DNA of 50,268 nt from a virus: positions 1 to 50,268 of the IMG/VR virus record IMGVR_UViG_3300036768_001504; one strand, written 5' to 3'. Below are positions 1 to 50,268 of this stretch, in pieces. Each line of letters starts with the position of its first letter. Within the stretch, counting starts at the first letter, position 1. The notes under the pieces are model-generated. The model searched no databases. It saw nothing but the letters and a program-made list of their open reading frames with translations, and was not told where the DNA came from. The translations under genes and the position numbers were made by a program.

Positions 1-239
1 ACTGTCGGTGTTGGCCCGTCAGTGCCTGTCCCGACGTATCCCAGACATCAAGGCGCTCACCCAGGAAGCCGCAGCGTGGGAAGGCAAGCGCAACGCCCTA
101 CAAGTTCGGATTGACTGGCAGTTCACGACGGAAGAGGCGCGGATCAAACTCAAGCGTCTCTACCCGGAACTTAAACCCATGTTTTCAACTTAACTGACCA
201 CTAGAAAGATGGCGGCAAGCCGCCTGATTTACCGGAAAC
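1..239 (+). mobile_element. 3' end of an IS630-family insertion sequence
   Basis: The window opens inside the transposase of an IS630-like element. Downstream of its stop lies TTTACCGGAAAC (228-239), followed by TA inside a CTAG context (239-242); IS630/Tc1-type elements insert at TA. The same end sequence occurs in inverted orientation at both borders of the MITE-like element at 40134-40350, which supports reading it as the right terminal repeat. A short palindrome GGCGGCAAGCCGCC sits at 211-224. The left end is outside the window. The exact terminus is inferred. Confidence 0.6.
2..193 (+). CDS. IS630-family transposase, C-terminal fragment
   Basis: An open frame enters from the left edge without a start and ends at TAA 191-193. 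The readable 63 residues include RRIPD, AWE.KRN and DWQFTT..ARIKLKRLYPEL, which is the usual C-terminal tail of IS630 DDE transposases, just after the catalytic core. The catalytic DDE residues themselves lie outside the window, so activity cannot be judged. The element end follows about 46 bases downstream. Confidence 0.75.
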   Translation: MSVLARQCLSRRIPDIKALTQEAAAWEGKRNALQVRIDWQFTTEEARIKLKRLYPELKPMFST

Positions 240-295
240 TAGAGTTCCTGACATATTCTAAAGCGGCAGCGCGCTGGGGTGGGCGATTGTAGGGA

Positions 296-825
296 TCAAT
301 GCGCGGGCGCGGCGCTGGCAACCATTGCGCGAAACAACGCCATTGAGGGCAGGTGCCCACTCGCTTTCAAGCGCGCCTTCAGCGCGTGCAGTTCCCGGCG
401 GGCGTCCGCGTTGCCGGGATTAAGCCGCAGGCAGTAGCTATATTGGCTGATGGCTTTGGCGTTCTCGCCGTTACGGGCATAGAGCCGGGCCAGCTTGAGG
501 CGCAACCCTCCATCTCCGGACCGTGCCTTGACCCGTTCAGACGTGCGCGCGCGCTCCATATAGAGTCGGCGCCATTGTTGGAAATTGCGCAGAGCGGCCT
601 GCGCGTGGAGAGAATCTCCGGCCCGCGCCTAGGCGCGGGAGAGCAGATACCAGGTCTCCGGTATCTGCGGTACAAGCGCGACGGTGCGACTCAGAGGCGC
701 GATCGCGCCCTTCGCGTCGCCGCTCTCGAAGCGCAGGCGTCCCAACGGATAGAATGCGAAGTCGCTGTCTCTATTGCGGGCGACGGCCTCCTGAAGCACG
801 CGCCCTCCGGGAACTTCCCAACGCG
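296..825 (-). pseudogene. TPR-repeat protein fragment (broken)
   Basis: Reading leftward from about 825, one frame gives a TPR-like segment (FAFYPLGRLRFESGD..GAIAPL..TVALVPQIPETWYLLSRA) that stops with TAG at 629-631. A second frame carries on with RLKLARLYARNGENAKAISQYSYCLRLNPGN and ends at 296. The fragment therefore has at least one frameshift and no start. It begins where a rightward TPR fragment starts (about 805-825), so the two are head to head. Probably a host tetratricopeptide protein broken by rearrangement near the IS630 element. Confidence 0.5.
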
Positions 826-1411
826 CCCCGGCTGCATGTCGTGCGGGGAATGGCGGCGTTTCAATCCAGAAACCACGCCCTCGCCGAGCGGGAACTGCTG
901 CAGGCACGCCAACTCGCGCCGGACGCCCCGACCATTCTCGCGCCGCGGATCGAGGTCTACCGTCAGGATTGGCACTATGACCAGGCGCTAAAGACGCTAT
1001 CCGAGGCGCTGCCTCGGACGCCCGATAAGGAGCGGCGGCTGCTGGAGCGCGCTCAGGTCTATAATCAGAGGCAGGATGCCGACCGGACGCTTGCCGCTGT
1101 CGCGGAGGTGCTGCGGCTGAATCCCGGCAATATCCATGCCCACTATCTGCGCGCGATATCGCTGCGGCAGAAGGGCGACCTTGCGGGGGCGGCGCGCGAG
1201 GGAAGCGCAAGTCTATCAGCAGGATCCCGCCTTTGAAAAGGTCGGCTTGCTGTTGGGCCAGTTGCGAATACAGCAGGGACAGGCTACGGAAGGACAAAAG
1301 CTCGTGTCCGGGTTCCGTCAGCATGGCACGCGGGGCGAACGTGATAACTGCGCAACTGAAATATCGTGGTGCGATACGGGCCAGGTCTCTAGGGGGCAGA
1401 CGGAGGGATGA
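805..1411 (+). pseudogene. TPR-repeat protein fragment (broken, frameshifted)
   Basis: Rightward from about 805 the frame encodes helical TPR units (RGMAAFQSRNHALAERELL, YDQALKTLSEALPRTPDKERR, ADRTLAAVAEVLRLNPGN). At about 1200 the frame must change to continue as REAQVYQQDPAFEKVGLLL..LRIQQGQ, which ends at 1411. There is no credible start with a ribosome site, and the N-terminus is cut at the same point where the leftward TPR fragment begins. I see it as the remains of a host gene, not an expressed protein. Confidence 0.5.
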
Positions 1412-1545
1412 GAAGAAGAGTTCCGAAGAATGCCAGGGCTTGGGAACGCAGCCAGAAGCGTTGCGCTCTGACCAGGAGAGGGACGCAGGGGCGCTGCTTG
1501 CAGCACCCTGGGCCGGGGATAGGTCTCTAGGAGGCCGGTCTGCGG

Positions 1546-3288
1546 TCATCCGAAATAGACCGCGTATCCCTTGACCGCCTCGCCCGTCCAGACGCCGACC
1601 AGCCCCCAGAAGATACCGGCCACCGCGAAATGCCCCAGCGCAAAGCCCAGGAAGAAGGGGATCGTCTTCCGATAGAAGGCCATGCCGCCGTAGCGCAGCG
1701 CCAGCGATTTGAGCAGCCAGACGATAAAGAACGATCCCCATATCAGGCTGCCGTAGCTGCACGCCATCGCGTAGCCGAGCGGATGCAGCGGGAAGCCGGT
1801 AAAGCGCAGGTGCAGGAACGACAGCCCGACGACGATCACCGCGCCCGCGCCCGTCGCCCAGATGCGCTGCAACTCCGGGCGCTTCGACGTGGTGGCATAT
1901 TGCGCGGCGGTCTGGTACTCGCGCGTCGCTTCCCAGGTTCCCCAGATGCCGCCCTCCCGAAGCTGGAGCGCGCCGCGCTGATAGTAGGGCGTCAGATGGT
2001 TGTACCCGCCGACGACGAAACCAAGCACCAGGGCCAGCGTGATCGCCAGCACGACGCGCCGCATGTTGATATTGGCGCGGCGCGCGATCTCCATCGCCTC
2101 GACCTGATAGCCCGTCACGGTCGGATAGTAGCCGCGCGCCAGGAAGGAGAAGAGCGCCCAGGTCGGCATCGTCGTCGGGCTGCTCGCCACGAACGGCTGC
2201 GACCCGAACGTGTAGATCAACGCCTGCTTCTGCAGGAAGAAGGGGAACAGCCAGACCAGCGGCACGCCCGTCTGCCCCCGCAGGCGGCCCTAGACCAGCG
2301 CGACGGCCAGCACCATCAGCAGAGAGGCCAGCGCGACCCACCAGGCCATGCCCGCCGCCGTCGCGAAGGCCCACACCGCCAGAAACCCGCCCCAGCAGCC
2401 GAGGAACATCCAGCGATAGGAGAGACCTTCCAGCCGGGAGTCGTCCCTGCCGGTGAGGGTGGACTGCCATATCTTCCCCAGGTGGCGGCGCGAGAGCCAG
2501 ATCCGCATTCCCGCCAGCACCAGAAACGCGCCGATGCCCTGCTCCTGCGGAGAGAGTTCCTGCGCCTGATAGCCCTTCGCCGTCGCGAAGACCGCGCCCA
2601 GCTTCAGCACGAAGAAGGAGAACCAGACGGACAGGCTGAGGTTCGTGGAGACGAGATAGCCGAGGCCGATCATCTCCGGGCGGAAAGAGAAACTCAGAGG
2701 AACCAGGCCGTTCCAGGGCGGACGGGTGAACATCGCCCCGATGTCCCCCTCTTTGCCGAAGGCAGGATAAGAGGGATAGAGGGCGTGCAGGATGTTGCCC
2801 AGGTTGTAGACCGCAGCCAGCGCGAAGCCGCCCCCCATCCGCCGGTTCTTGAAGAAGGGCATCGCGCCGGGGTCGCCGCCGGTCATCTCCATCGGCAGGA
2901 AGACGAGCGGAAACGACAGCTTCTCCTCCTCGGCCCAGACCCGATAGAAGAGGGCCATCAGGCAGTAGAGCGTCCACCAGAGCGCCAGGAAAAAACCGAG
3001 CCAGCACAGCCCCGGCCCGATCCAGAGATTCCAGGGGACTCTGCCGTCCGGGGCCGACTCGTAGAGATGCCGGATGGCGGTCAGGTCATGGGGCATCAGC
3101 CAGCCGGGAAGAAAGGGCCGGACGGTCGGGATGTCATCCGTCTTGTAGTAAAACGGCGTCCCGATCAGCGCAAAGAGAAACTGCTCGATGCCGATGCCCA
3201 TCACCGTGCTGCTGACGGTCACGAACAGGAAGAGGACGAGCAGTTCGGCGCGGGTGAAGGGGCGCAGGCGCGGCAGGCTCTTGCCTAG
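1546..3288 (-). pseudogene. DUF6785/DUF6784-like integral membrane protein, interrupted
   Basis: A long hydrophobic leftward frame with about ten candidate membrane segments, with phrases such as FTRAELLVLFLFVTVSSTVMG, PFLPGWLMP and GRLRGQTGVPLVWLFPFF, resembling the large DUF6785/DUF6784 membrane proteins of Armatimonadota and relatives. An in-frame TAG at 2290-2292 splits it into a 310-residue N-terminal part starting at 3222 and a C-terminal part with an internal ATG at 2265; a one-base change from TAC or TAT would explain it. The open frame reaches about 3288 with no start, and the family usually has extra N-terminal sequence, so the 5' end seems lost at the phage side. Function of the family is unknown to me; transport has been suggested. 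Confidence 0.65.
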
Positions 3289-3438
3289 CTTTGCTGCCGG
3301 GCTTAGCGGGCGGCGTGGCGCTGTCCAGATGCCGCAGGGGTGCCTCCCGCAAGGGAACGGGCAAGACTTCCAGCAAAATGGGCAACAAGCGTTGGTGCAG
3401 TTCCCGACGGATAGGGCTCTCGTCCAGGTCGAACAGGG

Positions 3439-4152
3439 TTACCTCCTCCTACCCTGTGGCGGCGTCACGGCGGGCAGCGTCAGTCTCGCCAACTGTTCCC
3501 GAGCGAGCATGGCCCCGGTTTTGGGCGGCGCATAGTAGAGCGGCACCAGCCCACCCACCCGCCAGGCGTAGCGGTCGAGGTCCGGGCCGATAAACGCTCC
3601 CACAGGACAGGCGCGCAGCTTGACAATGGCGCTCCGAATGCGGCGGCAGGCCGTCGCCGGAGAGCATTGCAGTTCTGCCGCGATCACCTTGAGCTTGATC
3701 CCGTGCGCGCGGGCCAGGACGCTCACGCGCTCCTCGTGCGTTAGTTCGGCGTAACGGAGCCGAAACCGGATCTCGGCGATCAGTTCCATATCGGCCACCT
3801 GCGCGCGCTGCGTCTGGCAGGCCAGCGTCGCCCAGCGCCACTCCCACTCCGGCGCGCCGCCCTCCAGGGACTGTTCCAGGGAGATTTCCCGGCGACGGCG
3901 CTCTCTGCGGCGATAGTCGGAGATCGCATGACGGAGGATGCGGAACAGCCAGTTCACGGTGCGGCTGGGGCCGGTCGCTGCATCCACTTCGTCGAATCCT
4001 TCGAGTGCGAACAGGGCGTTCTCGATCACTTTTTCAACCAGGTCTTCAGCGTCTTGAGGGTGGTGGGTAGCCGCGAGCGCGGCCTTGTAGAGGGCTTGGC
4101 GGCAGGCCATGAGGCGCTTGCCGAACTCGATGGCGTCAATACTTTGTGCCAA
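3439..4152 (-). CDS. ECF-like RNA polymerase sigma factor
   Basis: A protein of about 237 residues with region 2-like helices (QDAEDLVEKVIENALFALEGF, WLFRILRHAISDYRRRERRR) and a region 4-like helix-turn-helix (LKVIAAELQCSPATACRRIRSAI), the layout of extracytoplasmic-function sigma factors. It would direct RNA polymerase to a dedicated promoter set. I choose TTG at 4152, preceded by GGAGAA seven bases upstream; a GTG at 4191 lies in frame but has no good ribosome site. GGAGGAGG overlaps its stop and could serve a short downstream frame starting with CTG at 3436, possibly a regulator. Its target promoters are unknown, as is whether it belongs to the prophage. Confidence 0.7.
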   Translation of the reverse strand: MAQSIDAIEFGKRLMACRQALYKAALAATHHPQDAEDLVEKVIENALFALEGFDEVDAATGPSRTVNWLFRILRHAISDYRRRERRRREISLEQSLEGGAPEWEWRWATLACQTQRAQVADMELIAEIRFRLRYAELTHEERVSVLARAHGIKLKVIAAELQCSPATACRRIRSAIVKLRACPVGAFIGPDLDRYAWRVGGLVPLYYAPPKTGAMLAREQLARLTLPAVTPPQGRRR

Positions 4153-4319
4153 GGACGTTCTCCAGCGTGACCCGATGGCGACCAAGCGCACGAAGGGACA
4201 ATGGTGATAGGGTTCGATTGTCTACAGGTTGGCGAAGAGCGCGGAGGAGCGTCAGATGGCAGGCGGCCTGCTCCGTACGGCTCCGGCGACCAGGCGCACG
4301 ATCCGCGATGGTTGGGCGA

Positions 4320-4658
4320 TTAGGACGCATTATCCGGCAGCGCGGCGATCATTTCGAGCGCGCGGCGGCGGTTGGCCTCGGCCTCGGCGAGATTTTGCAG
4401 CAGCGCCGCGAGCATCTCGCGCTTGGACGGGTTCACCAGATTCAGCGAGTAGCCCGCGACGTGCCAGGAGAGCGTGATATGCGCTCTCGGCACGATCAGT
4501 CTCACGCGACAGCGGGGACAGTACCACCCGGCCTGTTCGTCCGTCAATGACCCGACAAATTTCCCGCACGGGGAACCGTCCGCTGTGATACAGGGGCATA
4601 GAATTCTCCCATCGTCGCGAGGTTCGACCACGACAGACTCTTGTTCGCTCAGCAGCAT
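4320..4658 (-). CDS. small zinc-ribbon protein
   Basis: A 112-residue protein with two paired-cysteine knuckles (CPCITADGSPC near the start and WYCPRCRV in the middle), which suggests a bound zinc ion, then a helical tail (KREMLAALLQNLAEAEANRRR). I choose ATG 4658, preceded by AGGAAAC. It lies upstream of the ECF-like sigma gene in the same direction with about 165 bases between, so the two may be co-transcribed. Function not recognised; nucleic-acid or protein binding is possible. Confidence 0.6.
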   Translation of the reverse strand: MLLSEQESVVVEPRDDGRILCPCITADGSPCGKFVGSLTDEQAGWYCPRCRVRLIVPRAHITLSWHVAGYSLNLVNPSKREMLAALLQNLAEAEANRRRALEMIAALPDNAS

Positions 4659-4910
4659 GGTGTTTCCTAGCGGTCTGGTGTCGCACAATGTGCCCTTGTT
4701 AAGTACCATTCCGCACGCGGCCTGCTCTCTGCTCATACTTTCGGCGCGCGGCCCGGCCTACGCGATGAAAAAAAGCAAGAGTGCGGGCGTTGGTATCTAT
4801 AGTGCCACCAGTCGTGGCGCTCTGATTCAGACGGCTTCGCGCCCGTCTCTTTCCGAAGCCGCGAAGCCGCTTTTGGTCACAGCGCGAAAGCCTGCCTGGG
4901 GGAAAGCCGC

Positions 4911-5549
4911 ATGGGTGATACCGCATCCAACATAGTCTGTTCGTACCTCGGAGATCGGCTTCCAGTTGTCATCGCGCTGCTGGCGGCGCTCTCGGCACGG
5001 CACGCAGAGACGGCGGATCACTGCTGGCGCGTTGCACGCTATGCGCTGCGTCTGGCAGACGCTTATGCGGCGCAGGTGTCTATCTCCACCTTCTGCTGGA
5101 ACGAGGAGATGCGCGCGGCGATGGCCGTCGGCTCTCTCCTCCACGATGTGGGCAAACTGGGTGTCGCGGATGCGGTGCTGTCAAAGGCGGGAAAACTGGA
5201 CGCGGCGGAGCGTCAGGCGATAGAAGAGCATGTCCTGATCGGTATGCAGATCATCCACTATATTCCCGGACTTCAGGCGGCCCTGCCCATCGTCAGCTAT
5301 CATCACGAGCGCTGGGATGGAAATGGCTATCCCCATAGATTATCGGCAGAACGCATCCCCGCACTAGCCCGCCTCTTTGCCATTGTAGACACCTACGATG
5401 CGATCATTAGCCGACGCTGCTATCGAGAGGCCGCCGACTACGCGATAGCGGCGGAGCAACTCACCCAGGGCGCGGGCCAGCAGTACGACCCGATCATGGT
5501 AGACACCTTCCTGCGCCTTCCCGAATCGGAGTGGGCAGCCCTCCGATAG
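4911..5549 (+). CDS. HD-GYP domain phosphohydrolase
   Basis: A 212-residue single-domain protein with the HD metal pair in LLHDVGKLG (about residues 77-84) and the GYP signature HHERWDGNGYP (131-141), followed by IPALARLFAIVDTYDA. HD-GYP proteins usually hydrolyse cyclic di-GMP; smaller relatives may act on other nucleotides. There is no receiver or sensor domain. ATG 4911 is preceded by GGGGAAAG. It sits about 170 bases before the terminase genes, pointing the same way, so it may be phage cargo or the last host gene. Confidence 0.8.
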   Translation: MGDTASNIVCSYLGDRLPVVIALLAALSARHAETADHCWRVARYALRLADAYAAQVSISTFCWNEEMRAAMAVGSLLHDVGKLGVADAVLSKAGKLDAAERQAIEEHVLIGMQIIHYIPGLQAALPIVSYHHERWDGNGYPHRLSAERIPALARLFAIVDTYDAIISRRCYREAADYAIAAEQLTQGAGQQYDPIMVDTFLRLPESEWAALR

Positions 5550-5637
5550 CGCCCGGCGAGACGGAGCGAACCGGGCGCATTGTCCCACAAACCCTGCACG
5601 CATACGCCCGGCGCGCGGGGTGTTGTGTATCCGGGCG
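5549..5637 (+). other. two similar hairpins between HD-GYP gene and terminase genes
   Basis: GCGCCCGG (5549-5556) pairs with CCGGGCGC (5571-5578), overlapping the HD-GYP stop codon. A second pair with nearly the same arms, CGCCCGG (5605-5611) and CCGGGCG (5631-5637), follows. Neither has a T-tract, so they are not classic terminators. They may slow polymerase or protect the mRNA end, or mark the junction between cargo and late genes. Confidence 0.45.
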
Positions 5638-5715
5638 ACCTTCATGGCAGCGGCGCTCCGATACAGAAAGGCAGCCGCTGCTCTGAAGTCTCCATGATCT
5701 CCTTGTAAACGGAAG

Positions 5716-6261
5716 ATGAGCGAAACCACCGAAAGTTGGGAGAAACGCGCGGGCGAATCGAGCCGTGCCTACGCCGCCTTCTGCGTCTATCGCGATCTGG
5801 GGCCGGGCCGGACGCTGACGGCGGCCTATCGCCAGGCATCGGGCCGGGAGAAAGCGGTTCCGCCGGGGCAGTGGACGGGCTGGTATCAGGATCAGGAGTG
5901 GAGGCGCCGGGCGGACGAGTACGACGCCAAGATCGAGGCCGATACCCGCCGCGAACGGGAGCGGGCGCATCTGGCGGCGATCCGCGACTATCGCGCGCGC
6001 CAGCGCGCGCTGGCGCAGGCGACGCTGAAAGCGAGCATGGCTCTCCTGGAGAAGGCGAGCAAGCGCCTGAAGCAGATCGCGCCGGACGAGATCGAGACCC
6101 GGCATCTTGGCAACCTCTACCGTGCCGCCGCCGCGACCGCCAATGCCGCCTCCGAAGCCGAGGGGATCGCGCTCGCGCTGGACGATTTGCTTGATTCCTT
6201 AGATGCCGACACTGAAGCTCCTGACTCAGAGACATCTGCGCCGCAGAGAGCGTCGCGATAA
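5716..6261 (+). CDS. terminase small subunit-like protein
   Basis: A 181-residue protein placed directly before the large terminase. The N-terminal part (YAAFCVYRDLGPGRTLTAAY then W..WYQDQEWRRRADEYD) looks like the DNA-binding helix-turn-helix of phage small terminases, followed by long charged helices (RRERERAHLAAIRDYRARQRA) suited to ring assembly, and an acidic tail. Small terminases recognise the packaging site and hand DNA to the large subunit. The start ATG 5716 has a modest CGGAAG site. The gene overlaps the large subunit by 59 bases in another frame. The call rests on position and composition. Confidence 0.65.
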   Translation: MSETTESWEKRAGESSRAYAAFCVYRDLGPGRTLTAAYRQASGREKAVPPGQWTGWYQDQEWRRRADEYDAKIEADTRRERERAHLAAIRDYRARQRALAQATLKASMALLEKASKRLKQIAPDEIETRHLGNLYRAAAATANAASEAEGIALALDDLLDSLDADTEAPDSETSAPQRASR

Positions 6262-7909
6262 CCCTGTCACCATCTGCCCGAAACAGACAACCGTAGAGAG
6301 CGCCGCCCGCCAGACCGCCGAGTTCGCGCGGTATCGCTTCGATCCCATCCTCTACCTTCGCGAGAAGATGGGCTGGGAACCCTGGCGAGGCACAGAGGAG
6401 CAGCCAGGGCAGGTCGAGGTGATCGATGCCTACGTGCTGGCGCTGCGGCAGATGCACGAGCGGGAGGAGTACGAAGCCGGGACGAAAACGCTTGAGGAGT
6501 TGACGGTCTGGCAGCCGGGCGTCGTCATTCAGAACTGGCTGCGCATCGAGGCCGGACATGCCGTCGGCAAGACCAAGCTCTTCTCCGGCCTGGTCAACCA
6601 TTTCTTCGACTGCTTCGTTCCCTCGATCCTCTACACCTTTGCCCCCACCTTCGAGCAGATCCACGACCTGCTCTGGAAGGAGGTGAAGGCGGATCGGCGC
6701 GGGAAGGGGCTGCCGGGCCGGATTCTGGACCTGGCGCTGGTCGTCTCCGACAACCACTTCGCAAAGGGGCGCGCGACCAACAATGCGGGTGGCAGAGGCT
6801 CGGAGCGCGCACAGGGGCAGCATGGGAAGTATCTGTTGTTTGCGATGGACGAGGCCGAGGGCATCCCCGATTTCGTCTACAACGCGGTCAAGTCCATGAT
6901 GTCGGGCGGCATCTGTATCTGCCTGATGGCCGCCAATCCACGGACTCGCTCCAGCACGTTCTACCGGCAGAGGGAGTTGCCGGTGGTCAAGAACTTCCGC
7001 ATCTCCTGCCTGTCGCACCCCAACGTCATCGCAGGCCGGGCCATCATTCCGGAGGCAGTGAAGCGCGACTACGTACTCGACATGATCGAGACGAACGCCG
7101 AGCCGGTCGCCGAGGAAAATCCCGACACCCATACCTTCACGCTGCCCTTCCCGGCCAGCAAGCGGGGCCAGGTCTATCCCGCTGGGCAGGTCTGGGAGCC
7201 GGATGCGGAGTTTATGTTCCGGGTGCTGGGCGTGGCCCCGGCCAACTCCGCGCACAACACGCTCTGTCCCATCGGGCGCTACGAGGCTGCGTGCCAGCGC
7301 AAAGAGAAGCGCGTCGGCTCCGACATCCGCATGGGCATAGACGTATCGCGCTGGGGCGACGACTTCGGCACGCTCTATGTGCGCGTCGGCAACTGGGTCT
7401 GGCGGGCGGCGCGGTTCGCTAAGCAAGACACGACCGCCTACGTGGGAGCCATCAAGACGGAGGCGCTGCGCCTGCAGGCGGACGGTGCGCGGTCGCTGCA
7501 TATCCGCGTAGACGGTGGCGGCGGCTTCGGCGGTGGCGTGATCGATCAACTCAAACACGATCCGCAGTTGAAGGCGGCGTTCGGCGCGGAGTTCAAGGTC
7601 TTCGAGGTGGATTTCGGGGGGAAAGCCTACGACGAGAAAGCCTACCACTACCTGATGACCCAGCTCTACGCGGAGGCGGCAGAGACGCTGAAGGGCCTCT
7701 GCCTTCTGAACGCGCCGAAGGAGCTGGAGGCCGATCTCTGCGAACGGCAGTACAAGTGGGTCAATGTCGCGGGCATCGCGGTCAAGCAGTTAGAGCCGAA
7801 GGAGGCCTTCAGGCAGCGCTTACAGCGTTCGCCCGACGATGGCGACGGTTTCGTGCTGGCCGTCGCGCCCGACTTCCTTTTCAAGAGGCGCACCTGGGAA
7901 TTCAGCTAA
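6203..7909 (+). CDS. terL: terminase large subunit
   Basis: A 568-residue packaging motor. Walker A is EAGHAVGKTKL (about residues 115-126), Walker B with catalytic acid is LLFAMDEAEG (about 211-220), and the C-terminal RNase H-like nuclease supplies acidic residues in MGIDVSRWGDD (about 375-385), RVDGGGGFGGGVID and SPDDGDGFVLA. The ATPase drives DNA into the prohead and the nuclease cuts concatemers. The annotated ATG lies inside the small-subunit gene without an obvious ribosome site, so the true start could be slightly downstream. All motor and nuclease motifs look intact. Confidence 0.93.
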   Translation: MPTLKLLTQRHLRRRERRDNPVTICPKQTTVESAARQTAEFARYRFDPILYLREKMGWEPWRGTEEQPGQVEVIDAYVLALRQMHEREEYEAGTKTLEELTVWQPGVVIQNWLRIEAGHAVGKTKLFSGLVNHFFDCFVPSILYTFAPTFEQIHDLLWKEVKADRRGKGLPGRILDLALVVSDNHFAKGRATNNAGGRGSERAQGQHGKYLLFAMDEAEGIPDFVYNAVKSMMSGGICICLMAANPRTRSSTFYRQRELPVVKNFRISCLSHPNVIAGRAIIPEAVKRDYVLDMIETNAEPVAEENPDTHTFTLPFPASKRGQVYPAGQVWEPDAEFMFRVLGVAPANSAHNTLCPIGRYEAACQRKEKRVGSDIRMGIDVSRWGDDFGTLYVRVGNWVWRAARFAKQDTTAYVGAIKTEALRLQADGARSLHIRVDGGGGFGGGVIDQLKHDPQLKAAFGAEFKVFEVDFGGKAYDEKAYHYLMTQLYAEAAETLKGLCLLNAPKELEADLCERQYKWVNVAGIAVKQLEPKEAFRQRLQRSPDDGDGFVLAVAPDFLFKRRTWEFS

Positions 7910-7921
7910 AAGGGAGGCACT

Positions 7922-8083
7922 ATGGACGGGCCGCTCACCTTCTTCTACTATATGGTCGCTTTCGGGACAGGCTGCCTCTATCTGGCCGCCTGTCTGCTCT
8001 TCGTGCTGCTGACCTACGCCGCCCTTATCGGCTGGCTGAAGGCGACCCCGGCACAGGATACCAGTCGGCGGGGGGACGCCTAA
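7922..8083 (+). CDS. small membrane protein
   Basis: A 53-residue protein with a good AGGGAGG ribosome site before ATG 7922 and TAA at 8081-8083, abutting the portal start (TAATTG). It holds one long hydrophobic stretch (about residues 7-39, including GTGCLYLAACLLFVLLTYA) and a short polar C-terminus. One or two membrane crossings are possible. It sits between terminase and portal, where phages often carry small inner-membrane proteins; no function can be assigned. Confidence 0.7.
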   Translation: MDGPLTFFYYMVAFGTGCLYLAACLLFVLLTYAALIGWLKATPAQDTSRRGDA

Positions 8084-9478
8084 TTGCCCGGTTCCATGAG
8101 TAAATTCTATGCGGCCCGCCAGCTTCTGGCGGCGGGATTCAAGTCGTTCCGCTTCTCCGGCTATGGCGGCGACAATGGCTCCGGGCCGGGCGGCTTCGCC
8201 CGCTGGGGCGGCTTCTCCCGCCCGCTTCCCGGCACGGACTACAACTTCCAGAGGGAGGCAGGCAACCTCTGGGAGAACTCGGTCGTTCTGGCGCTGATCA
8301 AGTGGCTTACCCGGAACTACCCGGAGGCGCATCAGGTCGTCACCCGGCCGGGCGCGGACGGCAAACCGCAAGTCCTGCTGGAACATCCCCTGCTCGACCT
8401 CCTGCGCAAGCCCAACCTCTGGTATGACCGGAGCGTGCTGGAAGCCGGGCTGCTGCTCTCGTATGTGGTGAACGGCAACGCCTATGCGATCCGGCTGCGC
8501 TCCGCGCTGGGGAAGCTCGTGGGGCTGCAATACGTGCCGCACTTCCGCCTGTCTCCCTACTGGCCGAAGGACGGGAGCGAATACATCACCGGCTATGTCT
8601 ACCGCGTGGACGGCGAGACCTACCTCTTTCCACGCGACGATGTGCTGCACATTCGCAATGGCCTGGATCCCCTGAACGACCGGGTGGGCCTCTCCGACCT
8701 GGCCGCCGTCCTGCGGGAGGTCTGCACGGATAATGAGGCCGCGACCTTCTCCTTTGCGCTGCTCAAAAACATGGGAATCCCTGGCGTGATCATCACCCCG
8801 AAGGAGATGGGGCTGGAACCGCTCACGCCGGAGCAGCGCGCCGAGTTCAAGCAGCGGTATCGGGAGAGTACGACGGGCGACTATCGGGGCGATGCGTTCG
8901 TCCACAATATCCCGATTGACGTCCATTCGCCGGGCTTCTCGCCCGAACAGATGGTACTCGACAAGACGCGCGAGATACCTGTCGGACGCATCTGTGCGGC
9001 CATCGGCATTGACCCGATGGTGCTGGGGCTGCCCTCGCCCAACAAAACCTACGCCAACTACGAGAGCGCGAAGGCGGCGGCCTACGATATGTGCCTCATG
9101 CCACTGCATCGGGTCTTCGACATGCAGATGACCGACCAGCTTCTGCCGGAGACCCTGAACACACATCCGAAGGATATGCTGGGGCGCGACTACGCCAACG
9201 TGCGCGGCCTGCAAGAGGATCAGAACGAACGACACAAACGGGCGCGGGAAGACTATGCGAAGGGGCTGATCATGCGCAGCGAGGGCAAGCGGATGATCAA
9301 CGAGCCGACGACCGCCGCCGATGATGTCTATATCACCGACTTGCAGATTTCGGTGGCGCAGATCGGACGGGAAGAAAACGCGGCGGAGGACAGCCCGCAG
9401 AAGACACGCCGCCGCCTGGGGGCGCTCTGGGCGCAGCGCCGTCGCGCGCGCCGGGAGCGGGAAGGAAAGGCCGCCTGA
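8084..9478 (+). CDS. portal protein, HK97-type
   Basis: A 464-residue portal, the dodecameric ring through which DNA enters and leaves the head. Typical features are VVNGNAYAIRLR, a PRDDVLHIRN..DP stretch, the REIPVGRICAAIGIDPMVLGL region and a basic C-terminal tail. TTG 8084 is favoured because GGGGGGA lies seven bases upstream; ATG 8096 is an in-frame alternative. It is flanked by the large terminase and a minor head protein, the normal head order. Confidence 0.92.
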   Translation: MPGSMSKFYAARQLLAAGFKSFRFSGYGGDNGSGPGGFARWGGFSRPLPGTDYNFQREAGNLWENSVVLALIKWLTRNYPEAHQVVTRPGADGKPQVLLEHPLLDLLRKPNLWYDRSVLEAGLLLSYVVNGNAYAIRLRSALGKLVGLQYVPHFRLSPYWPKDGSEYITGYVYRVDGETYLFPRDDVLHIRNGLDPLNDRVGLSDLAAVLREVCTDNEAATFSFALLKNMGIPGVIITPKEMGLEPLTPEQRAEFKQRYRESTTGDYRGDAFVHNIPIDVHSPGFSPEQMVLDKTREIPVGRICAAIGIDPMVLGLPSPNKTYANYESAKAAAYDMCLMPLHRVFDMQMTDQLLPETLNTHPKDMLGRDYANVRGLQEDQNERHKRAREDYAKGLIMRSEGKRMINEPTTAADDVYITDLQISVAQIGREENAAEDSPQKTRRRLGALWAQRRRARREREGKAA

Positions 9479-9480
9479 CG

Positions 9481-10143
9481 ATGGCCGACGTGGACGCGAC
9501 CGAGGAGAGCGAGGAGCCAAAGTCGCAGGAGGCGCTGCTGGCGCTGTTTCTCTTGCTGCGCGCCGATACCGAGGAACACCTGCGCGATCTGGTGCATGAC
9601 TTCGTGATCGGCGTGCTGTCGCTGGAAGCCTTCGGCATCCAGTTCTACGACCTGCTGCAAGAGGCCAACGCGGAAGCCGCCTACTATGGGCGCAGTTATG
9701 CGGGGGATACCGCTCCGCTCGGAGAAAGCGACGATCAGTTCGCGCAGGACGTGATCACGGCGATGAACGGGGCGGATTATGGGCCGGACGACTTTCTGGC
9801 TGATATAGAGAACGGGCAGTACACGAACCCGGACGGCTCGTTTCAGGAAAACAGGATCGCCTGGCGCGCTGCGCTCTATGCCTATCGGCTACTGGGAACC
9901 GCCAACGCCGCCTGGGCGCATACCCTGGGCGACGAGACGCTGCTCTTCTACTGGCATTTGGGGCCGAACGAGAATCACTGCGACGACTGCCCCGGCTTTG
10001 AAACCGGCTCCCCCTACACGCTCGCCACTCTCCCCGCGTTTCCCGGCGAAGGCTCGACGGAGTGCGGCGTGAACTGTAAATGCTATCTCACCACCAGCCG
10101 GGGCGACCGGGGGCTGATGCTCCCCGCGACAGAGGAGGCTTGA
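9481..10143 (+). CDS. minor head protein (SPP1 gp7 / MuF-like)
   Basis: A 220-residue protein. The C-terminal half carries the signature of phage head morphogenesis proteins: WHLGPNENHCDDCPGF, TLPAFPGEGSTECGVNCKCYL, where Cys and His residues probably bind zinc. It starts three bases after the portal stop, the usual place for a protein that goes into the procapsid with the portal. The acidic N-terminus and central helices fit. Exact role (head assembly or DNA ejection) is inferred from the family. Confidence 0.8.
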   Translation: MADVDATEESEEPKSQEALLALFLLLRADTEEHLRDLVHDFVIGVLSLEAFGIQFYDLLQEANAEAAYYGRSYAGDTAPLGESDDQFAQDVITAMNGADYGPDDFLADIENGQYTNPDGSFQENRIAWRAALYAYRLLGTANAAWAHTLGDETLLFYWHLGPNENHCDDCPGFETGSPYTLATLPAFPGEGSTECGVNCKCYLTTSRGDRGLMLPATEEA

Positions 10144-10199
10144 TGCTATACTGTACTCACGTGGAAAAAATGAAAGCCTCGGACGTTCTTTCTATTTAG
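10143..10199 (+). CDS. possible 18-residue miniORF
   Basis: ATG 10143 overlaps the preceding stop as TGATG, allowing translational coupling, and the frame ends with TAG at 10197-10199 after 18 residues. The peptide is not recognised. It could be a coupling peptide, a remnant, or chance. Confidence 0.25.
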   Translation: MLYCTHVEKMKASDVLSI

Positions 10200-10212
10200 C
10201 GGAGGCGATGCT

Positions 10213-10480
10213 GTGAATACGGATTCGCTCCAGGTCGAAATCGAGGCGCGATGGCGCTGTAGGGTCTGGCTTTCCCTCGGGCTTGCGTTGATGGGGCCGA
10301 TCTGGAGGCTGTCCCGTCTCTACGCGCTGTTCCCCCCCCCTCTACCGGCTGCCCTTCTGGTGGAACGATCTCTGTCTGAAGCGCGGCGGCCTGGAAGGGC
10401 GTGTTGCGGGCGGCGACCGGGGTCCGGTCGTGCCGAAGCGCGCGCCCTGCACAGGAATCTCACAAGGAGTACATTCGTGA
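10213..10480 (+). pseudogene. small gene with a frameshift at a nine-C run
   Basis: GTG 10213, with AGCGGAGG upstream, opens a frame whose first 42 residues contain WLSLGLALMGPIW and YALFPP. At a run of nine C (10332-10340) the coherent frame changes to LYRLPFWWNDLCLKRGGLEG and ends at TGA 10478-10480, overlapping the next gene's GTG as GTGA. That neat junction suggests the native gene had eight C and about 88 residues. A sequencing error, a real mutation and slippage are all possible. Function unknown. Confidence 0.5.
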
Positions 10481-11097
10481 AATCTCTTTCGTCGAGCCTA
10501 CGGCTCTCCGTCGCACTGCGGGCGGCGCTGCTCTTGATCGTATTGATGGCGCTCCTTCTAGCGGCGCGCACGCGCGCTCCTGCGCAGACCGGCGTCACGG
10601 CCACCAAGACGCCTCCCGCCTCTCTCGTCTGGACCTTCCAGGGGCAGAGTCCGAATTTTCAGGGCGTCTCCTTCTGGATCTCGGGCGCGCGCGTGCGTCC
10701 TCCCTCGCGCCCCAGCGGGTTCGGAACCCTGGCGACGAGCGTGAGTGAGGATCTTCCTGCCTTCGTGACCATGATGAATCTGACCGTCCGCAACCGCGTA
10801 GGGGAGATCGTCTTCCAGGCTTCGCAGTTGGAGAGCGTCTCCTGGGAGGGCACGTTCTATAGCAATCGCTGGTCGCGCTGGTTTGTCGGGACGACCACGT
10901 TCCGCCTCTCAAAGGCGGTCACCATTGGCCCGGAGGGATTGACCACCGTCCACGCGCTCGTCCGATACACGATGCCAGCGAGCGGGAGGCCCAGCCTCTC
11001 GATAGATATTGACGAGTTCGGAGCCAACGGCCTGCATGTCAAGGGCATCCCCTTCGACAGCAGCGGCTCCTTCGCGAACCTGTTTGTCTGGTGGTAG
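10477..11097 (+). CDS. exported protein with signal peptide
   Basis: GTG 10477 is preceded by AAGGAG and starts a 206-residue protein. Residues 1 to about 37 form a signal peptide: basic start, LRAALLLIVLMALLLAA core, and a likely cut near PAQTG. The rest is beta-rich (ASLVWTFQGQSPNFQGVSFW, MMNLTVRNRVGEIVF, SLSIDIDEFGANGLHVKG) with no motif I recognise. A Sec-exported protein between head genes is unusual and may act on the host envelope, for instance in superinfection exclusion. That role is a guess. Confidence 0.65.
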   Translation: MKSLSSSLRLSVALRAALLLIVLMALLLAARTRAPAQTGVTATKTPPASLVWTFQGQSPNFQGVSFWISGARVRPPSRPSGFGTLATSVSEDLPAFVTMMNLTVRNRVGEIVFQASQLESVSWEGTFYSNRWSRWFVGTTTFRLSKAVTIGPEGLTTVHALVRYTMPASGRPSLSIDIDEFGANGLHVKGIPFDSSGSFANLFVWW

Positions 11098-11143
11098 TCC
11101 GTCCGCTGGTGTCCGAAGGGTTGCGGCAGAGAGGAGAAAGCCG

Positions 11144-11422
11144 ATGGAATCCCCGGAGAACCCGTCCGCTTCGCGGGTCGAGCGAATGGCGTGCGATCTG
11201 CTGAAGGCGGAGGAGCAGGCGGAAATACTGCGCGCCCAGCAGCGTGCGAATCTGGCCTGTGTCGCCTACATGCAGGCGCTTCTGGCCCACCAGCGCGGGT
11301 CGGTCTATGCCGATTATCCGCAACTCAACGTGCGCGACCTGCTCGGCTCGGAAGCCGAAGGGACGCTCGCCCGCGATCTCATCGCGCAGTATATCCATCT
11401 CACGAAGGCGGAGCCATTGTAG
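11144..11422 (+). CDS. small helical phage protein
   Basis: A 92-residue protein from ATG 11144 with GAGGAGAAAG upstream. It is mostly helical (ERMACDLLKAEEQAEILRAQQRANLACVAYMQALLAHQRG). No motif identifies it. It lies between the exported protein and the prohead protease, and a TATAAT box follows its stop. Confidence 0.6.
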   Translation: MESPENPSASRVERMACDLLKAEEQAEILRAQQRANLACVAYMQALLAHQRGSVYADYPQLNVRDLLGSEAEGTLARDLIAQYIHLTKAEPL

Positions 11423-11446
11423 ATTGCTTCGGCTTCGCCCTATAAT
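11417..11446 (+). promoter_or_regulatory. candidate promoter before the capsid genes
   Basis: A perfect TATAAT at 11441-11446 lies 18 bases after a weak TTGTAG (11417-11422), about 95 bases before the prohead protease start. A T6 run at about 11520-11526 follows weak inverted GCCCG/CGGGC arms. A separate start for capsid expression would fit, but the -35 match is poor. Confidence 0.3.
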
Positions 11447-11538
11447 CTGTTTGCAGCGGATCATCGTTCATTCCCTGTTATTCTGCCCGCTCTTCTAGCT
11501 TTTGCCGGGAGATCGGGCGTCTTTTTTGCGAGGTACCC

Positions 11539-12678
11539 ATGCGCTCTGACGGCCCTTCTGAGGCCGGGCCACTCCGGCAGAAAACCTATGGCATCTCCCA
11601 CTTCAAAGCCTCGGAAGACGAGTCGGGCGTGGCCGAGATGATCGTCAACGTGTTCAACAACGTGGACAGCTACAACGAGCGTTCCAAGCCCGGCTGCTTC
11701 AAGGCATCGTTACAGCGCAAGAAGCCGAAAGGCGTCTGGATGCACGATTGGAGTCGCCCGGTGGCGATCACGCTGGCGGCGGAGGAGCTCGCACCCGGCG
11801 ATGAACGGCTGCCCGATGCCATTAAGAGCCAGGGTGGCCTCTGGATCAAGGGCCATTTCAATCTGAATGTCCAGGACGGGCGCGACGCCTACGAGCATCT
11901 GAAATTCGGTACAGTGGACGAGTTCTCTATCGGCTACTACGAGGTGGAGACCGTGCGTGCCAAAGACGGCGTGACGGACATCCTGGAAGTGGACCTGGTC
12001 GAGTGGTCGCCCGTCCTGAAAGGCGCATGTCCACAGACGCAGATGACCTCCATCAAGAGCGCGAAGGGGCCGCAGACGCCCGGCGCGCCCATGCGGGTCA
12101 AGAGCCAGTACCTCGGCGGCTATGCCGAGGGCAGCGCCGCGGTGAGCGCCATCGAGAGCCTGGTCAGCAACCTGTTCTGGTACGTGCTTTACGATGCGTT
12201 CTACGACTATGAGGACGAGGGCGATATGGACGCGCGGCTTGCCGAGATCGAGGGCGCGTTCAACGAACTGCGCGACATCGCGCTGCGCATCTGTCGGGCC
12301 ATTTTCGAGGGGGCCGAGGGAGCCGAGACGCCGCAGGAGGCGGCGGAACAGACCCGGCTCCTTTGCTCCCCGCCCGAATCCGCAAACGAGGCCGCGTCGC
12401 TGGCAGGCGCGGCCTATCAACAGCAGGTGAAGACGGCGCTTGCGGCTGTCGAAGACTGCCTCGCGCGCGGACAGGCGATTCACTCCCTGCGCGCGAAAGA
12501 CGGGCGCTCCCTTTCCCCGGAGCGCCGGAGCGAACTGGAGACCCTCAAAACGCGACTGGAGACGCTCCTGGCGGAGACCCGCCCGGCGCATGAGGTCGCG
12601 CGAATCAAGACGTTCCAGCTTCGACAAATTCAACGCAACGCCGCACGAAGGGCGGCGGGAGAATTTCCGACGCTATGA
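11539..12678 (+). CDS. prohead protease, HK97 family, with long C-terminal extension
   Basis: The N-terminal 170 residues match the HK97 prohead protease (peptidase U35): the likely catalytic His is in GVWMHDW and the Ser in DEFSIGYY, with VDLVEWSPVLKGA following. It trims the capsid protein during maturation. A further 200 helical residues (ARLAEIEGAFNELRDIALR and later SLSPERRSELETLKTRLE) could act as a scaffold. ATG 11539 follows GAGGTACCC. Its stop overlaps the capsid start as ATGA, so the two are coupled. Confidence 0.88.
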   Translation: MRSDGPSEAGPLRQKTYGISHFKASEDESGVAEMIVNVFNNVDSYNERSKPGCFKASLQRKKPKGVWMHDWSRPVAITLAAEELAPGDERLPDAIKSQGGLWIKGHFNLNVQDGRDAYEHLKFGTVDEFSIGYYEVETVRAKDGVTDILEVDLVEWSPVLKGACPQTQMTSIKSAKGPQTPGAPMRVKSQYLGGYAEGSAAVSAIESLVSNLFWYVLYDAFYDYEDEGDMDARLAEIEGAFNELRDIALRICRAIFEGAEGAETPQEAAEQTRLLCSPPESANEAASLAGAAYQQQVKTALAAVEDCLARGQAIHSLRAKDGRSLSPERRSELETLKTRLETLLAETRPAHEVARIKTFQLRQIQRNAARRAAGEFPTL

Positions 12679-14060
12679 AACTGCTAGAGAACCCGCGTTA
12701 CAAGAAGGCGCTCGAAAACTACGAGCGCCTGAATACAGAGCTAAACACCCTCCTCGCCAAGGGGGGGGAGTACACCGACGAAGAGACGGCCCGGATGCTC
12801 GAACTGGATGAGCAGGTCGAGGCGGCCCTCTCCGAGGTGACGCTGTTCAAGAACGTCGAGAACATCGCGGCCAAAGCCGCCGAGCGCACCGCGCTCTTGA
12901 ATGAACCGACGACGCAGGCGCGCCATGCGGCCGATCCGTCGGCAGGCGGGACCGCGATGGGCGACTTTCCCGCGCGCAGCAAGACCGTCATTCCGGCGAC
13001 CGTGCGGCGCATCAACCCGACCAACTTCAAGTCGGACGAGGACTGCCCGGCGGTCATCAAAGCCTACCGCTTCGGGCAGTGGTTCCTGGGCGCGGTCTGC
13101 GGCCAGGAGAAGGCGCGCCAGTTCTGCCGCGATCACGGCATCCTGATCAAGGCCCATACGGAGAACGTCAACACCTCCGGCGGCTACATCGTGCCGGACG
13201 AGTTCGAGAACGATCTGATTGACCTGCGCGAGCGGTATGGCCTCTTCCGCCAGTGGGCAAAACGGACGGGGATGAAGTCGGACACGAAGAGCGTGCCGCG
13301 TCGCACCGGCGGCCTGGTCGCCTACTTTGTAGGCGAGGGCCAGACGATCACCGACTCGACGAAGGGCTGGGATCGGGTCGGACTGACGGCCCGGAAGCTG
13401 GCCGTGCTGTCCAAATACTCCTCGGAACTGGATGAGGATGCCGTCATCGAGATCGGCAACGATCTGGCCGGGGAGATCAGCTATGCTTTCGCGCTGAAGG
13501 AGGATCAGTGCGGCTTCCTCGGCGATGGCACGTCCACCTACGGTGGCATCGTCGGGGTCAAGACGAAGCTGCTGGTCGCGACCGCCTCGCTTTCTCCGGC
13601 GTCAGGCAACCTCTGGTCGGAGATCGTGCTGTCCGACTTCAACAACCTGGTCGCCCTCCTGCCGGAGTATGCCGATACTCCGAACTGCGCCTGGTACTGC
13701 CACAAGAAGTTCTATCACGCGGTCATGGAACGGCTCATGCTGGCTTCGGGCGGCGTGACGGCCTCCGAGATCGCGGCGGGCCGTAACGAGAAGATATTCA
13801 TGGGCTACCCTGTGCGCATCTCGCAGGTGATGCCCAACGCCGATGCCAACAGTTCCATTCCGGTCTACTTCGGCGACCTGGCGCTGGCGGCGCGTTTCGG
13901 CGACCGACGGCTGACGACCCTCGCAATCTCCGAGCATCTCAACTTCGCCGAAGACGAGATCGCCATTCGCGGCACAGAGCGTTTCGACATCAACGTGCAT
14001 GACGTGGGTGACACCAGCACGCCCGGCCCGCTGGTCGGCCTGCAGATGGCGTCCTCGTAA
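12675..14060 (+). CDS. major capsid protein, HK97 fold
   Basis: A 461-residue capsid subunit. The first 110 or so residues are charged and helical (KKALENYERLNTELNTLL, ETARMLELDEQVEAALSEV), like the HK97 delta/scaffold domain removed by the protease. The core shows typical phrases: ENVNTSGGYIVPDEFENDLI, AVLSKYSSELDEDAVIEI, IFMGYPVRISQVMPN and FAEDEIAIRGTERFDINVHD. Overlaps the protease gene by four bases. Head order and length support the call strongly. Confidence 0.92.
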   Translation: MKLLENPRYKKALENYERLNTELNTLLAKGGEYTDEETARMLELDEQVEAALSEVTLFKNVENIAAKAAERTALLNEPTTQARHAADPSAGGTAMGDFPARSKTVIPATVRRINPTNFKSDEDCPAVIKAYRFGQWFLGAVCGQEKARQFCRDHGILIKAHTENVNTSGGYIVPDEFENDLIDLRERYGLFRQWAKRTGMKSDTKSVPRRTGGLVAYFVGEGQTITDSTKGWDRVGLTARKLAVLSKYSSELDEDAVIEIGNDLAGEISYAFALKEDQCGFLGDGTSTYGGIVGVKTKLLVATASLSPASGNLWSEIVLSDFNNLVALLPEYADTPNCAWYCHKKFYHAVMERLMLASGGVTASEIAAGRNEKIFMGYPVRISQVMPNADANSSIPVYFGDLALAARFGDRRLTTLAISEHLNFAEDEIAIRGTERFDINVHDVGDTSTPGPLVGLQMASS

Positions 14061-14116
14061 GCCTCTGTCCCCATCCCATTTCGCGCGCTTTCGGGGTCCT
14101 CGCTGCCAGCGATAAA

Positions 14117-14157
14117 TCCGCAAATTTACCTCCGACCGTAAGACGTAAATTTGCGGA
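14117..14157. other. 13-bp perfect inverted repeat after the capsid gene
   Basis: TCCGCAAATTTAC (14117-14129) and GTAAATTTGCGGA (14145-14157) are perfect complements with a 15-base spacer. The arms are AT-rich against a GC-rich background and no T-tract follows. It may be a protein-binding site, a processing hairpin protecting capsid mRNA, or an attenuator. It lies in the 150-base gap between the capsid gene and the next gene. Confidence 0.7.
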
Positions 14158-14210
14158 CTCACACGAGGAAGGGAGTGGTGGCCCCGCGCGCTCTGAAGGA
14201 GAATTGAACC

Positions 14211-14648
14211 GTGATTCACGGACAAGATCAGAAGATGCTGCTGCTGACGCCGCCGCAGTTGATTGACAACGCGACGGCGGCGACGACGGAGATCGACACC
14301 GTCCAGAACGGCATGAAGTACGACTACGTGGACATCTATCTCATCACGGGAGCGATGGACATCGGCATCACGGCGCTGAAGGTCACCGAGTCGGACACCT
14401 CCGGTTCGGGCCATGCCGACATTCCCGGCGCGACGTTCGCCTCGGCCCTGCCCGGCGCGACCGATGACAACAAAATCTGGCATTTCGGACTCGACTGCCG
14501 TGGTCGGAAACGGTATCTGGACCTGAACTTCACCTGCGGCGACGGCACGGCGGGCGTCTACTGCTGCGCCATCGCACTCCTCTCTCGCGCGCACGAAAGC
14601 CCGAACACGGCGGCCAAGCGCGGTTTTGCTGGAGAAATCCTGATGTAA
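14211..14648 (+). CDS. putative virion protein (possible head decoration)
   Basis: A 145-residue protein from GTG 14211 with AAGGAG upstream. Beta-rich and neutral (DYVDIYLITGAMDIGITALKV, KIWHFGLDCRGRKRYLDLNF, GVYCCAIALLS). It sits right after the major capsid protein, where decoration or head-stabilising proteins are often found. No family motif seen, so the role is from context only. Confidence 0.55.
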   Translation: MIHGQDQKMLLLTPPQLIDNATAATTEIDTVQNGMKYDYVDIYLITGAMDIGITALKVTESDTSGSGHADIPGATFASALPGATDDNKIWHFGLDCRGRKRYLDLNFTCGDGTAGVYCCAIALLSRAHESPNTAAKRGFAGEILM

Positions 14649-14656
14649 AAAGGCAT

Positions 14657-14695
14657 CATCGCCCGGAGCGCCTTTACAGTGCATTCCGGGCGATG
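14657..14695 (+). other. 11-bp hairpin between head genes
   Basis: CATCGCCCGGA (14657-14667) pairs perfectly with TCCGGGCGATG (14685-14695) across a 17-base loop. It starts nine bases after the previous stop and ends 16 bases before the next start. No T-tract follows, so it is more likely an mRNA stability element or attenuator than a terminator. Confidence 0.5.
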
Positions 14696-14711
14696 GGCAT
14701 TGGGGAAAACG

Positions 14712-14954
14712 ATGAGCCTGGAAACCTGTTACCGCACAGACTGGAAGATAGGCGACGTCTGCCGGGTGGGGAATGAAGAGGGCGTAGTCACGGACCTCCT
14801 GCCGGGCGTCTTTATGGCGCGAGTGGCGCTGCCGGGACGAAACCTCAAGATCGCGACCGGTCTGCTCGTTCCAGTGCGCGCCGCGGAAACGGATCCCGCA
14901 GGCGACAAGCCTGCCTCGGATAAGGCGCGACGCGGCCCACGCCGTGAAGCCTGA
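14712..14954 (+). CDS. small head-region protein
   Basis: An 80-residue protein starting at ATG 14712 (GGGGAAAACG upstream). The N-terminal 60 residues look like a small beta barrel (YRTDWKIGDVCRVGNEEGVV, VFMARVALPGRNLKI), followed by a charged tail (DPAGDKPASDKARRGPRREA). Function not recognised. It lies between a putative decoration protein and the connector genes. Confidence 0.55.
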   Translation: MSLETCYRTDWKIGDVCRVGNEEGVVTDLLPGVFMARVALPGRNLKIATGLLVPVRAAETDPAGDKPASDKARRGPRREA

Positions 14955-14972
14955 CAGATTGGAGGCAAGAGG

Positions 14973-15227
14973 ATGCCCGTATCCGATGCCGTGCGCGAAC
15001 GGCGTGTCAAGCACTTTACGCTAGCCTCCGAGATGCTGCTGCCTGCCTTGCAGGGCCAACTGCGCGTGACGCCGGAGACGCTTCCTCCCGATGCGGAGTT
15101 TGTGCGGGCGAGCTATGATGTGGTCAACGATGTCTTCCTGATCGTCGTGGCGCACCCCCGCTTTGAGCGGGTTCCGATCCTGACGGACATCCCCGCCTAT
15201 TTCCCCCTTTTTGTGAGGAGCGCCTGA
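14973..15227 (+). CDS. small phage protein
   Basis: An 84-residue protein from ATG 14973 with GGAGGCAAGAGG upstream. The central part (EFVRASYDVVNDVFLIVVAHPRFE) is beta-like. The gene ends in TGA immediately before the GTG of the connector gene. Not recognised. Confidence 0.55.
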   Translation: MPVSDAVRERRVKHFTLASEMLLPALQGQLRVTPETLPPDAEFVRASYDVVNDVFLIVVAHPRFERVPILTDIPAYFPLFVRSA

Positions 15228-15932
15228 GTGCCACAGCCCGACTTTCCTGCTGCCGATGACCTACAGAGCTACCTGATCGGCTTAGGGATCATCAATCCGG
15301 CGGTCTACGAAGCGGCCTTTGCCTCCATGCGGCTCGATGTCAAAGCGGGGGCGGCAAAGGAGGCATGGGAGAAGCGTACCGGCTGGTATCCGTATCTGTC
15401 CACCGGCAACGCCACGGAGGAGCGGCGCTTCGATCCCCCCGGCCCGAACCGCTTCGGTTGGACGCGCGGCGGCGGGCGTGTGCTGCAACTGCGCTGCGGC
15501 ATTCTGAGGCTCACCTCCCTCAAGACCGGTGTGACGGAGACGAGCGTCGGGCAGACGCTGACTGAGGGCCGGGACTTCTGGCTGACGGACAACCTGGACA
15601 ACCACGACTATGCCGCCCGCCAGCAGCCCGCCTCGCGTATCCATTTCGCCACCACGCAGATGGGCGCAATCCGCTCCATCGTCATCGAAGCGGAGTATGG
15701 TTTTTGCGCGGAACTGCCCGATCTGGTGTTTGAGATGGTGCGGCAGTACGGAGCGTATCTGGCGCTGGCGGAACTGCGCCTGAACATCTCGCGCGGCCTC
15801 TTCTCCTGGCGCGACCTAAACGCGGAGATACGCTATGCGGGCGGCGGAACCGTGCCGCTCCAACAGGAAGAGATGCGCTGGAAACAGGAGTTTTTGAGCC
15901 AGGCGCTGCGCTATGAGTGTCCCGGCTATTAG
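15228..15932 (+). CDS. head-tail connector-like protein
   Basis: A 234-residue protein from GTG 15228, directly after the previous stop. Its position after the capsid and its make-up (AAKEAWEKRTGWYPYL, RVLQLRCGILRLTSL, ELPDLVFEMVRQYGAYLALAEL) resemble the gp6-type adaptors that extend the portal ring. A long helix near the C-terminus fits. Identity is inferred mostly from order. Confidence 0.55.
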   Translation: MPQPDFPAADDLQSYLIGLGIINPAVYEAAFASMRLDVKAGAAKEAWEKRTGWYPYLSTGNATEERRFDPPGPNRFGWTRGGGRVLQLRCGILRLTSLKTGVTETSVGQTLTEGRDFWLTDNLDNHDYAARQQPASRIHFATTQMGAIRSIVIEAEYGFCAELPDLVFEMVRQYGAYLALAELRLNISRGLFSWRDLNAEIRYAGGGTVPLQQEEMRWKQEFLSQALRYECPGY

Positions 15933-15953
15933 TCTGGAGAACGGAGGCAGAGT

Positions 15954-16304
15954 CTGGAAACGCAGGATCGGGAGCAGATCGAATTCGCTGAGAAGGAGCG
16001 GGCGGAGTTAGAGAGCAGCAATTTGCGGGACATCGAGTACGCCCCGCAGACGCAAGACCTGATCGTCTGCTTCAAGAGTCTAGTGGCCTACCAGTATACC
16101 GGCGTGCCGCCGGAGATCGTGAAGGGGCTGTGCGCAGCGGAGAGTAAGGGGGCCTACTTCCATACGCATATCCGCAACGCCTTCCCCTACAAGAAGCTGC
16201 CGGACTATGTCCCCTTCGACTGGGAGGCGGCGCGGGCCGCGCAGGAAGCGCAACGTGCGCAGGAAGCCGCTGCTGCCGAGGCGTTAAGTAAAAATCCGGC
16301 CTAA
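15954..16304 (+). CDS. KTSC-domain protein
   Basis: Residues 20-80 match the KTSC domain: SSNLRDIEYAPQTQDLIVCF, YQYTGVPPEIVKGLCAAESK, GAYFHTHIRNAFPYKKL. The domain begins upstream of the first conventional start (TTG 16023), so the true start must be earlier. CTG 15954, six bases after GGAGG, fits well and gives 116 residues. The role of KTSC is unclear; it occurs often in phage and plasmid genes and has been linked to nucleic-acid proteins. An alanine/glutamate tail ends the protein. Confidence 0.65.
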   Translation: METQDREQIEFAEKERAELESSNLRDIEYAPQTQDLIVCFKSLVAYQYTGVPPEIVKGLCAAESKGAYFHTHIRNAFPYKKLPDYVPFDWEAARAAQEAQRAQEAAAAEALSKNPA

Positions 16305-16537
16305 AATTTTAATAAGCCAGGCCGTAAGTAAAAATTCTTTCATAGCAGGCAGCAGGGCAGAGGGGACAGAAAGCTCACACTTTTGCGAGTGTGGCATGGG
16401 TTGTGCGCTCCCGACAATACTAATGCGCCGTTCTGAGGCGGCAATCGCAGACAGTCGTTTTGCAATCCCTCCTTGGTTCGCTGTGTCTCTTCCGCCCGCC
16501 GGGTCTCCTGGCGGGCGGTTTTTATGGGGAGCGACCC
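16305..16537 (+). other. AT-rich gene-free stretch before a terminator
   Basis: A 233-base gap without a credible ORF. It holds two copies of TAAGTAAAAAT (16285-16295 and 16325-16335, the first inside the preceding gene), a small CACAC/GTGTG hairpin near 16376-16393, and the terminator described next. No tRNA was found. It may carry a promoter for the neck genes, but no convincing boxes were seen. Confidence 0.4.
16492..16523 (+). terminator. rho-independent terminator
   Basis: CCGCCCGCC (16492-16500) pairs perfectly with GGCGGGCGG (16510-16518), loop of nine, followed by T5 (16519-16523). It ends only 14 bases before the GTG of the next gene, so expression of that gene needs readthrough or antitermination. 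Confidence 0.85.
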
Positions 16538-16903
16538 GTGGGCTGGGCGAACTACTCTGAAAACATCAACTGGCAGCTGCAGTCGCTGCGACAGGATCGC
16601 GGCAGCCGCGTCTTCTTTCGCGGCGTCGAGTACCGTGTCTCCACAGAGAGCGTCGCGGGCGCACAGGTAGGGCAGCAGGCCCTTCCGGTCGAGAGTGTCG
16701 GGCCGCTCATCGCCGCCGCGGATCCCCGCATCTTCCGATTTTCCCCTGCTTTCTTTCGGCCTGTCACCGAAATTGACCCGCCGCAGGAGAATGAGGAGAT
16801 CCTCTGGCACAACCTACGCTATCGGATCACGCGCGTCAACTACGATGACGAAAGCACGGACACGCACGCCATCAACTGCTACGCCTATAGGATGGTCGTC
16901 TAA
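16538..16903 (+). CDS. putative head-closure / neck protein
   Basis: A 121-residue protein from GTG 16538 with GGGGAG upstream. Beta-rich (RVFFRGVEYRVSTES, DPRIFRFSPAFFRP, HNLRYRITRVNYDDES). Neighbouring genes and size fit a head-closure or adaptor protein, but no motif confirms it. TAA abuts the ATG of the next gene. Confidence 0.5.
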   Translation: MGWANYSENINWQLQSLRQDRGSRVFFRGVEYRVSTESVAGAQVGQQALPVESVGPLIAAADPRIFRFSPAFFRPVTEIDPPQENEEILWHNLRYRITRVNYDDESTDTHAINCYAYRMVV

Positions 16904-17035
16904 ATGGAGTCTCTGCGGCCCTTCCTGGATGTATTCTGTTTCTTCGTGTTTCTCGCCTTCCTGCGGCTCTGCCTGTTCTGTTTAGACAGCCTGTCGGCCT
17001 GGATAGAGCGGCAGGAACGACGGCGGGAGGAGTAA
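16904..17035 (+). CDS. small membrane protein
   Basis: A 43-residue protein whose ATG directly follows the previous TAA and whose TAA overlaps the next ATG as TAATG. It has one hydrophobic segment (DVFCFFVFLAFLRLCLFCL) and a charged C-terminus (ERQERRREE). The tight packing argues it is real. Function unknown. Confidence 0.65.
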   Translation: MESLRPFLDVFCFFVFLAFLRLCLFCLDSLSAWIERQERRREE

Positions 17036-17469
17036 TGCCTGAAACGCCCGCTTCCGATACGCAACTCGGCTCTGCAACTCCTGCGAATCCGGAGGACAAC
17101 AACGCCCGCGCGACCGGCCCGGCCTACTCGCTCGCCAGCAGCGCCCGCGTCTTTCGCAACTTTCCGGTTGCAGACGATTTCGGCACGTTTACCGACAACT
17201 GGATCGAGATCGGAACCCTCGCCTGTCGCTTGCTCAAGCAACTCACGCAGGAAGAGCGCGTCGAGGGGGGGCAACGCAAAGCGCTCTCGAAATGGCGGGC
17301 AGGCTTCGACCTAAACGCGGGCTTTATCCCGCAGCCGCAGGATGCGCTGATCCTCGATGGCCTGCTGTATCAGATTTTGGAGACGGATGAGGGACTGACC
17401 CAAGCGGCGGCGCTCACCGCGATCCTGGCGCGCAAGAACCGGATCACCGGACTGGATTTCCCGCCCTAA
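17035..17469 (+). CDS. putative neck or head-tail joining protein
   Basis: A 144-residue protein overlapping the upstream gene by one base. A flexible N-terminus (PASDTQLGSATPANPEDNNA) precedes a mixed region (DDFGTFTDNWIEIGTLACRL, GFIPQPQDALILDGLLYQIL), the latter typical of small head-tail adaptors. Assigned by context. Confidence 0.5.
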   Translation: MPETPASDTQLGSATPANPEDNNARATGPAYSLASSARVFRNFPVADDFGTFTDNWIEIGTLACRLLKQLTQEERVEGGQRKALSKWRAGFDLNAGFIPQPQDALILDGLLYQILETDEGLTQAAALTAILARKNRITGLDFPP

Positions 17470-17543
17470 CGTTCGGAAGCTATCTGAGATGGTTGCTTCC
17501 TCTCTTCGTGATTCTATTGCTTCGCTACGGTGGTGGAATACCG

Positions 17544-17771
17544 ATGGCCTCCTCCCCTCGCCTGCCCGACGCGCTGCGACGCGACAACCCGAAACGCTGT
17601 GATCTGGAAGGGAAGCTGCATTTCGAGCTGCACAACGGCTACTCTATCCCCTTCCTCGATGACAACGAGATGGCCTCCCTGATCTGCTACTACTTCAAGG
17701 CGACACGGAACGAGCAGGGCGTGCGGCGCATCGGGCAGGTACGGGTGACCGTCGAACTGTTGGAGGAGTGA
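17544..17771 (+). CDS. small phage protein
   Basis: A 75-residue protein. ATG 17544 is favoured; TTG 17493 in frame would add a hydrophobic leader (MLPLFVILLLRYGGG). The core (LEGKLHFELHNGYSIPFLDD then IGQVRVTVELLEE) is beta-like. Not recognised. Confidence 0.5.
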   Translation: MASSPRLPDALRRDNPKRCDLEGKLHFELHNGYSIPFLDDNEMASLICYYFKATRNEQGVRRIGQVRVTVELLEE

Positions 17772-17776
17772 GCGTA

Positions 17777-17800
17777 CCGACTTTTCGCGCGAAAAGTCGG
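17777..17800. other. 24-bp perfect palindrome
   Basis: Positions 17777-17788 and 17789-17800 are exact complements, centred on GCGC, with arms CCGACTTTTC/GAAAAGTCGG. It starts five bases after the preceding stop and lies about 14 bases before the next gene. There is no T-tract. It could be an operator for a dimeric protein or a strong mRNA hairpin. Confidence 0.75.
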
Positions 17801-17813
17801 GCATTCGCCACTA

Positions 17814-18311
17814 TTGCCGATGCCGATAGATTGTGAACTGACCTTCGCCTTCCCGGAGCCGCTGGAGGTGCGCCTGGGGAACCGGACGCAGCAGGTGGTG
17901 ACCAAGGCGGCGGCAGCCATCGCGGCGGACGCGCGGCGGCGCATCCGCCTCCCTCCAAAATCGGGACATGTCTATCGTACCGGCCCACAGCCCTTGCCGC
18001 ATCAAGCCTCGGCTCCGGGTGAATCGCCTGCCAACTGGCGCGGTATTCTCGCTCCCGACGAGGCGCAGACTTTGATCGGCAGTATTCGCTACAAGCCTTC
18101 CCCGCTCGCCGAGGGAATAGCGGAAGCCGTCGCAGAGGTCGGCGCGCAGCATGGTGCGCCGCTCGAATACGGGACTCGGTTCATCGCGCCGCGTCCCTTC
18201 CTGGCCCCCGCCGCTGCGGAAGTGGGGCCGCTCTTCACGGCCTGGATGATCGCGGCGATAGACCTTGTCACCCCCATCCTTCCGCTGCCGGAACCAGACG
18301 CCGAAGCGTAA
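17814..18311 (+). CDS. tail completion protein, HK97 gp10-like
   Basis: A 165-residue protein (TTG 17814, or ATG 17820). The layout KAAAAIAADARRRIRLPPKSG, then LIGSIRYK, then GAPLEYGTRFIAPRPFLAPA matches HK97 gp10-type neck/tail-completion proteins, whose conserved end is Y(G)T...APRPFL.PA. It would close the tail end for joining to the head. Confidence 0.75.
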   Translation: MPMPIDCELTFAFPEPLEVRLGNRTQQVVTKAAAAIAADARRRIRLPPKSGHVYRTGPQPLPHQASAPGESPANWRGILAPDEAQTLIGSIRYKPSPLAEGIAEAVAEVGAQHGAPLEYGTRFIAPRPFLAPAAAEVGPLFTAWMIAAIDLVTPILPLPEPDAEA

Positions 18312-18347
18312 GCGGCGATATCACACCACCCAACCTCTCACAACACC

Positions 18348-18383
18348 GGGCGGAGGCATCCCTCTCTCTGGATGCCTCCGCCC
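18348..18383 (+). other. 14-bp perfect hairpin
   Basis: GGGCGGAGGCATCC (18348-18361) pairs perfectly with GGATGCCTCCGCCC (18370-18383) around a CTCTCTCT loop. Only two T follow. It sits 26 bases before the start of the next virion gene. Probably an attenuator or transcript-protecting structure. Confidence 0.6.
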
Positions 18384-18409
18384 TTCTGCATAGAAGGAAA
18401 ACTGTACTT

Positions 18410-18799
18410 ATGTCTCTTACGGACAAAATCACGCGTAGCTATACCGGCAACGGTTCCGCGATCACCAGCACGGTCGGCGAGTATACCGGCAACGGCATCG
18501 CCAGTTTTGACGACGATATCGCCGCCGGTGCGACCAATGTCGAGATTGACATCACCTTCCCCTTCGCTTCGATCCAGGCGCTGGCTATCGTCTCCAGCCA
18601 GGACCTGACGCTCAAGACAAACTCGACCTCCACCCCGGGTGACACGATCAGCATCAAGGGCGGCGTCGGTATCGTCTGGGGCAAGGACTTCCACGAGGCC
18701 AATCCTTTCACAGCAGATGTGACCAAGCTCTTTGCGACGAACGCGACCACGAACAAATCCACGCTCAAAATCCGCGTGCTGTTCGACGCCACGCCCTAA
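18410..18799 (+). CDS. putative virion protein
   Basis: A 129-residue protein from ATG 18410 with AAGGAAAA upstream. It repeats YTGNG twice near the N-terminus (TRSYTGNGSA and GEYTGNGIA) and has a beta-rich, Thr/Ser-rich body (VEIDITFPFASIQALAIVSS, STLKIRVLFDATP), as in phage structural proteins. Precise place in the virion unknown. Confidence 0.55.
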   Translation: MSLTDKITRSYTGNGSAITSTVGEYTGNGIASFDDDIAAGATNVEIDITFPFASIQALAIVSSQDLTLKTNSTSTPGDTISIKGGVGIVWGKDFHEANPFTADVTKLFATNATTNKSTLKIRVLFDATP

Positions 18800-18843
18800 C
18801 CTTCTCTTCCCGGCTGCCGCGCGTGCGAGAAAGAGTGAAGTCT

Positions 18844-18867
18844 CCCCCCCCAAGGGGTGGGGTTTTT
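18844..18867 (+). terminator. terminator-like C/G hairpin with T5
   Basis: A run of eight C (18844-18851), AA, then GGGGTGGGG (18854-18862) and T5 (18863-18867). Outer CCCC/GGGG arms and an inner stem can pair. It lies about 45 bases after a virion gene, a natural place for a terminator. Confidence 0.5.
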
Positions 18868-18902
18868 CCCGCCGCAACTTGTGGGGGGCGCGCGCGGCCT
18901 AT

Positions 18903-18975
18903 CCCGGCAGAAGGAGCCGGACTGGGCAGCCCGTGTCACGTCCGTTCCGGCTCTCTGCCGGGCGCATCGCTTTTT
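18903..18975 (+). terminator. second long hairpin followed by T5
   Basis: CCCGGCAG (18903-18910) pairs with CTGCCGGG (18955-18962), and inside it AGCCGGA (18915-18921) pairs with TCCGGCT (18946-18952). T5 at 18971-18975 begins eight bases after the stem, further than in a standard terminator. The gap 18800-19017 contains no credible gene. Confidence 0.4.
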
Positions 18976-19017
18976 GCCCAGACGGCTTGACGAGAGCATG
19001 GACCTCGCTTTTTGACG

Positions 19018-19482
19018 ATGGCAAACGAACTTCCGGCGGGCGCGGCTTGGGTGATGCGCCGCCTCACTGCCAACCCGACCCTCGACGCGCTCCTCGGACG
19101 GCGTATCTTTGCCGACTACGCCCCGCAGAGCGACCCGCAGGCATCCGCTCCGGCAGCGCTCCGATACCCGCTTCTAATCTTTAGCGTCGCCAAAGCCCAC
19201 GACGCGATCAAAGGCGGCGGCCAGCGGGCGCTCACCGTGCTGAAGGCGACGGTCAAGGTGGTCGGAGAAGGGGGCGGCTACGGCGATCTGACGAGAATTA
19301 ACGACGCCGTCGACTCCGCGCTGCACCATGCGTCGCCAGAGGAGATCGCCATCGGCAGCGAGGTCTATAGCATCCTGGGATGCTACCGGGAGACGCCGAT
19401 CATGTATCCCCACGACGATGAAGGCGTGCGCTACAACTATCTCGGCGGGGAGTACTGCATCTACGTCAAGCGCAAAACCTGA
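19018..19482 (+). CDS. putative tail terminator / joining protein
   Basis: A 154-residue protein from ATG 19018 (TTG 19012 is also in frame). Phrases AAWVMRRLTANPTLDALLGRRIF, YPLLIFSVAKAHD and LTVLKATVKVVGEGG..DLTRINDAVDSAL resemble DUF3168-like tail completion proteins, which cap the tail tube. It precedes the tail tube gene, the standard order. Confidence 0.6.
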   Translation: MANELPAGAAWVMRRLTANPTLDALLGRRIFADYAPQSDPQASAPAALRYPLLIFSVAKAHDAIKGGGQRALTVLKATVKVVGEGGGYGDLTRINDAVDSALHHASPEEIAIGSEVYSILGCYRETPIMYPHDDEGVRYNYLGGEYCIYVKRKT

Positions 19483-19557
19483 CGCACTCTCTACCGCCCT
19501 TCCCTCCCTTATCAGGAGGCGTGGGGCGCACTACGTTATAAAGGAAACACACGCTCT

Positions 19558-20532
19558 ATGGCAACTCCGAGAGCCTCTATATTTGAAACCTATCAGTTCG
19601 GGGTCGAAGACCTGAGCGCGAAGGGCGTGCAGGTAGCGGCAAACAAGCGGATACTCTCCATCGAAATGGACTGCGACCCCGTAATCCCGGATGACGAGGT
19701 GGAAGCCTCCGGCTCAAAGGGGCCGCTCGACCTCATTTTCCAAAAGGAGTATAGCAAATGCTCCCTCAAAGGCAAACTCTGCTATAATACGCTTTCCTAC
19801 CTGCTCTCCTCCGGCCTCTGTCTGGCCACGACCGGCGGCAGTGGCGGCGTCTTCACCTGGGTCTTCGCCCCCAACGTCTTCGGCCCGGATCAGTTCCAGA
19901 CCTACTCCCTCGAAAAGGGCAGCGATGCCGGAGCCGATGCGATGACGCACGGCACGGTGACCGACCTGATGCTCGACTTCGGGCTGAAGGGGGCGGACAT
20001 GAAGGCCGAGATGATCGCCGGGAAGATGAAGCCGGGCATCACGATGACCGCAGACCCGGAGGATGTGGATGTGGCGCCGGTCTCTCCCGATTCGCTCGAT
20101 GTGTTCGTGGGGGATAGTGTGGATGCCCTGGTACGGTTGGAAGACTGTTTCAAAGCGAGCTGGGGCTTTAAGGATCGCTACAAGCCCAAGTTCACCCTGA
20201 ACACCGCGCAGGAGAGCTTCAAAGATATGGTGGAGTCGAAGTTCGGCATGACCGCCCAGCTCAATGTCGAGCAGAACTCGGTCGCGGACGACTTCATGGC
20301 CGACCTGCGCGCCAAAAAACTGAAATTCTGCAAGATCCGCTCGACCGGCGGAATACTCTCCGGTAACGACACCTACCTGCTAGAAATCCTCTTCCCGTTC
20401 AAGTTCCGCAATCCCAAGCGCGGCGATACCGATTCCGTCTATGCGGGAACCTACGATCTGCTGCCGGTCTACAATCGCGATTTCGGCGGCATCGTCGAGG
20501 TAAAGCTACAGAACGCCCTGAACAGCCTCTAA
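19558..20532 (+). CDS. major tail (tube) protein
   Basis: A 324-residue protein placed between the tail terminator and the tail chaperones. It is beta-rich, e.g. KRILSIEMDCDPVIPDDEVEA, KGPLDLIFQKEYSKCSLKGKL, TYLLEILFPFKFRNP, and ends IVEVKLQNALNSL. It is long for a tube subunit, which leaves room for an extra domain. ATG 19558 has AAAGGAAA upstream. Its last codons and TAA lie in the first unit of a six-fold 22-bp repeat. Confidence 0.7.
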   Translation: MATPRASIFETYQFGVEDLSAKGVQVAANKRILSIEMDCDPVIPDDEVEASGSKGPLDLIFQKEYSKCSLKGKLCYNTLSYLLSSGLCLATTGGSGGVFTWVFAPNVFGPDQFQTYSLEKGSDAGADAMTHGTVTDLMLDFGLKGADMKAEMIAGKMKPGITMTADPEDVDVAPVSPDSLDVFVGDSVDALVRLEDCFKASWGFKDRYKPKFTLNTAQESFKDMVESKFGMTAQLNVEQNSVADDFMADLRAKKLKFCKIRSTGGILSGNDTYLLEILFPFKFRNPKRGDTDSVYAGTYDLLPVYNRDFGGIVEVKLQNALNSL

Positions 20533-20653
20533 TCGAGGCTTAGACAGCCTCTAATCGAGGCTTAGACAGCCTCTAATCGAGGCTTAGACAGCCTCTAATC
20601 GAGGCTTAGACAGCCTCTAATCGAGGCTTAGACAGCCTCTAATCGAGGCTTAG
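20522..20653 (+). repeat. six perfect tandem 22-bp hairpin repeats
   Basis: The unit ACAGCCTCTAATCGAGGCT plus TAG is repeated six times without any mismatch (20522, 20544, 20566, 20588, 20610, 20632). Each unit holds AGCCTC-TAATC-GAGGCT, a six-bp hairpin with a five-base loop. The first unit contains the last codons and stop of the tail tube gene; the array ends 20 bases before the chaperone start. Perfect identity implies recent or maintained expansion. It could tune transcript stability or chaperone translation, or bind a protein. Confidence 0.95.
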
Positions 20654-20673
20654 GACGAGAAAGGGAAGCTCCT

Positions 20674-21111
20674 ATGGCTCTGTCCATCGGTAAAATCCGC
20701 ACGCTGCTCACCCGGCCGCTTCAGATCGAGGTGGAGGGCGAGCCGCTACACTTCCAGTATACGCCTGCCGGGTTCACGCCGGAACTGGAAGAGCTGACCC
20801 GCCAGGCGGAGGGCGACAACGATAAGCTCGGCACGCCCGGCGCGCGCACCATGCTCAAGAACCTGCTGATGGGCTGGGACTTGACCGAAGACGCGCCCGA
20901 TGAAGTCACCGACGCCAAGACCGGGAAGAAGCGGGCTTACGACCCGCAGAAGGACGGGCCGCTGCCGACCTTGCCGATAGATGACGCGACGCTGCGCATC
21001 GTCCCGAATTCGGTGCTGTTTATGATGCTTTCCGCCATCGTCGAGGACTTGAACCCAAACGCTACGAGCGGAGAGAACTCGAACGCTTCCTCAAGCACGG
21101 AAGCAGCGTAG
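20674..21111 (+). CDS. tail assembly chaperone, short form (gpG-like)
   Basis: A 145-residue protein between the tube and tape measure genes. It begins SIGKIRTLLTRPLQIEVEGE, has an acidic middle (GWDLTEDAPDEVTDAKTGKK) and ends with a Ser/Asn tail. By position and frameshift site it is the counterpart of lambda gpG, coating the tape measure during tail assembly. The ATG 20674 follows GAAAGGGAAG. Confidence 0.8.
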   Translation: MALSIGKIRTLLTRPLQIEVEGEPLHFQYTPAGFTPELEELTRQAEGDNDKLGTPGARTMLKNLLMGWDLTEDAPDEVTDAKTGKKRAYDPQKDGPLPTLPIDDATLRIVPNSVLFMMLSAIVEDLNPNATSGENSNASSSTEAA

Positions 21112-21120
21112 GCTCTCCGC
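21054..21120 (+). promoter_or_regulatory. programmed -1 ribosomal frameshift element
   Basis: The heptamer C CCA AAC (21054-21060) is in the correct zero-frame phase. Seven bases later GCGGAGAG (21068-21075) can pair with CTCTCCGC (21113-21120), and a nested CTTCC (21086-21090) / GGAAG (21099-21103) stem lies inside. Slippery site, spacer and structure match known tail-chaperone frameshift signals. Confidence 0.85.
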
Positions 21121-21287
21121 CCGAAACCTATCTTCTGATCCGCGCCGCGCGCTATCTGGGTGTGCCGCCCTGGGAGTTGATGCAGCAGTCCGTTTACTGG
21201 CGCAACTGGGCGCTGGTCTGCGAAAGCCTGGAAAACGCCGCAGAACAGTATCATATCGAACGTCAGCGCCGGATGGCGGAGGGCTGA
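21060..21287 (+). CDS. T part of the frameshifted tail chaperone (gpGT-like)
   Basis: A -1 frame opens at C21060 and runs to TGA 21285-21287, adding 75 residues (RYERRELERFLKHGSS, ETYLLIRAARYLGVPPWELM, YWRNWALVCESLENAAEQYH) to the first 129 of the short form, for a fusion of about 204 residues. No start codon serves it alone. GT-type fusions bridge the chaperone to tail tube subunits. Confidence 0.8.
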   Translation, partial: RYERRELERFLKHGSSVGSPPETYLLIRAARYLGVPPWELMQQSVYWRNWALVCESLENAAEQYHIERQRRMAEG

Positions 21288-21305
21288 CATTCGTGGCGAC
21301 AGGAG

Positions 21306-21342
21306 AGAGAGGGAGAGGCTTCCGGCCTCTCCCTCTCTTTTT
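21306..21342 (+). terminator. rho-independent terminator before the tape measure gene
   Basis: AGAGAGGGAGAGG (21306-21318) pairs perfectly with CCTCTCCCTCTCT (21326-21338), seven-base loop, T5 at 21338-21342. It lies after the chaperones and 38 bases before the tape measure start, so it would reduce tape measure expression unless antiterminated. Confidence 0.85.
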
Positions 21343-21380
21343 CCCTGCGTCGTTTCCCCCTTTGTCGTGAGTGATCTTTG

Positions 21381-24300
21381 ATGCAGATTTCCGATCTCCT
21401 CGTGCGCGTGCGCGCCGATATTTCGCAGGCGCAGACGGGCCTGCGCCAGATACGCACCGAACTCGAACAGACGGGGCAGGCCGCCCGTGAAGCGGGGGCG
21501 CAGTTCGATCAGTTCGCGGGGAAGATGACGCGCAGTTTCCGCGAGGCCGCAGCCGCGCAGCGCCAGTTTAACCAGGAACTGAGCCTGACGCGCGGGCGGC
21601 TGGCGGAGCTGACGCGCGGCGACGTGTTGGCGGCAGACCGGCTACGCTTCAAGGGCTTTATCGCCGAGGGCGATCTGGAACGGCTGCGGCGGGCGCGGGA
21701 AGAACTGCGGGAACTGACGACGCAGGCATCGGCAGACGAGGCGGCGGTGAACCGAGTCACGGCGGCCTACCAGCGATTCGACAAGGAGCTGCAGCAGACG
21801 CAAGCGCGGATCGCCGCGATCAAGAGCGGGGCGCTCAATGCGGGACTCTCGGCCAAATCCGACGGGCTGGTGAGCGATGGGGACATCGCGCGCCTGGCGA
21901 CCGCGAAGGCCGAACTACGGGAGCTAGACACCGCACAGACGCGCTTCCAGACCCAACTGGCGGCTTCGCGCCGGGAACTAGCCGCGATGCAGGGCGGAAC
22001 GTGGGAGCGTCTGCGGGAGACGGTGGCCGGAAACGCCCTGCCGCGCCTGCAAAAGCTGTATCCCGGCGTGCCGGACGCGGAACTGCAAAAGCTCGCCAAT
22101 ATCCAGCAGCAGACCGCCGGACTGGAGGCGCGCAAGAACCTCACCGGCAAGCTGACGAGCGGAGCCGCAAACACCGCGACGGGAATCCTGGGATTGGGCG
22201 TGCTGTCCGCGCTCGACTTCTCCTCCGTTGAAACCGCGCTGATTCGCCTCAAGAACAACGCGGTGATGGATCAGAAGGAGTTCGAGGAACTCCGCAAGAT
22301 CGTCCTGAAGCTGGCGACGGACACCGGCGCGCCTATCGAAGAACTGGCGCTCGGCTTCCGCCACATGAGCGACTTCGGCTTTCATGGGGCCGACGCCGCC
22401 AAAGTCATGACGGTCGCCACCCGCGCTGCCGTCGCGACCGGCTCCGACCTGGAGAGGACCGCGCAGCTTCTAGCGAAGGTGCTGAAAGAGAACAGCTTGT
22501 CCGCCAATGAAGCGGGCAAGGCCATGAACCTCCTCTGGTACGCGGCGGCCAACGCCGATGTCTCGATGGAGCAGTTAGTCGAGAAGGGCGGTCGGGTCTT
22601 TGCGATGGCCTCGAAGATGGGTGTCTCCTTGAAGGAGACGGCGGCGATCCTGTCTGTTTTCATGGCAAACGGCATTGATGCGTCGCAGGCGACGATTCAG
22701 CTGATAAACGCTCTCAATAAGCTGGTCATGCCGACAAAGGAGGTCCGGGACAAGCTCGACGCGATCACGCAGGCGACGGGCATCAACCTGCGGGAGACGT
22801 TCAGCCTTGCCGGGTTGCAGGCCAAAGGACTCTCCGGCGCATTCGAGGATGTGCGGCAGGCCGCCGTGCTGCTGCACGAGCCGTATGAGAGGCTGGCGCT
22901 GGAACTGTTCCCGAACCTGCGCGGAACCATCGGCGCGCTGATCGGCACGTCCGATTCAGGAATGCAGGGGCTGAAGGAGCGAATGGCGGACATGGCGCGC
23001 ATCGAGCGCGAGGAGTATACGCCCGTCCAGGAAGCCTTTACCGCGCAGCAGAAGACGATGACGGCGGAGATCGCCAAGACGGTACAGGCTATCCGGGTCG
23101 AGTTCCTGCCTGCCGGACAGAAATTCGCCGACATCTTCAAACAGGGGATACCGCTGGTCCGCGACTTTGCGGACATCCTGAAGCGGCTGCTGGATTTCTT
23201 CCTGAATCTGCCCAAGCCCGTGCGGGAGTTTGTCCTGGGTATCGGGGGGATCACCCTGGCGTTCAGACTGCTGGGCAACCCGATCACGGGCGTTATGGGA
23301 CTGCTCGGCGATCTCATTACCGTCTGGCGCAGGGTCAAAGCGGCCTCGGTCGAGGCGATGATCGCGCAGCAGCTTGCAGCGGATGCCGGAGGGTCGGCGG
23401 CGGGCGCAGGCGCGGCGGCAGGGGGGGTACGCGGCTTCTTCTCCCGCAACGCCGGACTGCTGGGCGCGATAGGGATACCCGCTGCCGTTCTCACCGCCGA
23501 GTATTACGGTGGCAAAGCCCTGCAGGAGACACTCTGGGCGGGGGATGCGCCGCGCACGAACGCGCGCTTCCAGGAAGGCATCGCGGCGAAGGAGCGGGAC
23601 CCGAACTACCTGCGGAGTCGTATCAAGGCGCTCTCCGAAGAGCAGCGGCGCATCAATTTCGGGCTGGAAGACTACAAAGGGATCCCCTCGAAAGAAGGCG
23701 AGCTGGTCGAGCGTAGCCATAGAGTCTACGAGGAGATGTCTCGCCTTCAGGACATTCTGGCGAAGCTGTCGCAGACCGCAGGCCCGGCAGGAACGGCGCT
23801 CAGTATGGAGATCGTCCGGCACGCTTCCGACGCGCTCAAAACTCCGGCGGGACAGGCGTCCTGTGCCTATTTCGCCTCGGAAGTCCTGCGGGCGGCGGGA
23901 GTGAACATCCCGCTCACGGGCAATGCGAAACAGCTTGCCGACAGGCTCCTGTCGGCAGGCGGCATTGCTAAGCCCGGCGCGCAGGCGGCTCCGGGCGACT
24001 ATCTGTTGTTTCATGGCCTGAAGTATGGCAACGCGCCGGGCCAGCGCGAAGGGTATCACGGCGCGATCTACCTGGGCGGTGGCCTGATGCGCCAGTCCTC
24101 CGGCGTGCCGGGTGTCAATCAGCGCATCACCACGGAGCCGTTCCGCGATGTGGCCCATGCGACGGCGATCTCCGTTCCCGCAGGGCTTTTCGGAGCCGCC
24201 TCCGCCCTGGGAGCCGCGACACGGGCGGCTGCCGAAGCCAGAGGCCCTTACGCGCCGCCGGGCGTGCTGGATGCGCTGCATGAAAAGACAAAGAAGCTCT

Positions 24301-26348
24301 CGGAGGCCGACCGCGAACTGCTTGCCTACAATAAGGAGATGGCGGCGGCGCAGGCGCGCTTAAACGCGCTGCAGACCGGCGGGAACAAGGCGGCGGAGCA
24401 GCTTGCCGGGAAGTATCGCCTGCTCTCCGATGCGCAGCGCCAGGCGCTTCAGACCGTGCAGGAGCGGATCCAGCGGAAGGAGCAGACGGCGGCGCAGGAG
24501 GCGAAGTTCCGTGAGCAGCTCACGCTTACGAACGCCAAAATCCGGGAAGCCCACACAGGCGAACTGGAAGGGCTGGCAAAGCTCAAGCAGCAGTACCCGC
24601 TGATTTCCGAGGAGCGGCTGAAATACCTGCTCCGCCAGCAGCAGGCCTTGGAGACGGCGGAGAAAGACCGGCAGACGCAGGAGAAGCTCAGGGGCGAACT
24701 CTCCGGCCTGAAGAGCCAGCTTCAGGGAACGCGCGCGGAGAGCGACCTGCACCGGCTCGCTTTCCAACTGACCGGGCAGACCTACGAGAAACTCTCCGCG
24801 CAGGCGCGCAAATTGGTGGACGAGATCATGGGCGTCAAGCGCGAACTGGCCGGGAATAGCGAAGTGGATAAGGCGCGCCGGCTTCTCGAAGAGGGGCAGG
24901 CACGGCTTACCATTATGCAGCTTCCCAAAGAGCAGCGCAATGTCGTTAATCAGTTCGGTGGGGAGGCGACCGAACGGCTTAAACTCTGGACCTCGATGAC
25001 CGAGGCACAGAAGGAGAATTTCGTTACCACCTACCGCAATATCGCAGCGAACGATGCGCTGGAAGAGTCCTACAAACGCGCCGAGGAAAATCTGGCGAAG
25101 TTCCATGCGGAGATGCAGGCTGGCATCAACGCCCATAGCGCCCGCCTTGCCGGGAACCCGGAGGAGGCGTCCTGGCAAGAGAGATTGGGCGCGAATGGCG
25201 GCCAATTTTTCAAAGACCTGACCTCTGGGGGCGATTGGGCGACGATCATCGGGCGCATCGCGCAGGCACGCGAAGAGTTTCATCGGTTCTATCAAGGGCA
25301 GGAGGAAAAAAAGAAGCTGGACGCAGCGACCGAAGCGTTCAAGTCGCTGAATGCCCAGCTAGACGTACAGATGGAACTGCTACGTCTGCGTGCGTCGGGC
25401 CAGAGTGATACGGCAGAGGGCGCGTGGGCCGAATGGCTGCGCGGTCAGAAACACCCGGAGAGATACCTCGATGATCCTAACGAATATGCCCGCACGATGG
25501 CGCGCTTCAAGGAGCAGTGGGAATTCTCGCGGCAGATCGAACACCTCGATAAGTTCCGACAGTCCCTCGCGAACACGCAGAAGGAACTCAGCCTCCTGAC
25601 GGCGGGCAGCGACTTCGCGCGGTTCCGGGCGCAGATGCAGGAGATAGATAAGGACGGGAAGCTCCTCCAGCCGTTCACCCAGGAACAGCTACGCAAGATG
25701 TTCAACGCCCAGCAGAATCTCGAAACGGTGCGCCTTTTCGCCGACGGCACACGGGGCATCCTGCGGCAGATGTTCACGGACATCCTGCATGGCGGGAAAG
25801 ACCTGTGGAGCCATCTGGTCGGCGGGTTTACCAAGATGTTCGAGGAGATCGCAGTCAACTACCTGACCAGCCAGTTCTACAACCTGATCGTGCGGGGGCT
25901 ATTCGGGGCGGGCGGCGCGGCTCCGGCAGCAGGCGGTGGCGGCGGCTTCCGTATCGGAGGGCTGATCGGCGGAGTCATCGGCGGCCTCTTCGGGGGTGGC
26001 GGCGGGACAACGCTCAGCGGCATCGCGGGGCCGGTCAGTATCGGCGCTGGCGGCACAGGATACGACTTTTTGACAGGCAGCTTCCAGGGCGCATTCGCGA
26101 CCGGAGGGCCTCTCCTGGGGGGGCGGGCGGCCCTCGTCGGGGAGAACGGGCCGGAACTGTTCCTTCCCCATAGTGCGGGCCGCATGATACCGAACGAGGA
26201 CCTAGGGGCCTTTAGCGGCGGGAATACAGTGATCCTCCATGTGCATGGCGTCTCGGATGCGGCGAGTTTCCGGCGCTCGTCGGGGCAGATCCTGCAGGAT
26301 GCACACCGGGGCCTGCAACGCGCGGCCTCGCGGAACCGGAGAGGATAG
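21381..26348 (+). CDS. tape measure protein with internal peptidase domain
   Basis: A 1655-residue protein setting tail length; by the usual 0.15 nm per residue this suggests a tail of roughly 250 nm. The N-terminal 250 residues are coiled coil. Residues about 280-560 match the phage minor tail/TP901 core (MEQLVEKGGRVFAMASKMGV). Hydrophobic segments follow (near 620-650, ITLAFRLLGNPITGVMGLLG). Residues about 805-945 form an NlpC/P60- or CHAP-like peptidase with Cys828 (QASCAYFASEVL) and His893 (GYHGAIYLGGG). Long coiled coils follow, and the C-terminus is Gly-rich with the lambda-type ending FATGGP..GGRAALVGENGPELF. ATG 21381 is favoured over TTG 21378. Confidence 0.93.
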   Translation: MQISDLLVRVRADISQAQTGLRQIRTELEQTGQAAREAGAQFDQFAGKMTRSFREAAAAQRQFNQELSLTRGRLAELTRGDVLAADRLRFKGFIAEGDLERLRRAREELRELTTQASADEAAVNRVTAAYQRFDKELQQTQARIAAIKSGALNAGLSAKSDGLVSDGDIARLATAKAELRELDTAQTRFQTQLAASRRELAAMQGGTWERLRETVAGNALPRLQKLYPGVPDAELQKLANIQQQTAGLEARKNLTGKLTSGAANTATGILGLGVLSALDFSSVETALIRLKNNAVMDQKEFEELRKIVLKLATDTGAPIEELALGFRHMSDFGFHGADAAKVMTVATRAAVATGSDLERTAQLLAKVLKENSLSANEAGKAMNLLWYAAANADVSMEQLVEKGGRVFAMASKMGVSLKETAAILSVFMANGIDASQATIQLINALNKLVMPTKEVRDKLDAITQATGINLRETFSLAGLQAKGLSGAFEDVRQAAVLLHEPYERLALELFPNLRGTIGALIGTSDSGMQGLKERMADMARIEREEYTPVQEAFTAQQKTMTAEIAKTVQAIRVEFLPAGQKFADIFKQGIPLVRDFADILKRLLDFFLNLPKPVREFVLGIGGITLAFRLLGNPITGVMGLLGDLITVWRRVKAASVEAMIAQQLAADAGGSAAGAGAAAGGVRGFFSRNAGLLGAIGIPAAVLTAEYYGGKALQETLWAGDAPRTNARFQEGIAAKERDPNYLRSRIKALSEEQRRINFGLEDYKGIPSKEGELVERSHRVYEEMSRLQDILAKLSQTAGPAGTALSMEIVRHASDALKTPAGQASCAYFASEVLRAAGVNIPLTGNAKQLADRLLSAGGIAKPGAQAAPGDYLLFHGLKYGNAPGQREGYHGAIYLGGGLMRQSSGVPGVNQRITTEPFRDVAHATAISVPAGLFGAASALGAATRAAAEARGPYAPPGVLDALHEKTKKLSEADRELLAYNKEMAAAQARLNALQTGGNKAAEQLAGKYRLLSDAQRQALQTVQERIQRKEQTAAQEAKFREQLTLTNAKIREAHTGELEGLAKLKQQYPLISEERLKYLLRQQQALETAEKDRQTQEKLRGELSGLKSQLQGTRAESDLHRLAFQLTGQTYEKLSAQARKLVDEIMGVKRELAGNSEVDKARRLLEEGQARLTIMQLPKEQRNVVNQFGGEATERLKLWTSMTEAQKENFVTTYRNIAANDALEESYKRAEENLAKFHAEMQAGINAHSARLAGNPEEASWQERLGANGGQFFKDLTSGGDWATIIGRIAQAREEFHRFYQGQEEKKKLDAATEAFKSLNAQLDVQMELLRLRASGQSDTAEGAWAEWLRGQKHPERYLDDPNEYARTMARFKEQWEFSRQIEHLDKFRQSLANTQKELSLLTAGSDFARFRAQMQEIDKDGKLLQPFTQEQLRKMFNAQQNLETVRLFADGTRGILRQMFTDILHGGKDLWSHLVGGFTKMFEEIAVNYLTSQFYNLIVRGLFGAGGAAPAAGGGGGFRIGGLIGGVIGGLFGGGGGTTLSGIAGPVSIGAGGTGYDFLTGSFQGAFATGGPLLGGRAALVGENGPELFLPHSAGRMIPNEDLGAFSGGNTVILHVHGVSDAASFRRSSGQILQDAHRGLQRAASRNRRG

Positions 26349-26387
26349 CGAGGGCGATGTCAGCACAGCTACCCACATCGCCCTCGC
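26348..26387 (+). other. 13-bp perfect hairpin after the tape measure gene
   Basis: GCGAGGGCGATGT (26348-26360) pairs perfectly with ACATCGCCCTCGC (26375-26387), loop of 14, beginning at the last base of the tape measure stop codon. No T-tract follows. Probably a processing or stability element separating tape measure and baseplate genes. Confidence 0.6.
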
Positions 26388-26409
26388 ACCGTTGTGGGTG
26401 TAGGCTCGC

Positions 26410-27660
26410 ATGATCGATGACGTCCGCTTTCCAGAGGATATAAGCTATGGGGCGCAGGGCGGGCCGCGTTTTGTGACGCAGATCGTGGTGAGTGGGCGGG
26501 GCAAGGAGCGCCGTAATCGCCTCTGGCGGCGGGCGCTCCATCAGTTTAGCGTCTCGCATGAGATGCTGCGCCCCGATGAGTCCCATGCCCTCCTGGACTT
26601 CTTTTTCGCGCGGCAAGGCAAGACGCGCGGCTTCCGCTTCAAATGGTGGATGGACTACTCTACCGATCAGCCCATCGCCGGGGCAAAGCACGCGCTCTTG
26701 CCCCTATCGGCGACGGTGTTCCAGCTCCAGAAGCTCTATACCGACGCTGGCGGCAGTTATGCGCGACGCATCACGCGCCCGGTCGCCGAGACGGTGCATC
26801 TCTATCACCCGACAACGGGAGTAGAACTGACCTCCGGATTCACGCTCGACGCCAATACCGGCAAGGTCACCTTCGCGGTAGCGCCGGGGTATACGCCGGA
26901 AGCGACCTTCGAGTTCGACCTGCCCGTGCGGTTCGGCACGGATGAGATGGAGATGGTGGATGTCAGCCTGGTCGAGCAGGAGTGGACACGTATCCCTCTG
27001 GTGGAGATTCTCGAAGGCGACAGCCTGGGACTGGGCGGCGGCGGCACAACCGCCTTTACAGAGACGCGCTTCCCGGAGGACATCGCCAATGGCGCGCAGG
27101 GGGGGCCGCGTTTTGTGACCGCGGTCATCAAGGCCGAATCCGGCGCGGAGGGCCGCACCCCGATCTGGCCGCGCGGCAGACATCGCTTTGATGTAAGCCA
27201 TGCGTTGCGCAACCCGGAACAGGCGCAGGCGCTCTTAGCGTTCTTCTACTGCCGGGGGGGACGACATCAGGGCTTCCGGCTGAAATGGCAGCGAGACTAC
27301 TCTACCGATCAGCCCGAGGCCGGAGCAAAGCACACGACCGCGCCGATAGACAGTACGCGCTTCCAGCTACAGAAGGTCTATACCAGTGGCTCCGTCTCCT
27401 ACGCACGCCCGATCACAAAGCCGCGCGCCGAGACCGTGCGCCTCTATCGGCCCGACACGGGCGCGCTGATCGCAAGCAGCGATTACGTTCTGGACGATAC
27501 GACCGGCGTCGTGACCTTCGATTCCGCGCCCGGATTCACCCCGAAGGCGCGCTTCGAGTTCGATTGCGCGGTGCGCTTCGATAGCGACGAGATGCAGATG
27601 ACCGACGAGAGTGGAGCGGCGGCGAGCTGGCCGCGCATTCCCATCGTCGAATTGCCTTGA
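26410..27660 (+). CDS. distal tail protein with two tandem DUF2460 domains
   Basis: A 416-residue protein made of two copies of the DUF2460 (TIGR02217) unit, about residues 1-205 and 218-416, joined by a Gly-rich linker (LGLGGGGTTAF). Each copy repeats RFPEDI..GAQGGPRFVT, then FDVSH / FSVSH, GFR.KW..DYSTDQP, FQLQK.YT, P.AETV.LY and the ending VRF..DEM.M.D. One copy is the normal length of this family (gene transfer agent g12-like). The protein would form the tail-tip ring joining tube and hub. ATG 26410. Confidence 0.88.
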   Translation: MIDDVRFPEDISYGAQGGPRFVTQIVVSGRGKERRNRLWRRALHQFSVSHEMLRPDESHALLDFFFARQGKTRGFRFKWWMDYSTDQPIAGAKHALLPLSATVFQLQKLYTDAGGSYARRITRPVAETVHLYHPTTGVELTSGFTLDANTGKVTFAVAPGYTPEATFEFDLPVRFGTDEMEMVDVSLVEQEWTRIPLVEILEGDSLGLGGGGTTAFTETRFPEDIANGAQGGPRFVTAVIKAESGAEGRTPIWPRGRHRFDVSHALRNPEQAQALLAFFYCRGGRHQGFRLKWQRDYSTDQPEAGAKHTTAPIDSTRFQLQKVYTSGSVSYARPITKPRAETVRLYRPDTGALIASSDYVLDDTTGVVTFDSAPGFTPKARFEFDCAVRFDSDEMQMTDESGAAASWPRIPIVELP

Positions 27661-27669
27661 AAGCAAGCC

Positions 27670-29655
27670 GTGTCTACCGTTATCGTCAACCTCAATGTAG
27701 CGACGCCCGGCTGGGTGGATACCGGCCTAGTCGTGACGCCCGGACAGAGCCTCAAGGTAACGGCTTCGGGCAGCGTGCAGTGGTCGCCCGGGAAGTTTGC
27801 GTTTCCCGAAGGGACGTATCCGCCTGGCTACACGGACCTGACCTATCCGGCGGACAGCAGCCCTTCGGCCTACAACCCGGACAACGTGCTGGAATCCTTC
27901 GACGAGAGCGGCGGGCTGTTTCTCACGCATGACGTGCCACCCTACGCCCTGGCCGTCGTGGTCAAAGAGGATGACGGCGCGCCTCCGGCAGCAGGCGAGA
28001 GCGGTCTGGTCTCTGGGGCGCTGCGCCCTAACCGCGCCACGCTCTATACGGCAGAGGCCCTGCATGGCGGCGCGGGCGGGCGCGTTTGGATCGCCTTCAA
28101 TGACAACCATTACGCCGACAACTCCGGCACATTGGTCGTCAACCTGCTTGCCATCGACTCCGGCGCGGTCGGCGCGAACGGCTGCCCCACCTTCGTAGGG
28201 ATCACGACCGGCACGGCGGCAGACGTCTACCTGGTCTTTGATGTCAGTCCGTCTATGTCGAGCGCCTACGGCAGCAGCACGCGCTTTGCGGCGGCCAAAG
28301 CCGCCATCGGGCAGGCCCTGACCAACCTGCAAAACGGGGCGGCGAACCGCGTCGGCCTGGTCACGTTCTCCTACCTGTTTTTCAGCTATGGCGAGCTGGC
28401 GGGAACCTACTACCAGCAAGATAGCCCGCTCACATCCGACATCGCCGCCGTCAATGCGCTCGTGCAGGGCCATGCGACCGGCGGCGGCACGGGAACCGGC
28501 ACGGCCCTCGCGGCGGCGCGCAGGTATATGGAGGCCGAGGGGAATCCGGCGCATCAGAAGATCCTGCTCCTGGTCTCGGATGGACAGTGGAACTACGGCC
28601 TCGATCCGCACACGGTCATCACCGACCTGAAGGCCGCGCATCCCGACTGGCTGGTCTATGCCGTTGACATCAACGACGGCGCTCCGAATGAGAGCAACGA
28701 GTTCATCGGCTCCTCGGTCGGAGACGGCTTCTACAGCGCCAGCAACCCGGAGCAGTTGGCGCGTGCGCTTAATCTGCTCACGTTGCAGGCCGTGATGAAA
28801 CGCGGCTTCTCCGATGCGTTTACCGCCGCGCTCGCTTCGGAGACCACAAACCTCTGCGCTCTCCTGCGCATAGAGCGCAAAGACGGCATGGTGCTGGGCT
28901 TTACGACGCACGATGAAGACCTGCTCGTGGACGGCCAGCTGTACGAGACGCTCGACAGTGTTGAGGCGACCGTGCTGCGGCAAGAAGTGGGCAGCGGCAT
29001 TGATAACATGGATGTGGCGGGCATCCTCTCCTCGACGCGCATCACGGAGGACGACCTGCGCGCCCGGCGCTATGATGGGGCAACGATTACGCTTTTTCTG
29101 CTGGATTGGGAGACTCTGACGGCCTCTCCGATCCTGGTGCGCGGCAATTTCGGCGAGGTGCGCCTGACGGACGGCAAGTATGTGGCCGAGATCCGCGGGC
29201 TCATGCAGCGTCTCTCGCAACAGGTGGGGCATGTGACCCAGCCCACCTGTTCGGTGCTGCGCTTCTGCGACGCGCAGTGCGGCCTGGATATCGCCGACTT
29301 CACCTATGCCGCCGAGATCGCCACGACCGGCAGCGCACGCCTCTTCACCGTCCTGCCCGCCGAAGGTGTCACGTTCCCGGCCTTCTCCTTCCGCTACGGC
29401 ATCGCCCGAATGACCTCCGGCGACAATGCAGGGCTGGAACGTGAGATTAAAGACTGGACGCCCGCCTCCGGCACGGTCGAGTTGCAGGAGCCGTTCCCGT
29501 TTCTGCTCGCGTCAGGCGACACGCTGGAACTGGAAGTCGGCTGCGACCGGAAGCTGCCCAGTTGCATCGGGTTTGACAACGCTGCCAATTTTCGAGGTTT
29601 TCCCTATGTCCCCGGCACGGACAAGATCAACGCACGGGGCCGCCCGCCGCGCTAA
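27670..29655 (+). CDS. tail hub protein: LecA-like + von Willebrand A + DUF2163
   Basis: A 661-residue three-part protein. Residues 10-162 resemble a LecA/PA-IL-type carbohydrate-binding sandwich (WVDTGLVVTPGQSLKVTASG, FNDNHYADNSGTLVVNLL). Residues about 183-370 are a vWA domain with all metal-site motifs: DVSPS at 191-195, GGGTGTGTAL near 273, LLVSDG near 303. Residues about 378-661 are the DUF2163/BR0599-type hub found in GTA g13 (TTHDEDLLVDGQLYE, QPTCSVLRFCDAQCGLDI). GTG 27670, nine bases after the previous stop. The two added domains probably bind cell-surface sugar or protein; family hubs normally lack them. Confidence 0.85.
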   Translation: MSTVIVNLNVATPGWVDTGLVVTPGQSLKVTASGSVQWSPGKFAFPEGTYPPGYTDLTYPADSSPSAYNPDNVLESFDESGGLFLTHDVPPYALAVVVKEDDGAPPAAGESGLVSGALRPNRATLYTAEALHGGAGGRVWIAFNDNHYADNSGTLVVNLLAIDSGAVGANGCPTFVGITTGTAADVYLVFDVSPSMSSAYGSSTRFAAAKAAIGQALTNLQNGAANRVGLVTFSYLFFSYGELAGTYYQQDSPLTSDIAAVNALVQGHATGGGTGTGTALAAARRYMEAEGNPAHQKILLLVSDGQWNYGLDPHTVITDLKAAHPDWLVYAVDINDGAPNESNEFIGSSVGDGFYSASNPEQLARALNLLTLQAVMKRGFSDAFTAALASETTNLCALLRIERKDGMVLGFTTHDEDLLVDGQLYETLDSVEATVLRQEVGSGIDNMDVAGILSSTRITEDDLRARRYDGATITLFLLDWETLTASPILVRGNFGEVRLTDGKYVAEIRGLMQRLSQQVGHVTQPTCSVLRFCDAQCGLDIADFTYAAEIATTGSARLFTVLPAEGVTFPAFSFRYGIARMTSGDNAGLEREIKDWTPASGTVELQEPFPFLLASGDTLELEVGCDRKLPSCIGFDNAANFRGFPYVPGTDKINARGRPPR

Positions 29656-30151
29656 ACGCCCCGCGCTCACGCCGGAGGCCATCGTGGCGACCGCGCGTAG
29701 CTATCTGGGCGTGCCGTTCGTGCATAACGGGCGGACGCGCTTCGGCCTCGACTGCGTGGGCCTCTTAATCGTGACCGGCCAGGCGCTGGCGCTGCTGGAC
29801 CACTTCCAGGACGACACCTATGGCCGCCACATTGACGCCGCCCGCCTGCGCGCCGAACTGGAGACCTATCTGACGCCCCTGCCGGAGCCGACCGCGTATC
29901 AGGAGGCCGTGCCGTGGCAGCCAGGCGACGTGCTGCTCTTTACCATCCGTCGCAACCCGCAGCATACGGCTCTGCTGACCGAGACCGGGCCGGAGCCGCG
30001 CTTTATTCACGCCTGTCAGAGCGCGCGTCGGGTCGTGGAGGCGCGCTTGGATAGCCGTTGGCAGGAGCGGCTCGTGGGCGTGTTTCGCTGGAAAGCCTTC
30101 CCGATCCCGGAGCCGCACCGCCCGACCTATTTCGAGAGAGACGTTCCCTAA
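29606..30151 (+). CDS. NlpC/P60 tail peptidase (GTA g14-like)
   Basis: A 181-residue cell wall peptidase. Likely catalytic Cys is in RFGLDCVGLL and His in NPQHTALLTE, with RFIHACQSARRVVEARLD following. It begins inside the end of the hub gene (overlap 50 bases, ATG 29606 with CGAGG upstream) and follows the g12-g13-g14-g15 order. It would cut peptidoglycan at entry. Confidence 0.88.
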   Translation: MSPARTRSTHGAARRAKRPALTPEAIVATARSYLGVPFVHNGRTRFGLDCVGLLIVTGQALALLDHFQDDTYGRHIDAARLRAELETYLTPLPEPTAYQEAVPWQPGDVLLFTIRRNPQHTALLTETGPEPRFIHACQSARRVVEARLDSRWQERLVGVFRWKAFPIPEPHRPTYFERDVP

Positions 30152-30157
30152 TCCGCT

Positions 30158-32272
30158 ATGGCAAACATCGTCTTAGGGGTTCTTGGCGCGGGCGTTGGCG
30201 CGGTCTTCGGCAACCCGATGCTCGGCTTTTCGTTGGGCATGGCGGTCGGCGGCGTGCTGTTTCCCCCCAAGCTACCGGATCAGAGTCGGGGCAAGCTCGA
30301 CGACCTGCGGGTGACCGGGAGCGGCTGGGGGGTGGCGATCCCGCGCTGCTGGGGCCGGGTGCGGCTGGGCGGCAACGTCATCTGGATGGCCCACTACAAA
30401 GACGGCATCGCGGTTCCCTCCAACACGCCCGGCGCCGTCAATCTCCTGGAGCATGTCTCCGATACGCACGAGGGCGGCAAGGGCGGCGGGGGCGTTACGG
30501 TTCACAACTACTCCTACACGACCAGCATCCAGGTGCTGGTGTGCGAGGGGCCGGTCAGCGCCATTACCAAAATCTGGGCCGACAGCGACCTGGTGATCTA
30601 CGACAGCGCGCAAGACCCTCCCAGCAAGTACGACCTCCGAATCGCGCTCGGCACGGACGACCAGTTGCCGGACAGCTACGTGGAGAGCATCGAAGGCGCG
30701 GGGAACGTGCCGGCCTATCGCGGCTTTTGCGTCGTCACGATCCAGGACATGGACCTGACCGACTTCGGCAACCGGCTTCCGAACCTCAATTTCGAGGTCG
30801 ACCGGGGCGTGGCCCTGGTCAAAGACCCGCTGGAAGCGTTGGCACGCGCGTGCGGGATGACGCGCGATGATTACGATTTCTCACAGGCCAACGCCCCCCT
30901 GGAAGGCTTGGTGCTGGCGCAACGCGAGGCCGCCTCGCAGAGCCTGGAGCCGCTCTGTGAGATATTCGCGCTGGATTTCACAGAGTCGGACGGCAAGCTG
31001 CGCGTGCTGCCGCGCGGCGGCGCGCCCGTGATGACCCTAGATGCCGACGATCTGGGCGCGATAGACTGGCCGCCCCATGACGACGACGAACCGGCGCCGA
31101 CCCTAGAGACCACGCTGGGACAAGACCTCGAACTGCCGCGCACGATGACGCTCACCTACTTCTCACGGCAGGGCAACTATCAGCAGGCGTCCCAGCAGGC
31201 CATCCGGGCCACCAAGGGCGACATTCAGCAGGAGGAGACCTACAACACCCCGCTCGTGATGAGCGACGATGCGGCGCGGCAGGCGGCGGAACGGCGGCTC
31301 TATCAACGGTGGCTGGAGCGGGACACCTATAAGTTTTCTCTGGACTGGCGTTACCTGGTCCTGCTGCCCGGCTCCCCCGTCAACCTCCCGGTCAACGGAC
31401 TGCACCGGGTGCGCATCGTCCGCATGGACCTGGCGCTGCCGGGCGTCATCCAGTTCGAGGCTGTTCCTGCCGATGACGAGGGCGGCGTCTACTGCCAGGT
31501 CGTCTCCGGGGGCAGCACGGCGCAGACCGCGCCGGTCGTGCAGAGCGTGCATCCCGTCACGTTCACCGCGTGGAGCGGCACGGAGTTGCAGGATGCCGAC
31601 GGCGCGTCGCCCGGCTTCTATGTGGTCGGCACGTGGGCCGAGGGCGGCAGTGGCGGGCAGATCTACTATTCGCCGGACGGCGGCGCGAACTACGTGCTGG
31701 CAGGCAGCGTGCGCGAGCGCAGCGTCTTCGGCACGACGACCTCGGCCCTGGCCGACGGCGCGACCGCCGATGCCTGGGATACCACCCATAGCGTCGGCGT
31801 GGCACTTACGGAGCGGGGCAGTTTGCAATCGGCGGCGCAGGCGGAAGTGGAGAACACGGCCACGAACGCCGTCCTGATCGGGCGCGAGATCGCCGGGTTT
31901 GCCAGCGCGACCCCGACCGGCGCGCTCTTCTATACGCTTTCGACGCTCCTGCGTGGCAGGCGCGGGAGCCTGATGACCGGACACGGCATCGGAGAGCCGT
32001 TCGTGCTGCTCTCGCGCGCGGTGCAGCGAGTCTCCGTCGCCGAGAGCCTGATCGGGCAGACGGTCTATGTCAAAGTGGTCGCGCCGGGCCTGACGCTCTC
32101 CGAAGTCGCCCCGGTCGCGGTGATCATCGCCGCGAACCACCCCCCTTATGCGACCACCGACACGCTCTCCGGCACGGTCTACACGCATGGCCTCGTGCCG
32201 CTCTCCAATGGCGATCCGGCGGAACCCTCCGTGCTATTCGATGCTGGCGCGGTGATCCTGATCGAGGTCTAA
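30158..32272 (+). CDS. tail tip / host specificity protein (GTA g15-like)
   Basis: A 704-residue protein beginning with a hydrophobic Gly-rich stretch (VLGVLGAGVGAVFGNPMLGF) common in tail-tip proteins, then a region with VRLGGNVIWMA, TSIQVLVCEGPVSAITKIWA, YRGFCVVTIQDMDLTDFGNRLPNLNFEV, typical of the phage-tail_3/GTA megatron family. Later parts include a fibronectin-like or beta module (SGTELQDADGASPGFYVVG) and a C-terminal beta domain. It is shorter than RcGTA g15. Likely forms the central spike platform. Confidence 0.85.
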   Translation: MANIVLGVLGAGVGAVFGNPMLGFSLGMAVGGVLFPPKLPDQSRGKLDDLRVTGSGWGVAIPRCWGRVRLGGNVIWMAHYKDGIAVPSNTPGAVNLLEHVSDTHEGGKGGGGVTVHNYSYTTSIQVLVCEGPVSAITKIWADSDLVIYDSAQDPPSKYDLRIALGTDDQLPDSYVESIEGAGNVPAYRGFCVVTIQDMDLTDFGNRLPNLNFEVDRGVALVKDPLEALARACGMTRDDYDFSQANAPLEGLVLAQREAASQSLEPLCEIFALDFTESDGKLRVLPRGGAPVMTLDADDLGAIDWPPHDDDEPAPTLETTLGQDLELPRTMTLTYFSRQGNYQQASQQAIRATKGDIQQEETYNTPLVMSDDAARQAAERRLYQRWLERDTYKFSLDWRYLVLLPGSPVNLPVNGLHRVRIVRMDLALPGVIQFEAVPADDEGGVYCQVVSGGSTAQTAPVVQSVHPVTFTAWSGTELQDADGASPGFYVVGTWAEGGSGGQIYYSPDGGANYVLAGSVRERSVFGTTTSALADGATADAWDTTHSVGVALTERGSLQSAAQAEVENTATNAVLIGREIAGFASATPTGALFYTLSTLLRGRRGSLMTGHGIGEPFVLLSRAVQRVSVAESLIGQTVYVKVVAPGLTLSEVAPVAVIIAANHPPYATTDTLSGTVYTHGLVPLSNGDPAEPSVLFDAGAVILIEV

Positions 32273-32284
32273 CGGACAACTCCT

Positions 32285-33784
32285 GTGGCAGCTATCTCCA
32301 AACACCAGTACGCCATCAACAACCACAAGATCGAGCGGTTCGTCTTCGCGAATGCGAGTGAGCGGGCGGCGGGGACTCCCAACGGCATCACCGACCCGAT
32401 CACCGGCGACGACTATACGCTCGTGACCGACGACATCGGTCAGATCGCCTACCAGCAGGATAATGGAACCTACTGGCGCTTGACGGGCGTGGGGCCGCTC
32501 TCGTGGCTACAGATCACCGGCACGGGCAGTGGCACGGCGACGGGCGCGGCGGGCGGCGTGCTGTCGGGAACCTATCCCAATCCCGGCTTCGCGGTGGACA
32601 TGGCGACCCAGGCGGAACTGGATGCGGAAACCAGCGCGCGGGCATCGGGCGATGCGGCGGTACAGGCGAACCTGAATGCGCACCTGACCGATACGACGGA
32701 CGCCCACGACGCGGCGGCGATCTCGTTTGACGATGCAACCGCCTCTCTGGGGGAGACGGACGTGCAGGGCGCGATAGAGGCGCTCGACAGCCGCCTGGAT
32801 ACGTTCGAGAGCGCCGGCGTGCCGCCGTCCGGCGCTGCCGGGGGTGACCTGACCGGAACCTATCCCGATCCGACGATAGCCGCCAATGCGGTCACGACCG
32901 CCAAGATCGCGGACGCCACTGTGACCGACGGCAAACTCGCCACGAGCTACATCAAGGCGGACGGCACACGCCCCTTCACGGGCGACCAGTCGCTGGGAAC
33001 GCACAAGCTGACCAACGTGGGAGACCCGGCCAGCGCACAGGACGCCGCGACAAAAGCTTATGTGGATGGCCTGGTAGAGGACCTCTCCGGCGTTTCGGAT
33101 GCGGCGACGGCCCGCACGAACCTGGGACTAGGCAGCGCCGCCACGCATCCCTCCACAGACTTTGCCGCCGCCAGTCACACGCACGATGGAGGCGATATTG
33201 TCTCCGGCACGGTGGCGGCAGCGCGCCTGGGCGTGATGACCGGCGACAGTGGCAGTGGCGGCGCGGGCGGCGCGGTTCCGGCTCCGGCGGCGGGGGACGC
33301 GGCGGCGGGCAAGTTCCTGGCGGCTTCCGGCGATTGGGCGGTTCCTGCGGTCGCGCCGGGTTCGGTGACGCCCGGCAGCAATGGGCAGTTGTTGAAGACG
33401 CTTTCCGGGGCGGCGGTCTGGGCCGACGACATCCGCTCCCTGACGTTGGGCTTCGACGGCGGCGGCGCGACGCTAAGTTCCAGCGCGAACATGGAGATTG
33501 TCGTTCCGTTCGCCTGCACGATCCTCGGTTGGACGCTCGTCGCCGACCAGAGCGGCACGCTCGTTCTGGACGTGCTGCGATCCACCTATGCGGAATACCC
33601 CACGATGAGCAGTCTTTGCGGCGGGAGCAAGCCGTCGCTCTCCTCGGCGCAGAAGAACACGGATTCAACCGTGAGCGGATGGACGACAGCGCTGGCCGCC
33701 AACGATATTCTGCGCCTGCATGTGGACAGCGTGACCAGCATCCAGCGTTGCACGCTCATGCTCAAGGTCAAGCGCACGGACTAA
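32285..33784 (+). CDS. tail fibre protein
   Basis: A 499-residue fibre-like protein from GTG 32285. Two copies of a G..G.L.GTYP.P motif (GGVLSGTYPNPGF, GGDLTGTYPDPTI) and the phrases GDQSLGTHKLTNVGDPASAQDAATKAYVD and ARTNLGLGSAATH are common in trimeric tail fibres. The C-terminal 120 residues (SLTLGFDGGG onward) look like a compact beta domain, probably for receptor binding. Confidence 0.8.
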   Translation: MAAISKHQYAINNHKIERFVFANASERAAGTPNGITDPITGDDYTLVTDDIGQIAYQQDNGTYWRLTGVGPLSWLQITGTGSGTATGAAGGVLSGTYPNPGFAVDMATQAELDAETSARASGDAAVQANLNAHLTDTTDAHDAAAISFDDATASLGETDVQGAIEALDSRLDTFESAGVPPSGAAGGDLTGTYPDPTIAANAVTTAKIADATVTDGKLATSYIKADGTRPFTGDQSLGTHKLTNVGDPASAQDAATKAYVDGLVEDLSGVSDAATARTNLGLGSAATHPSTDFAAASHTHDGGDIVSGTVAAARLGVMTGDSGSGGAGGAVPAPAAGDAAAGKFLAASGDWAVPAVAPGSVTPGSNGQLLKTLSGAAVWADDIRSLTLGFDGGGATLSSSANMEIVVPFACTILGWTLVADQSGTLVLDVLRSTYAEYPTMSSLCGGSKPSLSSAQKNTDSTVSGWTTALAANDILRLHVDSVTSIQRCTLMLKVKRTD

Positions 33785-33799
33785 CTCAGGAGTTCTCTT

Positions 33800-34774
33800 A
33801 TGCCGACAGGTGTGCGTATCTATACCTCCAATGACTCCAGCGCGCCGCAACTCTACGGCAGCGCCGGGTCGCTCCTCTCCGTACTGGACGGCTGCCTTGT
33901 GAACGGCTACGGCAGCCAGACGGCGGCGGGTTGGGCGAAAGCGTTCAGTGGCACGAACAAGGCGGCCTATCGCCCGCCGGTAGGCGGAAACCGCTTCTAC
34001 CTGCGAGTGCAGGACGATGGCGGCGGGACGGGAGGGGCAAAGGAGGCGCTCATCCGCTCTTTTGAAACCATGTCGGACGTGGATACCGGCACAAACGGGA
34101 TGCCGACCAGCAGCCAGTCCACGCTGACGAGCTCCTCGCTCGTTGTACGCAAGAGCGCCCTCGCCGATGCCGTCACCGGTCGCCCCTGGATTGTGGCGGC
34201 AGACGACCGCACGGTGTACATGTGGATTGCCAACGGCGACGCCGCCACTATGTATTCCGGGTGGGGGTGGGGCGACTTCTACTCCGCGAAGGCGAACGAC
34301 GGGTATCGGACGTTCCTTATTGGGCGCAGCACGGAGAACGCTACCGGCAATACCGGCGAGAACTTGGACAAAACCAATGACCAGATAAACCAGACTGTTG
34401 CGGGGCATTTTATACAGCGCAAATACGATGCGTCAGGAACCGCCGTCACGATGTGGAAAGGCCCGTGTCCGATGATTGGAGGGCTCTCAGGGGTTTTAGT
34501 GATAGGCAATATGGGACAGATGGCGTATCCCAATCCTGCGGATGGCAGCCTCTATCTGCTGCCGCTTTTCCTCAATGAGACCGTCGCCGCCAGTATCCGG
34601 GGTCGCTTGCGCGGCCTGTGGGCCTGCATGAACGCGCCCGCGAACCTGAATGACGGGGACACCTTCTCCGGCACGGGCGACCTGTCGGGCCGCACGTTCC
34701 GAATCGTCAAGCAGTCCTATGGCGGAGGGCTGTACGTCGTCGAGACATCAGATACCTGGGACACCAGCAGCTAG
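33800..34774 (+). CDS. putative tail-associated virion protein
   Basis: A 324-residue protein next to the tail fibre. It is rich in Gly, Thr, Ser and aromatic residues (FYLRVQDDGGGTGGAKEALI, WIVAADDRTVYMWIANGD, GDLSGRTFRIVKQSYGGGLY). Similar proteins occur beside fibres in other siphoviruses, but I cannot name a fold. ATG 33800 with CAGGAG upstream. Confidence 0.6.
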   Translation: MPTGVRIYTSNDSSAPQLYGSAGSLLSVLDGCLVNGYGSQTAAGWAKAFSGTNKAAYRPPVGGNRFYLRVQDDGGGTGGAKEALIRSFETMSDVDTGTNGMPTSSQSTLTSSSLVVRKSALADAVTGRPWIVAADDRTVYMWIANGDAATMYSGWGWGDFYSAKANDGYRTFLIGRSTENATGNTGENLDKTNDQINQTVAGHFIQRKYDASGTAVTMWKGPCPMIGGLSGVLVIGNMGQMAYPNPADGSLYLLPLFLNETVAASIRGRLRGLWACMNAPANLNDGDTFSGTGDLSGRTFRIVKQSYGGGLYVVETSDTWDTSS

Positions 34775-34887
34775 GAGTCTTTCCCGGTAGAAGTGGGGGA
34801 TGCGGCTTGAGAGAGGCGCACAGCGTTCTCCCTCGCATCGTCCAGGCAAAGTTTCTATACGGAGGGACTGGTAGGAGAGTGGGACAG

Positions 34888-35148
34888 ATGGCAGACCTCG
34901 GCGCAGTGGGAAAAACCCTGGGGGCGTACACGGCGGCAAAGAACCCGGTTGCCAACCGTCTGGCAGGCGTGGGATGGGGGCGCAACGGCGGGGTGGTCGC
35001 GACCTCCAACCGGGCCTATAGCGGAGCCGCGAACCCGCTCTCCTATGCGCAGCGCAAAGCGGGCGCGGGGGGAAGCAAGGGAACCGGCAGCGATGGCGGG
35101 GGCGGGGGAACGGGCGCGACAACGCATGGTTTCGGAGGCGCAGGCTAA
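34888..35148 (+). CDS. small Gly/Ala-rich protein
   Basis: An 86-residue basic, Gly-rich, low-complexity protein (AGAGGSKGTGSDGGGGGTGA) from ATG 34888 with AGGAGAG upstream. A TTG at 34807 is in frame but poorly supported. Could be a flexible virion or fibre accessory protein. Confidence 0.5.
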   Translation: MADLGAVGKTLGAYTAAKNPVANRLAGVGWGRNGGVVATSNRAYSGAANPLSYAQRKAGAGGSKGTGSDGGGGGTGATTHGFGGAG

Positions 35149-35168
35149 CGCGCCCTCCGCGCGCCGCG

Positions 35169-35480
35169 ATGAGCGTCACGGCAGAGCGGAGCCTCCCGGA
35201 AACGGGGAGGACAGACGGACAGACGGTCAACTACCGCCTCCTAAAGAGGGCGGCTTGTCCCTACGCGGAAGCCTGCGCCTCGTTGCGGAACATTATGGAC
35301 GACTTCCCCCTCTGGCTGGATGAAGAGGAGGTGCGCGCCCTGGCAGAAGAGATTTCTGAACGGCTGGACCGCGCGCCCTACCCGGATGTCGAGACCCTCG
35401 CGGCCCCCCTCTTCGCGTTTGGCGCGCGCTTGCGCCTGGAAGCGAACGGGGAAGACGGGCTGGAGGCGCGAGGCGCATGA
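35169..35480 (+). CDS. small acidic protein coupled to the sigma gene
   Basis: A 103-residue frame ending in TGA overlapping the sigma gene start as ATGA. The C-terminal 65 residues (DEEEVRALAEEISERLDRAPYPDVE) look like a genuine acidic helical domain. The N-terminal 40 residues are encoded by a two-hairpin sequence found again at 38769-38836, so the real start may be later (ATG 35294) or the repeat was co-opted. A regulator of the sigma factor is possible but unproven. Confidence 0.5.
   Translation: MSVTAERSLPETGRTDGQTVNYRLLKRAACPYAEACASLRNIMDDFPLWLDEEEVRALAEEISERLDRAPYPDVETLAAPLFAFGARLRLEANGEDGLEARGA
35226..35292 (-). repeat. two-hairpin conserved element, copy B (IS200/IS605 or omega RNA-like)
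   Basis: Read on the minus strand this ends GACAAGCCGCC..CTTTAGGAGGCGGTAGTTGAC, a stem with a TTTA-containing loop closed by CCGCC/GGCGG, preceded by a second, weaker stem. The same 67-base layout recurs at 38769-38836 with changes on both sides of the stems. It resembles right ends or omega RNA ends of IS200/IS605-type elements as I remember them. No tnpA or tnpB is nearby. It lies inside a short reading frame. Confidence 0.5.
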
Positions 35481-36190
35481 CCGGAGCCGACGCGGGCCGC
35501 CGTCAAGGAAGCGGGGCCAGGCCCGCTTCCTGCGGGCGACAGACGCCCCCGACCGCGCGGAAAGGCCCTCGGACCGAGGCGGAGGCGGTGGCCTCGGTGG
35601 AAGCGCGGATTCATCAGGTGGCGCGCTGGTACGCCAATCCCCACTGCCCGGAAGAGGATCTGTGCCAGGAGGGGCGGCTCGGCGCGGTGCTGGGCTTTCG
35701 CAAGTACGACCCGGCGCGCGGCATCGCGTATGCGACCTTCGCCGACTACTGGATCCGCCTCTATATCCGGCGGGGCTACCAGAACTACAGAGGTCTCATC
35801 CGTCTCCCGCTCTGGCGACAGACCTCCGACCAGGCCCGCCGCCTGCCGGAACTGTGCGAGGCGACGAAGGTGGTCTCGCTCTCCGGGATAGCCGAGGATG
35901 AGGAGGCCCTGCCCCTAACCAGTGCGACCCGGCAGACCGACCGCCTGCCGATAGACGAGCGTCTGGCGCTCTCTACCGCGTGCGCCCGGCTCCCGGCAGG
36001 GGAGCGGGAGGTGCTGACCCTGCGCTACCGGGAAGAGTGGTCGCAGGACGAAGTCGCCGCCCGGATGGGACGCTCCCGCGCGCGTATCGGCCAGATCGAA
36101 GCGCAGGCCCTTGCGCGCCTGCGCCAACTATTAGGAGACGACGGAAGCGGTTCTCCGTCCTCAAAAAACCCCCCTCCCCGCGTCCTTTAA
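35477..36190 (+). CDS. phage-borne sigma-70 family RNA polymerase sigma factor
   Basis: A 237-residue sigma factor. Region 2 covers EEDLCQEGRLGAVLGFRKYD and IAYATFADYWIRLYIRRGYQ; region 4 is LPAGEREVLTLRYREEWSQDE through MGRSRARIGQIEAQALARLRQ with a clear helix-turn-helix. The N-terminus is a low-complexity tail. It lies between fibre and lysis genes and overlaps the preceding acidic protein as ATGA. It could switch transcription to late genes or act on host genes; target promoters are not identified. Confidence 0.85.
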   Translation: MTGADAGRRQGSGARPASCGRQTPPTARKGPRTEAEAVASVEARIHQVARWYANPHCPEEDLCQEGRLGAVLGFRKYDPARGIAYATFADYWIRLYIRRGYQNYRGLIRLPLWRQTSDQARRLPELCEATKVVSLSGIAEDEEALPLTSATRQTDRLPIDERLALSTACARLPAGEREVLTLRYREEWSQDEVAARMGRSRARIGQIEAQALARLRQLLGDDGSGSPSSKNPPPRVL

Positions 36191-36206
36191 CCAGGAGAAA
36201 AACGCT

Positions 36207-36597
36207 TTGAAACGGCTCTTTTTGCGCCTGGCAGTCGGCCTGCAGGCGACCGCAAACCGGCGGGCGCCTGCCCACGCGCAGGCCGAGGTTCCCGATGCGG
36301 TTCCCGGCGAAGTCCTGGTCGGCTTTACCCAAACGGCAGGCGCGGCCCAGGTCAAAAACGCCCTGGCCGCCGTCGGGGAGAACGCGGGTCAGGACCCCGT
36401 GCTGCGGTGCGTGCGCGTCCGCCTCAAGCCCGGCGTGCCGATGGACGCGGCGAGGGCGCGCCTGGCCAGACACCTGGGCCCAAGGGGATGCGGTGCGCGT
36501 GGTGGCGACGGCGGTCGTCAACGGCATCACGGGCAAGCAGACGATAGACAGCTTCGAGCTGGGCGGCATCCCGACCCTCGGCCCGGCGTGGCCGTAA
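36207..36597 (+). pseudogene. exported fervidolysin-prodomain-like peptide, frameshifted
   Basis: TTG 36207, with CAGGAG upstream, begins a peptide with a signal-like N-terminus (KRLFLRLAVGLQA..APAHAQA) and DAVPGEVLVGFTQTAGAAQV, which recalls the N-terminal prodomain of secreted subtilisin-like proteases. Near 36470-36490 the coherent frame changes: the other frame gives GDAVRVVATAVVNGITGKQT and IDSFELGGIPTLGPAWP, ending at TAA 36597. No protease domain follows. Either a frameshift or two overlapping genes. Confidence 0.4.
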
Positions 36598-36626
36598 GCC
36601 CGGTCTGATCCGCACGGGCAAGTAGA

Positions 36627-36658
36627 CGGCCCGACTCCCTGAATAGAGAGTCGGGCCG
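36627..36658 (+). terminator. hairpin, likely terminator
   Basis: CGGCCCGACTC (36627-36637) pairs perfectly with GAGTCGGGCCG (36648-36658), loop of ten, followed by CTTCCCTTTA, a weak T-tract. It sits between the exported peptide and the holin gene. Confidence 0.55.
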
Positions 36659-36719
36659 CTTCCCTTTACGAGAACGTGAGGATTTACCATCTAACCTATT
36701 CCGTTCTCGGAGGGATTTC

Positions 36720-37217
36720 TTGCCTGTCGAAATTGCCAAAACTGCGGCCTCGGTCTGCGCGGTGCTGACCACGTTCTCCGGTCGCCTGCCCTTCACTCTG
36801 CGCGAGCAGATGCTGGTGCTGGGGGCGTTTGTGCTGATGGATGCGGCCTGCCGTCTGTGGCTGGCGGCCCGCGCTCCGAAAGCCCGCCGCCGCGCCCAGT
36901 TCCCTCTTACCTTGAGTCGCCTCGGCGCGAAGCTGCTGCAATACCTGCTCTTCCTCACCCTCTCTGCCGGGGCGGCACTGCTGGCGCATACCTGGCTGCC
37001 TCTGCATTCCGCCTTTCTAGGACTGATCGGCATCGAGACGCTCTCCCTGCTGGAAATCCTGGCCTTGCTCGAACAGAACGGCGGCGTCAACATGGGGCCG
37101 CTGCGTCCTCTGCTCCGCTCGGTAAGCCGCTACCTGGTGACCGGACTCGACAAATCGGCGGAGGACTCCGCCGCCCTACCCACTGTGCCAGACACTTCGG
37201 AGGAAAGTAAGCAATGA
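36720..37217 (+). CDS. holin
   Basis: A 165-residue protein from TTG 36720 with a strong GGAGGG site. Three hydrophobic segments (MLVLGAFVLMDAACRLWLAA, LLQYLLFLTLSAGAALLAH, FLGLIGIETLSLLEILALLE) followed by NGGVNMGPLRPLL fit the PF05105-type phage holin family, which permeabilises the inner membrane to release endolysin. It is two genes upstream of the endolysin, overlapping the next gene as ATGA. Confidence 0.8.
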   Translation: MPVEIAKTAASVCAVLTTFSGRLPFTLREQMLVLGAFVLMDAACRLWLAARAPKARRRAQFPLTLSRLGAKLLQYLLFLTLSAGAALLAHTWLPLHSAFLGLIGIETLSLLEILALLEQNGGVNMGPLRPLLRSVSRYLVTGLDKSAEDSAALPTVPDTSEESKQ

Positions 37218-37507
37218 ATCTCTTGCAACGCATCTTCGGCGCGAAACAGATCGCTGCGATGAAGGCGGCGCTGGCCGCCCTGATAGACAAGGAAGTGGAC
37301 GTGATCTTCGACCACAACGGCCCGGAGATCATCGAGGCGAAGCTGGTCGAGTGGCTGTCCGGCCCTATCGGGCGCAGTCTGCTGGGACAGATGGGACTGG
37401 CTGCCGCGCTGGAAGAACTCGACGCGATCCTGCGCCGCAACTACACGGACAAGGGCCGACGGGCCGTCAAAGAGTGGCTCAAGGGCCGACTGGGGGTCAA
37501 CCGCTAG
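37214..37507 (+). CDS. small protein in the lysis cassette
   Basis: A 97-residue helical protein (AAMKAALAALIDKEVDVIFD, GQMGLAAALEELDAILRRNY) starting inside the holin stop (ATGA) and ending directly before the endolysin ATG. No motif identifies it. Tight coupling suggests a role in lysis control or the virion. Confidence 0.6.
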   Translation: MNLLQRIFGAKQIAAMKAALAALIDKEVDVIFDHNGPEIIEAKLVEWLSGPIGRSLLGQMGLAAALEELDAILRRNYTDKGRRAVKEWLKGRLGVNR

Positions 37508-38125
37508 ATGGGCAAGATCGTGACCGTGACGGGGCCGCAACTCGCGCTAAAGGCGCTGGCCCTGAATCTGGCGTTTGCGAAAGCGGGCCTCCGGGAGACG
37601 GACGGCCCCAACCGCAGTCCGCAGATAGATGCCGTCGAGCAGGAGTTCGGTCTGATCGGCGCGGCCTATTGCGTGATGGGCCAGGGCCATGTCTACGCGA
37701 AGGCCCTGGCCTTCCTGACGGGACAGGACACCGCTCCGGCGACGCTGCGGCACATCTTGCAGCACGATCTGACCGCCTTCGTGGTCTTCGACCCGTCCTG
37801 CTCGCAGATGAAGGCGCGCAACGCCTCCCGCAAGCTCTGGCGCGACGGCATCCTGGGCGTGCAGCCGGGCGATCTCGTCTTCTTCAACTGGAAGGGCGGC
37901 TCCGCGCCGCAGCATGTCGGGATGTTCGAGCAGATGTTGGGCGGCGAGCGGTTCGCGACGGTCGAATGGAATACCGGGCCGGGGCCAGCGGGAAACCAGT
38001 CGGATGGGGATGGGGTCTATCATCGCACCGACCGGACGCTGCGGCATGTCGTCGGGTACATGCATCTCAACGATCCGGCGCTGCGGCATACGTTCGGGGA
38101 GCCGCCTCTGCCGAAAGCCGCGTGA
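37508..38125 (+). CDS. endolysin, CHAP-type
   Basis: A 205-residue peptidoglycan hydrolase. Likely catalytic Cys is in GAAYCVMGQGHVYAKAL, His in SAPQHVGMFEQ and the third residue in VEWNTGPGP; GDLVFFNWKGG precedes the His as usual in CHAP domains. No signal peptide, so it needs the holin. It follows the previous stop without a gap. The hydrolysed bond (amidase or endopeptidase) cannot be told. Confidence 0.82.
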   Translation: MGKIVTVTGPQLALKALALNLAFAKAGLRETDGPNRSPQIDAVEQEFGLIGAAYCVMGQGHVYAKALAFLTGQDTAPATLRHILQHDLTAFVVFDPSCSQMKARNASRKLWRDGILGVQPGDLVFFNWKGGSAPQHVGMFEQMLGGERFATVEWNTGPGPAGNQSDGDGVYHRTDRTLRHVVGYMHLNDPALRHTFGEPPLPKAA

Positions 38126-38146
38126 ACCGGGAGAAGGAGAAACGCT

Positions 38147-38476
38147 GTGGCCGTGAAGATGCCCGGCTCGACGGCGCTGCACACGGCCACCTGCAAGGCC
38201 ATTCAGGACTATATCTGGCTCAAAGGGGGCTGGTGTTTCAAGGCGCTCGGCGGCTTAGGCGTGCGACGTGGCCTGCCGGACATCCACGCCTGTATCGCCG
38301 GGCGTGCCGTCTATATCGAGGTGAAGACAGGGGACGGAGAAATGGACAAGCGCCAGCGCGAGGAGAAGTGGCGCATTGAGCGGGCGGGCGGGATCTTCAT
38401 CCTGGCCGGGAGTGTGGACGACGTAGAGGCGCGGCTTGTGGCGGAGAAATTGGTGACGCCGAGTCTCTTTGGCTAG
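38147..38476 (+). CDS. VRR-NUC nuclease
   Basis: A 109-residue stand-alone PD-(D/E)XK nuclease from GTG 38147. Catalytic motif: GLPDIHACIAGRAVYIEVKTG, with RRGLPD before it. VRR-NUC enzymes resolve branched DNA or nick phage DNA. It is the last gene of the rightward block, 21 bases after endolysin, followed by a terminator. Confidence 0.87.
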   Translation: MAVKMPGSTALHTATCKAIQDYIWLKGGWCFKALGGLGVRRGLPDIHACIAGRAVYIEVKTGDGEMDKRQREEKWRIERAGGIFILAGSVDDVEARLVAEKLVTPSLFG

Positions 38477-38545
38477 GCTGCCGGACCTTCTGAACAGGGC
38501 GAGCAGGGAAAATAGAGACGGCGCACGAGCGTCCAGGCATGGCAG

Positions 38546-38583
38546 ATCGGGCCGAAGAGCCATGGCTCTTCGGCCCGATTTTT
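38546..38583 (+). terminator. strong rho-independent terminator ending the late block
   Basis: A 34-base perfect palindrome (38546-38579; arms of 16, ATCGGGCCGAAGAGCC, with AT at the centre) followed by T5 (38579-38583). It ends the rightward transcription unit. Confidence 0.92.
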
Positions 38584-39022
38584 GTGTGTGCCAGACCGCT
38601 CCGTTCCTCTCATTCAATGCCGAGTTTTGCTCGGAAATGCCTCGGCAGTCCAGAGAGATACTGCCTCCTGAAATGCGATACCTGATCCGGATTCGCGTGC
38701 CGGATCACCCGGAAAGGGACCTCAATCCATTGTGAGCGGAGTGGCGTCCCCAGATAGACGACGGCGATGTCAACTACCGTCGCCTAAAGGCGAGCGGCTT
38801 GTCCCTGATTGGAGGCTGTCGCCTCTTCTCGGAACAGGAGGCAGGTTGACAGGTCTGCCCGGGTTCGCCTGCTAGTACCAGCGCAGGAGAGCCATGCTGT
38901 TGGTAGAGGGCGCTGCGGATTCCTGAAGGCTTTTCCTCTGTCGGTGGCAGCCGTAACGCGAGTCCCTTCCGCTCTGCCAAGCGGTTTTCACGCGCAGCGT
39001 TGCCCCGTTCCTGAGCAGAGGT
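38584..39022. other. gene-free convergence zone
   Basis: Between the late terminator and the last leftward frame. Frames here are short, overlapping and without ribosome sites, so I support no gene. It contains the second copy of the two-hairpin element (38769-38836) and about 170 bases to its right that read on the minus strand like a decayed tail of a TnpB-like gene, too weak to annotate. Confidence 0.5.
38769..38836 (-). repeat. two-hairpin conserved element, copy A (IS200/IS605 or omega RNA-like)
   Basis: On the minus strand: GAGGC-GACA-GCCTC stem, a linker with AGGGACAAGC, then CCGCTCGCC-TTTA-GGCGACGG, and the end TAGTTGAC. Copy B at 35226-35292 shares the flanking blocks GTTCCG, AGGGACAAGCCGC and GGTAGTTGAC while the stem bases differ yet still pair. 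The pattern suggests conserved RNA or single-strand DNA structure, as at IS200/IS605 ends. Confidence 0.55.
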
Positions 39023-39337
39023 CTAACAGCAGAGGCCTCTGCCGAAAACCGGATACTTTCCTACTACCCTACAGGCTCCAAAACCGGAAAGCCTGTCAAC
39101 AAAAACGAAAGGAGTGCAGGGCGGAAGGTTGTAGACGACAGCCAGGCGGAGGAGAGTCTTGTGGAGAAAACCCACGCCTGTACGCGCTTGGCTGTCTAAG
39201 CAGGAAGACGCTTCCTGTTGCCTGCTTCTGCAAGCATCCTTTTCGGCATAATATTTCTCCCGTTCGCCCCCGAGGATCGCCCACTGCTGCCCCCCCCCCG
39301 CTCTGCAAAAGAGGGCAAGCCGCTTCGGACGGCTCAT
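39023..39337 (-). CDS. uncertain ORF coupled to the TGT/DpdA-like gene
   Basis: ATG 39337 overlaps the stop of the TGT/DpdA-like gene as ATGA, with GAGGAGG upstream, giving 104 residues (AILGGEREKYYAEKDACRSR). It crosses a ten-G run (39290-39299), so the frame is fragile; other frames after the run give other peptides, one ending MPKRMLAEAGNRKRLPA. Composition does not clearly support coding. Confidence 0.25.
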   Translation of the reverse strand: MSRPKRLALFCRAGGGQQWAILGGEREKYYAEKDACRSRQQEASSCLDSQARTGVGFLHKTLLRLAVVYNLPPCTPFVFVDRLSGFGACRVVGKYPVFGRGLCC

Positions 39338-39972
39338 ATCGGCAACCTCCTCTGTGGCTCCTGGCCGTCTAACGCGGCAAACAGTTTCGGCAACTCGCGG
39401 CCTGGATTGCGGAACCATCCCGTGCCATCGCAACTCTCCACACCGAGCCGTAGGCATTCCCGAATGCGCCAGGGGCCGGACGTGCGCCCGATGTGGACAC
39501 GCTTATCGCACCCCTGGAAGAACTGGGTGATCTCCTCGGCGTGCCGCCACTTCCACTGCGTACTGCCGCCGACGAACACAGTTGAGGGCGACAGGCGCAG
39601 GGCCTCGCAGTAGTCGCAGCCGTCCTGCAAAGCCAGCCCCACTGGCAGATTGCGCTGCCAGAGTTCGTCCCGGTAGCGATAGGCGCGTTCTACCGTGCGT
39701 TGCCAATCCGCCACAACATCCGGCAACAGGACAAACAACGGCAGAGAGGGCAGTGTCGCTACCTTATCCAGCATCCTGAGCCAGCGCGCCTCACCTTCAC
39801 GGCGCCACCAGCCGGGATCGTCGCGATGCTTGAAGGCGTCGTTATCGCAGGCGTAGTAGCGCGTCCAGGGAACGCCGAAGTGTGTCGGGCTGAGCAGGAA
39901 GCCGATGTTATCGCGTCCGGCCAGCGCCGCCTGCGCCTTCGGGCCGCTGGAATGACCGAGCAGTACGATCAT
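39334..39972 (-). CDS. phage TGT/DpdA-like TIM-barrel protein
   Basis: A 212-residue protein from ATG 39972 (TGATG overlap with the upstream small gene; an in-frame GTG lies three bases before). Motifs in order: GFLLSPTHFG, YYACDNDAF, LPLFVLLPDVVADW, LPVGLALQDG, STVFVGGSTQWKW, VHIGRTSG, GVESCDGTGWF. This order matches phage proteins annotated as queuine tRNA-ribosyltransferase- or DpdA-like, where Asp residues sit in DNDAF, PDVVAD and SCDGTG. DpdA enzymes insert 7-deazaguanines into phage DNA. No preQ0 synthesis genes are in the window, so the substrate is unknown. Confidence 0.6.
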   Translation of the reverse strand: MIVLLGHSSGPKAQAALAGRDNIGFLLSPTHFGVPWTRYYACDNDAFKHRDDPGWWRREGEARWLRMLDKVATLPSLPLFVLLPDVVADWQRTVERAYRYRDELWQRNLPVGLALQDGCDYCEALRLSPSTVFVGGSTQWKWRHAEEITQFFQGCDKRVHIGRTSGPWRIRECLRLGVESCDGTGWFRNPGRELPKLFAALDGQEPQRRLPI

Positions 39973-40118
39973 CACGCTCCCCTTCCCTTGCGCTTCTCCT
40001 GCCGTTCGGCCCGATGCGCTTCCACCTCCGTGCTTACGTCCAGGAGACAGGGTAGCTTCGTGTCCGCCGCCTGGCTAGGCAGCAAAGAGGCGGGTTCTGC
40101 AAGCTCCCTTTTCGGCAT
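39972..40118 (-). CDS. 48-residue small protein
   Basis: A strong site (AGGAGAAATATT) precedes ATG 40118. The 48-residue product (MPKRELAEPASLLPSQAADT, then DVSTEVEAHRAERQEKRKGR) ends in TGA overlapping the next ATG as TGATG. It is too short for most gene callers. The MITE-like element ends 16 bases upstream of the start. Function unknown. Confidence 0.6.
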   Translation of the reverse strand: MPKRELAEPASLLPSQAADTKLPCLLDVSTEVEAHRAERQEKRKGRGA

Positions 40119-40133
40119 AATATTTCTCCTCTA

Positions 40134-40350
40134 GTTTCCGGTAAACTGGAGCCTTCCGCTCCTGTCTGACACGTATCAGACAGAACGGTTGATCTCTCGA
40201 ACGGCGATGAGATAGAGACATTTTTCAATGTTGCCCTACGGAACCGGACAACTTTGAAACCGGACAACTTTGAAAAAGGCGGCTTGGAAGTTGGCTATGA
40301 GAAACGTCTGTCTGACAGAAAGGCTTCTCATGCCCTGGATTTACCGAAAC
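40134..40350. mobile_element. MITE-like element related to IS630
   Basis: The left end GTTTCCGGTAAA (40134-40145) and the right end TTTACCGAAAC (40340-40350) are inverted repeats with one gap, and the same end sequence occurs at the IS630 element at 228-239. All three borders sit in CTAG, with TA flanking. Inside, symmetrically placed CTGTCTGA palindromes lie near each end (40162-40183 and 40307-40319), plus a 16-bp tandem repeat (40242-40273). No transposase fits in 217 bases. It lies just upstream of the 48-residue gene. An operator region is the alternative reading. Confidence 0.55.
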
Positions 40351-40424
40351 TAGAGGGCCATGGGAAACCGCCAAAAAAGGGGGGGTCGGATACAAAGCGG
40401 CTACTCCCCGCTTCCCGTTGGGAA

Positions 40425-40559
40425 TTAGAAGCCCCCCCGTTCGATCTCCCCGCGTTTTCTGGCGTCCAGTCCTGTCGGCAGCGTCAGGGTCTTCTGTTCT
40501 CCGAGGGCGTCGTACTCTTCCGTCAAACGGGCGACGGGCCGTTCCCAGTCTCGCGACAT
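40425..40559 (-). CDS. 44-residue small protein
   Basis: ATG 40559 with AAGGAG upstream, one base after the stop of the preceding gene. Product MSRDWERPVARLTEEYDALG, then EQKTLTLPTGLDARKRGEIE. Charged and soluble; not recognised. It is the last gene before the MITE-like element in the leftward direction. Confidence 0.55.
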   Translation of the reverse strand: MSRDWERPVARLTEEYDALGEQKTLTLPTGLDARKRGEIERGGF

Positions 40560-40560
40560 G

Positions 40561-40827
40561 TCAGGCTCCTTCCTCTCCGACTTCCCCGAGGTAGAGCGCG
40601 CTGACCGCCGCCCAGGTCGCCGGATCGCAAATCTCCGCCTCGCAGTCGTCGCAGCGCAGACCGGCCAGGACGTTGATCTCCTCGTCCTGGTAGTGCAGCA
40701 CGTCACGCGAACTCAAGTCGCAGGTCGCTGTCTGTTGCACAATCACCCGGAACCGGGTCCCCCCGCAGCGTGGACAGCGCCGCAAGTCGGGCGCGGGTCG
40801 TGGTGAGGGCGTAGGGACTGGTATCAA
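40561..40827 (-). CDS. zinc-ribbon miniprotein
   Basis: An 88-residue frame from TTG 40827 with two cysteine pairs (RRCPRCGGTRF and LRCDDCEAEIC). The first pair is encoded inside the end of the methyltransferase gene (125-base overlap, other frame). The complete zinc ribbon argues the overlap is real. Confidence 0.55.
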   Translation of the reverse strand: MIPVPTPSPRPAPDLRRCPRCGGTRFRVIVQQTATCDLSSRDVLHYQDEEINVLAGLRCDDCEAEICDPATWAAVSALYLGEVGEEGA

Positions 40828-41518
40828 TGGTTATCGCCTTTCTGCCGGTAAGGGCGGCGGCGACGGCAACCGTGCCGCTACCGCCAAATGGATCGAGAAC
40901 CGTCTCGCCCTCCCGCGTGGAGAGCGTGAGCCAGCGCTGGAACAGGGCGAGGGGTTTCGCCGTTGGGTAGGGCTTCCCGTCCGGCGTGTAGGGTTTTGTC
41001 TCTGCATCCCCGCTCCAGACGGCCTCGAACACGTCCGGCCAGTTCTCCTCGGTAAAGCGCCGCCGCCCCTGCTCCAGGAGAACGACATATTCGTGGCACG
41101 CCCGGCCATGATAGCCCATGCCCGGCTTGTAACCGCCTGTCGCGGCGCGCTTCAGGACGGGATAGGGCTTGGAGTAGCAGAAGCGATGCCCGTCGCCTTC
41201 CCGCGCATACCCCAGGACAAAATGCAGTGTGTCCCCGTCGCACATCAGCCAGGCGTGCGCGTTCCTCTTGAGCAGCCGGGAGAACTCGCAGATCAGCGTG
41301 TGGATGTCCTCGTTCGTGATGGTCTCGAACCATCCGGCCCGCTTCTCCGCGTCGCGATGCCCGCCCAGGCGGGTCGTTGTCCCTATCTCTCGCCACTGGT
41401 TGAGCGAAGGGGAGGGCATATCTGTGATAACCGCGTCCACAGAGCCGTCCGGCAGGGACGGCAGGATGGAGAGCGCGTCGCCCTGGATAATCTGTATCGC
41501 CTGAGTTAATTGAGTCAA
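40703..41518 (-). CDS. site-specific DNA methyltransferase (N4/N6 class)
   Basis: A 271-residue amino-methyltransferase of the beta arrangement: the catalytic region first (VDAVITDMPSPSLNQW), then a recognition region, and the SAM-binding motif near the end (ETVLDPFGGSGTVAVAAALT). The usual (D/N/S)PP(Y/F/W) motif IV reads DMPS here, so activity or specificity may differ. TTG 41518 overlaps the upstream stop as TTGA. No restriction enzyme is adjacent, so it looks like an orphan phage methylase protecting phage DNA. Confidence 0.78.
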   Translation of the reverse strand: MTQLTQAIQIIQGDALSILPSLPDGSVDAVITDMPSPSLNQWREIGTTTRLGGHRDAEKRAGWFETITNEDIHTLICEFSRLLKRNAHAWLMCDGDTLHFVLGYAREGDGHRFCYSKPYPVLKRAATGGYKPGMGYHGRACHEYVVLLEQGRRRFTEENWPDVFEAVWSGDAETKPYTPDGKPYPTAKPLALFQRWLTLSTREGETVLDPFGGSGTVAVAAALTGRKAITIDTSPYALTTTRARLAALSTLRGDPVPGDCATDSDLRLEFA

Positions 41519-41766
41519 TTCTCCCTCTTCTCCTTCTGCCGGACAGAGGCGATAGCCCGGCGCATCCCATCCAGAAAGGCGTGTGCGGGGCGCTTATCCA
41601 CTTCCTGGCCGGGTCTGTAATGCCTCCAGACCTCCTCACGCAGGCCCTTCGGCAGCATGTACCCGTGGCGACGCCAGAACAGCATCCGAGGCGGCACAGG
41701 GATATTGCCTCTGTCCGCATGGCAGAGGTGTTCACTCACCATCGCCATCGCGCTCCATTCTCGCAT
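41515..41766 (-). CDS. small phage protein with RPGQE motif
   Basis: An 83-residue protein from ATG 41766 with GGAGGAT upstream. The core RHGYMLPKGLREEVWRHYRP then GQEVDKRP..AFLDGMRRAI resembles a widespread phage small protein (LP..LR..W..YRPGQE) of unknown function. Overlaps the methyltransferase start by four bases. Confidence 0.6.
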   Translation of the reverse strand: MREWSAMAMVSEHLCHADRGNIPVPPRMLFWRRHGYMLPKGLREEVWRHYRPGQEVDKRPAHAFLDGMRRAIASVRQKEKREN

Positions 41767-41772
41767 GGCAAA

Positions 41773-42336
41773 TCATCCTCCTTTGAGTACCCGGATAACC
41801 TCTTCCAACAGGGCCGCGTCCGGCGTCCAGAGGCCGAGCCTTCCCCGTGCCGGAATCGGCGTCGGCAGGCAGATCGCGTTCTTCAGGAACCAACCGTAAC
41901 GTCGCGGCGCGTAGTTCCCAAAAGCGCGCTCCTGACTCTCCGGCGCGGGCAGCCAGTCCTCAGGGAGGATCGCCCCAGCGTCGCCCGTCCAGCGAACGTC
42001 ATAGAGCGTGGCGATGCCGACGATGGCTCCGCGCGGCAGCGCCTCAATCACAGCCTCTATATGCCGCCGGTTTGGCAGGCCATGCGTCAGATGGTGCATC
42101 AGCACGGAGCGGAACGGCTCCGTGCGGCAACGCTCCTGCTCGTCTCTGGGGAACCCCGTGGCAGCATGGAGCAGGATCGGGGCGTAATGCCTTTGCCCAA
42201 CGCGCCAGCTGCGCGTTTCGATCCGCTTGGCACGCAGCGCGCAGAGCGTGGCATACGGCTGGGTCAGGGAGAGCGCCTTCACTGCGTCGGTGCAGAGCGC
42301 GTTCCGGTAGAATTCCCGCAGAGCCGGGTCACTCAT
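41773..42336 (-). CDS. ASCH-domain protein
   Basis: A 187-residue protein. The start KALSLTQPYATLCALRAKRIETRSW and GAIVGIATLYDV, then NYAPRRYGWFLKNAI, match the ASCH (PUA-like) domain, thought to bind RNA or modified nucleotides; the ETRSW segment is the usual signature. Common in phage genomes. It ends six bases before the next leftward gene and could handle modified bases. Confidence 0.75.
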   Translation of the reverse strand: MSDPALREFYRNALCTDAVKALSLTQPYATLCALRAKRIETRSWRVGQRHYAPILLHAATGFPRDEQERCRTEPFRSVLMHHLTHGLPNRRHIEAVIEALPRGAIVGIATLYDVRWTGDAGAILPEDWLPAPESQERAFGNYAPRRYGWFLKNAICLPTPIPARGRLGLWTPDAALLEEVIRVLKGG

Positions 42337-42529
42337 GGCAAGACCTCCTCATCCCGCAACAGCCGGGCCGGTAGGCGGCCTCGAACTCGGCGCGGGCGAA
42401 GGGCGTAAGCCGCAGCCCCCGTTCCAGTTCTCGCGCCTGGGCCGGGTCTCGCAGCACGCGGCTTGTGCAGCAGGATCGAGGCGGCTCCCGCTCATAGCGG
42501 CGGGTGGGCGGGCCGGGGATGGTTTGCAT
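42329..42529 (-). CDS. small basic protein
   Basis: A 66-residue protein from ATG 42529 (GGTAGAGAGG upstream). Contains SCCTSRVLRD and YRPGCCGMRR, possibly binding zinc. Overlaps the ASCH gene start by eight bases. Not recognised. Confidence 0.45.
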   Translation of the reverse strand: MQTIPGPPTRRYEREPPRSCCTSRVLRDPAQARELERGLRLTPFARAEFEAAYRPGCCGMRRSCHE

Positions 42530-42534
42530 CCTCT

Positions 42535-42846
42535 CTACCCTCTCTTCGCGTAGCGATAGTAGAACGGCGCAACCACCTGCCACAGACAGGCCAGGCAGAG
42601 ATCGGTGTGGCGGGAAGGCGGCTCCTGACCGCACTGGATGCAGACGCCAGCCTCCTTACGCAAGTACTCCGTCAGACCGGGGCGGCAGAGGTCGAGCGCC
42701 TCCTGTTCCTCTGGAAGCAACACGCCCTGGCTGTCTCGATACTGCATCCCCGAGGGCGTCAGCCGGAACTGCACGCCTCGCTCCCGAAAACCGGCAAGGA
42801 TCGCCGCCCGGTTCTCCCATTTGCTAACGCCAGTCGGCATCGTCAT
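42535..42846 (-). CDS. TubC_N-like / zinc-ribbon small protein
   Basis: A 103-residue protein. Residues about 14-62 (ILAGFRERGVQFRLTPSGMQ, LPEEQEALDLCRPGLTEYLR) look like the TubC N-terminal docking fold often fused to phage primase-type proteins. The C-terminal CIQCGQEPPSRHTDLCLACL is a zinc ribbon. It overlaps the end of the helicase gene by 23 bases, so it probably works with replication proteins. Confidence 0.55.
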   Translation of the reverse strand: MTMPTGVSKWENRAAILAGFRERGVQFRLTPSGMQYRDSQGVLLPEEQEALDLCRPGLTEYLRKEAGVCIQCGQEPPSRHTDLCLACLWQVVAPFYYRYAKRG

Positions 42847-44095
42847 CCTCTCTGTAGGGCCGCTTCGTCAGATCCGCAGAATCGCAATCCCCTATAGGGG
42901 GTTGCGATTCTGCGGATCTGGTTTCGAGGGGAATCAGGCGATAAAACGGCTTGCCATGCGCCTCGCGACGGCGTTCGATGATCCGCTCTTCCAACATAGA
43001 GCGGAGGGCCTTATTGGTGTTATGCTCCCCAATCTCTTCGTTTTTACAATAGTGGAGGATGTCCGCCAGGGCATACCAGTTGCCGTCCGCCAGGCAGTGG
43101 TAGATCTCTTCCTGCGCCTGCACCCTCTTCGGTGGTTTCGACGCACCGGTACTCTCGCCTGCCGCCTTCCAGTCGTTGAACGTGACCCGCTCGAAGCGGT
43201 CGGCCCCGGCCATACGCGGGAAGATCGAGGCGCGGCCCTCGAAGCGGTTCTTGATGATCTGTAGACGGCAGACATCATCGCGCTCTTCCATCTCGCCGGT
43301 GTAGTCGTCGTCGCGCTCTTCCGTATTGCCGCGCGTGCGGAACACCAGCCCCACGTCGGCGGCGGCCAGGCGCGCGCTGGCCCCGCGCCCGTAGTTGCCG
43401 GAGGAGTCCTTGCCGGTGTGGTGGACGATCAGGAGGCAGGCGTTCGTCTCGCGGCTGATGGCGATCAGATCTTTCATCTGCCGCGCCGCCTCTGCATTGT
43501 CGTTCTCGTCCAGGGTGTTGAAGATGTTGGTGATCGGGTCAAGGATGCAGAGGTCTATCTGCTCCTCCTGCAAGTAGTCGGAGAGTTCCCCCTGATCCAG
43601 TGCGTTCGCGAGGTTCTTCTGCCGCCAGTCGTGGAAGATGAGCGTATCGGGCCGTCCTTCGTTGATCCGATCCAACTTCTTGGCGCAGTTGTTTCCGGCG
43701 TTCTCCGGGTCAATATAGAGGACATGAAGCGGACGGCCCAGCCCGTATTTGATGTCCCAGAGCGGCTCATTCCGGGCGGCATGGATGGCGACATTGTAGA
43801 GGAGGCTGGACTTGCCCGCGTGTGTCTCACCGATCAGCAGCACGACGGAGGCGGGATAGAGGCCGAACCAGAGGCGTACCGGGTCCTCGCCCGGCGGGAT
43901 CTCCGAAGCGCGGCGGATTCCCTGGCGGAAGGCGGGCCGTCCCTCCCTCGTTCCGGGCATAGTGAGGACTCGTTCGGCGAAGCGGCGTAGGGCTTTCGGG
44001 TCTTCCTGGAAACGCTGGCTCAACTTGACCGACAGAATCTCCAGGTCGGGCTGAGTTAAATCCGGGATCTCCGCCCAGAACTCGGTGGAAGGCAT
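42824..44095 (-). CDS. RepA/RecA-like replicative helicase
   Basis: A 423-residue AAA_25-type ATPase. Walker A GETHAGKSS (residues 89-97), Walker B IDLCILDPI, then LLIVHHTGKDSSGNYGRGAS typical of RepA-family hexameric helicases. A C-terminal winged helix (QEEIYHCLADGNWYALADIL, TNKALRSMLEERIIERR) may bind DNA or the origin. ATG 44095 is 11 bases after AAGGAG; an upstream GTG (44107) is in frame. With the adjacent primase it forms the replication core. Confidence 0.85.
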   Translation of the reverse strand: MPSTEFWAEIPDLTQPDLEILSVKLSQRFQEDPKALRRFAERVLTMPGTREGRPAFRQGIRRASEIPPGEDPVRLWFGLYPASVVLLIGETHAGKSSLLYNVAIHAARNEPLWDIKYGLGRPLHVLYIDPENAGNNCAKKLDRINEGRPDTLIFHDWRQKNLANALDQGELSDYLQEEQIDLCILDPITNIFNTLDENDNAEAARQMKDLIAISRETNACLLIVHHTGKDSSGNYGRGASARLAAADVGLVFRTRGNTEERDDDYTGEMEERDDVCRLQIIKNRFEGRASIFPRMAGADRFERVTFNDWKAAGESTGASKPPKRVQAQEEIYHCLADGNWYALADILHYCKNEEIGEHNTNKALRSMLEERIIERRREAHGKPFYRLIPLETRSAESQPPIGDCDSADLTKRPYREDDDADWR

Positions 44096-44196
44096 ATGGC
44101 AAGGCACTCCTTATCAGAAGAGTAGGTACTGGCCTCCGCGCGTGCAGAGACGGCATGGCACGTTCCATGCGTGTCATCAACGTGCAACCGTGCGTC

Positions 44197-45180
44197 TCAG
44201 CGCGTATGGCGATAGGCCCAGCGCGCGATGGATAGATTTTCTCGGTGGTTTTGCACGCCGCTCGTTGCCGAATGCGTGTCCAGCAGGAGGGCGATGGCGT
44301 CGGCATCGAAGCCGCTTTTGGCGGCGCTCACCGCGATCTGGACGCGCGTGGGGTTGCGCTGCCCGGCGGGGCAGGGCGTCGCGATCTTTGTGAGCGTGCC
44401 GCGCGGCAGGGGCAGCACTTCGCCCGGCAGCCGTTGTCGTTCCCGGTAGGCCGGAGGCGCAGGCTCGACCGGCAGGTTTGCGCGCCACCAGGCCAGCGAA
44501 CACGGCTCGCCGGGGGAGGCCAACGGCAGTAGGTAGACCGGGCGCGGTTCCTCCCGCCGTTTCCAGTTCCAGGTAGCGGGAACCCGCAGAATGGAGGCGG
44601 TATCGGCGCGGGAGCCGTCGGCATGAGCGGCGGGAGCCGTGCCGCCGATGGCCTTCACCAGCCGCTTCAGCACGGCCTGAAAGCGGTCGCAGTCGGCCTT
44701 GTCGGAGAGCGCCGCCGGTTCGGTCAGCCGCCAGTAGCAATGGAGGCCACTTCCTGAGACGACCGCGACAGAGGGCAGCGGAATGTCCGCCGCTTCCACG
44801 CGGGCCTTTGCGCCCTCGATCCCCTCCTCTCCCCCATCCACGTCACACCAGAGCCAGCAGGCGAACGGCACATCGTAACGCCCGCCCCGGTTGCCCAGGC
44901 GCGGCAGCACGCCCATGTAGACATCCCAGGCGGATCCGAGGCCAACCGCCCGTTGCGCCGCCTGCTGAAAGCAGGCGGGGGTGAGAGGGAACCAGGCGCG
45001 CGGCCCGGTACGCGGTGGGCCGCCGTCCCGCTCGGAGGGGGTGAGGCTGGGCGTGGCCGCAACGTGCCATTTCGGGCAGAGCGGGCGCATTTCCAGGCGC
45101 AGCCGCCGGGCTTCCGGCAGTGTGGTATAGGGCGCAAAGAGCGTCTCGAAGAAGGCGCGGGCCTCATCCGATGTCCCCAT
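44197..45180 (-). CDS. AEP-type DNA primase (RepB-like)
   Basis: A 327-residue primase. The catalytic metal motif is CWLWCDVDGG, the second motif VVSGSGLHCYWRL (with the SxH-type Ser and His), followed by HADGSRADTASILRVPATWN, a typical order for archaeo-eukaryotic-type primases of plasmids and phages. ATG 45180 has AAGGAG ten bases upstream; longer frames to 45234 exist but overlap the zinc-finger gene. No helicase domain is fused; the RepA-like gene supplies it. Confidence 0.8.
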   Translation of the reverse strand: MGTSDEARAFFETLFAPYTTLPEARRLRLEMRPLCPKWHVAATPSLTPSERDGGPPRTGPRAWFPLTPACFQQAAQRAVGLGSAWDVYMGVLPRLGNRGGRYDVPFACWLWCDVDGGEEGIEGAKARVEAADIPLPSVAVVSGSGLHCYWRLTEPAALSDKADCDRFQAVLKRLVKAIGGTAPAAHADGSRADTASILRVPATWNWKRREEPRPVYLLPLASPGEPCSLAWWRANLPVEPAPPAYRERQRLPGEVLPLPRGTLTKIATPCPAGQRNPTRVQIAVSAAKSGFDADAIALLLDTHSATSGVQNHRENLSIARWAYRHTR

Positions 45181-45418
45181 CGGTGGTTTTCTCCTTTCCG
45201 AGGCAAGGGCGATGGCGAACGTAGCTGCAGGCATCGCAGTAGACCAGGCCGCATTCGGCGCAGCGCGTGAGCGGGCGTCCGTAAGCGCCGCAGGCGCAAC
45301 TGCCGACGGGCAGGCGCTTCTGTGTGGAGATCGCGCGGCGGGTCGAGCCGATCTTGCCGTGCCAGGCAGGGACGGCGTTGCGGCTGCGAGGCGCGTGGGG
45401 TCGCGCGGGCTTTGCCAT
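45164..45418 (-). CDS. zinc-finger protein
   Basis: An 84-residue basic protein with a cysteine-rich second half (SCACGAYGRPLTRCAECGLV, YCDACSYVRHRPCLG), at least two zinc knuckles. ATG 45418 overlaps the stop of a 19-residue leader as TGATG. It overlaps the primase start by 17 bases and probably binds DNA or RNA in the same pathway. Confidence 0.6.
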   Translation of the reverse strand: MAKPARPHAPRSRNAVPAWHGKIGSTRRAISTQKRLPVGSCACGAYGRPLTRCAECGLVYCDACSYVRHRPCLGKEKTTDGDIG

Positions 45419-45477
45419 CACGCGGCCTCCGCAGGCCGCGCCCGGAGGCCGAAGTCACGCGCCTTGATCTTTGCCAT
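45418..45477 (-). CDS. 19-residue leader-like peptide
   Basis: AAGGAG precedes ATG 45477 by six bases. The peptide MAKIKARDFGLRARPAEAA ends in TGA sharing bases with the next ATG. The strong site and coupling suggest it is translated and may load ribosomes for the zinc-finger gene. Confidence 0.5.
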   Translation of the reverse strand: MAKIKARDFGLRARPAEAA

Positions 45478-46051
45478 GTCGTCTCCTTACAGTCCTGGGT
45501 AAAAAGCCCGGCGGCAGTCCGAAAGCAGACAAACCCTGCCGCCGGGAACCAGCCCCTAGCACCGAGGGCGGGAATGGACTCGATGGGAGGGGACTCTTCC
45601 CTCCGCACCACGCCCGGCGGACGCTCTGCGGAAGGGCCGGGGAAGGAGTCAGGAACCTCCCCGGCTGCGACTTTTCTTGAAAGGCCAACACCCGATCAAG
45701 GGAGCATAGGCTCCTACTCACCCTCCTTTCCTGAATCGGCAGCAGAACGCCGCTGCTGCGCCGGTCGCACGCTATGGTTTCAGGTCGTCTTTCGTGCGCG
45801 TTCGGTAGAGTGACTCGTCTCTACCCAGCCCCGGCCATCCGTCCTCTCCTGGATAGGCCGCAGACAGCGGGCCGGAATTGCACCGGCTCTGAGGCTGCGA
45901 CTTTACGGTAATCTCAGCCTCGCAAGGTGTGTCACTGTCCACACTGCCGCAGTCATCCTAAGGGCCGAGTTTTGAACCCTCCGGCTCGGCCATCCGGCAC
46001 GCGATGCTCCATGCGTGGGAGGAGGAGTATAGTCGCTCTTGCTCGGTTGGT
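45478..46051. other. 574-base gene-free control region in the early block
   Basis: No credible gene. It contains a GGAGC-ATAG-GCTCC hairpin near 45701, a GAGGCTG/CAGCCTC inverted repeat near 45891-45921, two copies of GGCTGCGACTTT (about 45662 and 45892), and GGCCGAG/CTCGGCC arms near 45961-45989. The gap sits between two groups of leftward genes, a natural place for an early promoter or origin, but I see no clear promoter boxes or iterons. Confidence 0.45.
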
Positions 46052-46321
46052 TCAGGGCAGCCCATCAAGGGCTTGCCAGGCACACACACCTACCAGCGTC
46101 CACAGCAGCAACAGAAGCGCGATCCAGGAGCGATGTCGCCACCGGCGGCGCGGCTCGCGCAGGCCAGAGACGCTCCGGCTGCCGCGCAGGTACTTCAGCG
46201 ATTGGCGCTCCTGCTCGACCCGCAGCGCCGTCAGTCCGGCGACCCGCGTGCATTCCTGATCTGGGTCGGGATAGTCCGCGCGGCTGAGGACGCGGGGAAG
46301 CAGTTCGTCTATCAGGCTCAA
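46052..46321 (-). CDS. small membrane-anchored protein
   Basis: An 89-residue protein from TTG 46321 with AAAGGAGG upstream. A soluble N-terminus (SLIDELLPRVLSRADYPDPD), a basic stretch (EPRRRWRHR), then one membrane helix (IALLLLLWTLVGVCAWQA) and a short end. Probably inner membrane, cytoplasmic N-terminus. Function unknown. Confidence 0.6.
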   Translation of the reverse strand: MSLIDELLPRVLSRADYPDPDQECTRVAGLTALRVEQERQSLKYLRGSRSVSGLREPRRRWRHRSWIALLLLLWTLVGVCAWQALDGLP

Positions 46322-46360
46322 AGAGGGAACCTCCTTTCCTTGCACAGCGCGCCCTGGCAT

Positions 46361-46795
46361 TCATGGCACGAGTTTGAGATTCTTCGGCTCCGGATTCTCG
46401 CGGCGCGGCGGTCGTGTCCAGACCAGTTCCCGTGTCGGAACGCCTTCCGCTGCCAGAAGCTGGGCGACCGTGCTGCGATGGCATTCTGTGGCCGACCGGC
46501 AGCCGCAGAGCAGGATGACCGGCCCCAGCGCCAGCATCTTCCGCGCGAAGCGCAGGCCCCGGTCGGGATCGTCCAGGCGGATCGGGCCGCCAGTCTTGTA
46601 GTTGCGATTACCAAGCGCGGGCAGATGCACATACCGCGCACCAAGCGCCGCCTGCATCGCCGCCTTCCGCCACTGCGGGTTGTAGGAGGCGGCGGAGAGG
46701 CGTATATCCAGGACCATCGCCTCCATCTCTGCGGCGATGCGCGCCAGGTTCGGCAGCGACTGGCCGCCATAGCCTGCGGTGTACGCGGTATTCAT
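46361..46795 (-). CDS. DUF488-family protein
   Basis: A 144-residue protein with the DUF488 pattern: YTAGYGGQSLPNL, MVLDIRLSAASYNP, ARYVHLPALGN, LALGPVILLCGC, ECHRSTVAQLLAAEGV. The conserved CHR is present. Family function is unknown; it occurs in phages and islands. ATG 46795 overlaps the stop of the upstream small gene as ATGA. Confidence 0.8.
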   Translation of the reverse strand: MNTAYTAGYGGQSLPNLARIAAEMEAMVLDIRLSAASYNPQWRKAAMQAALGARYVHLPALGNRNYKTGGPIRLDDPDRGLRFARKMLALGPVILLCGCRSATECHRSTVAQLLAAEGVPTRELVWTRPPRRENPEPKNLKLVP

Positions 46796-46929
46796 TCCGC
46801 CCTCTTTCTTGCGCCGATCTTGCGTCCCTCTTGCGCCGAAGGGCGCAGGCTGTGAATCACCAGCGTGCAGAGCGGCCAGCCGATGAGGACTTCCACAAGG
46901 CAGGCAAACACCACGACATCTGCGCTCAT
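46792..46929 (-). CDS. 45-residue membrane protein
   Basis: ATG 46929 with AGGAGCC upstream. One hydrophobic segment (VVVFACLVEVLIGWPLCTLV) and a basic tail (EGRKIGARKRAE). Overlaps both neighbours as ATGA, strong support for a real gene. Confidence 0.65.
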   Translation of the reverse strand: MSADVVVFACLVEVLIGWPLCTLVIHSLRPSAQEGRKIGARKRAE

Positions 46930-47513
46930 ATCCGGCTCCTGAGTGTTGTAATGGCCCGCAGGGTACGGTCGCAGGGCGGGAGTACCGGCAGGCCGAGGAA
47001 GTCGAAAAAGGCCGCCTCGCAGGGGCAGGCCAGCTTCTCGGCGGGCTGGCCGGGCCGCACGCGCCAGAGATAGCCGTCTTGCTGGAAAAGGCCGGGCGGC
47101 ATGAGACCGCCCTGATCGCACCGGGTGACCACCTTGCGGGTGAAGTCGGCATCGCCCGTGCGGATCACCAGCGTGTTGCCGAAGTTCGCCGCATCGGCCA
47201 GGAAGAGGTCTACCGCGATGCCGGGGCCGGGGACGATCAGCCGCTTATAGCGCGGGCCGTTGCGTTTTACCTGGGTATCCCAGGCGAGTTTGCCCTGGGC
47301 GATAGCCCGGCAGAGCGCCCCGTCGAGGGCGGTCGTGACGGGCATCTCGCGGCCCTGCAGATCGTAGTCGAACTGCGGGCGCACGACGATCTCGATGTCT
47401 TTGACCTGCGGCTTCATGCGCCGGAGGCTCCCGGCCAGCACGATCTCCCGGCAGGCGGGGGCGATCAGGTTACAGACCTGAAGGGCGACTTCCGTCGCCT
47501 CGAGGCGATTCAT
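46926..47513 (-). CDS. DNA polymerase X-like nucleotidyltransferase
   Basis: A 195-residue protein with the polymerase-beta-type palm: VLAGSLRRMKPQVKDIEIVV supplies GS and the acidic pair, and GIAVDLFLAD the third acid. It lacks the fingers of full Pol X enzymes, so template-dependent synthesis is uncertain; a tailing or repair activity is possible. It overlaps the neighbouring genes on both sides, placing it in the early operon. Confidence 0.8.
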   Translation of the reverse strand: MNRLEATEVALQVCNLIAPACREIVLAGSLRRMKPQVKDIEIVVRPQFDYDLQGREMPVTTALDGALCRAIAQGKLAWDTQVKRNGPRYKRLIVPGPGIAVDLFLADAANFGNTLVIRTGDADFTRKVVTRCDQGGLMPPGLFQQDGYLWRVRPGQPAEKLACPCEAAFFDFLGLPVLPPCDRTLRAITTLRSRI

Positions 47514-47974
47514 AACGCAGTCTCCTTTGCCGTCTGGCGGTCGGAGCGAGAACCGGCGTCGCCGGTCTCTTGTCGCCAGGCGAGCAGGCAGCGGATGTCC
47601 AGCCGCCAGTTCATTGGGAGTGGATAGTCGAGGCACTGCGTGATACGCCGGGCGCGGGTAGGATCGAGGCCGCAGTGGACAAGCCAGGTTGCCCGGAAGA
47701 TACGGTAGGCTCGCAGCGCCGAGGCGTCTTCTTCGGCCAGGCCGCGCAGCGTGCGCGTGTCCAGGCGACAGAAACAGCCGGAGGCATAGAGCCGCAGACA
47801 GGAATCGGGCTGCGCGGGATCCCACAGAAGGGCCGTCAGGCGGCGTCCGCAGTGCAGACAGTAGACCCAGCCATGCGGGTTCCAGCGCGCGCCGCCCATC
47901 GGGTGTCCTTCGCGGGTACGAAGGCCGCCCGGTTTGACAAACGAGGGGGTGTCAGGTAGACTGCGTGTGGACAT
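47510..47974 (-). CDS. zinc-ribbon phage protein
   Basis: A 154-residue protein from ATG 47974 with AAAGGA upstream (ATG 47992 is also in frame). Paired cysteines in WVYCLHCGRR and LYASGCFCR may hold zinc; a helical C-terminus (NWRLDIRCLLAWRQETGD) follows. Overlaps the nucleotidyltransferase start as ATGA. Not recognised. Confidence 0.55.
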   Translation of the reverse strand: MSTRSLPDTPSFVKPGGLRTREGHPMGGARWNPHGWVYCLHCGRRLTALLWDPAQPDSCLRLYASGCFCRLDTRTLRGLAEEDASALRAYRIFRATWLVHCGLDPTRARRITQCLDYPLPMNWRLDIRCLLAWRQETGDAGSRSDRQTAKETAL

Positions 47975-47997
47975 GGCCGGTCCTTTTGGCATATCGC

Positions 47998-48025
47998 GGC
48001 GGTCAGGAGGGCATTCCTGACCGCC
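47998..48025 (+). terminator. hairpin between early genes, T-tract on the right
   Basis: GGCGGTCAGGA (47998-48008) pairs perfectly with TCCTGACCGCC (48015-48025), six-base loop, followed rightward by TGTTTTGTG. For the leftward genes there is no T-tract, so it would mainly stop transcripts moving rightward, or protect leftward mRNA. Confidence 0.55.
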
Positions 48026-48034
48026 TGTTTTGTG

Positions 48035-48796
48035 TCAGGCCGCCGCAGCACGCGGCGGCGTTGGGTGTTGGGCGTTAGGCGTTGGGACGGATGCGGCAGT
48101 CGTTTCTGCCGGTGCAAGACCGGTCCTGCCTTGATTGAGGGCGCGGATCAGATCGCTGGCCTGCGCCTGGGTGAGCGCCATCAGGTTCTCGATGCCGAGC
48201 GTCTCCTGTGCGACACTATCCACATCGCGCTTCTGGCGGCGGCATAAGCTGCGGATCGCTTCCCTCTGCGCTTCGGTCATCGGCCCGTTCGCATCCCCTG
48301 CTGGCTTCGGAGCCGCCTGGGTGGGCGCTACGCCCGGCGGCGGAGTTGTCTGGGTGGCGCTGCGAGAGGGCGCATTGCGTCTGTCCTGTCGCGCCGGGCG
48401 CTGGTCGGGCCGAAACCGCGGAGAGCCCGCTTCGGGCGCGTTGTCCAGCGCCTCCTCGTCCCCCAGTTCCTCGAATGCCGCGACGCCGACATTGACCGCA
48501 TCCCGCAGGGCGCGGGCCTTCGCGCGAGTCTCGCTCATTCGGATCAGACAGGTCTGCATCGCGGGTGCGACGTTGCTGGGGTTCGCGTCGCCGATGCCAG
48601 TGAAGACGCGCTCGACCCCGTCCTTCTCCAGCGTCACGACCGCCTGGCAGATGGCCGTCCTCTGGTTGGCCTCCGAGGGGATTTGCAGCAGCGTGGTGCA
48701 GATGGATTTCAGCCCGAACTGATGCGAGAGGTCGAGGAGGCCGGCATAGAGGACAAAGGCGCGCCCCTGCCGCTCGATGATGTACTCTTTTCTCAT
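48035..48796 (-). CDS. Rad52/DdrA-like single-strand annealing protein
   Basis: A 253-residue protein. The N-terminal 120 residues (FVLYAGLLDLSHQFGLKSIC, AICQAVVTLEKDGVERVFTG, then IGDANPSNV and LIRMSETRAKARALRDAVNV) match the DdrA/Rad52-type phage annealing family, with the RA.ETRA.ARALRDA helix diagnostic. A Pro/Ala-rich linker and a C-terminal helical region (MTEAQREAIRSLCRRQKRDV) follow. It would pair homologous single strands in recombination. Confidence 0.75.
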   Translation of the reverse strand: MRKEYIIERQGRAFVLYAGLLDLSHQFGLKSICTTLLQIPSEANQRTAICQAVVTLEKDGVERVFTGIGDANPSNVAPAMQTCLIRMSETRAKARALRDAVNVGVAAFEELGDEEALDNAPEAGSPRFRPDQRPARQDRRNAPSRSATQTTPPPGVAPTQAAPKPAGDANGPMTEAQREAIRSLCRRQKRDVDSVAQETLGIENLMALTQAQASDLIRALNQGRTGLAPAETTAASVPTPNAQHPTPPRAAAA

Positions 48797-49023
48797 CGGC
48801 GTCCTCCTACTCGTCGTTGGTATCCCCCAGCGGGGCGTACCGGGCCTGGATTTCCCGCCGAATAGCGGCGGCGATGTCGGCGTCGAGCGCGTCCGGGACG
48901 GGGAGGGGGCGCGGGGTCAGGGCGCTGTAGATCGAGGGAGAGGACAGCGGCCTGCGCCTGTTCCCGCGCCAGCCCTTGATCGAGGAGGCGCTGCAAGATT
49001 AGGAGTGTGTGCAGAGTGGTCAT
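48793..49023 (-). CDS. small early protein, possible frameshift
   Basis: ATG 49023 with GAGGAGGAG upstream. The first 25 residues (TTLHTLLILQRLLDQGLARE) are well formed. The frame then turns Arg/Pro-rich, whereas the next frame gives SIYSALTPRPLPVPDALDAD and AAAIRREIQARYAPLGDTND before a TAG near 48806, which looks more protein-like. A frameshift around 48930-48960 is likely. Confidence 0.45.
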   Translation of the reverse strand: MTTLHTLLILQRLLDQGLAREQAQAAVLSLDLQRPDPAPPPRPGRARRRHRRRYSAGNPGPVRPAGGYQRRVGGRR

Positions 49024-49038
49024 CGTTGTCTCCTCCTC

Positions 49039-49716
49039 TCAGGCGAAATCGCGCTCCCGCTCCTTGCGGAAGTCGAAACCGGGGGTGCGCGGGAACTGCG
49101 GACGCGGCGGCAAGTTCCGGGGTGGGAGATGCCCCGCTCTTTCCAGCAGGGCGCGCGCTGCCGGGGCGGTCGCGTCCCCGTCCACCGTGATGTCGAGGCC
49201 GAGGGCCAGCCGCAGGGCGTAGTAGTGTTTGCACTTCTTGCGGAGGAACTGGCCCCGGAAGTACATGTCCGGGCAGCCGGACGCCCCTTCGATGTCGCAG
49301 CCGTGTTCCGGGTGGACGAGGTAGACGCCGCAGGGCTTGCCGTTGCCGTAGTCGTGGATGCACCAGTACCAGCCAGGCCGGTCGTCGGCCTGGAAGAAGG
49401 CGAACTCGTCGTACTGCAGGATGGCCCGCTGAACGCGATCCTGCGTGAAGCCGTCGAGAATCCGCTGCTGCTTGTCCGGGTTCGTTGGGATCCAGCAGAC
49501 GAACGCCGTGACGCCTTCCGGGGTCGAGCGGACGCCGCGCACCTCGACCAGGCTATCGAGGCCGCGCTGCTGCTTGCATTTGGCAAAGCTCTGGGCATGG
49601 GCGAGCGGCAGCCGCACGCTGCGCATGATCAGCCCCTTTTCGGGGTCAAGGATGGTTCGGGCGCGTTTTTTGGCGTCCCTCTTGCGTTTTGGGGTCGGTT
49701 GTGTTATGATGCGCAT
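49039..49716 (-). CDS. phage protein with SWIM-like cysteine/histidine cluster
   Basis: A 225-residue protein from ATG 49716 with CAGGAG upstream. A basic N-terminus (PTPKRKRDAKKRARTI), a central domain (GVTAFVCWIPTNPDKQQRIL), and a cluster CDIEGASGCPDMYFRG and KKCKHYYALRLAL resembling SWIM-type zinc binding (CxC..CxH). Possibly DNA binding in replication or repair. Not further recognised. Confidence 0.55.
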   Translation of the reverse strand: MRIITQPTPKRKRDAKKRARTILDPEKGLIMRSVRLPLAHAQSFAKCKQQRGLDSLVEVRGVRSTPEGVTAFVCWIPTNPDKQQRILDGFTQDRVQRAILQYDEFAFFQADDRPGWYWCIHDYGNGKPCGVYLVHPEHGCDIEGASGCPDMYFRGQFLRKKCKHYYALRLALGLDITVDGDATAPAARALLERAGHLPPRNLPPRPQFPRTPGFDFRKERERDFA

Positions 49717-49768
49717 GGAACTACTCCTGCAAGGTGTCTTGTCGTATCGGGGCTGAGGTAGCTGACGG

Positions 49769-50059
49769 CTACCTCAGCCCTTGGCTTTGGATGGCCGCGC
49801 GGCTGGCAGGCACAGGAGCCGGTTGTGGGCGGGTTCCATCCGCCACAGGTGAGTTGAGCGGGACATCCTGGCCGCGCAGGAAGCACTCCATCGGGCAGCC
49901 ATAGAGAGTGGCGAGGCGCTCGGCCAGATGGAAGGGCGCGTTGCCATGCCGCTCGAGTTGGCGCAGGTAGCGCGGGTTGTAGGGCCGGGAGGGTCGCAGG
50001 ATTTTGGCGACCTCTCGGAGGCTCAGACCTTTGCTGGTGCGGGCTTGGGTGGCGGTCAT
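49769..50059 (-). CDS. HTH (XRE-like) regulator
   Basis: A 96-residue protein with a Cro/C1-type helix-turn-helix: GLSLREVAKILRPSRPYNPR and YLRQLERHGNAPFHLAERLA. The C-terminus is Pro/Ala-rich. It heads the visible early block and may control it. ATG 50059 overlaps the upstream stop as ATGA. Confidence 0.7.
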   Translation of the reverse strand: MTATQARTSKGLSLREVAKILRPSRPYNPRYLRQLERHGNAPFHLAERLATLYGCPMECFLRGQDVPLNSPVADGTRPQPAPVPASRAAIQSQGLR

Positions 50060-50268
50060 CGGGTCTGTCCTCGGTTTAGGGCGGCGATGTCTACGCGCTG
50101 GCCCTGTCCCTGCTGGGCGAGGAACTGTCGGGCGGCCCGGTCGTACTTTTGCTCGATGGCTTCGGCCTGGCTCTCGTAGCGGTTGGCGCGGCGCAGATCG
50201 GCGGGATCGGCGTAGCGGGCGAAGCGTTTGCGATAGACCTGGGCGCAGTTTCGGAGTTGTTGCGCTTC
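50056..50268 (-). CDS. unidentified protein, C-terminal part
   Basis: A frame enters from the right edge and ends at TGA 50056-50058. The 70 visible residues are charged and helical (CAQVYRKRFARYADPADLRR, ANRYESQAEAIEQKYDRAAR, QFLAQQGQGQ). The overlap with the regulator start supports it. Start and function are outside the window. Confidence 0.6.
   Translation of the reverse strand, partial: EAQQLRNCAQVYRKRFARYADPADLRRANRYESQAEAIEQKYDRAARQFLAQQGQGQRVDIAALNRGQTR

Follow-up and report, generated by a model that had tools for sequence, protein, structure and literature searches.

A baseplate hub gene in an uncultured phage encodes a complete hub of the gene transfer agent (GTA) type preceded by two further domains: a distant relative of the lectin PA-IL (LecA) and a von Willebrand A (vWA) domain with an intact MIDAS metal site. 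The gene lies in the GTA-type tail operon of the window, the whole 50,268-nucleotide stretch of IMG/VR record IMGVR_UViG_3300036768_001504. We interpret the product as an adhesion-decorated ("evolved") hub that would equip the baseplate with a metal-dependent adhesion module in three copies, and give this reading a probability of about 0.6. Related vWA domains recur at the tail tip of many other phages, in hub, distal tail (Dit) or megatron proteins.

Hub gene and tail operon

The gene is read in one frame (664 codons from stop to stop, three beyond the 661 residues of the protein), in the order lectin-like domain, vWA domain and hub (residues 381–651) (Table 1). The preliminary description had assigned the last of these to the DUF2163 hub of GTA-type tails, and profile searches bore this out: besides the two Pfam domains, TIGR02218, the NCBIfam model for the baseplate hub of phages and gene transfer agents, scored 177.9 bits (E = 3e-52, cut-off 80.5). 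The hub segment of the full-length AF2 model reached pLDDT values mostly above 85, and its top Foldseek matches were RcGTA (6tba_7A, E = 3e-20), roseophage R4C (8gtc_P, E = 3e-18) and baseplate chains of JBD30 and Chi. The cysteines matching C527, C537, C625 and C632 are Fe–S ligands in the RcGTA and R4C hubs (PMC7296036, PMC10276861). Both of these hubs (Rcc01696 g13, PDB 6tba; vBDshSR4C_014, PDB 8gtc) belong to the same family, with the same two Pfam domains and four cysteines, but comprise only ~290–300 residues and lack the N-terminal lectin-like and vWA domains. Their gene order, tape measure–Dit–hub–peptidase–megatron, is identical to that of the window, where the hub sits between a DUF2460 Dit upstream and an NlpC/P60 peptidase and the megatron downstream. 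The vWA-hub family phrog_15205 matched the protein at its C-terminus only (E = 0.003), the vWA domain lying outside the match.

Table 1 Features of the hub gene and neighbouring tail genes (window coordinates).
Feature	Position	Strand	Basis
Tape measure protein	21378..26348	+	PF10145 E=4e-24, PHROG tape measure families
Distal tail protein (Dit), DUF2460 in tandem (55% identity between the two repeats)	26410..27660	+	
Hub gene extended N-terminally by lectin-like and vWA domains	27670..29655	+	GTG start to stop, 661 aa, unbroken frame
PA-IL/LecA-like domain, residues ~13–160	27706..28149	+	BLAST to contig L128 E=4e-6; two-sequence profile against PDB
vWA domain, residues ~185–370	28222..28779	+	PF00092, residues 185–363, E=7.2e-14, 52.8 bits (cut-off 23.8)
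MIDAS motif 1, DVSPS (D191, S193, S195)	28240..28254	+	Invariant in 25/25 vWA domains
MIDAS threonine T274	28489..28491	+	Invariant in 25/25; 32/32 IMG/VR tail-tip representatives covering the site
MIDAS aspartate D304 (LVSDG)	28579..28581	+	Invariant in 25/25; 33/33 IMG/VR tail-tip representatives covering the site
ATG of Met376, the ancestral start of the hub and possibly a site of internal initiation	28795..28797	+	Position and AGG 5 nt upstream
Hub attachment domain PF09931, residues 381–540	28810..29289	+	E=3.4e-46, 157.8 bits (cut-off 26), covers 1–160/160
Four conserved cysteines C527, C537, C625, C632	span 29248..29565	+	All in conserved columns
Hub C-terminal part PF09356 (BR0599), residues 574–651	29389..29622	+	E=2.7e-21
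NlpC/P60 peptidase gene between hub and megatron	29426..30151	+	PF00877 E=4.9e-6
Short megatron-type central baseplate protein, 704 aa, no vWA	30158..32272	+	Profile matches

Since both hub domains and all four Fe–S cysteines are kept, and the confident model resembles RcGTA and R4C, the extension reads as an addition onto a complete hub. The junction agrees with this. The distance from the end of the Dit domain to the start of the hub domain clusters at ~33 bp among 104 hubs with an upstream Dit, against 1171 bp in the window. In 41 of 61 other hubs a methionine lies exactly 17 residues ahead of a conserved TT, and Met376-Lys377 occupies the same spot. Spacing and start position together argue that the lectin–vWA part became fused, in frame, to the front of a hub that itself stayed unchanged.

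The preliminary description had taken the hub family to be compact and free of additions, which is true of GTA hubs, but phage hubs repeatedly carry inserted domains. Six other DUF2163 hubs have such inserts (L004, L006, L014, L016, L018 and L020), mostly between the second and third Fe–S cysteine; the insert of L006 occupies the β1–β2 loop, and that of L020 looks LamG-like. In L019 (1245–4001) the hub lies in one open frame behind an upstream part of ~640 residues resembling a glycoside-hydrolase-like region that is located upstream of Dit in L003 and L007.

Tandem DUF2460 repeats occur in the window's Dit alone among 107 Dit ORFs. The RcGTA Dit, unlike that of the window, has a single domain and forms a hexamer, whose odd and even copies differ in conformation to meet the threefold baseplate (PMC7296036), while JBD30 achieves this with a trimer whose Dit subunits have two domains each (PMC11445458). 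By analogy, the window seems to have reached the JBD30-type solution by duplication within the GTA-type family: a tandem Dit would give a 3 × 2 pseudo-hexamer matching the trimeric hub, and the duplication fits the hub's threefold symmetry where the tail end passes between three and six. The megatron lacks profile positions ~216–757 (~540 positions), the region of the peripheral domain, and the adhesive surface may therefore have shifted to the hub. The peptidase gene probably starts further inside its listed frame.

Residues ~829–916 of the tape measure protein contain a possible NlpC/P60- or CHAP-like peptidase segment (weak, E = 0.08). Elsewhere in the window, a sigma-70 region 2 protein (PF04542; 3439–4191, minus strand) and an ORF that reads as a sigma-70 region 4 protein (35477–36190, plus strand) are possibly two phage-encoded sigma factors, and a DNA polymerase β thumb domain protein is encoded at 46926–47825 on the minus strand (PF14791, E = 1.7e-5, at the cut-off).

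The lectin-like and vWA domains

The LecA/PA-IL-like character proposed for the N-terminus held at the level of distant homology and found no Pfam match. As a single sequence, the lectin segment matched nothing in Pfam (PF07828 not even at E ≤ 10) or the PDB. A degenerate pattern based on its loop motif retrieved a viral contig (L128) encoding a protein 28–31% identical over ~140 residues. A profile of the two, run against 177,635 PDB sequences, returned only two matches at E ≤ 10, to PA-IL (E = 0.022) and to PllA (E = 0.12); N-terminal strand and calcium loop both align, in the right order. Because L128 was retrieved through the window's loop pattern, its agreement in the loop partly reflects that selection; the PDB search is subject to less bias, though the profile itself contains the loop. 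The motif concerned, FNDNHYADNSG (residues 143–153), aligns with the ND..NSG motif of the PF07828 lectins, although the calcium loop of PA-IL is longer by two residues; the motif is compatible with Ca²⁺-dependent galactose binding. We consider distant kinship to PA-IL likely and sugar binding putative.

Other searches with the N-terminal part returned little: direct comparison with PF07828 domains of proteobacterial genomes gave no usable match, and the lectin–vWA part as a single-sequence query found none in viral contigs and phages. A scan of genome contigs returned only one plain hub. Two candidate relatives of the N-terminus, L122 (RidA-like) and L121, proved unrelated on sequence inspection. 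The AF2 model of the lectin domain alone had a pLDDT of 29 and was not used. The product of the L128 gene (5411–6130) is secreted and PEP-CTERM-like and includes a PA-IL-like domain.

The vWA domain carries all the metal-site motifs that the preliminary description had pointed out. We compared its MIDAS residues across 25 domains, namely that of the window, 14 from phage tail tips and 10 from bacteria, and all five were invariant. Among IMG/VR tail-tip representatives, where the MIDAS threonine and aspartate lay outside the scan pattern, these two residues were likewise conserved and the flanking loops were variable. Structure prediction, which the preliminary description had proposed as a check, modelled the hub confidently and the extension (residues 1–375) poorly: in the vWA domain the order of alternating strands and helices fits a Rossmann-type fold at low confidence only, pLDDT being mostly below 60 because the alignment lacked relatives. 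Of the single sequences found, a bacterial vWA protein came closest (L110; 29% identity, E = 4e-12), and a profile of the window and bacterial vWA domains gave no confirmed match in viral contigs. Solved structures nearest to a profile of tail-tip vWA domains include SpaC and other pilus-tip adhesins, TRAP and collagen VI; no phage chain was found among the solved structures matching this profile.

Tail-tip vWA domains in other phages

Searched against phages, the window's vWA domain reached Variovorax phage BAPIC_0004 at E = 0.4, and on inspection the protein was again a hub, with the vWA inserted in its attachment domain. Homologous domains were found in 27 INPHARED phage records, in hub, Dit or megatron proteins. 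The hub is the carrier in PaMx28 (gp30), Septimatrevirus QH3, Xanthomonas phage Mallos, BAPIC_0004 and Bordetella phages; Dit in RcHartney and RcTitan (gp22 in each); and the megatron in Bordetella phage MW2 (APL99216.1, annotated "von Willebrand factor type A"), Erythrobacter phage R6L (gp79), Bhz59 and Elanor. At the best 80 IMG/VR loci the vWA-bearing ORFs were 78 megatrons, 6 hubs and 3 Dit proteins, one locus having none. Some phages carry the domain twice: both hub and megatron bear it in L146–L151, and several phage records have it in two places. In Bordetella phage MW2 (L138) it occurs in the hub (3983–5386) and in the megatron (5876–8629), a doubling seen in several other phages.

Like the window's protein, the hubs of PaMx28, QH3, BAPIC_0004, Mallos and the Bordetella phages (PHROG 15205) join a vWA domain with a complete MIDAS covalently to a DUF2163-type hub. 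They belong to another hub subfamily, however, and have no lectin, and their vWA replaces the β1–β2 loop of the attachment domain, as alignment with the vWA-free hubs of S3, R6L (gp82) and RcHartney (gp23) revealed, whereas that of the window is N-terminal, before β1. MW2 APL99216.1, R6L gp79 and gp22 of RcHartney and RcTitan carry the same kind of tail-tip domain with an intact MIDAS, on a megatron or Dit rather than a hub. The fusion is thus less singular than first described, vWA domains being present in hub, Dit or megatron of many siphophages; the combination of a lectin-like domain and an N-terminal vWA with a GTA-type hub had no second example among the records found. We found no description of tail-tip vWA domains in the open-access literature, and the module is apparently both widespread and undescribed.

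In the tree, the 14 phage tail-tip vWA domains formed one group (100/100) that excluded the window, with those of PHROG 15205-type hubs as a clade of their own; the window's domain stood on a long branch with bacterial vWA domains. This grouping and the different insertion point favour an independent recruitment by the window's phage, but a tree uniting it with the phage domains was not rejected by an AU test (p = 0.36).

Function of the extension

By homology, the C-terminal 286 residues form the standard hub trimer beneath the Dit ring; in front of it, the vWA and, outermost, the PA-IL-like domain would project from the baseplate, each present three times. The ligand of the lectin-like domain would be a surface glycan, probably bound with Ca²⁺, whereas the MIDAS, holding Mg²⁺ or Mn²⁺, would engage an acidic group on a surface protein or polymer or on an adjacent baseplate protein; jointly, the two domains would provide divalent-cation-dependent host attachment close to the DNA exit. 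Metal-dependent adhesion at the tail tip had already been suggested in the preliminary description and is the best-supported, though putative, reading. It is favoured by the recurrence of vWA domains in Dit, hub and megatron, the three ring and core proteins of the tail end; by the secreted and cell-surface adhesive proteins among the nearest solved vWA structures; by the invariant MIDAS and PA-IL-like first domain; and by an extension that is in frame, has native codon usage and meets the hub at an ancestral start codon. Both RcGTA and R4C have sites for carbohydrate binding on Dit, hub, megatron and fibres alike (PMC7296036, PMC10276861). The evolved Dit and Tal proteins of siphophages of lactic acid bacteria likewise have adhesion domains added to tail-tip ring proteins (PMC8540738), but these are CBMs in phages of Gram-positive hosts, without vWA. 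The thin lectin profile, the shorter calcium loop and the poor model of residues 1–375 weaken the adhesion reading, as does the prospect that initiation at Met376 leaves the extension on some hub copies only.

A further reservation is that vWA domains elsewhere can also act in purely structural protein–protein contacts. The main rival, which we regard as unlikely, is that the MIDAS mainly serves as a clamp within the virion, binding an acidic residue of an adjacent Dit, hub or megatron subunit and steadying the baseplate until triggered, the lectin-like domain alone touching the host. Such a partner contact would account for vWA domains in three neighbouring ring proteins, sometimes two in one phage, and for a MIDAS conserved while its flanking loops vary, although the conserved MIDAS fits adhesion equally well. 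It sits poorly with the many adhesive domains among the nearest solved relatives and with the absence of the vWA from closely related phages: the S3 hub lacks the domain that the related QH3 hub carries, which argues that it is not generally needed for assembly.

It is more doubtful that one gene gives two products, with internal initiation at Met376 supplying a compact form for baseplate construction and the full-length protein serving as a minor or optional decoration. The coincidence of Met376 with the start of other hubs makes such initiation possible, and an AGG lies nearby; against this, the Shine–Dalgarno match is weak, the frame is continuous with no stop, and Met376 may be a mere relic. 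An assembly or gene-fusion artefact is very improbable, as the preliminary description had held: the record is from an uncultured virus and its exact architecture is absent from the other records found, but codon usage in the lectin-like, vWA and hub segments fits that of the phage's other structural genes and differs from the +1 and +2 frames, the frame is unbroken, the tail-gene order is coherent, and separate vWA–hub fusions occur in cultured phages. A MoxR-type chaperone function with an AAA ATPase, as proposed for haloviruses whose vWA proteins adjoin AAA ATPase genes (PMC7911831), can be dismissed on position, for the window's vWA belongs to the same polypeptide chain as a structural hub of the tail, and the sole AAA domain among the scanned ORFs (AAA_25; 42824–44107, minus strand) lies 13 kb off.

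A more speculative reading, which we hold only tentatively and rate as improbable, is that the vWA domains of hub, Dit and megatron act as integrin-like switches, relaying metal-dependent ligand engagement through the ring proteins so that the baseplate iris opens and DNA is ejected; the window would then represent an independent recruitment of this switch, with a lectin placed in front for first capture.

As to how siphophages sense the surface of Gram-negative hosts at the baseplate, the vWA domain, which recurs in three different tail-tip proteins and whose MIDAS is strictly conserved, offers a specific and testable candidate for engaging a receptor in a metal-dependent manner. To this the window adds a GTA-type hub in which the vWA is paired with a lectin-like domain, together with a Dit duplication that fits the symmetry. 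The lectin–vWA–hub protein is less unique than had been claimed and more interesting as a pointer to a tail-tip module whose occurrence in many phages suggests a widespread, largely unrecognised way of gripping the host.
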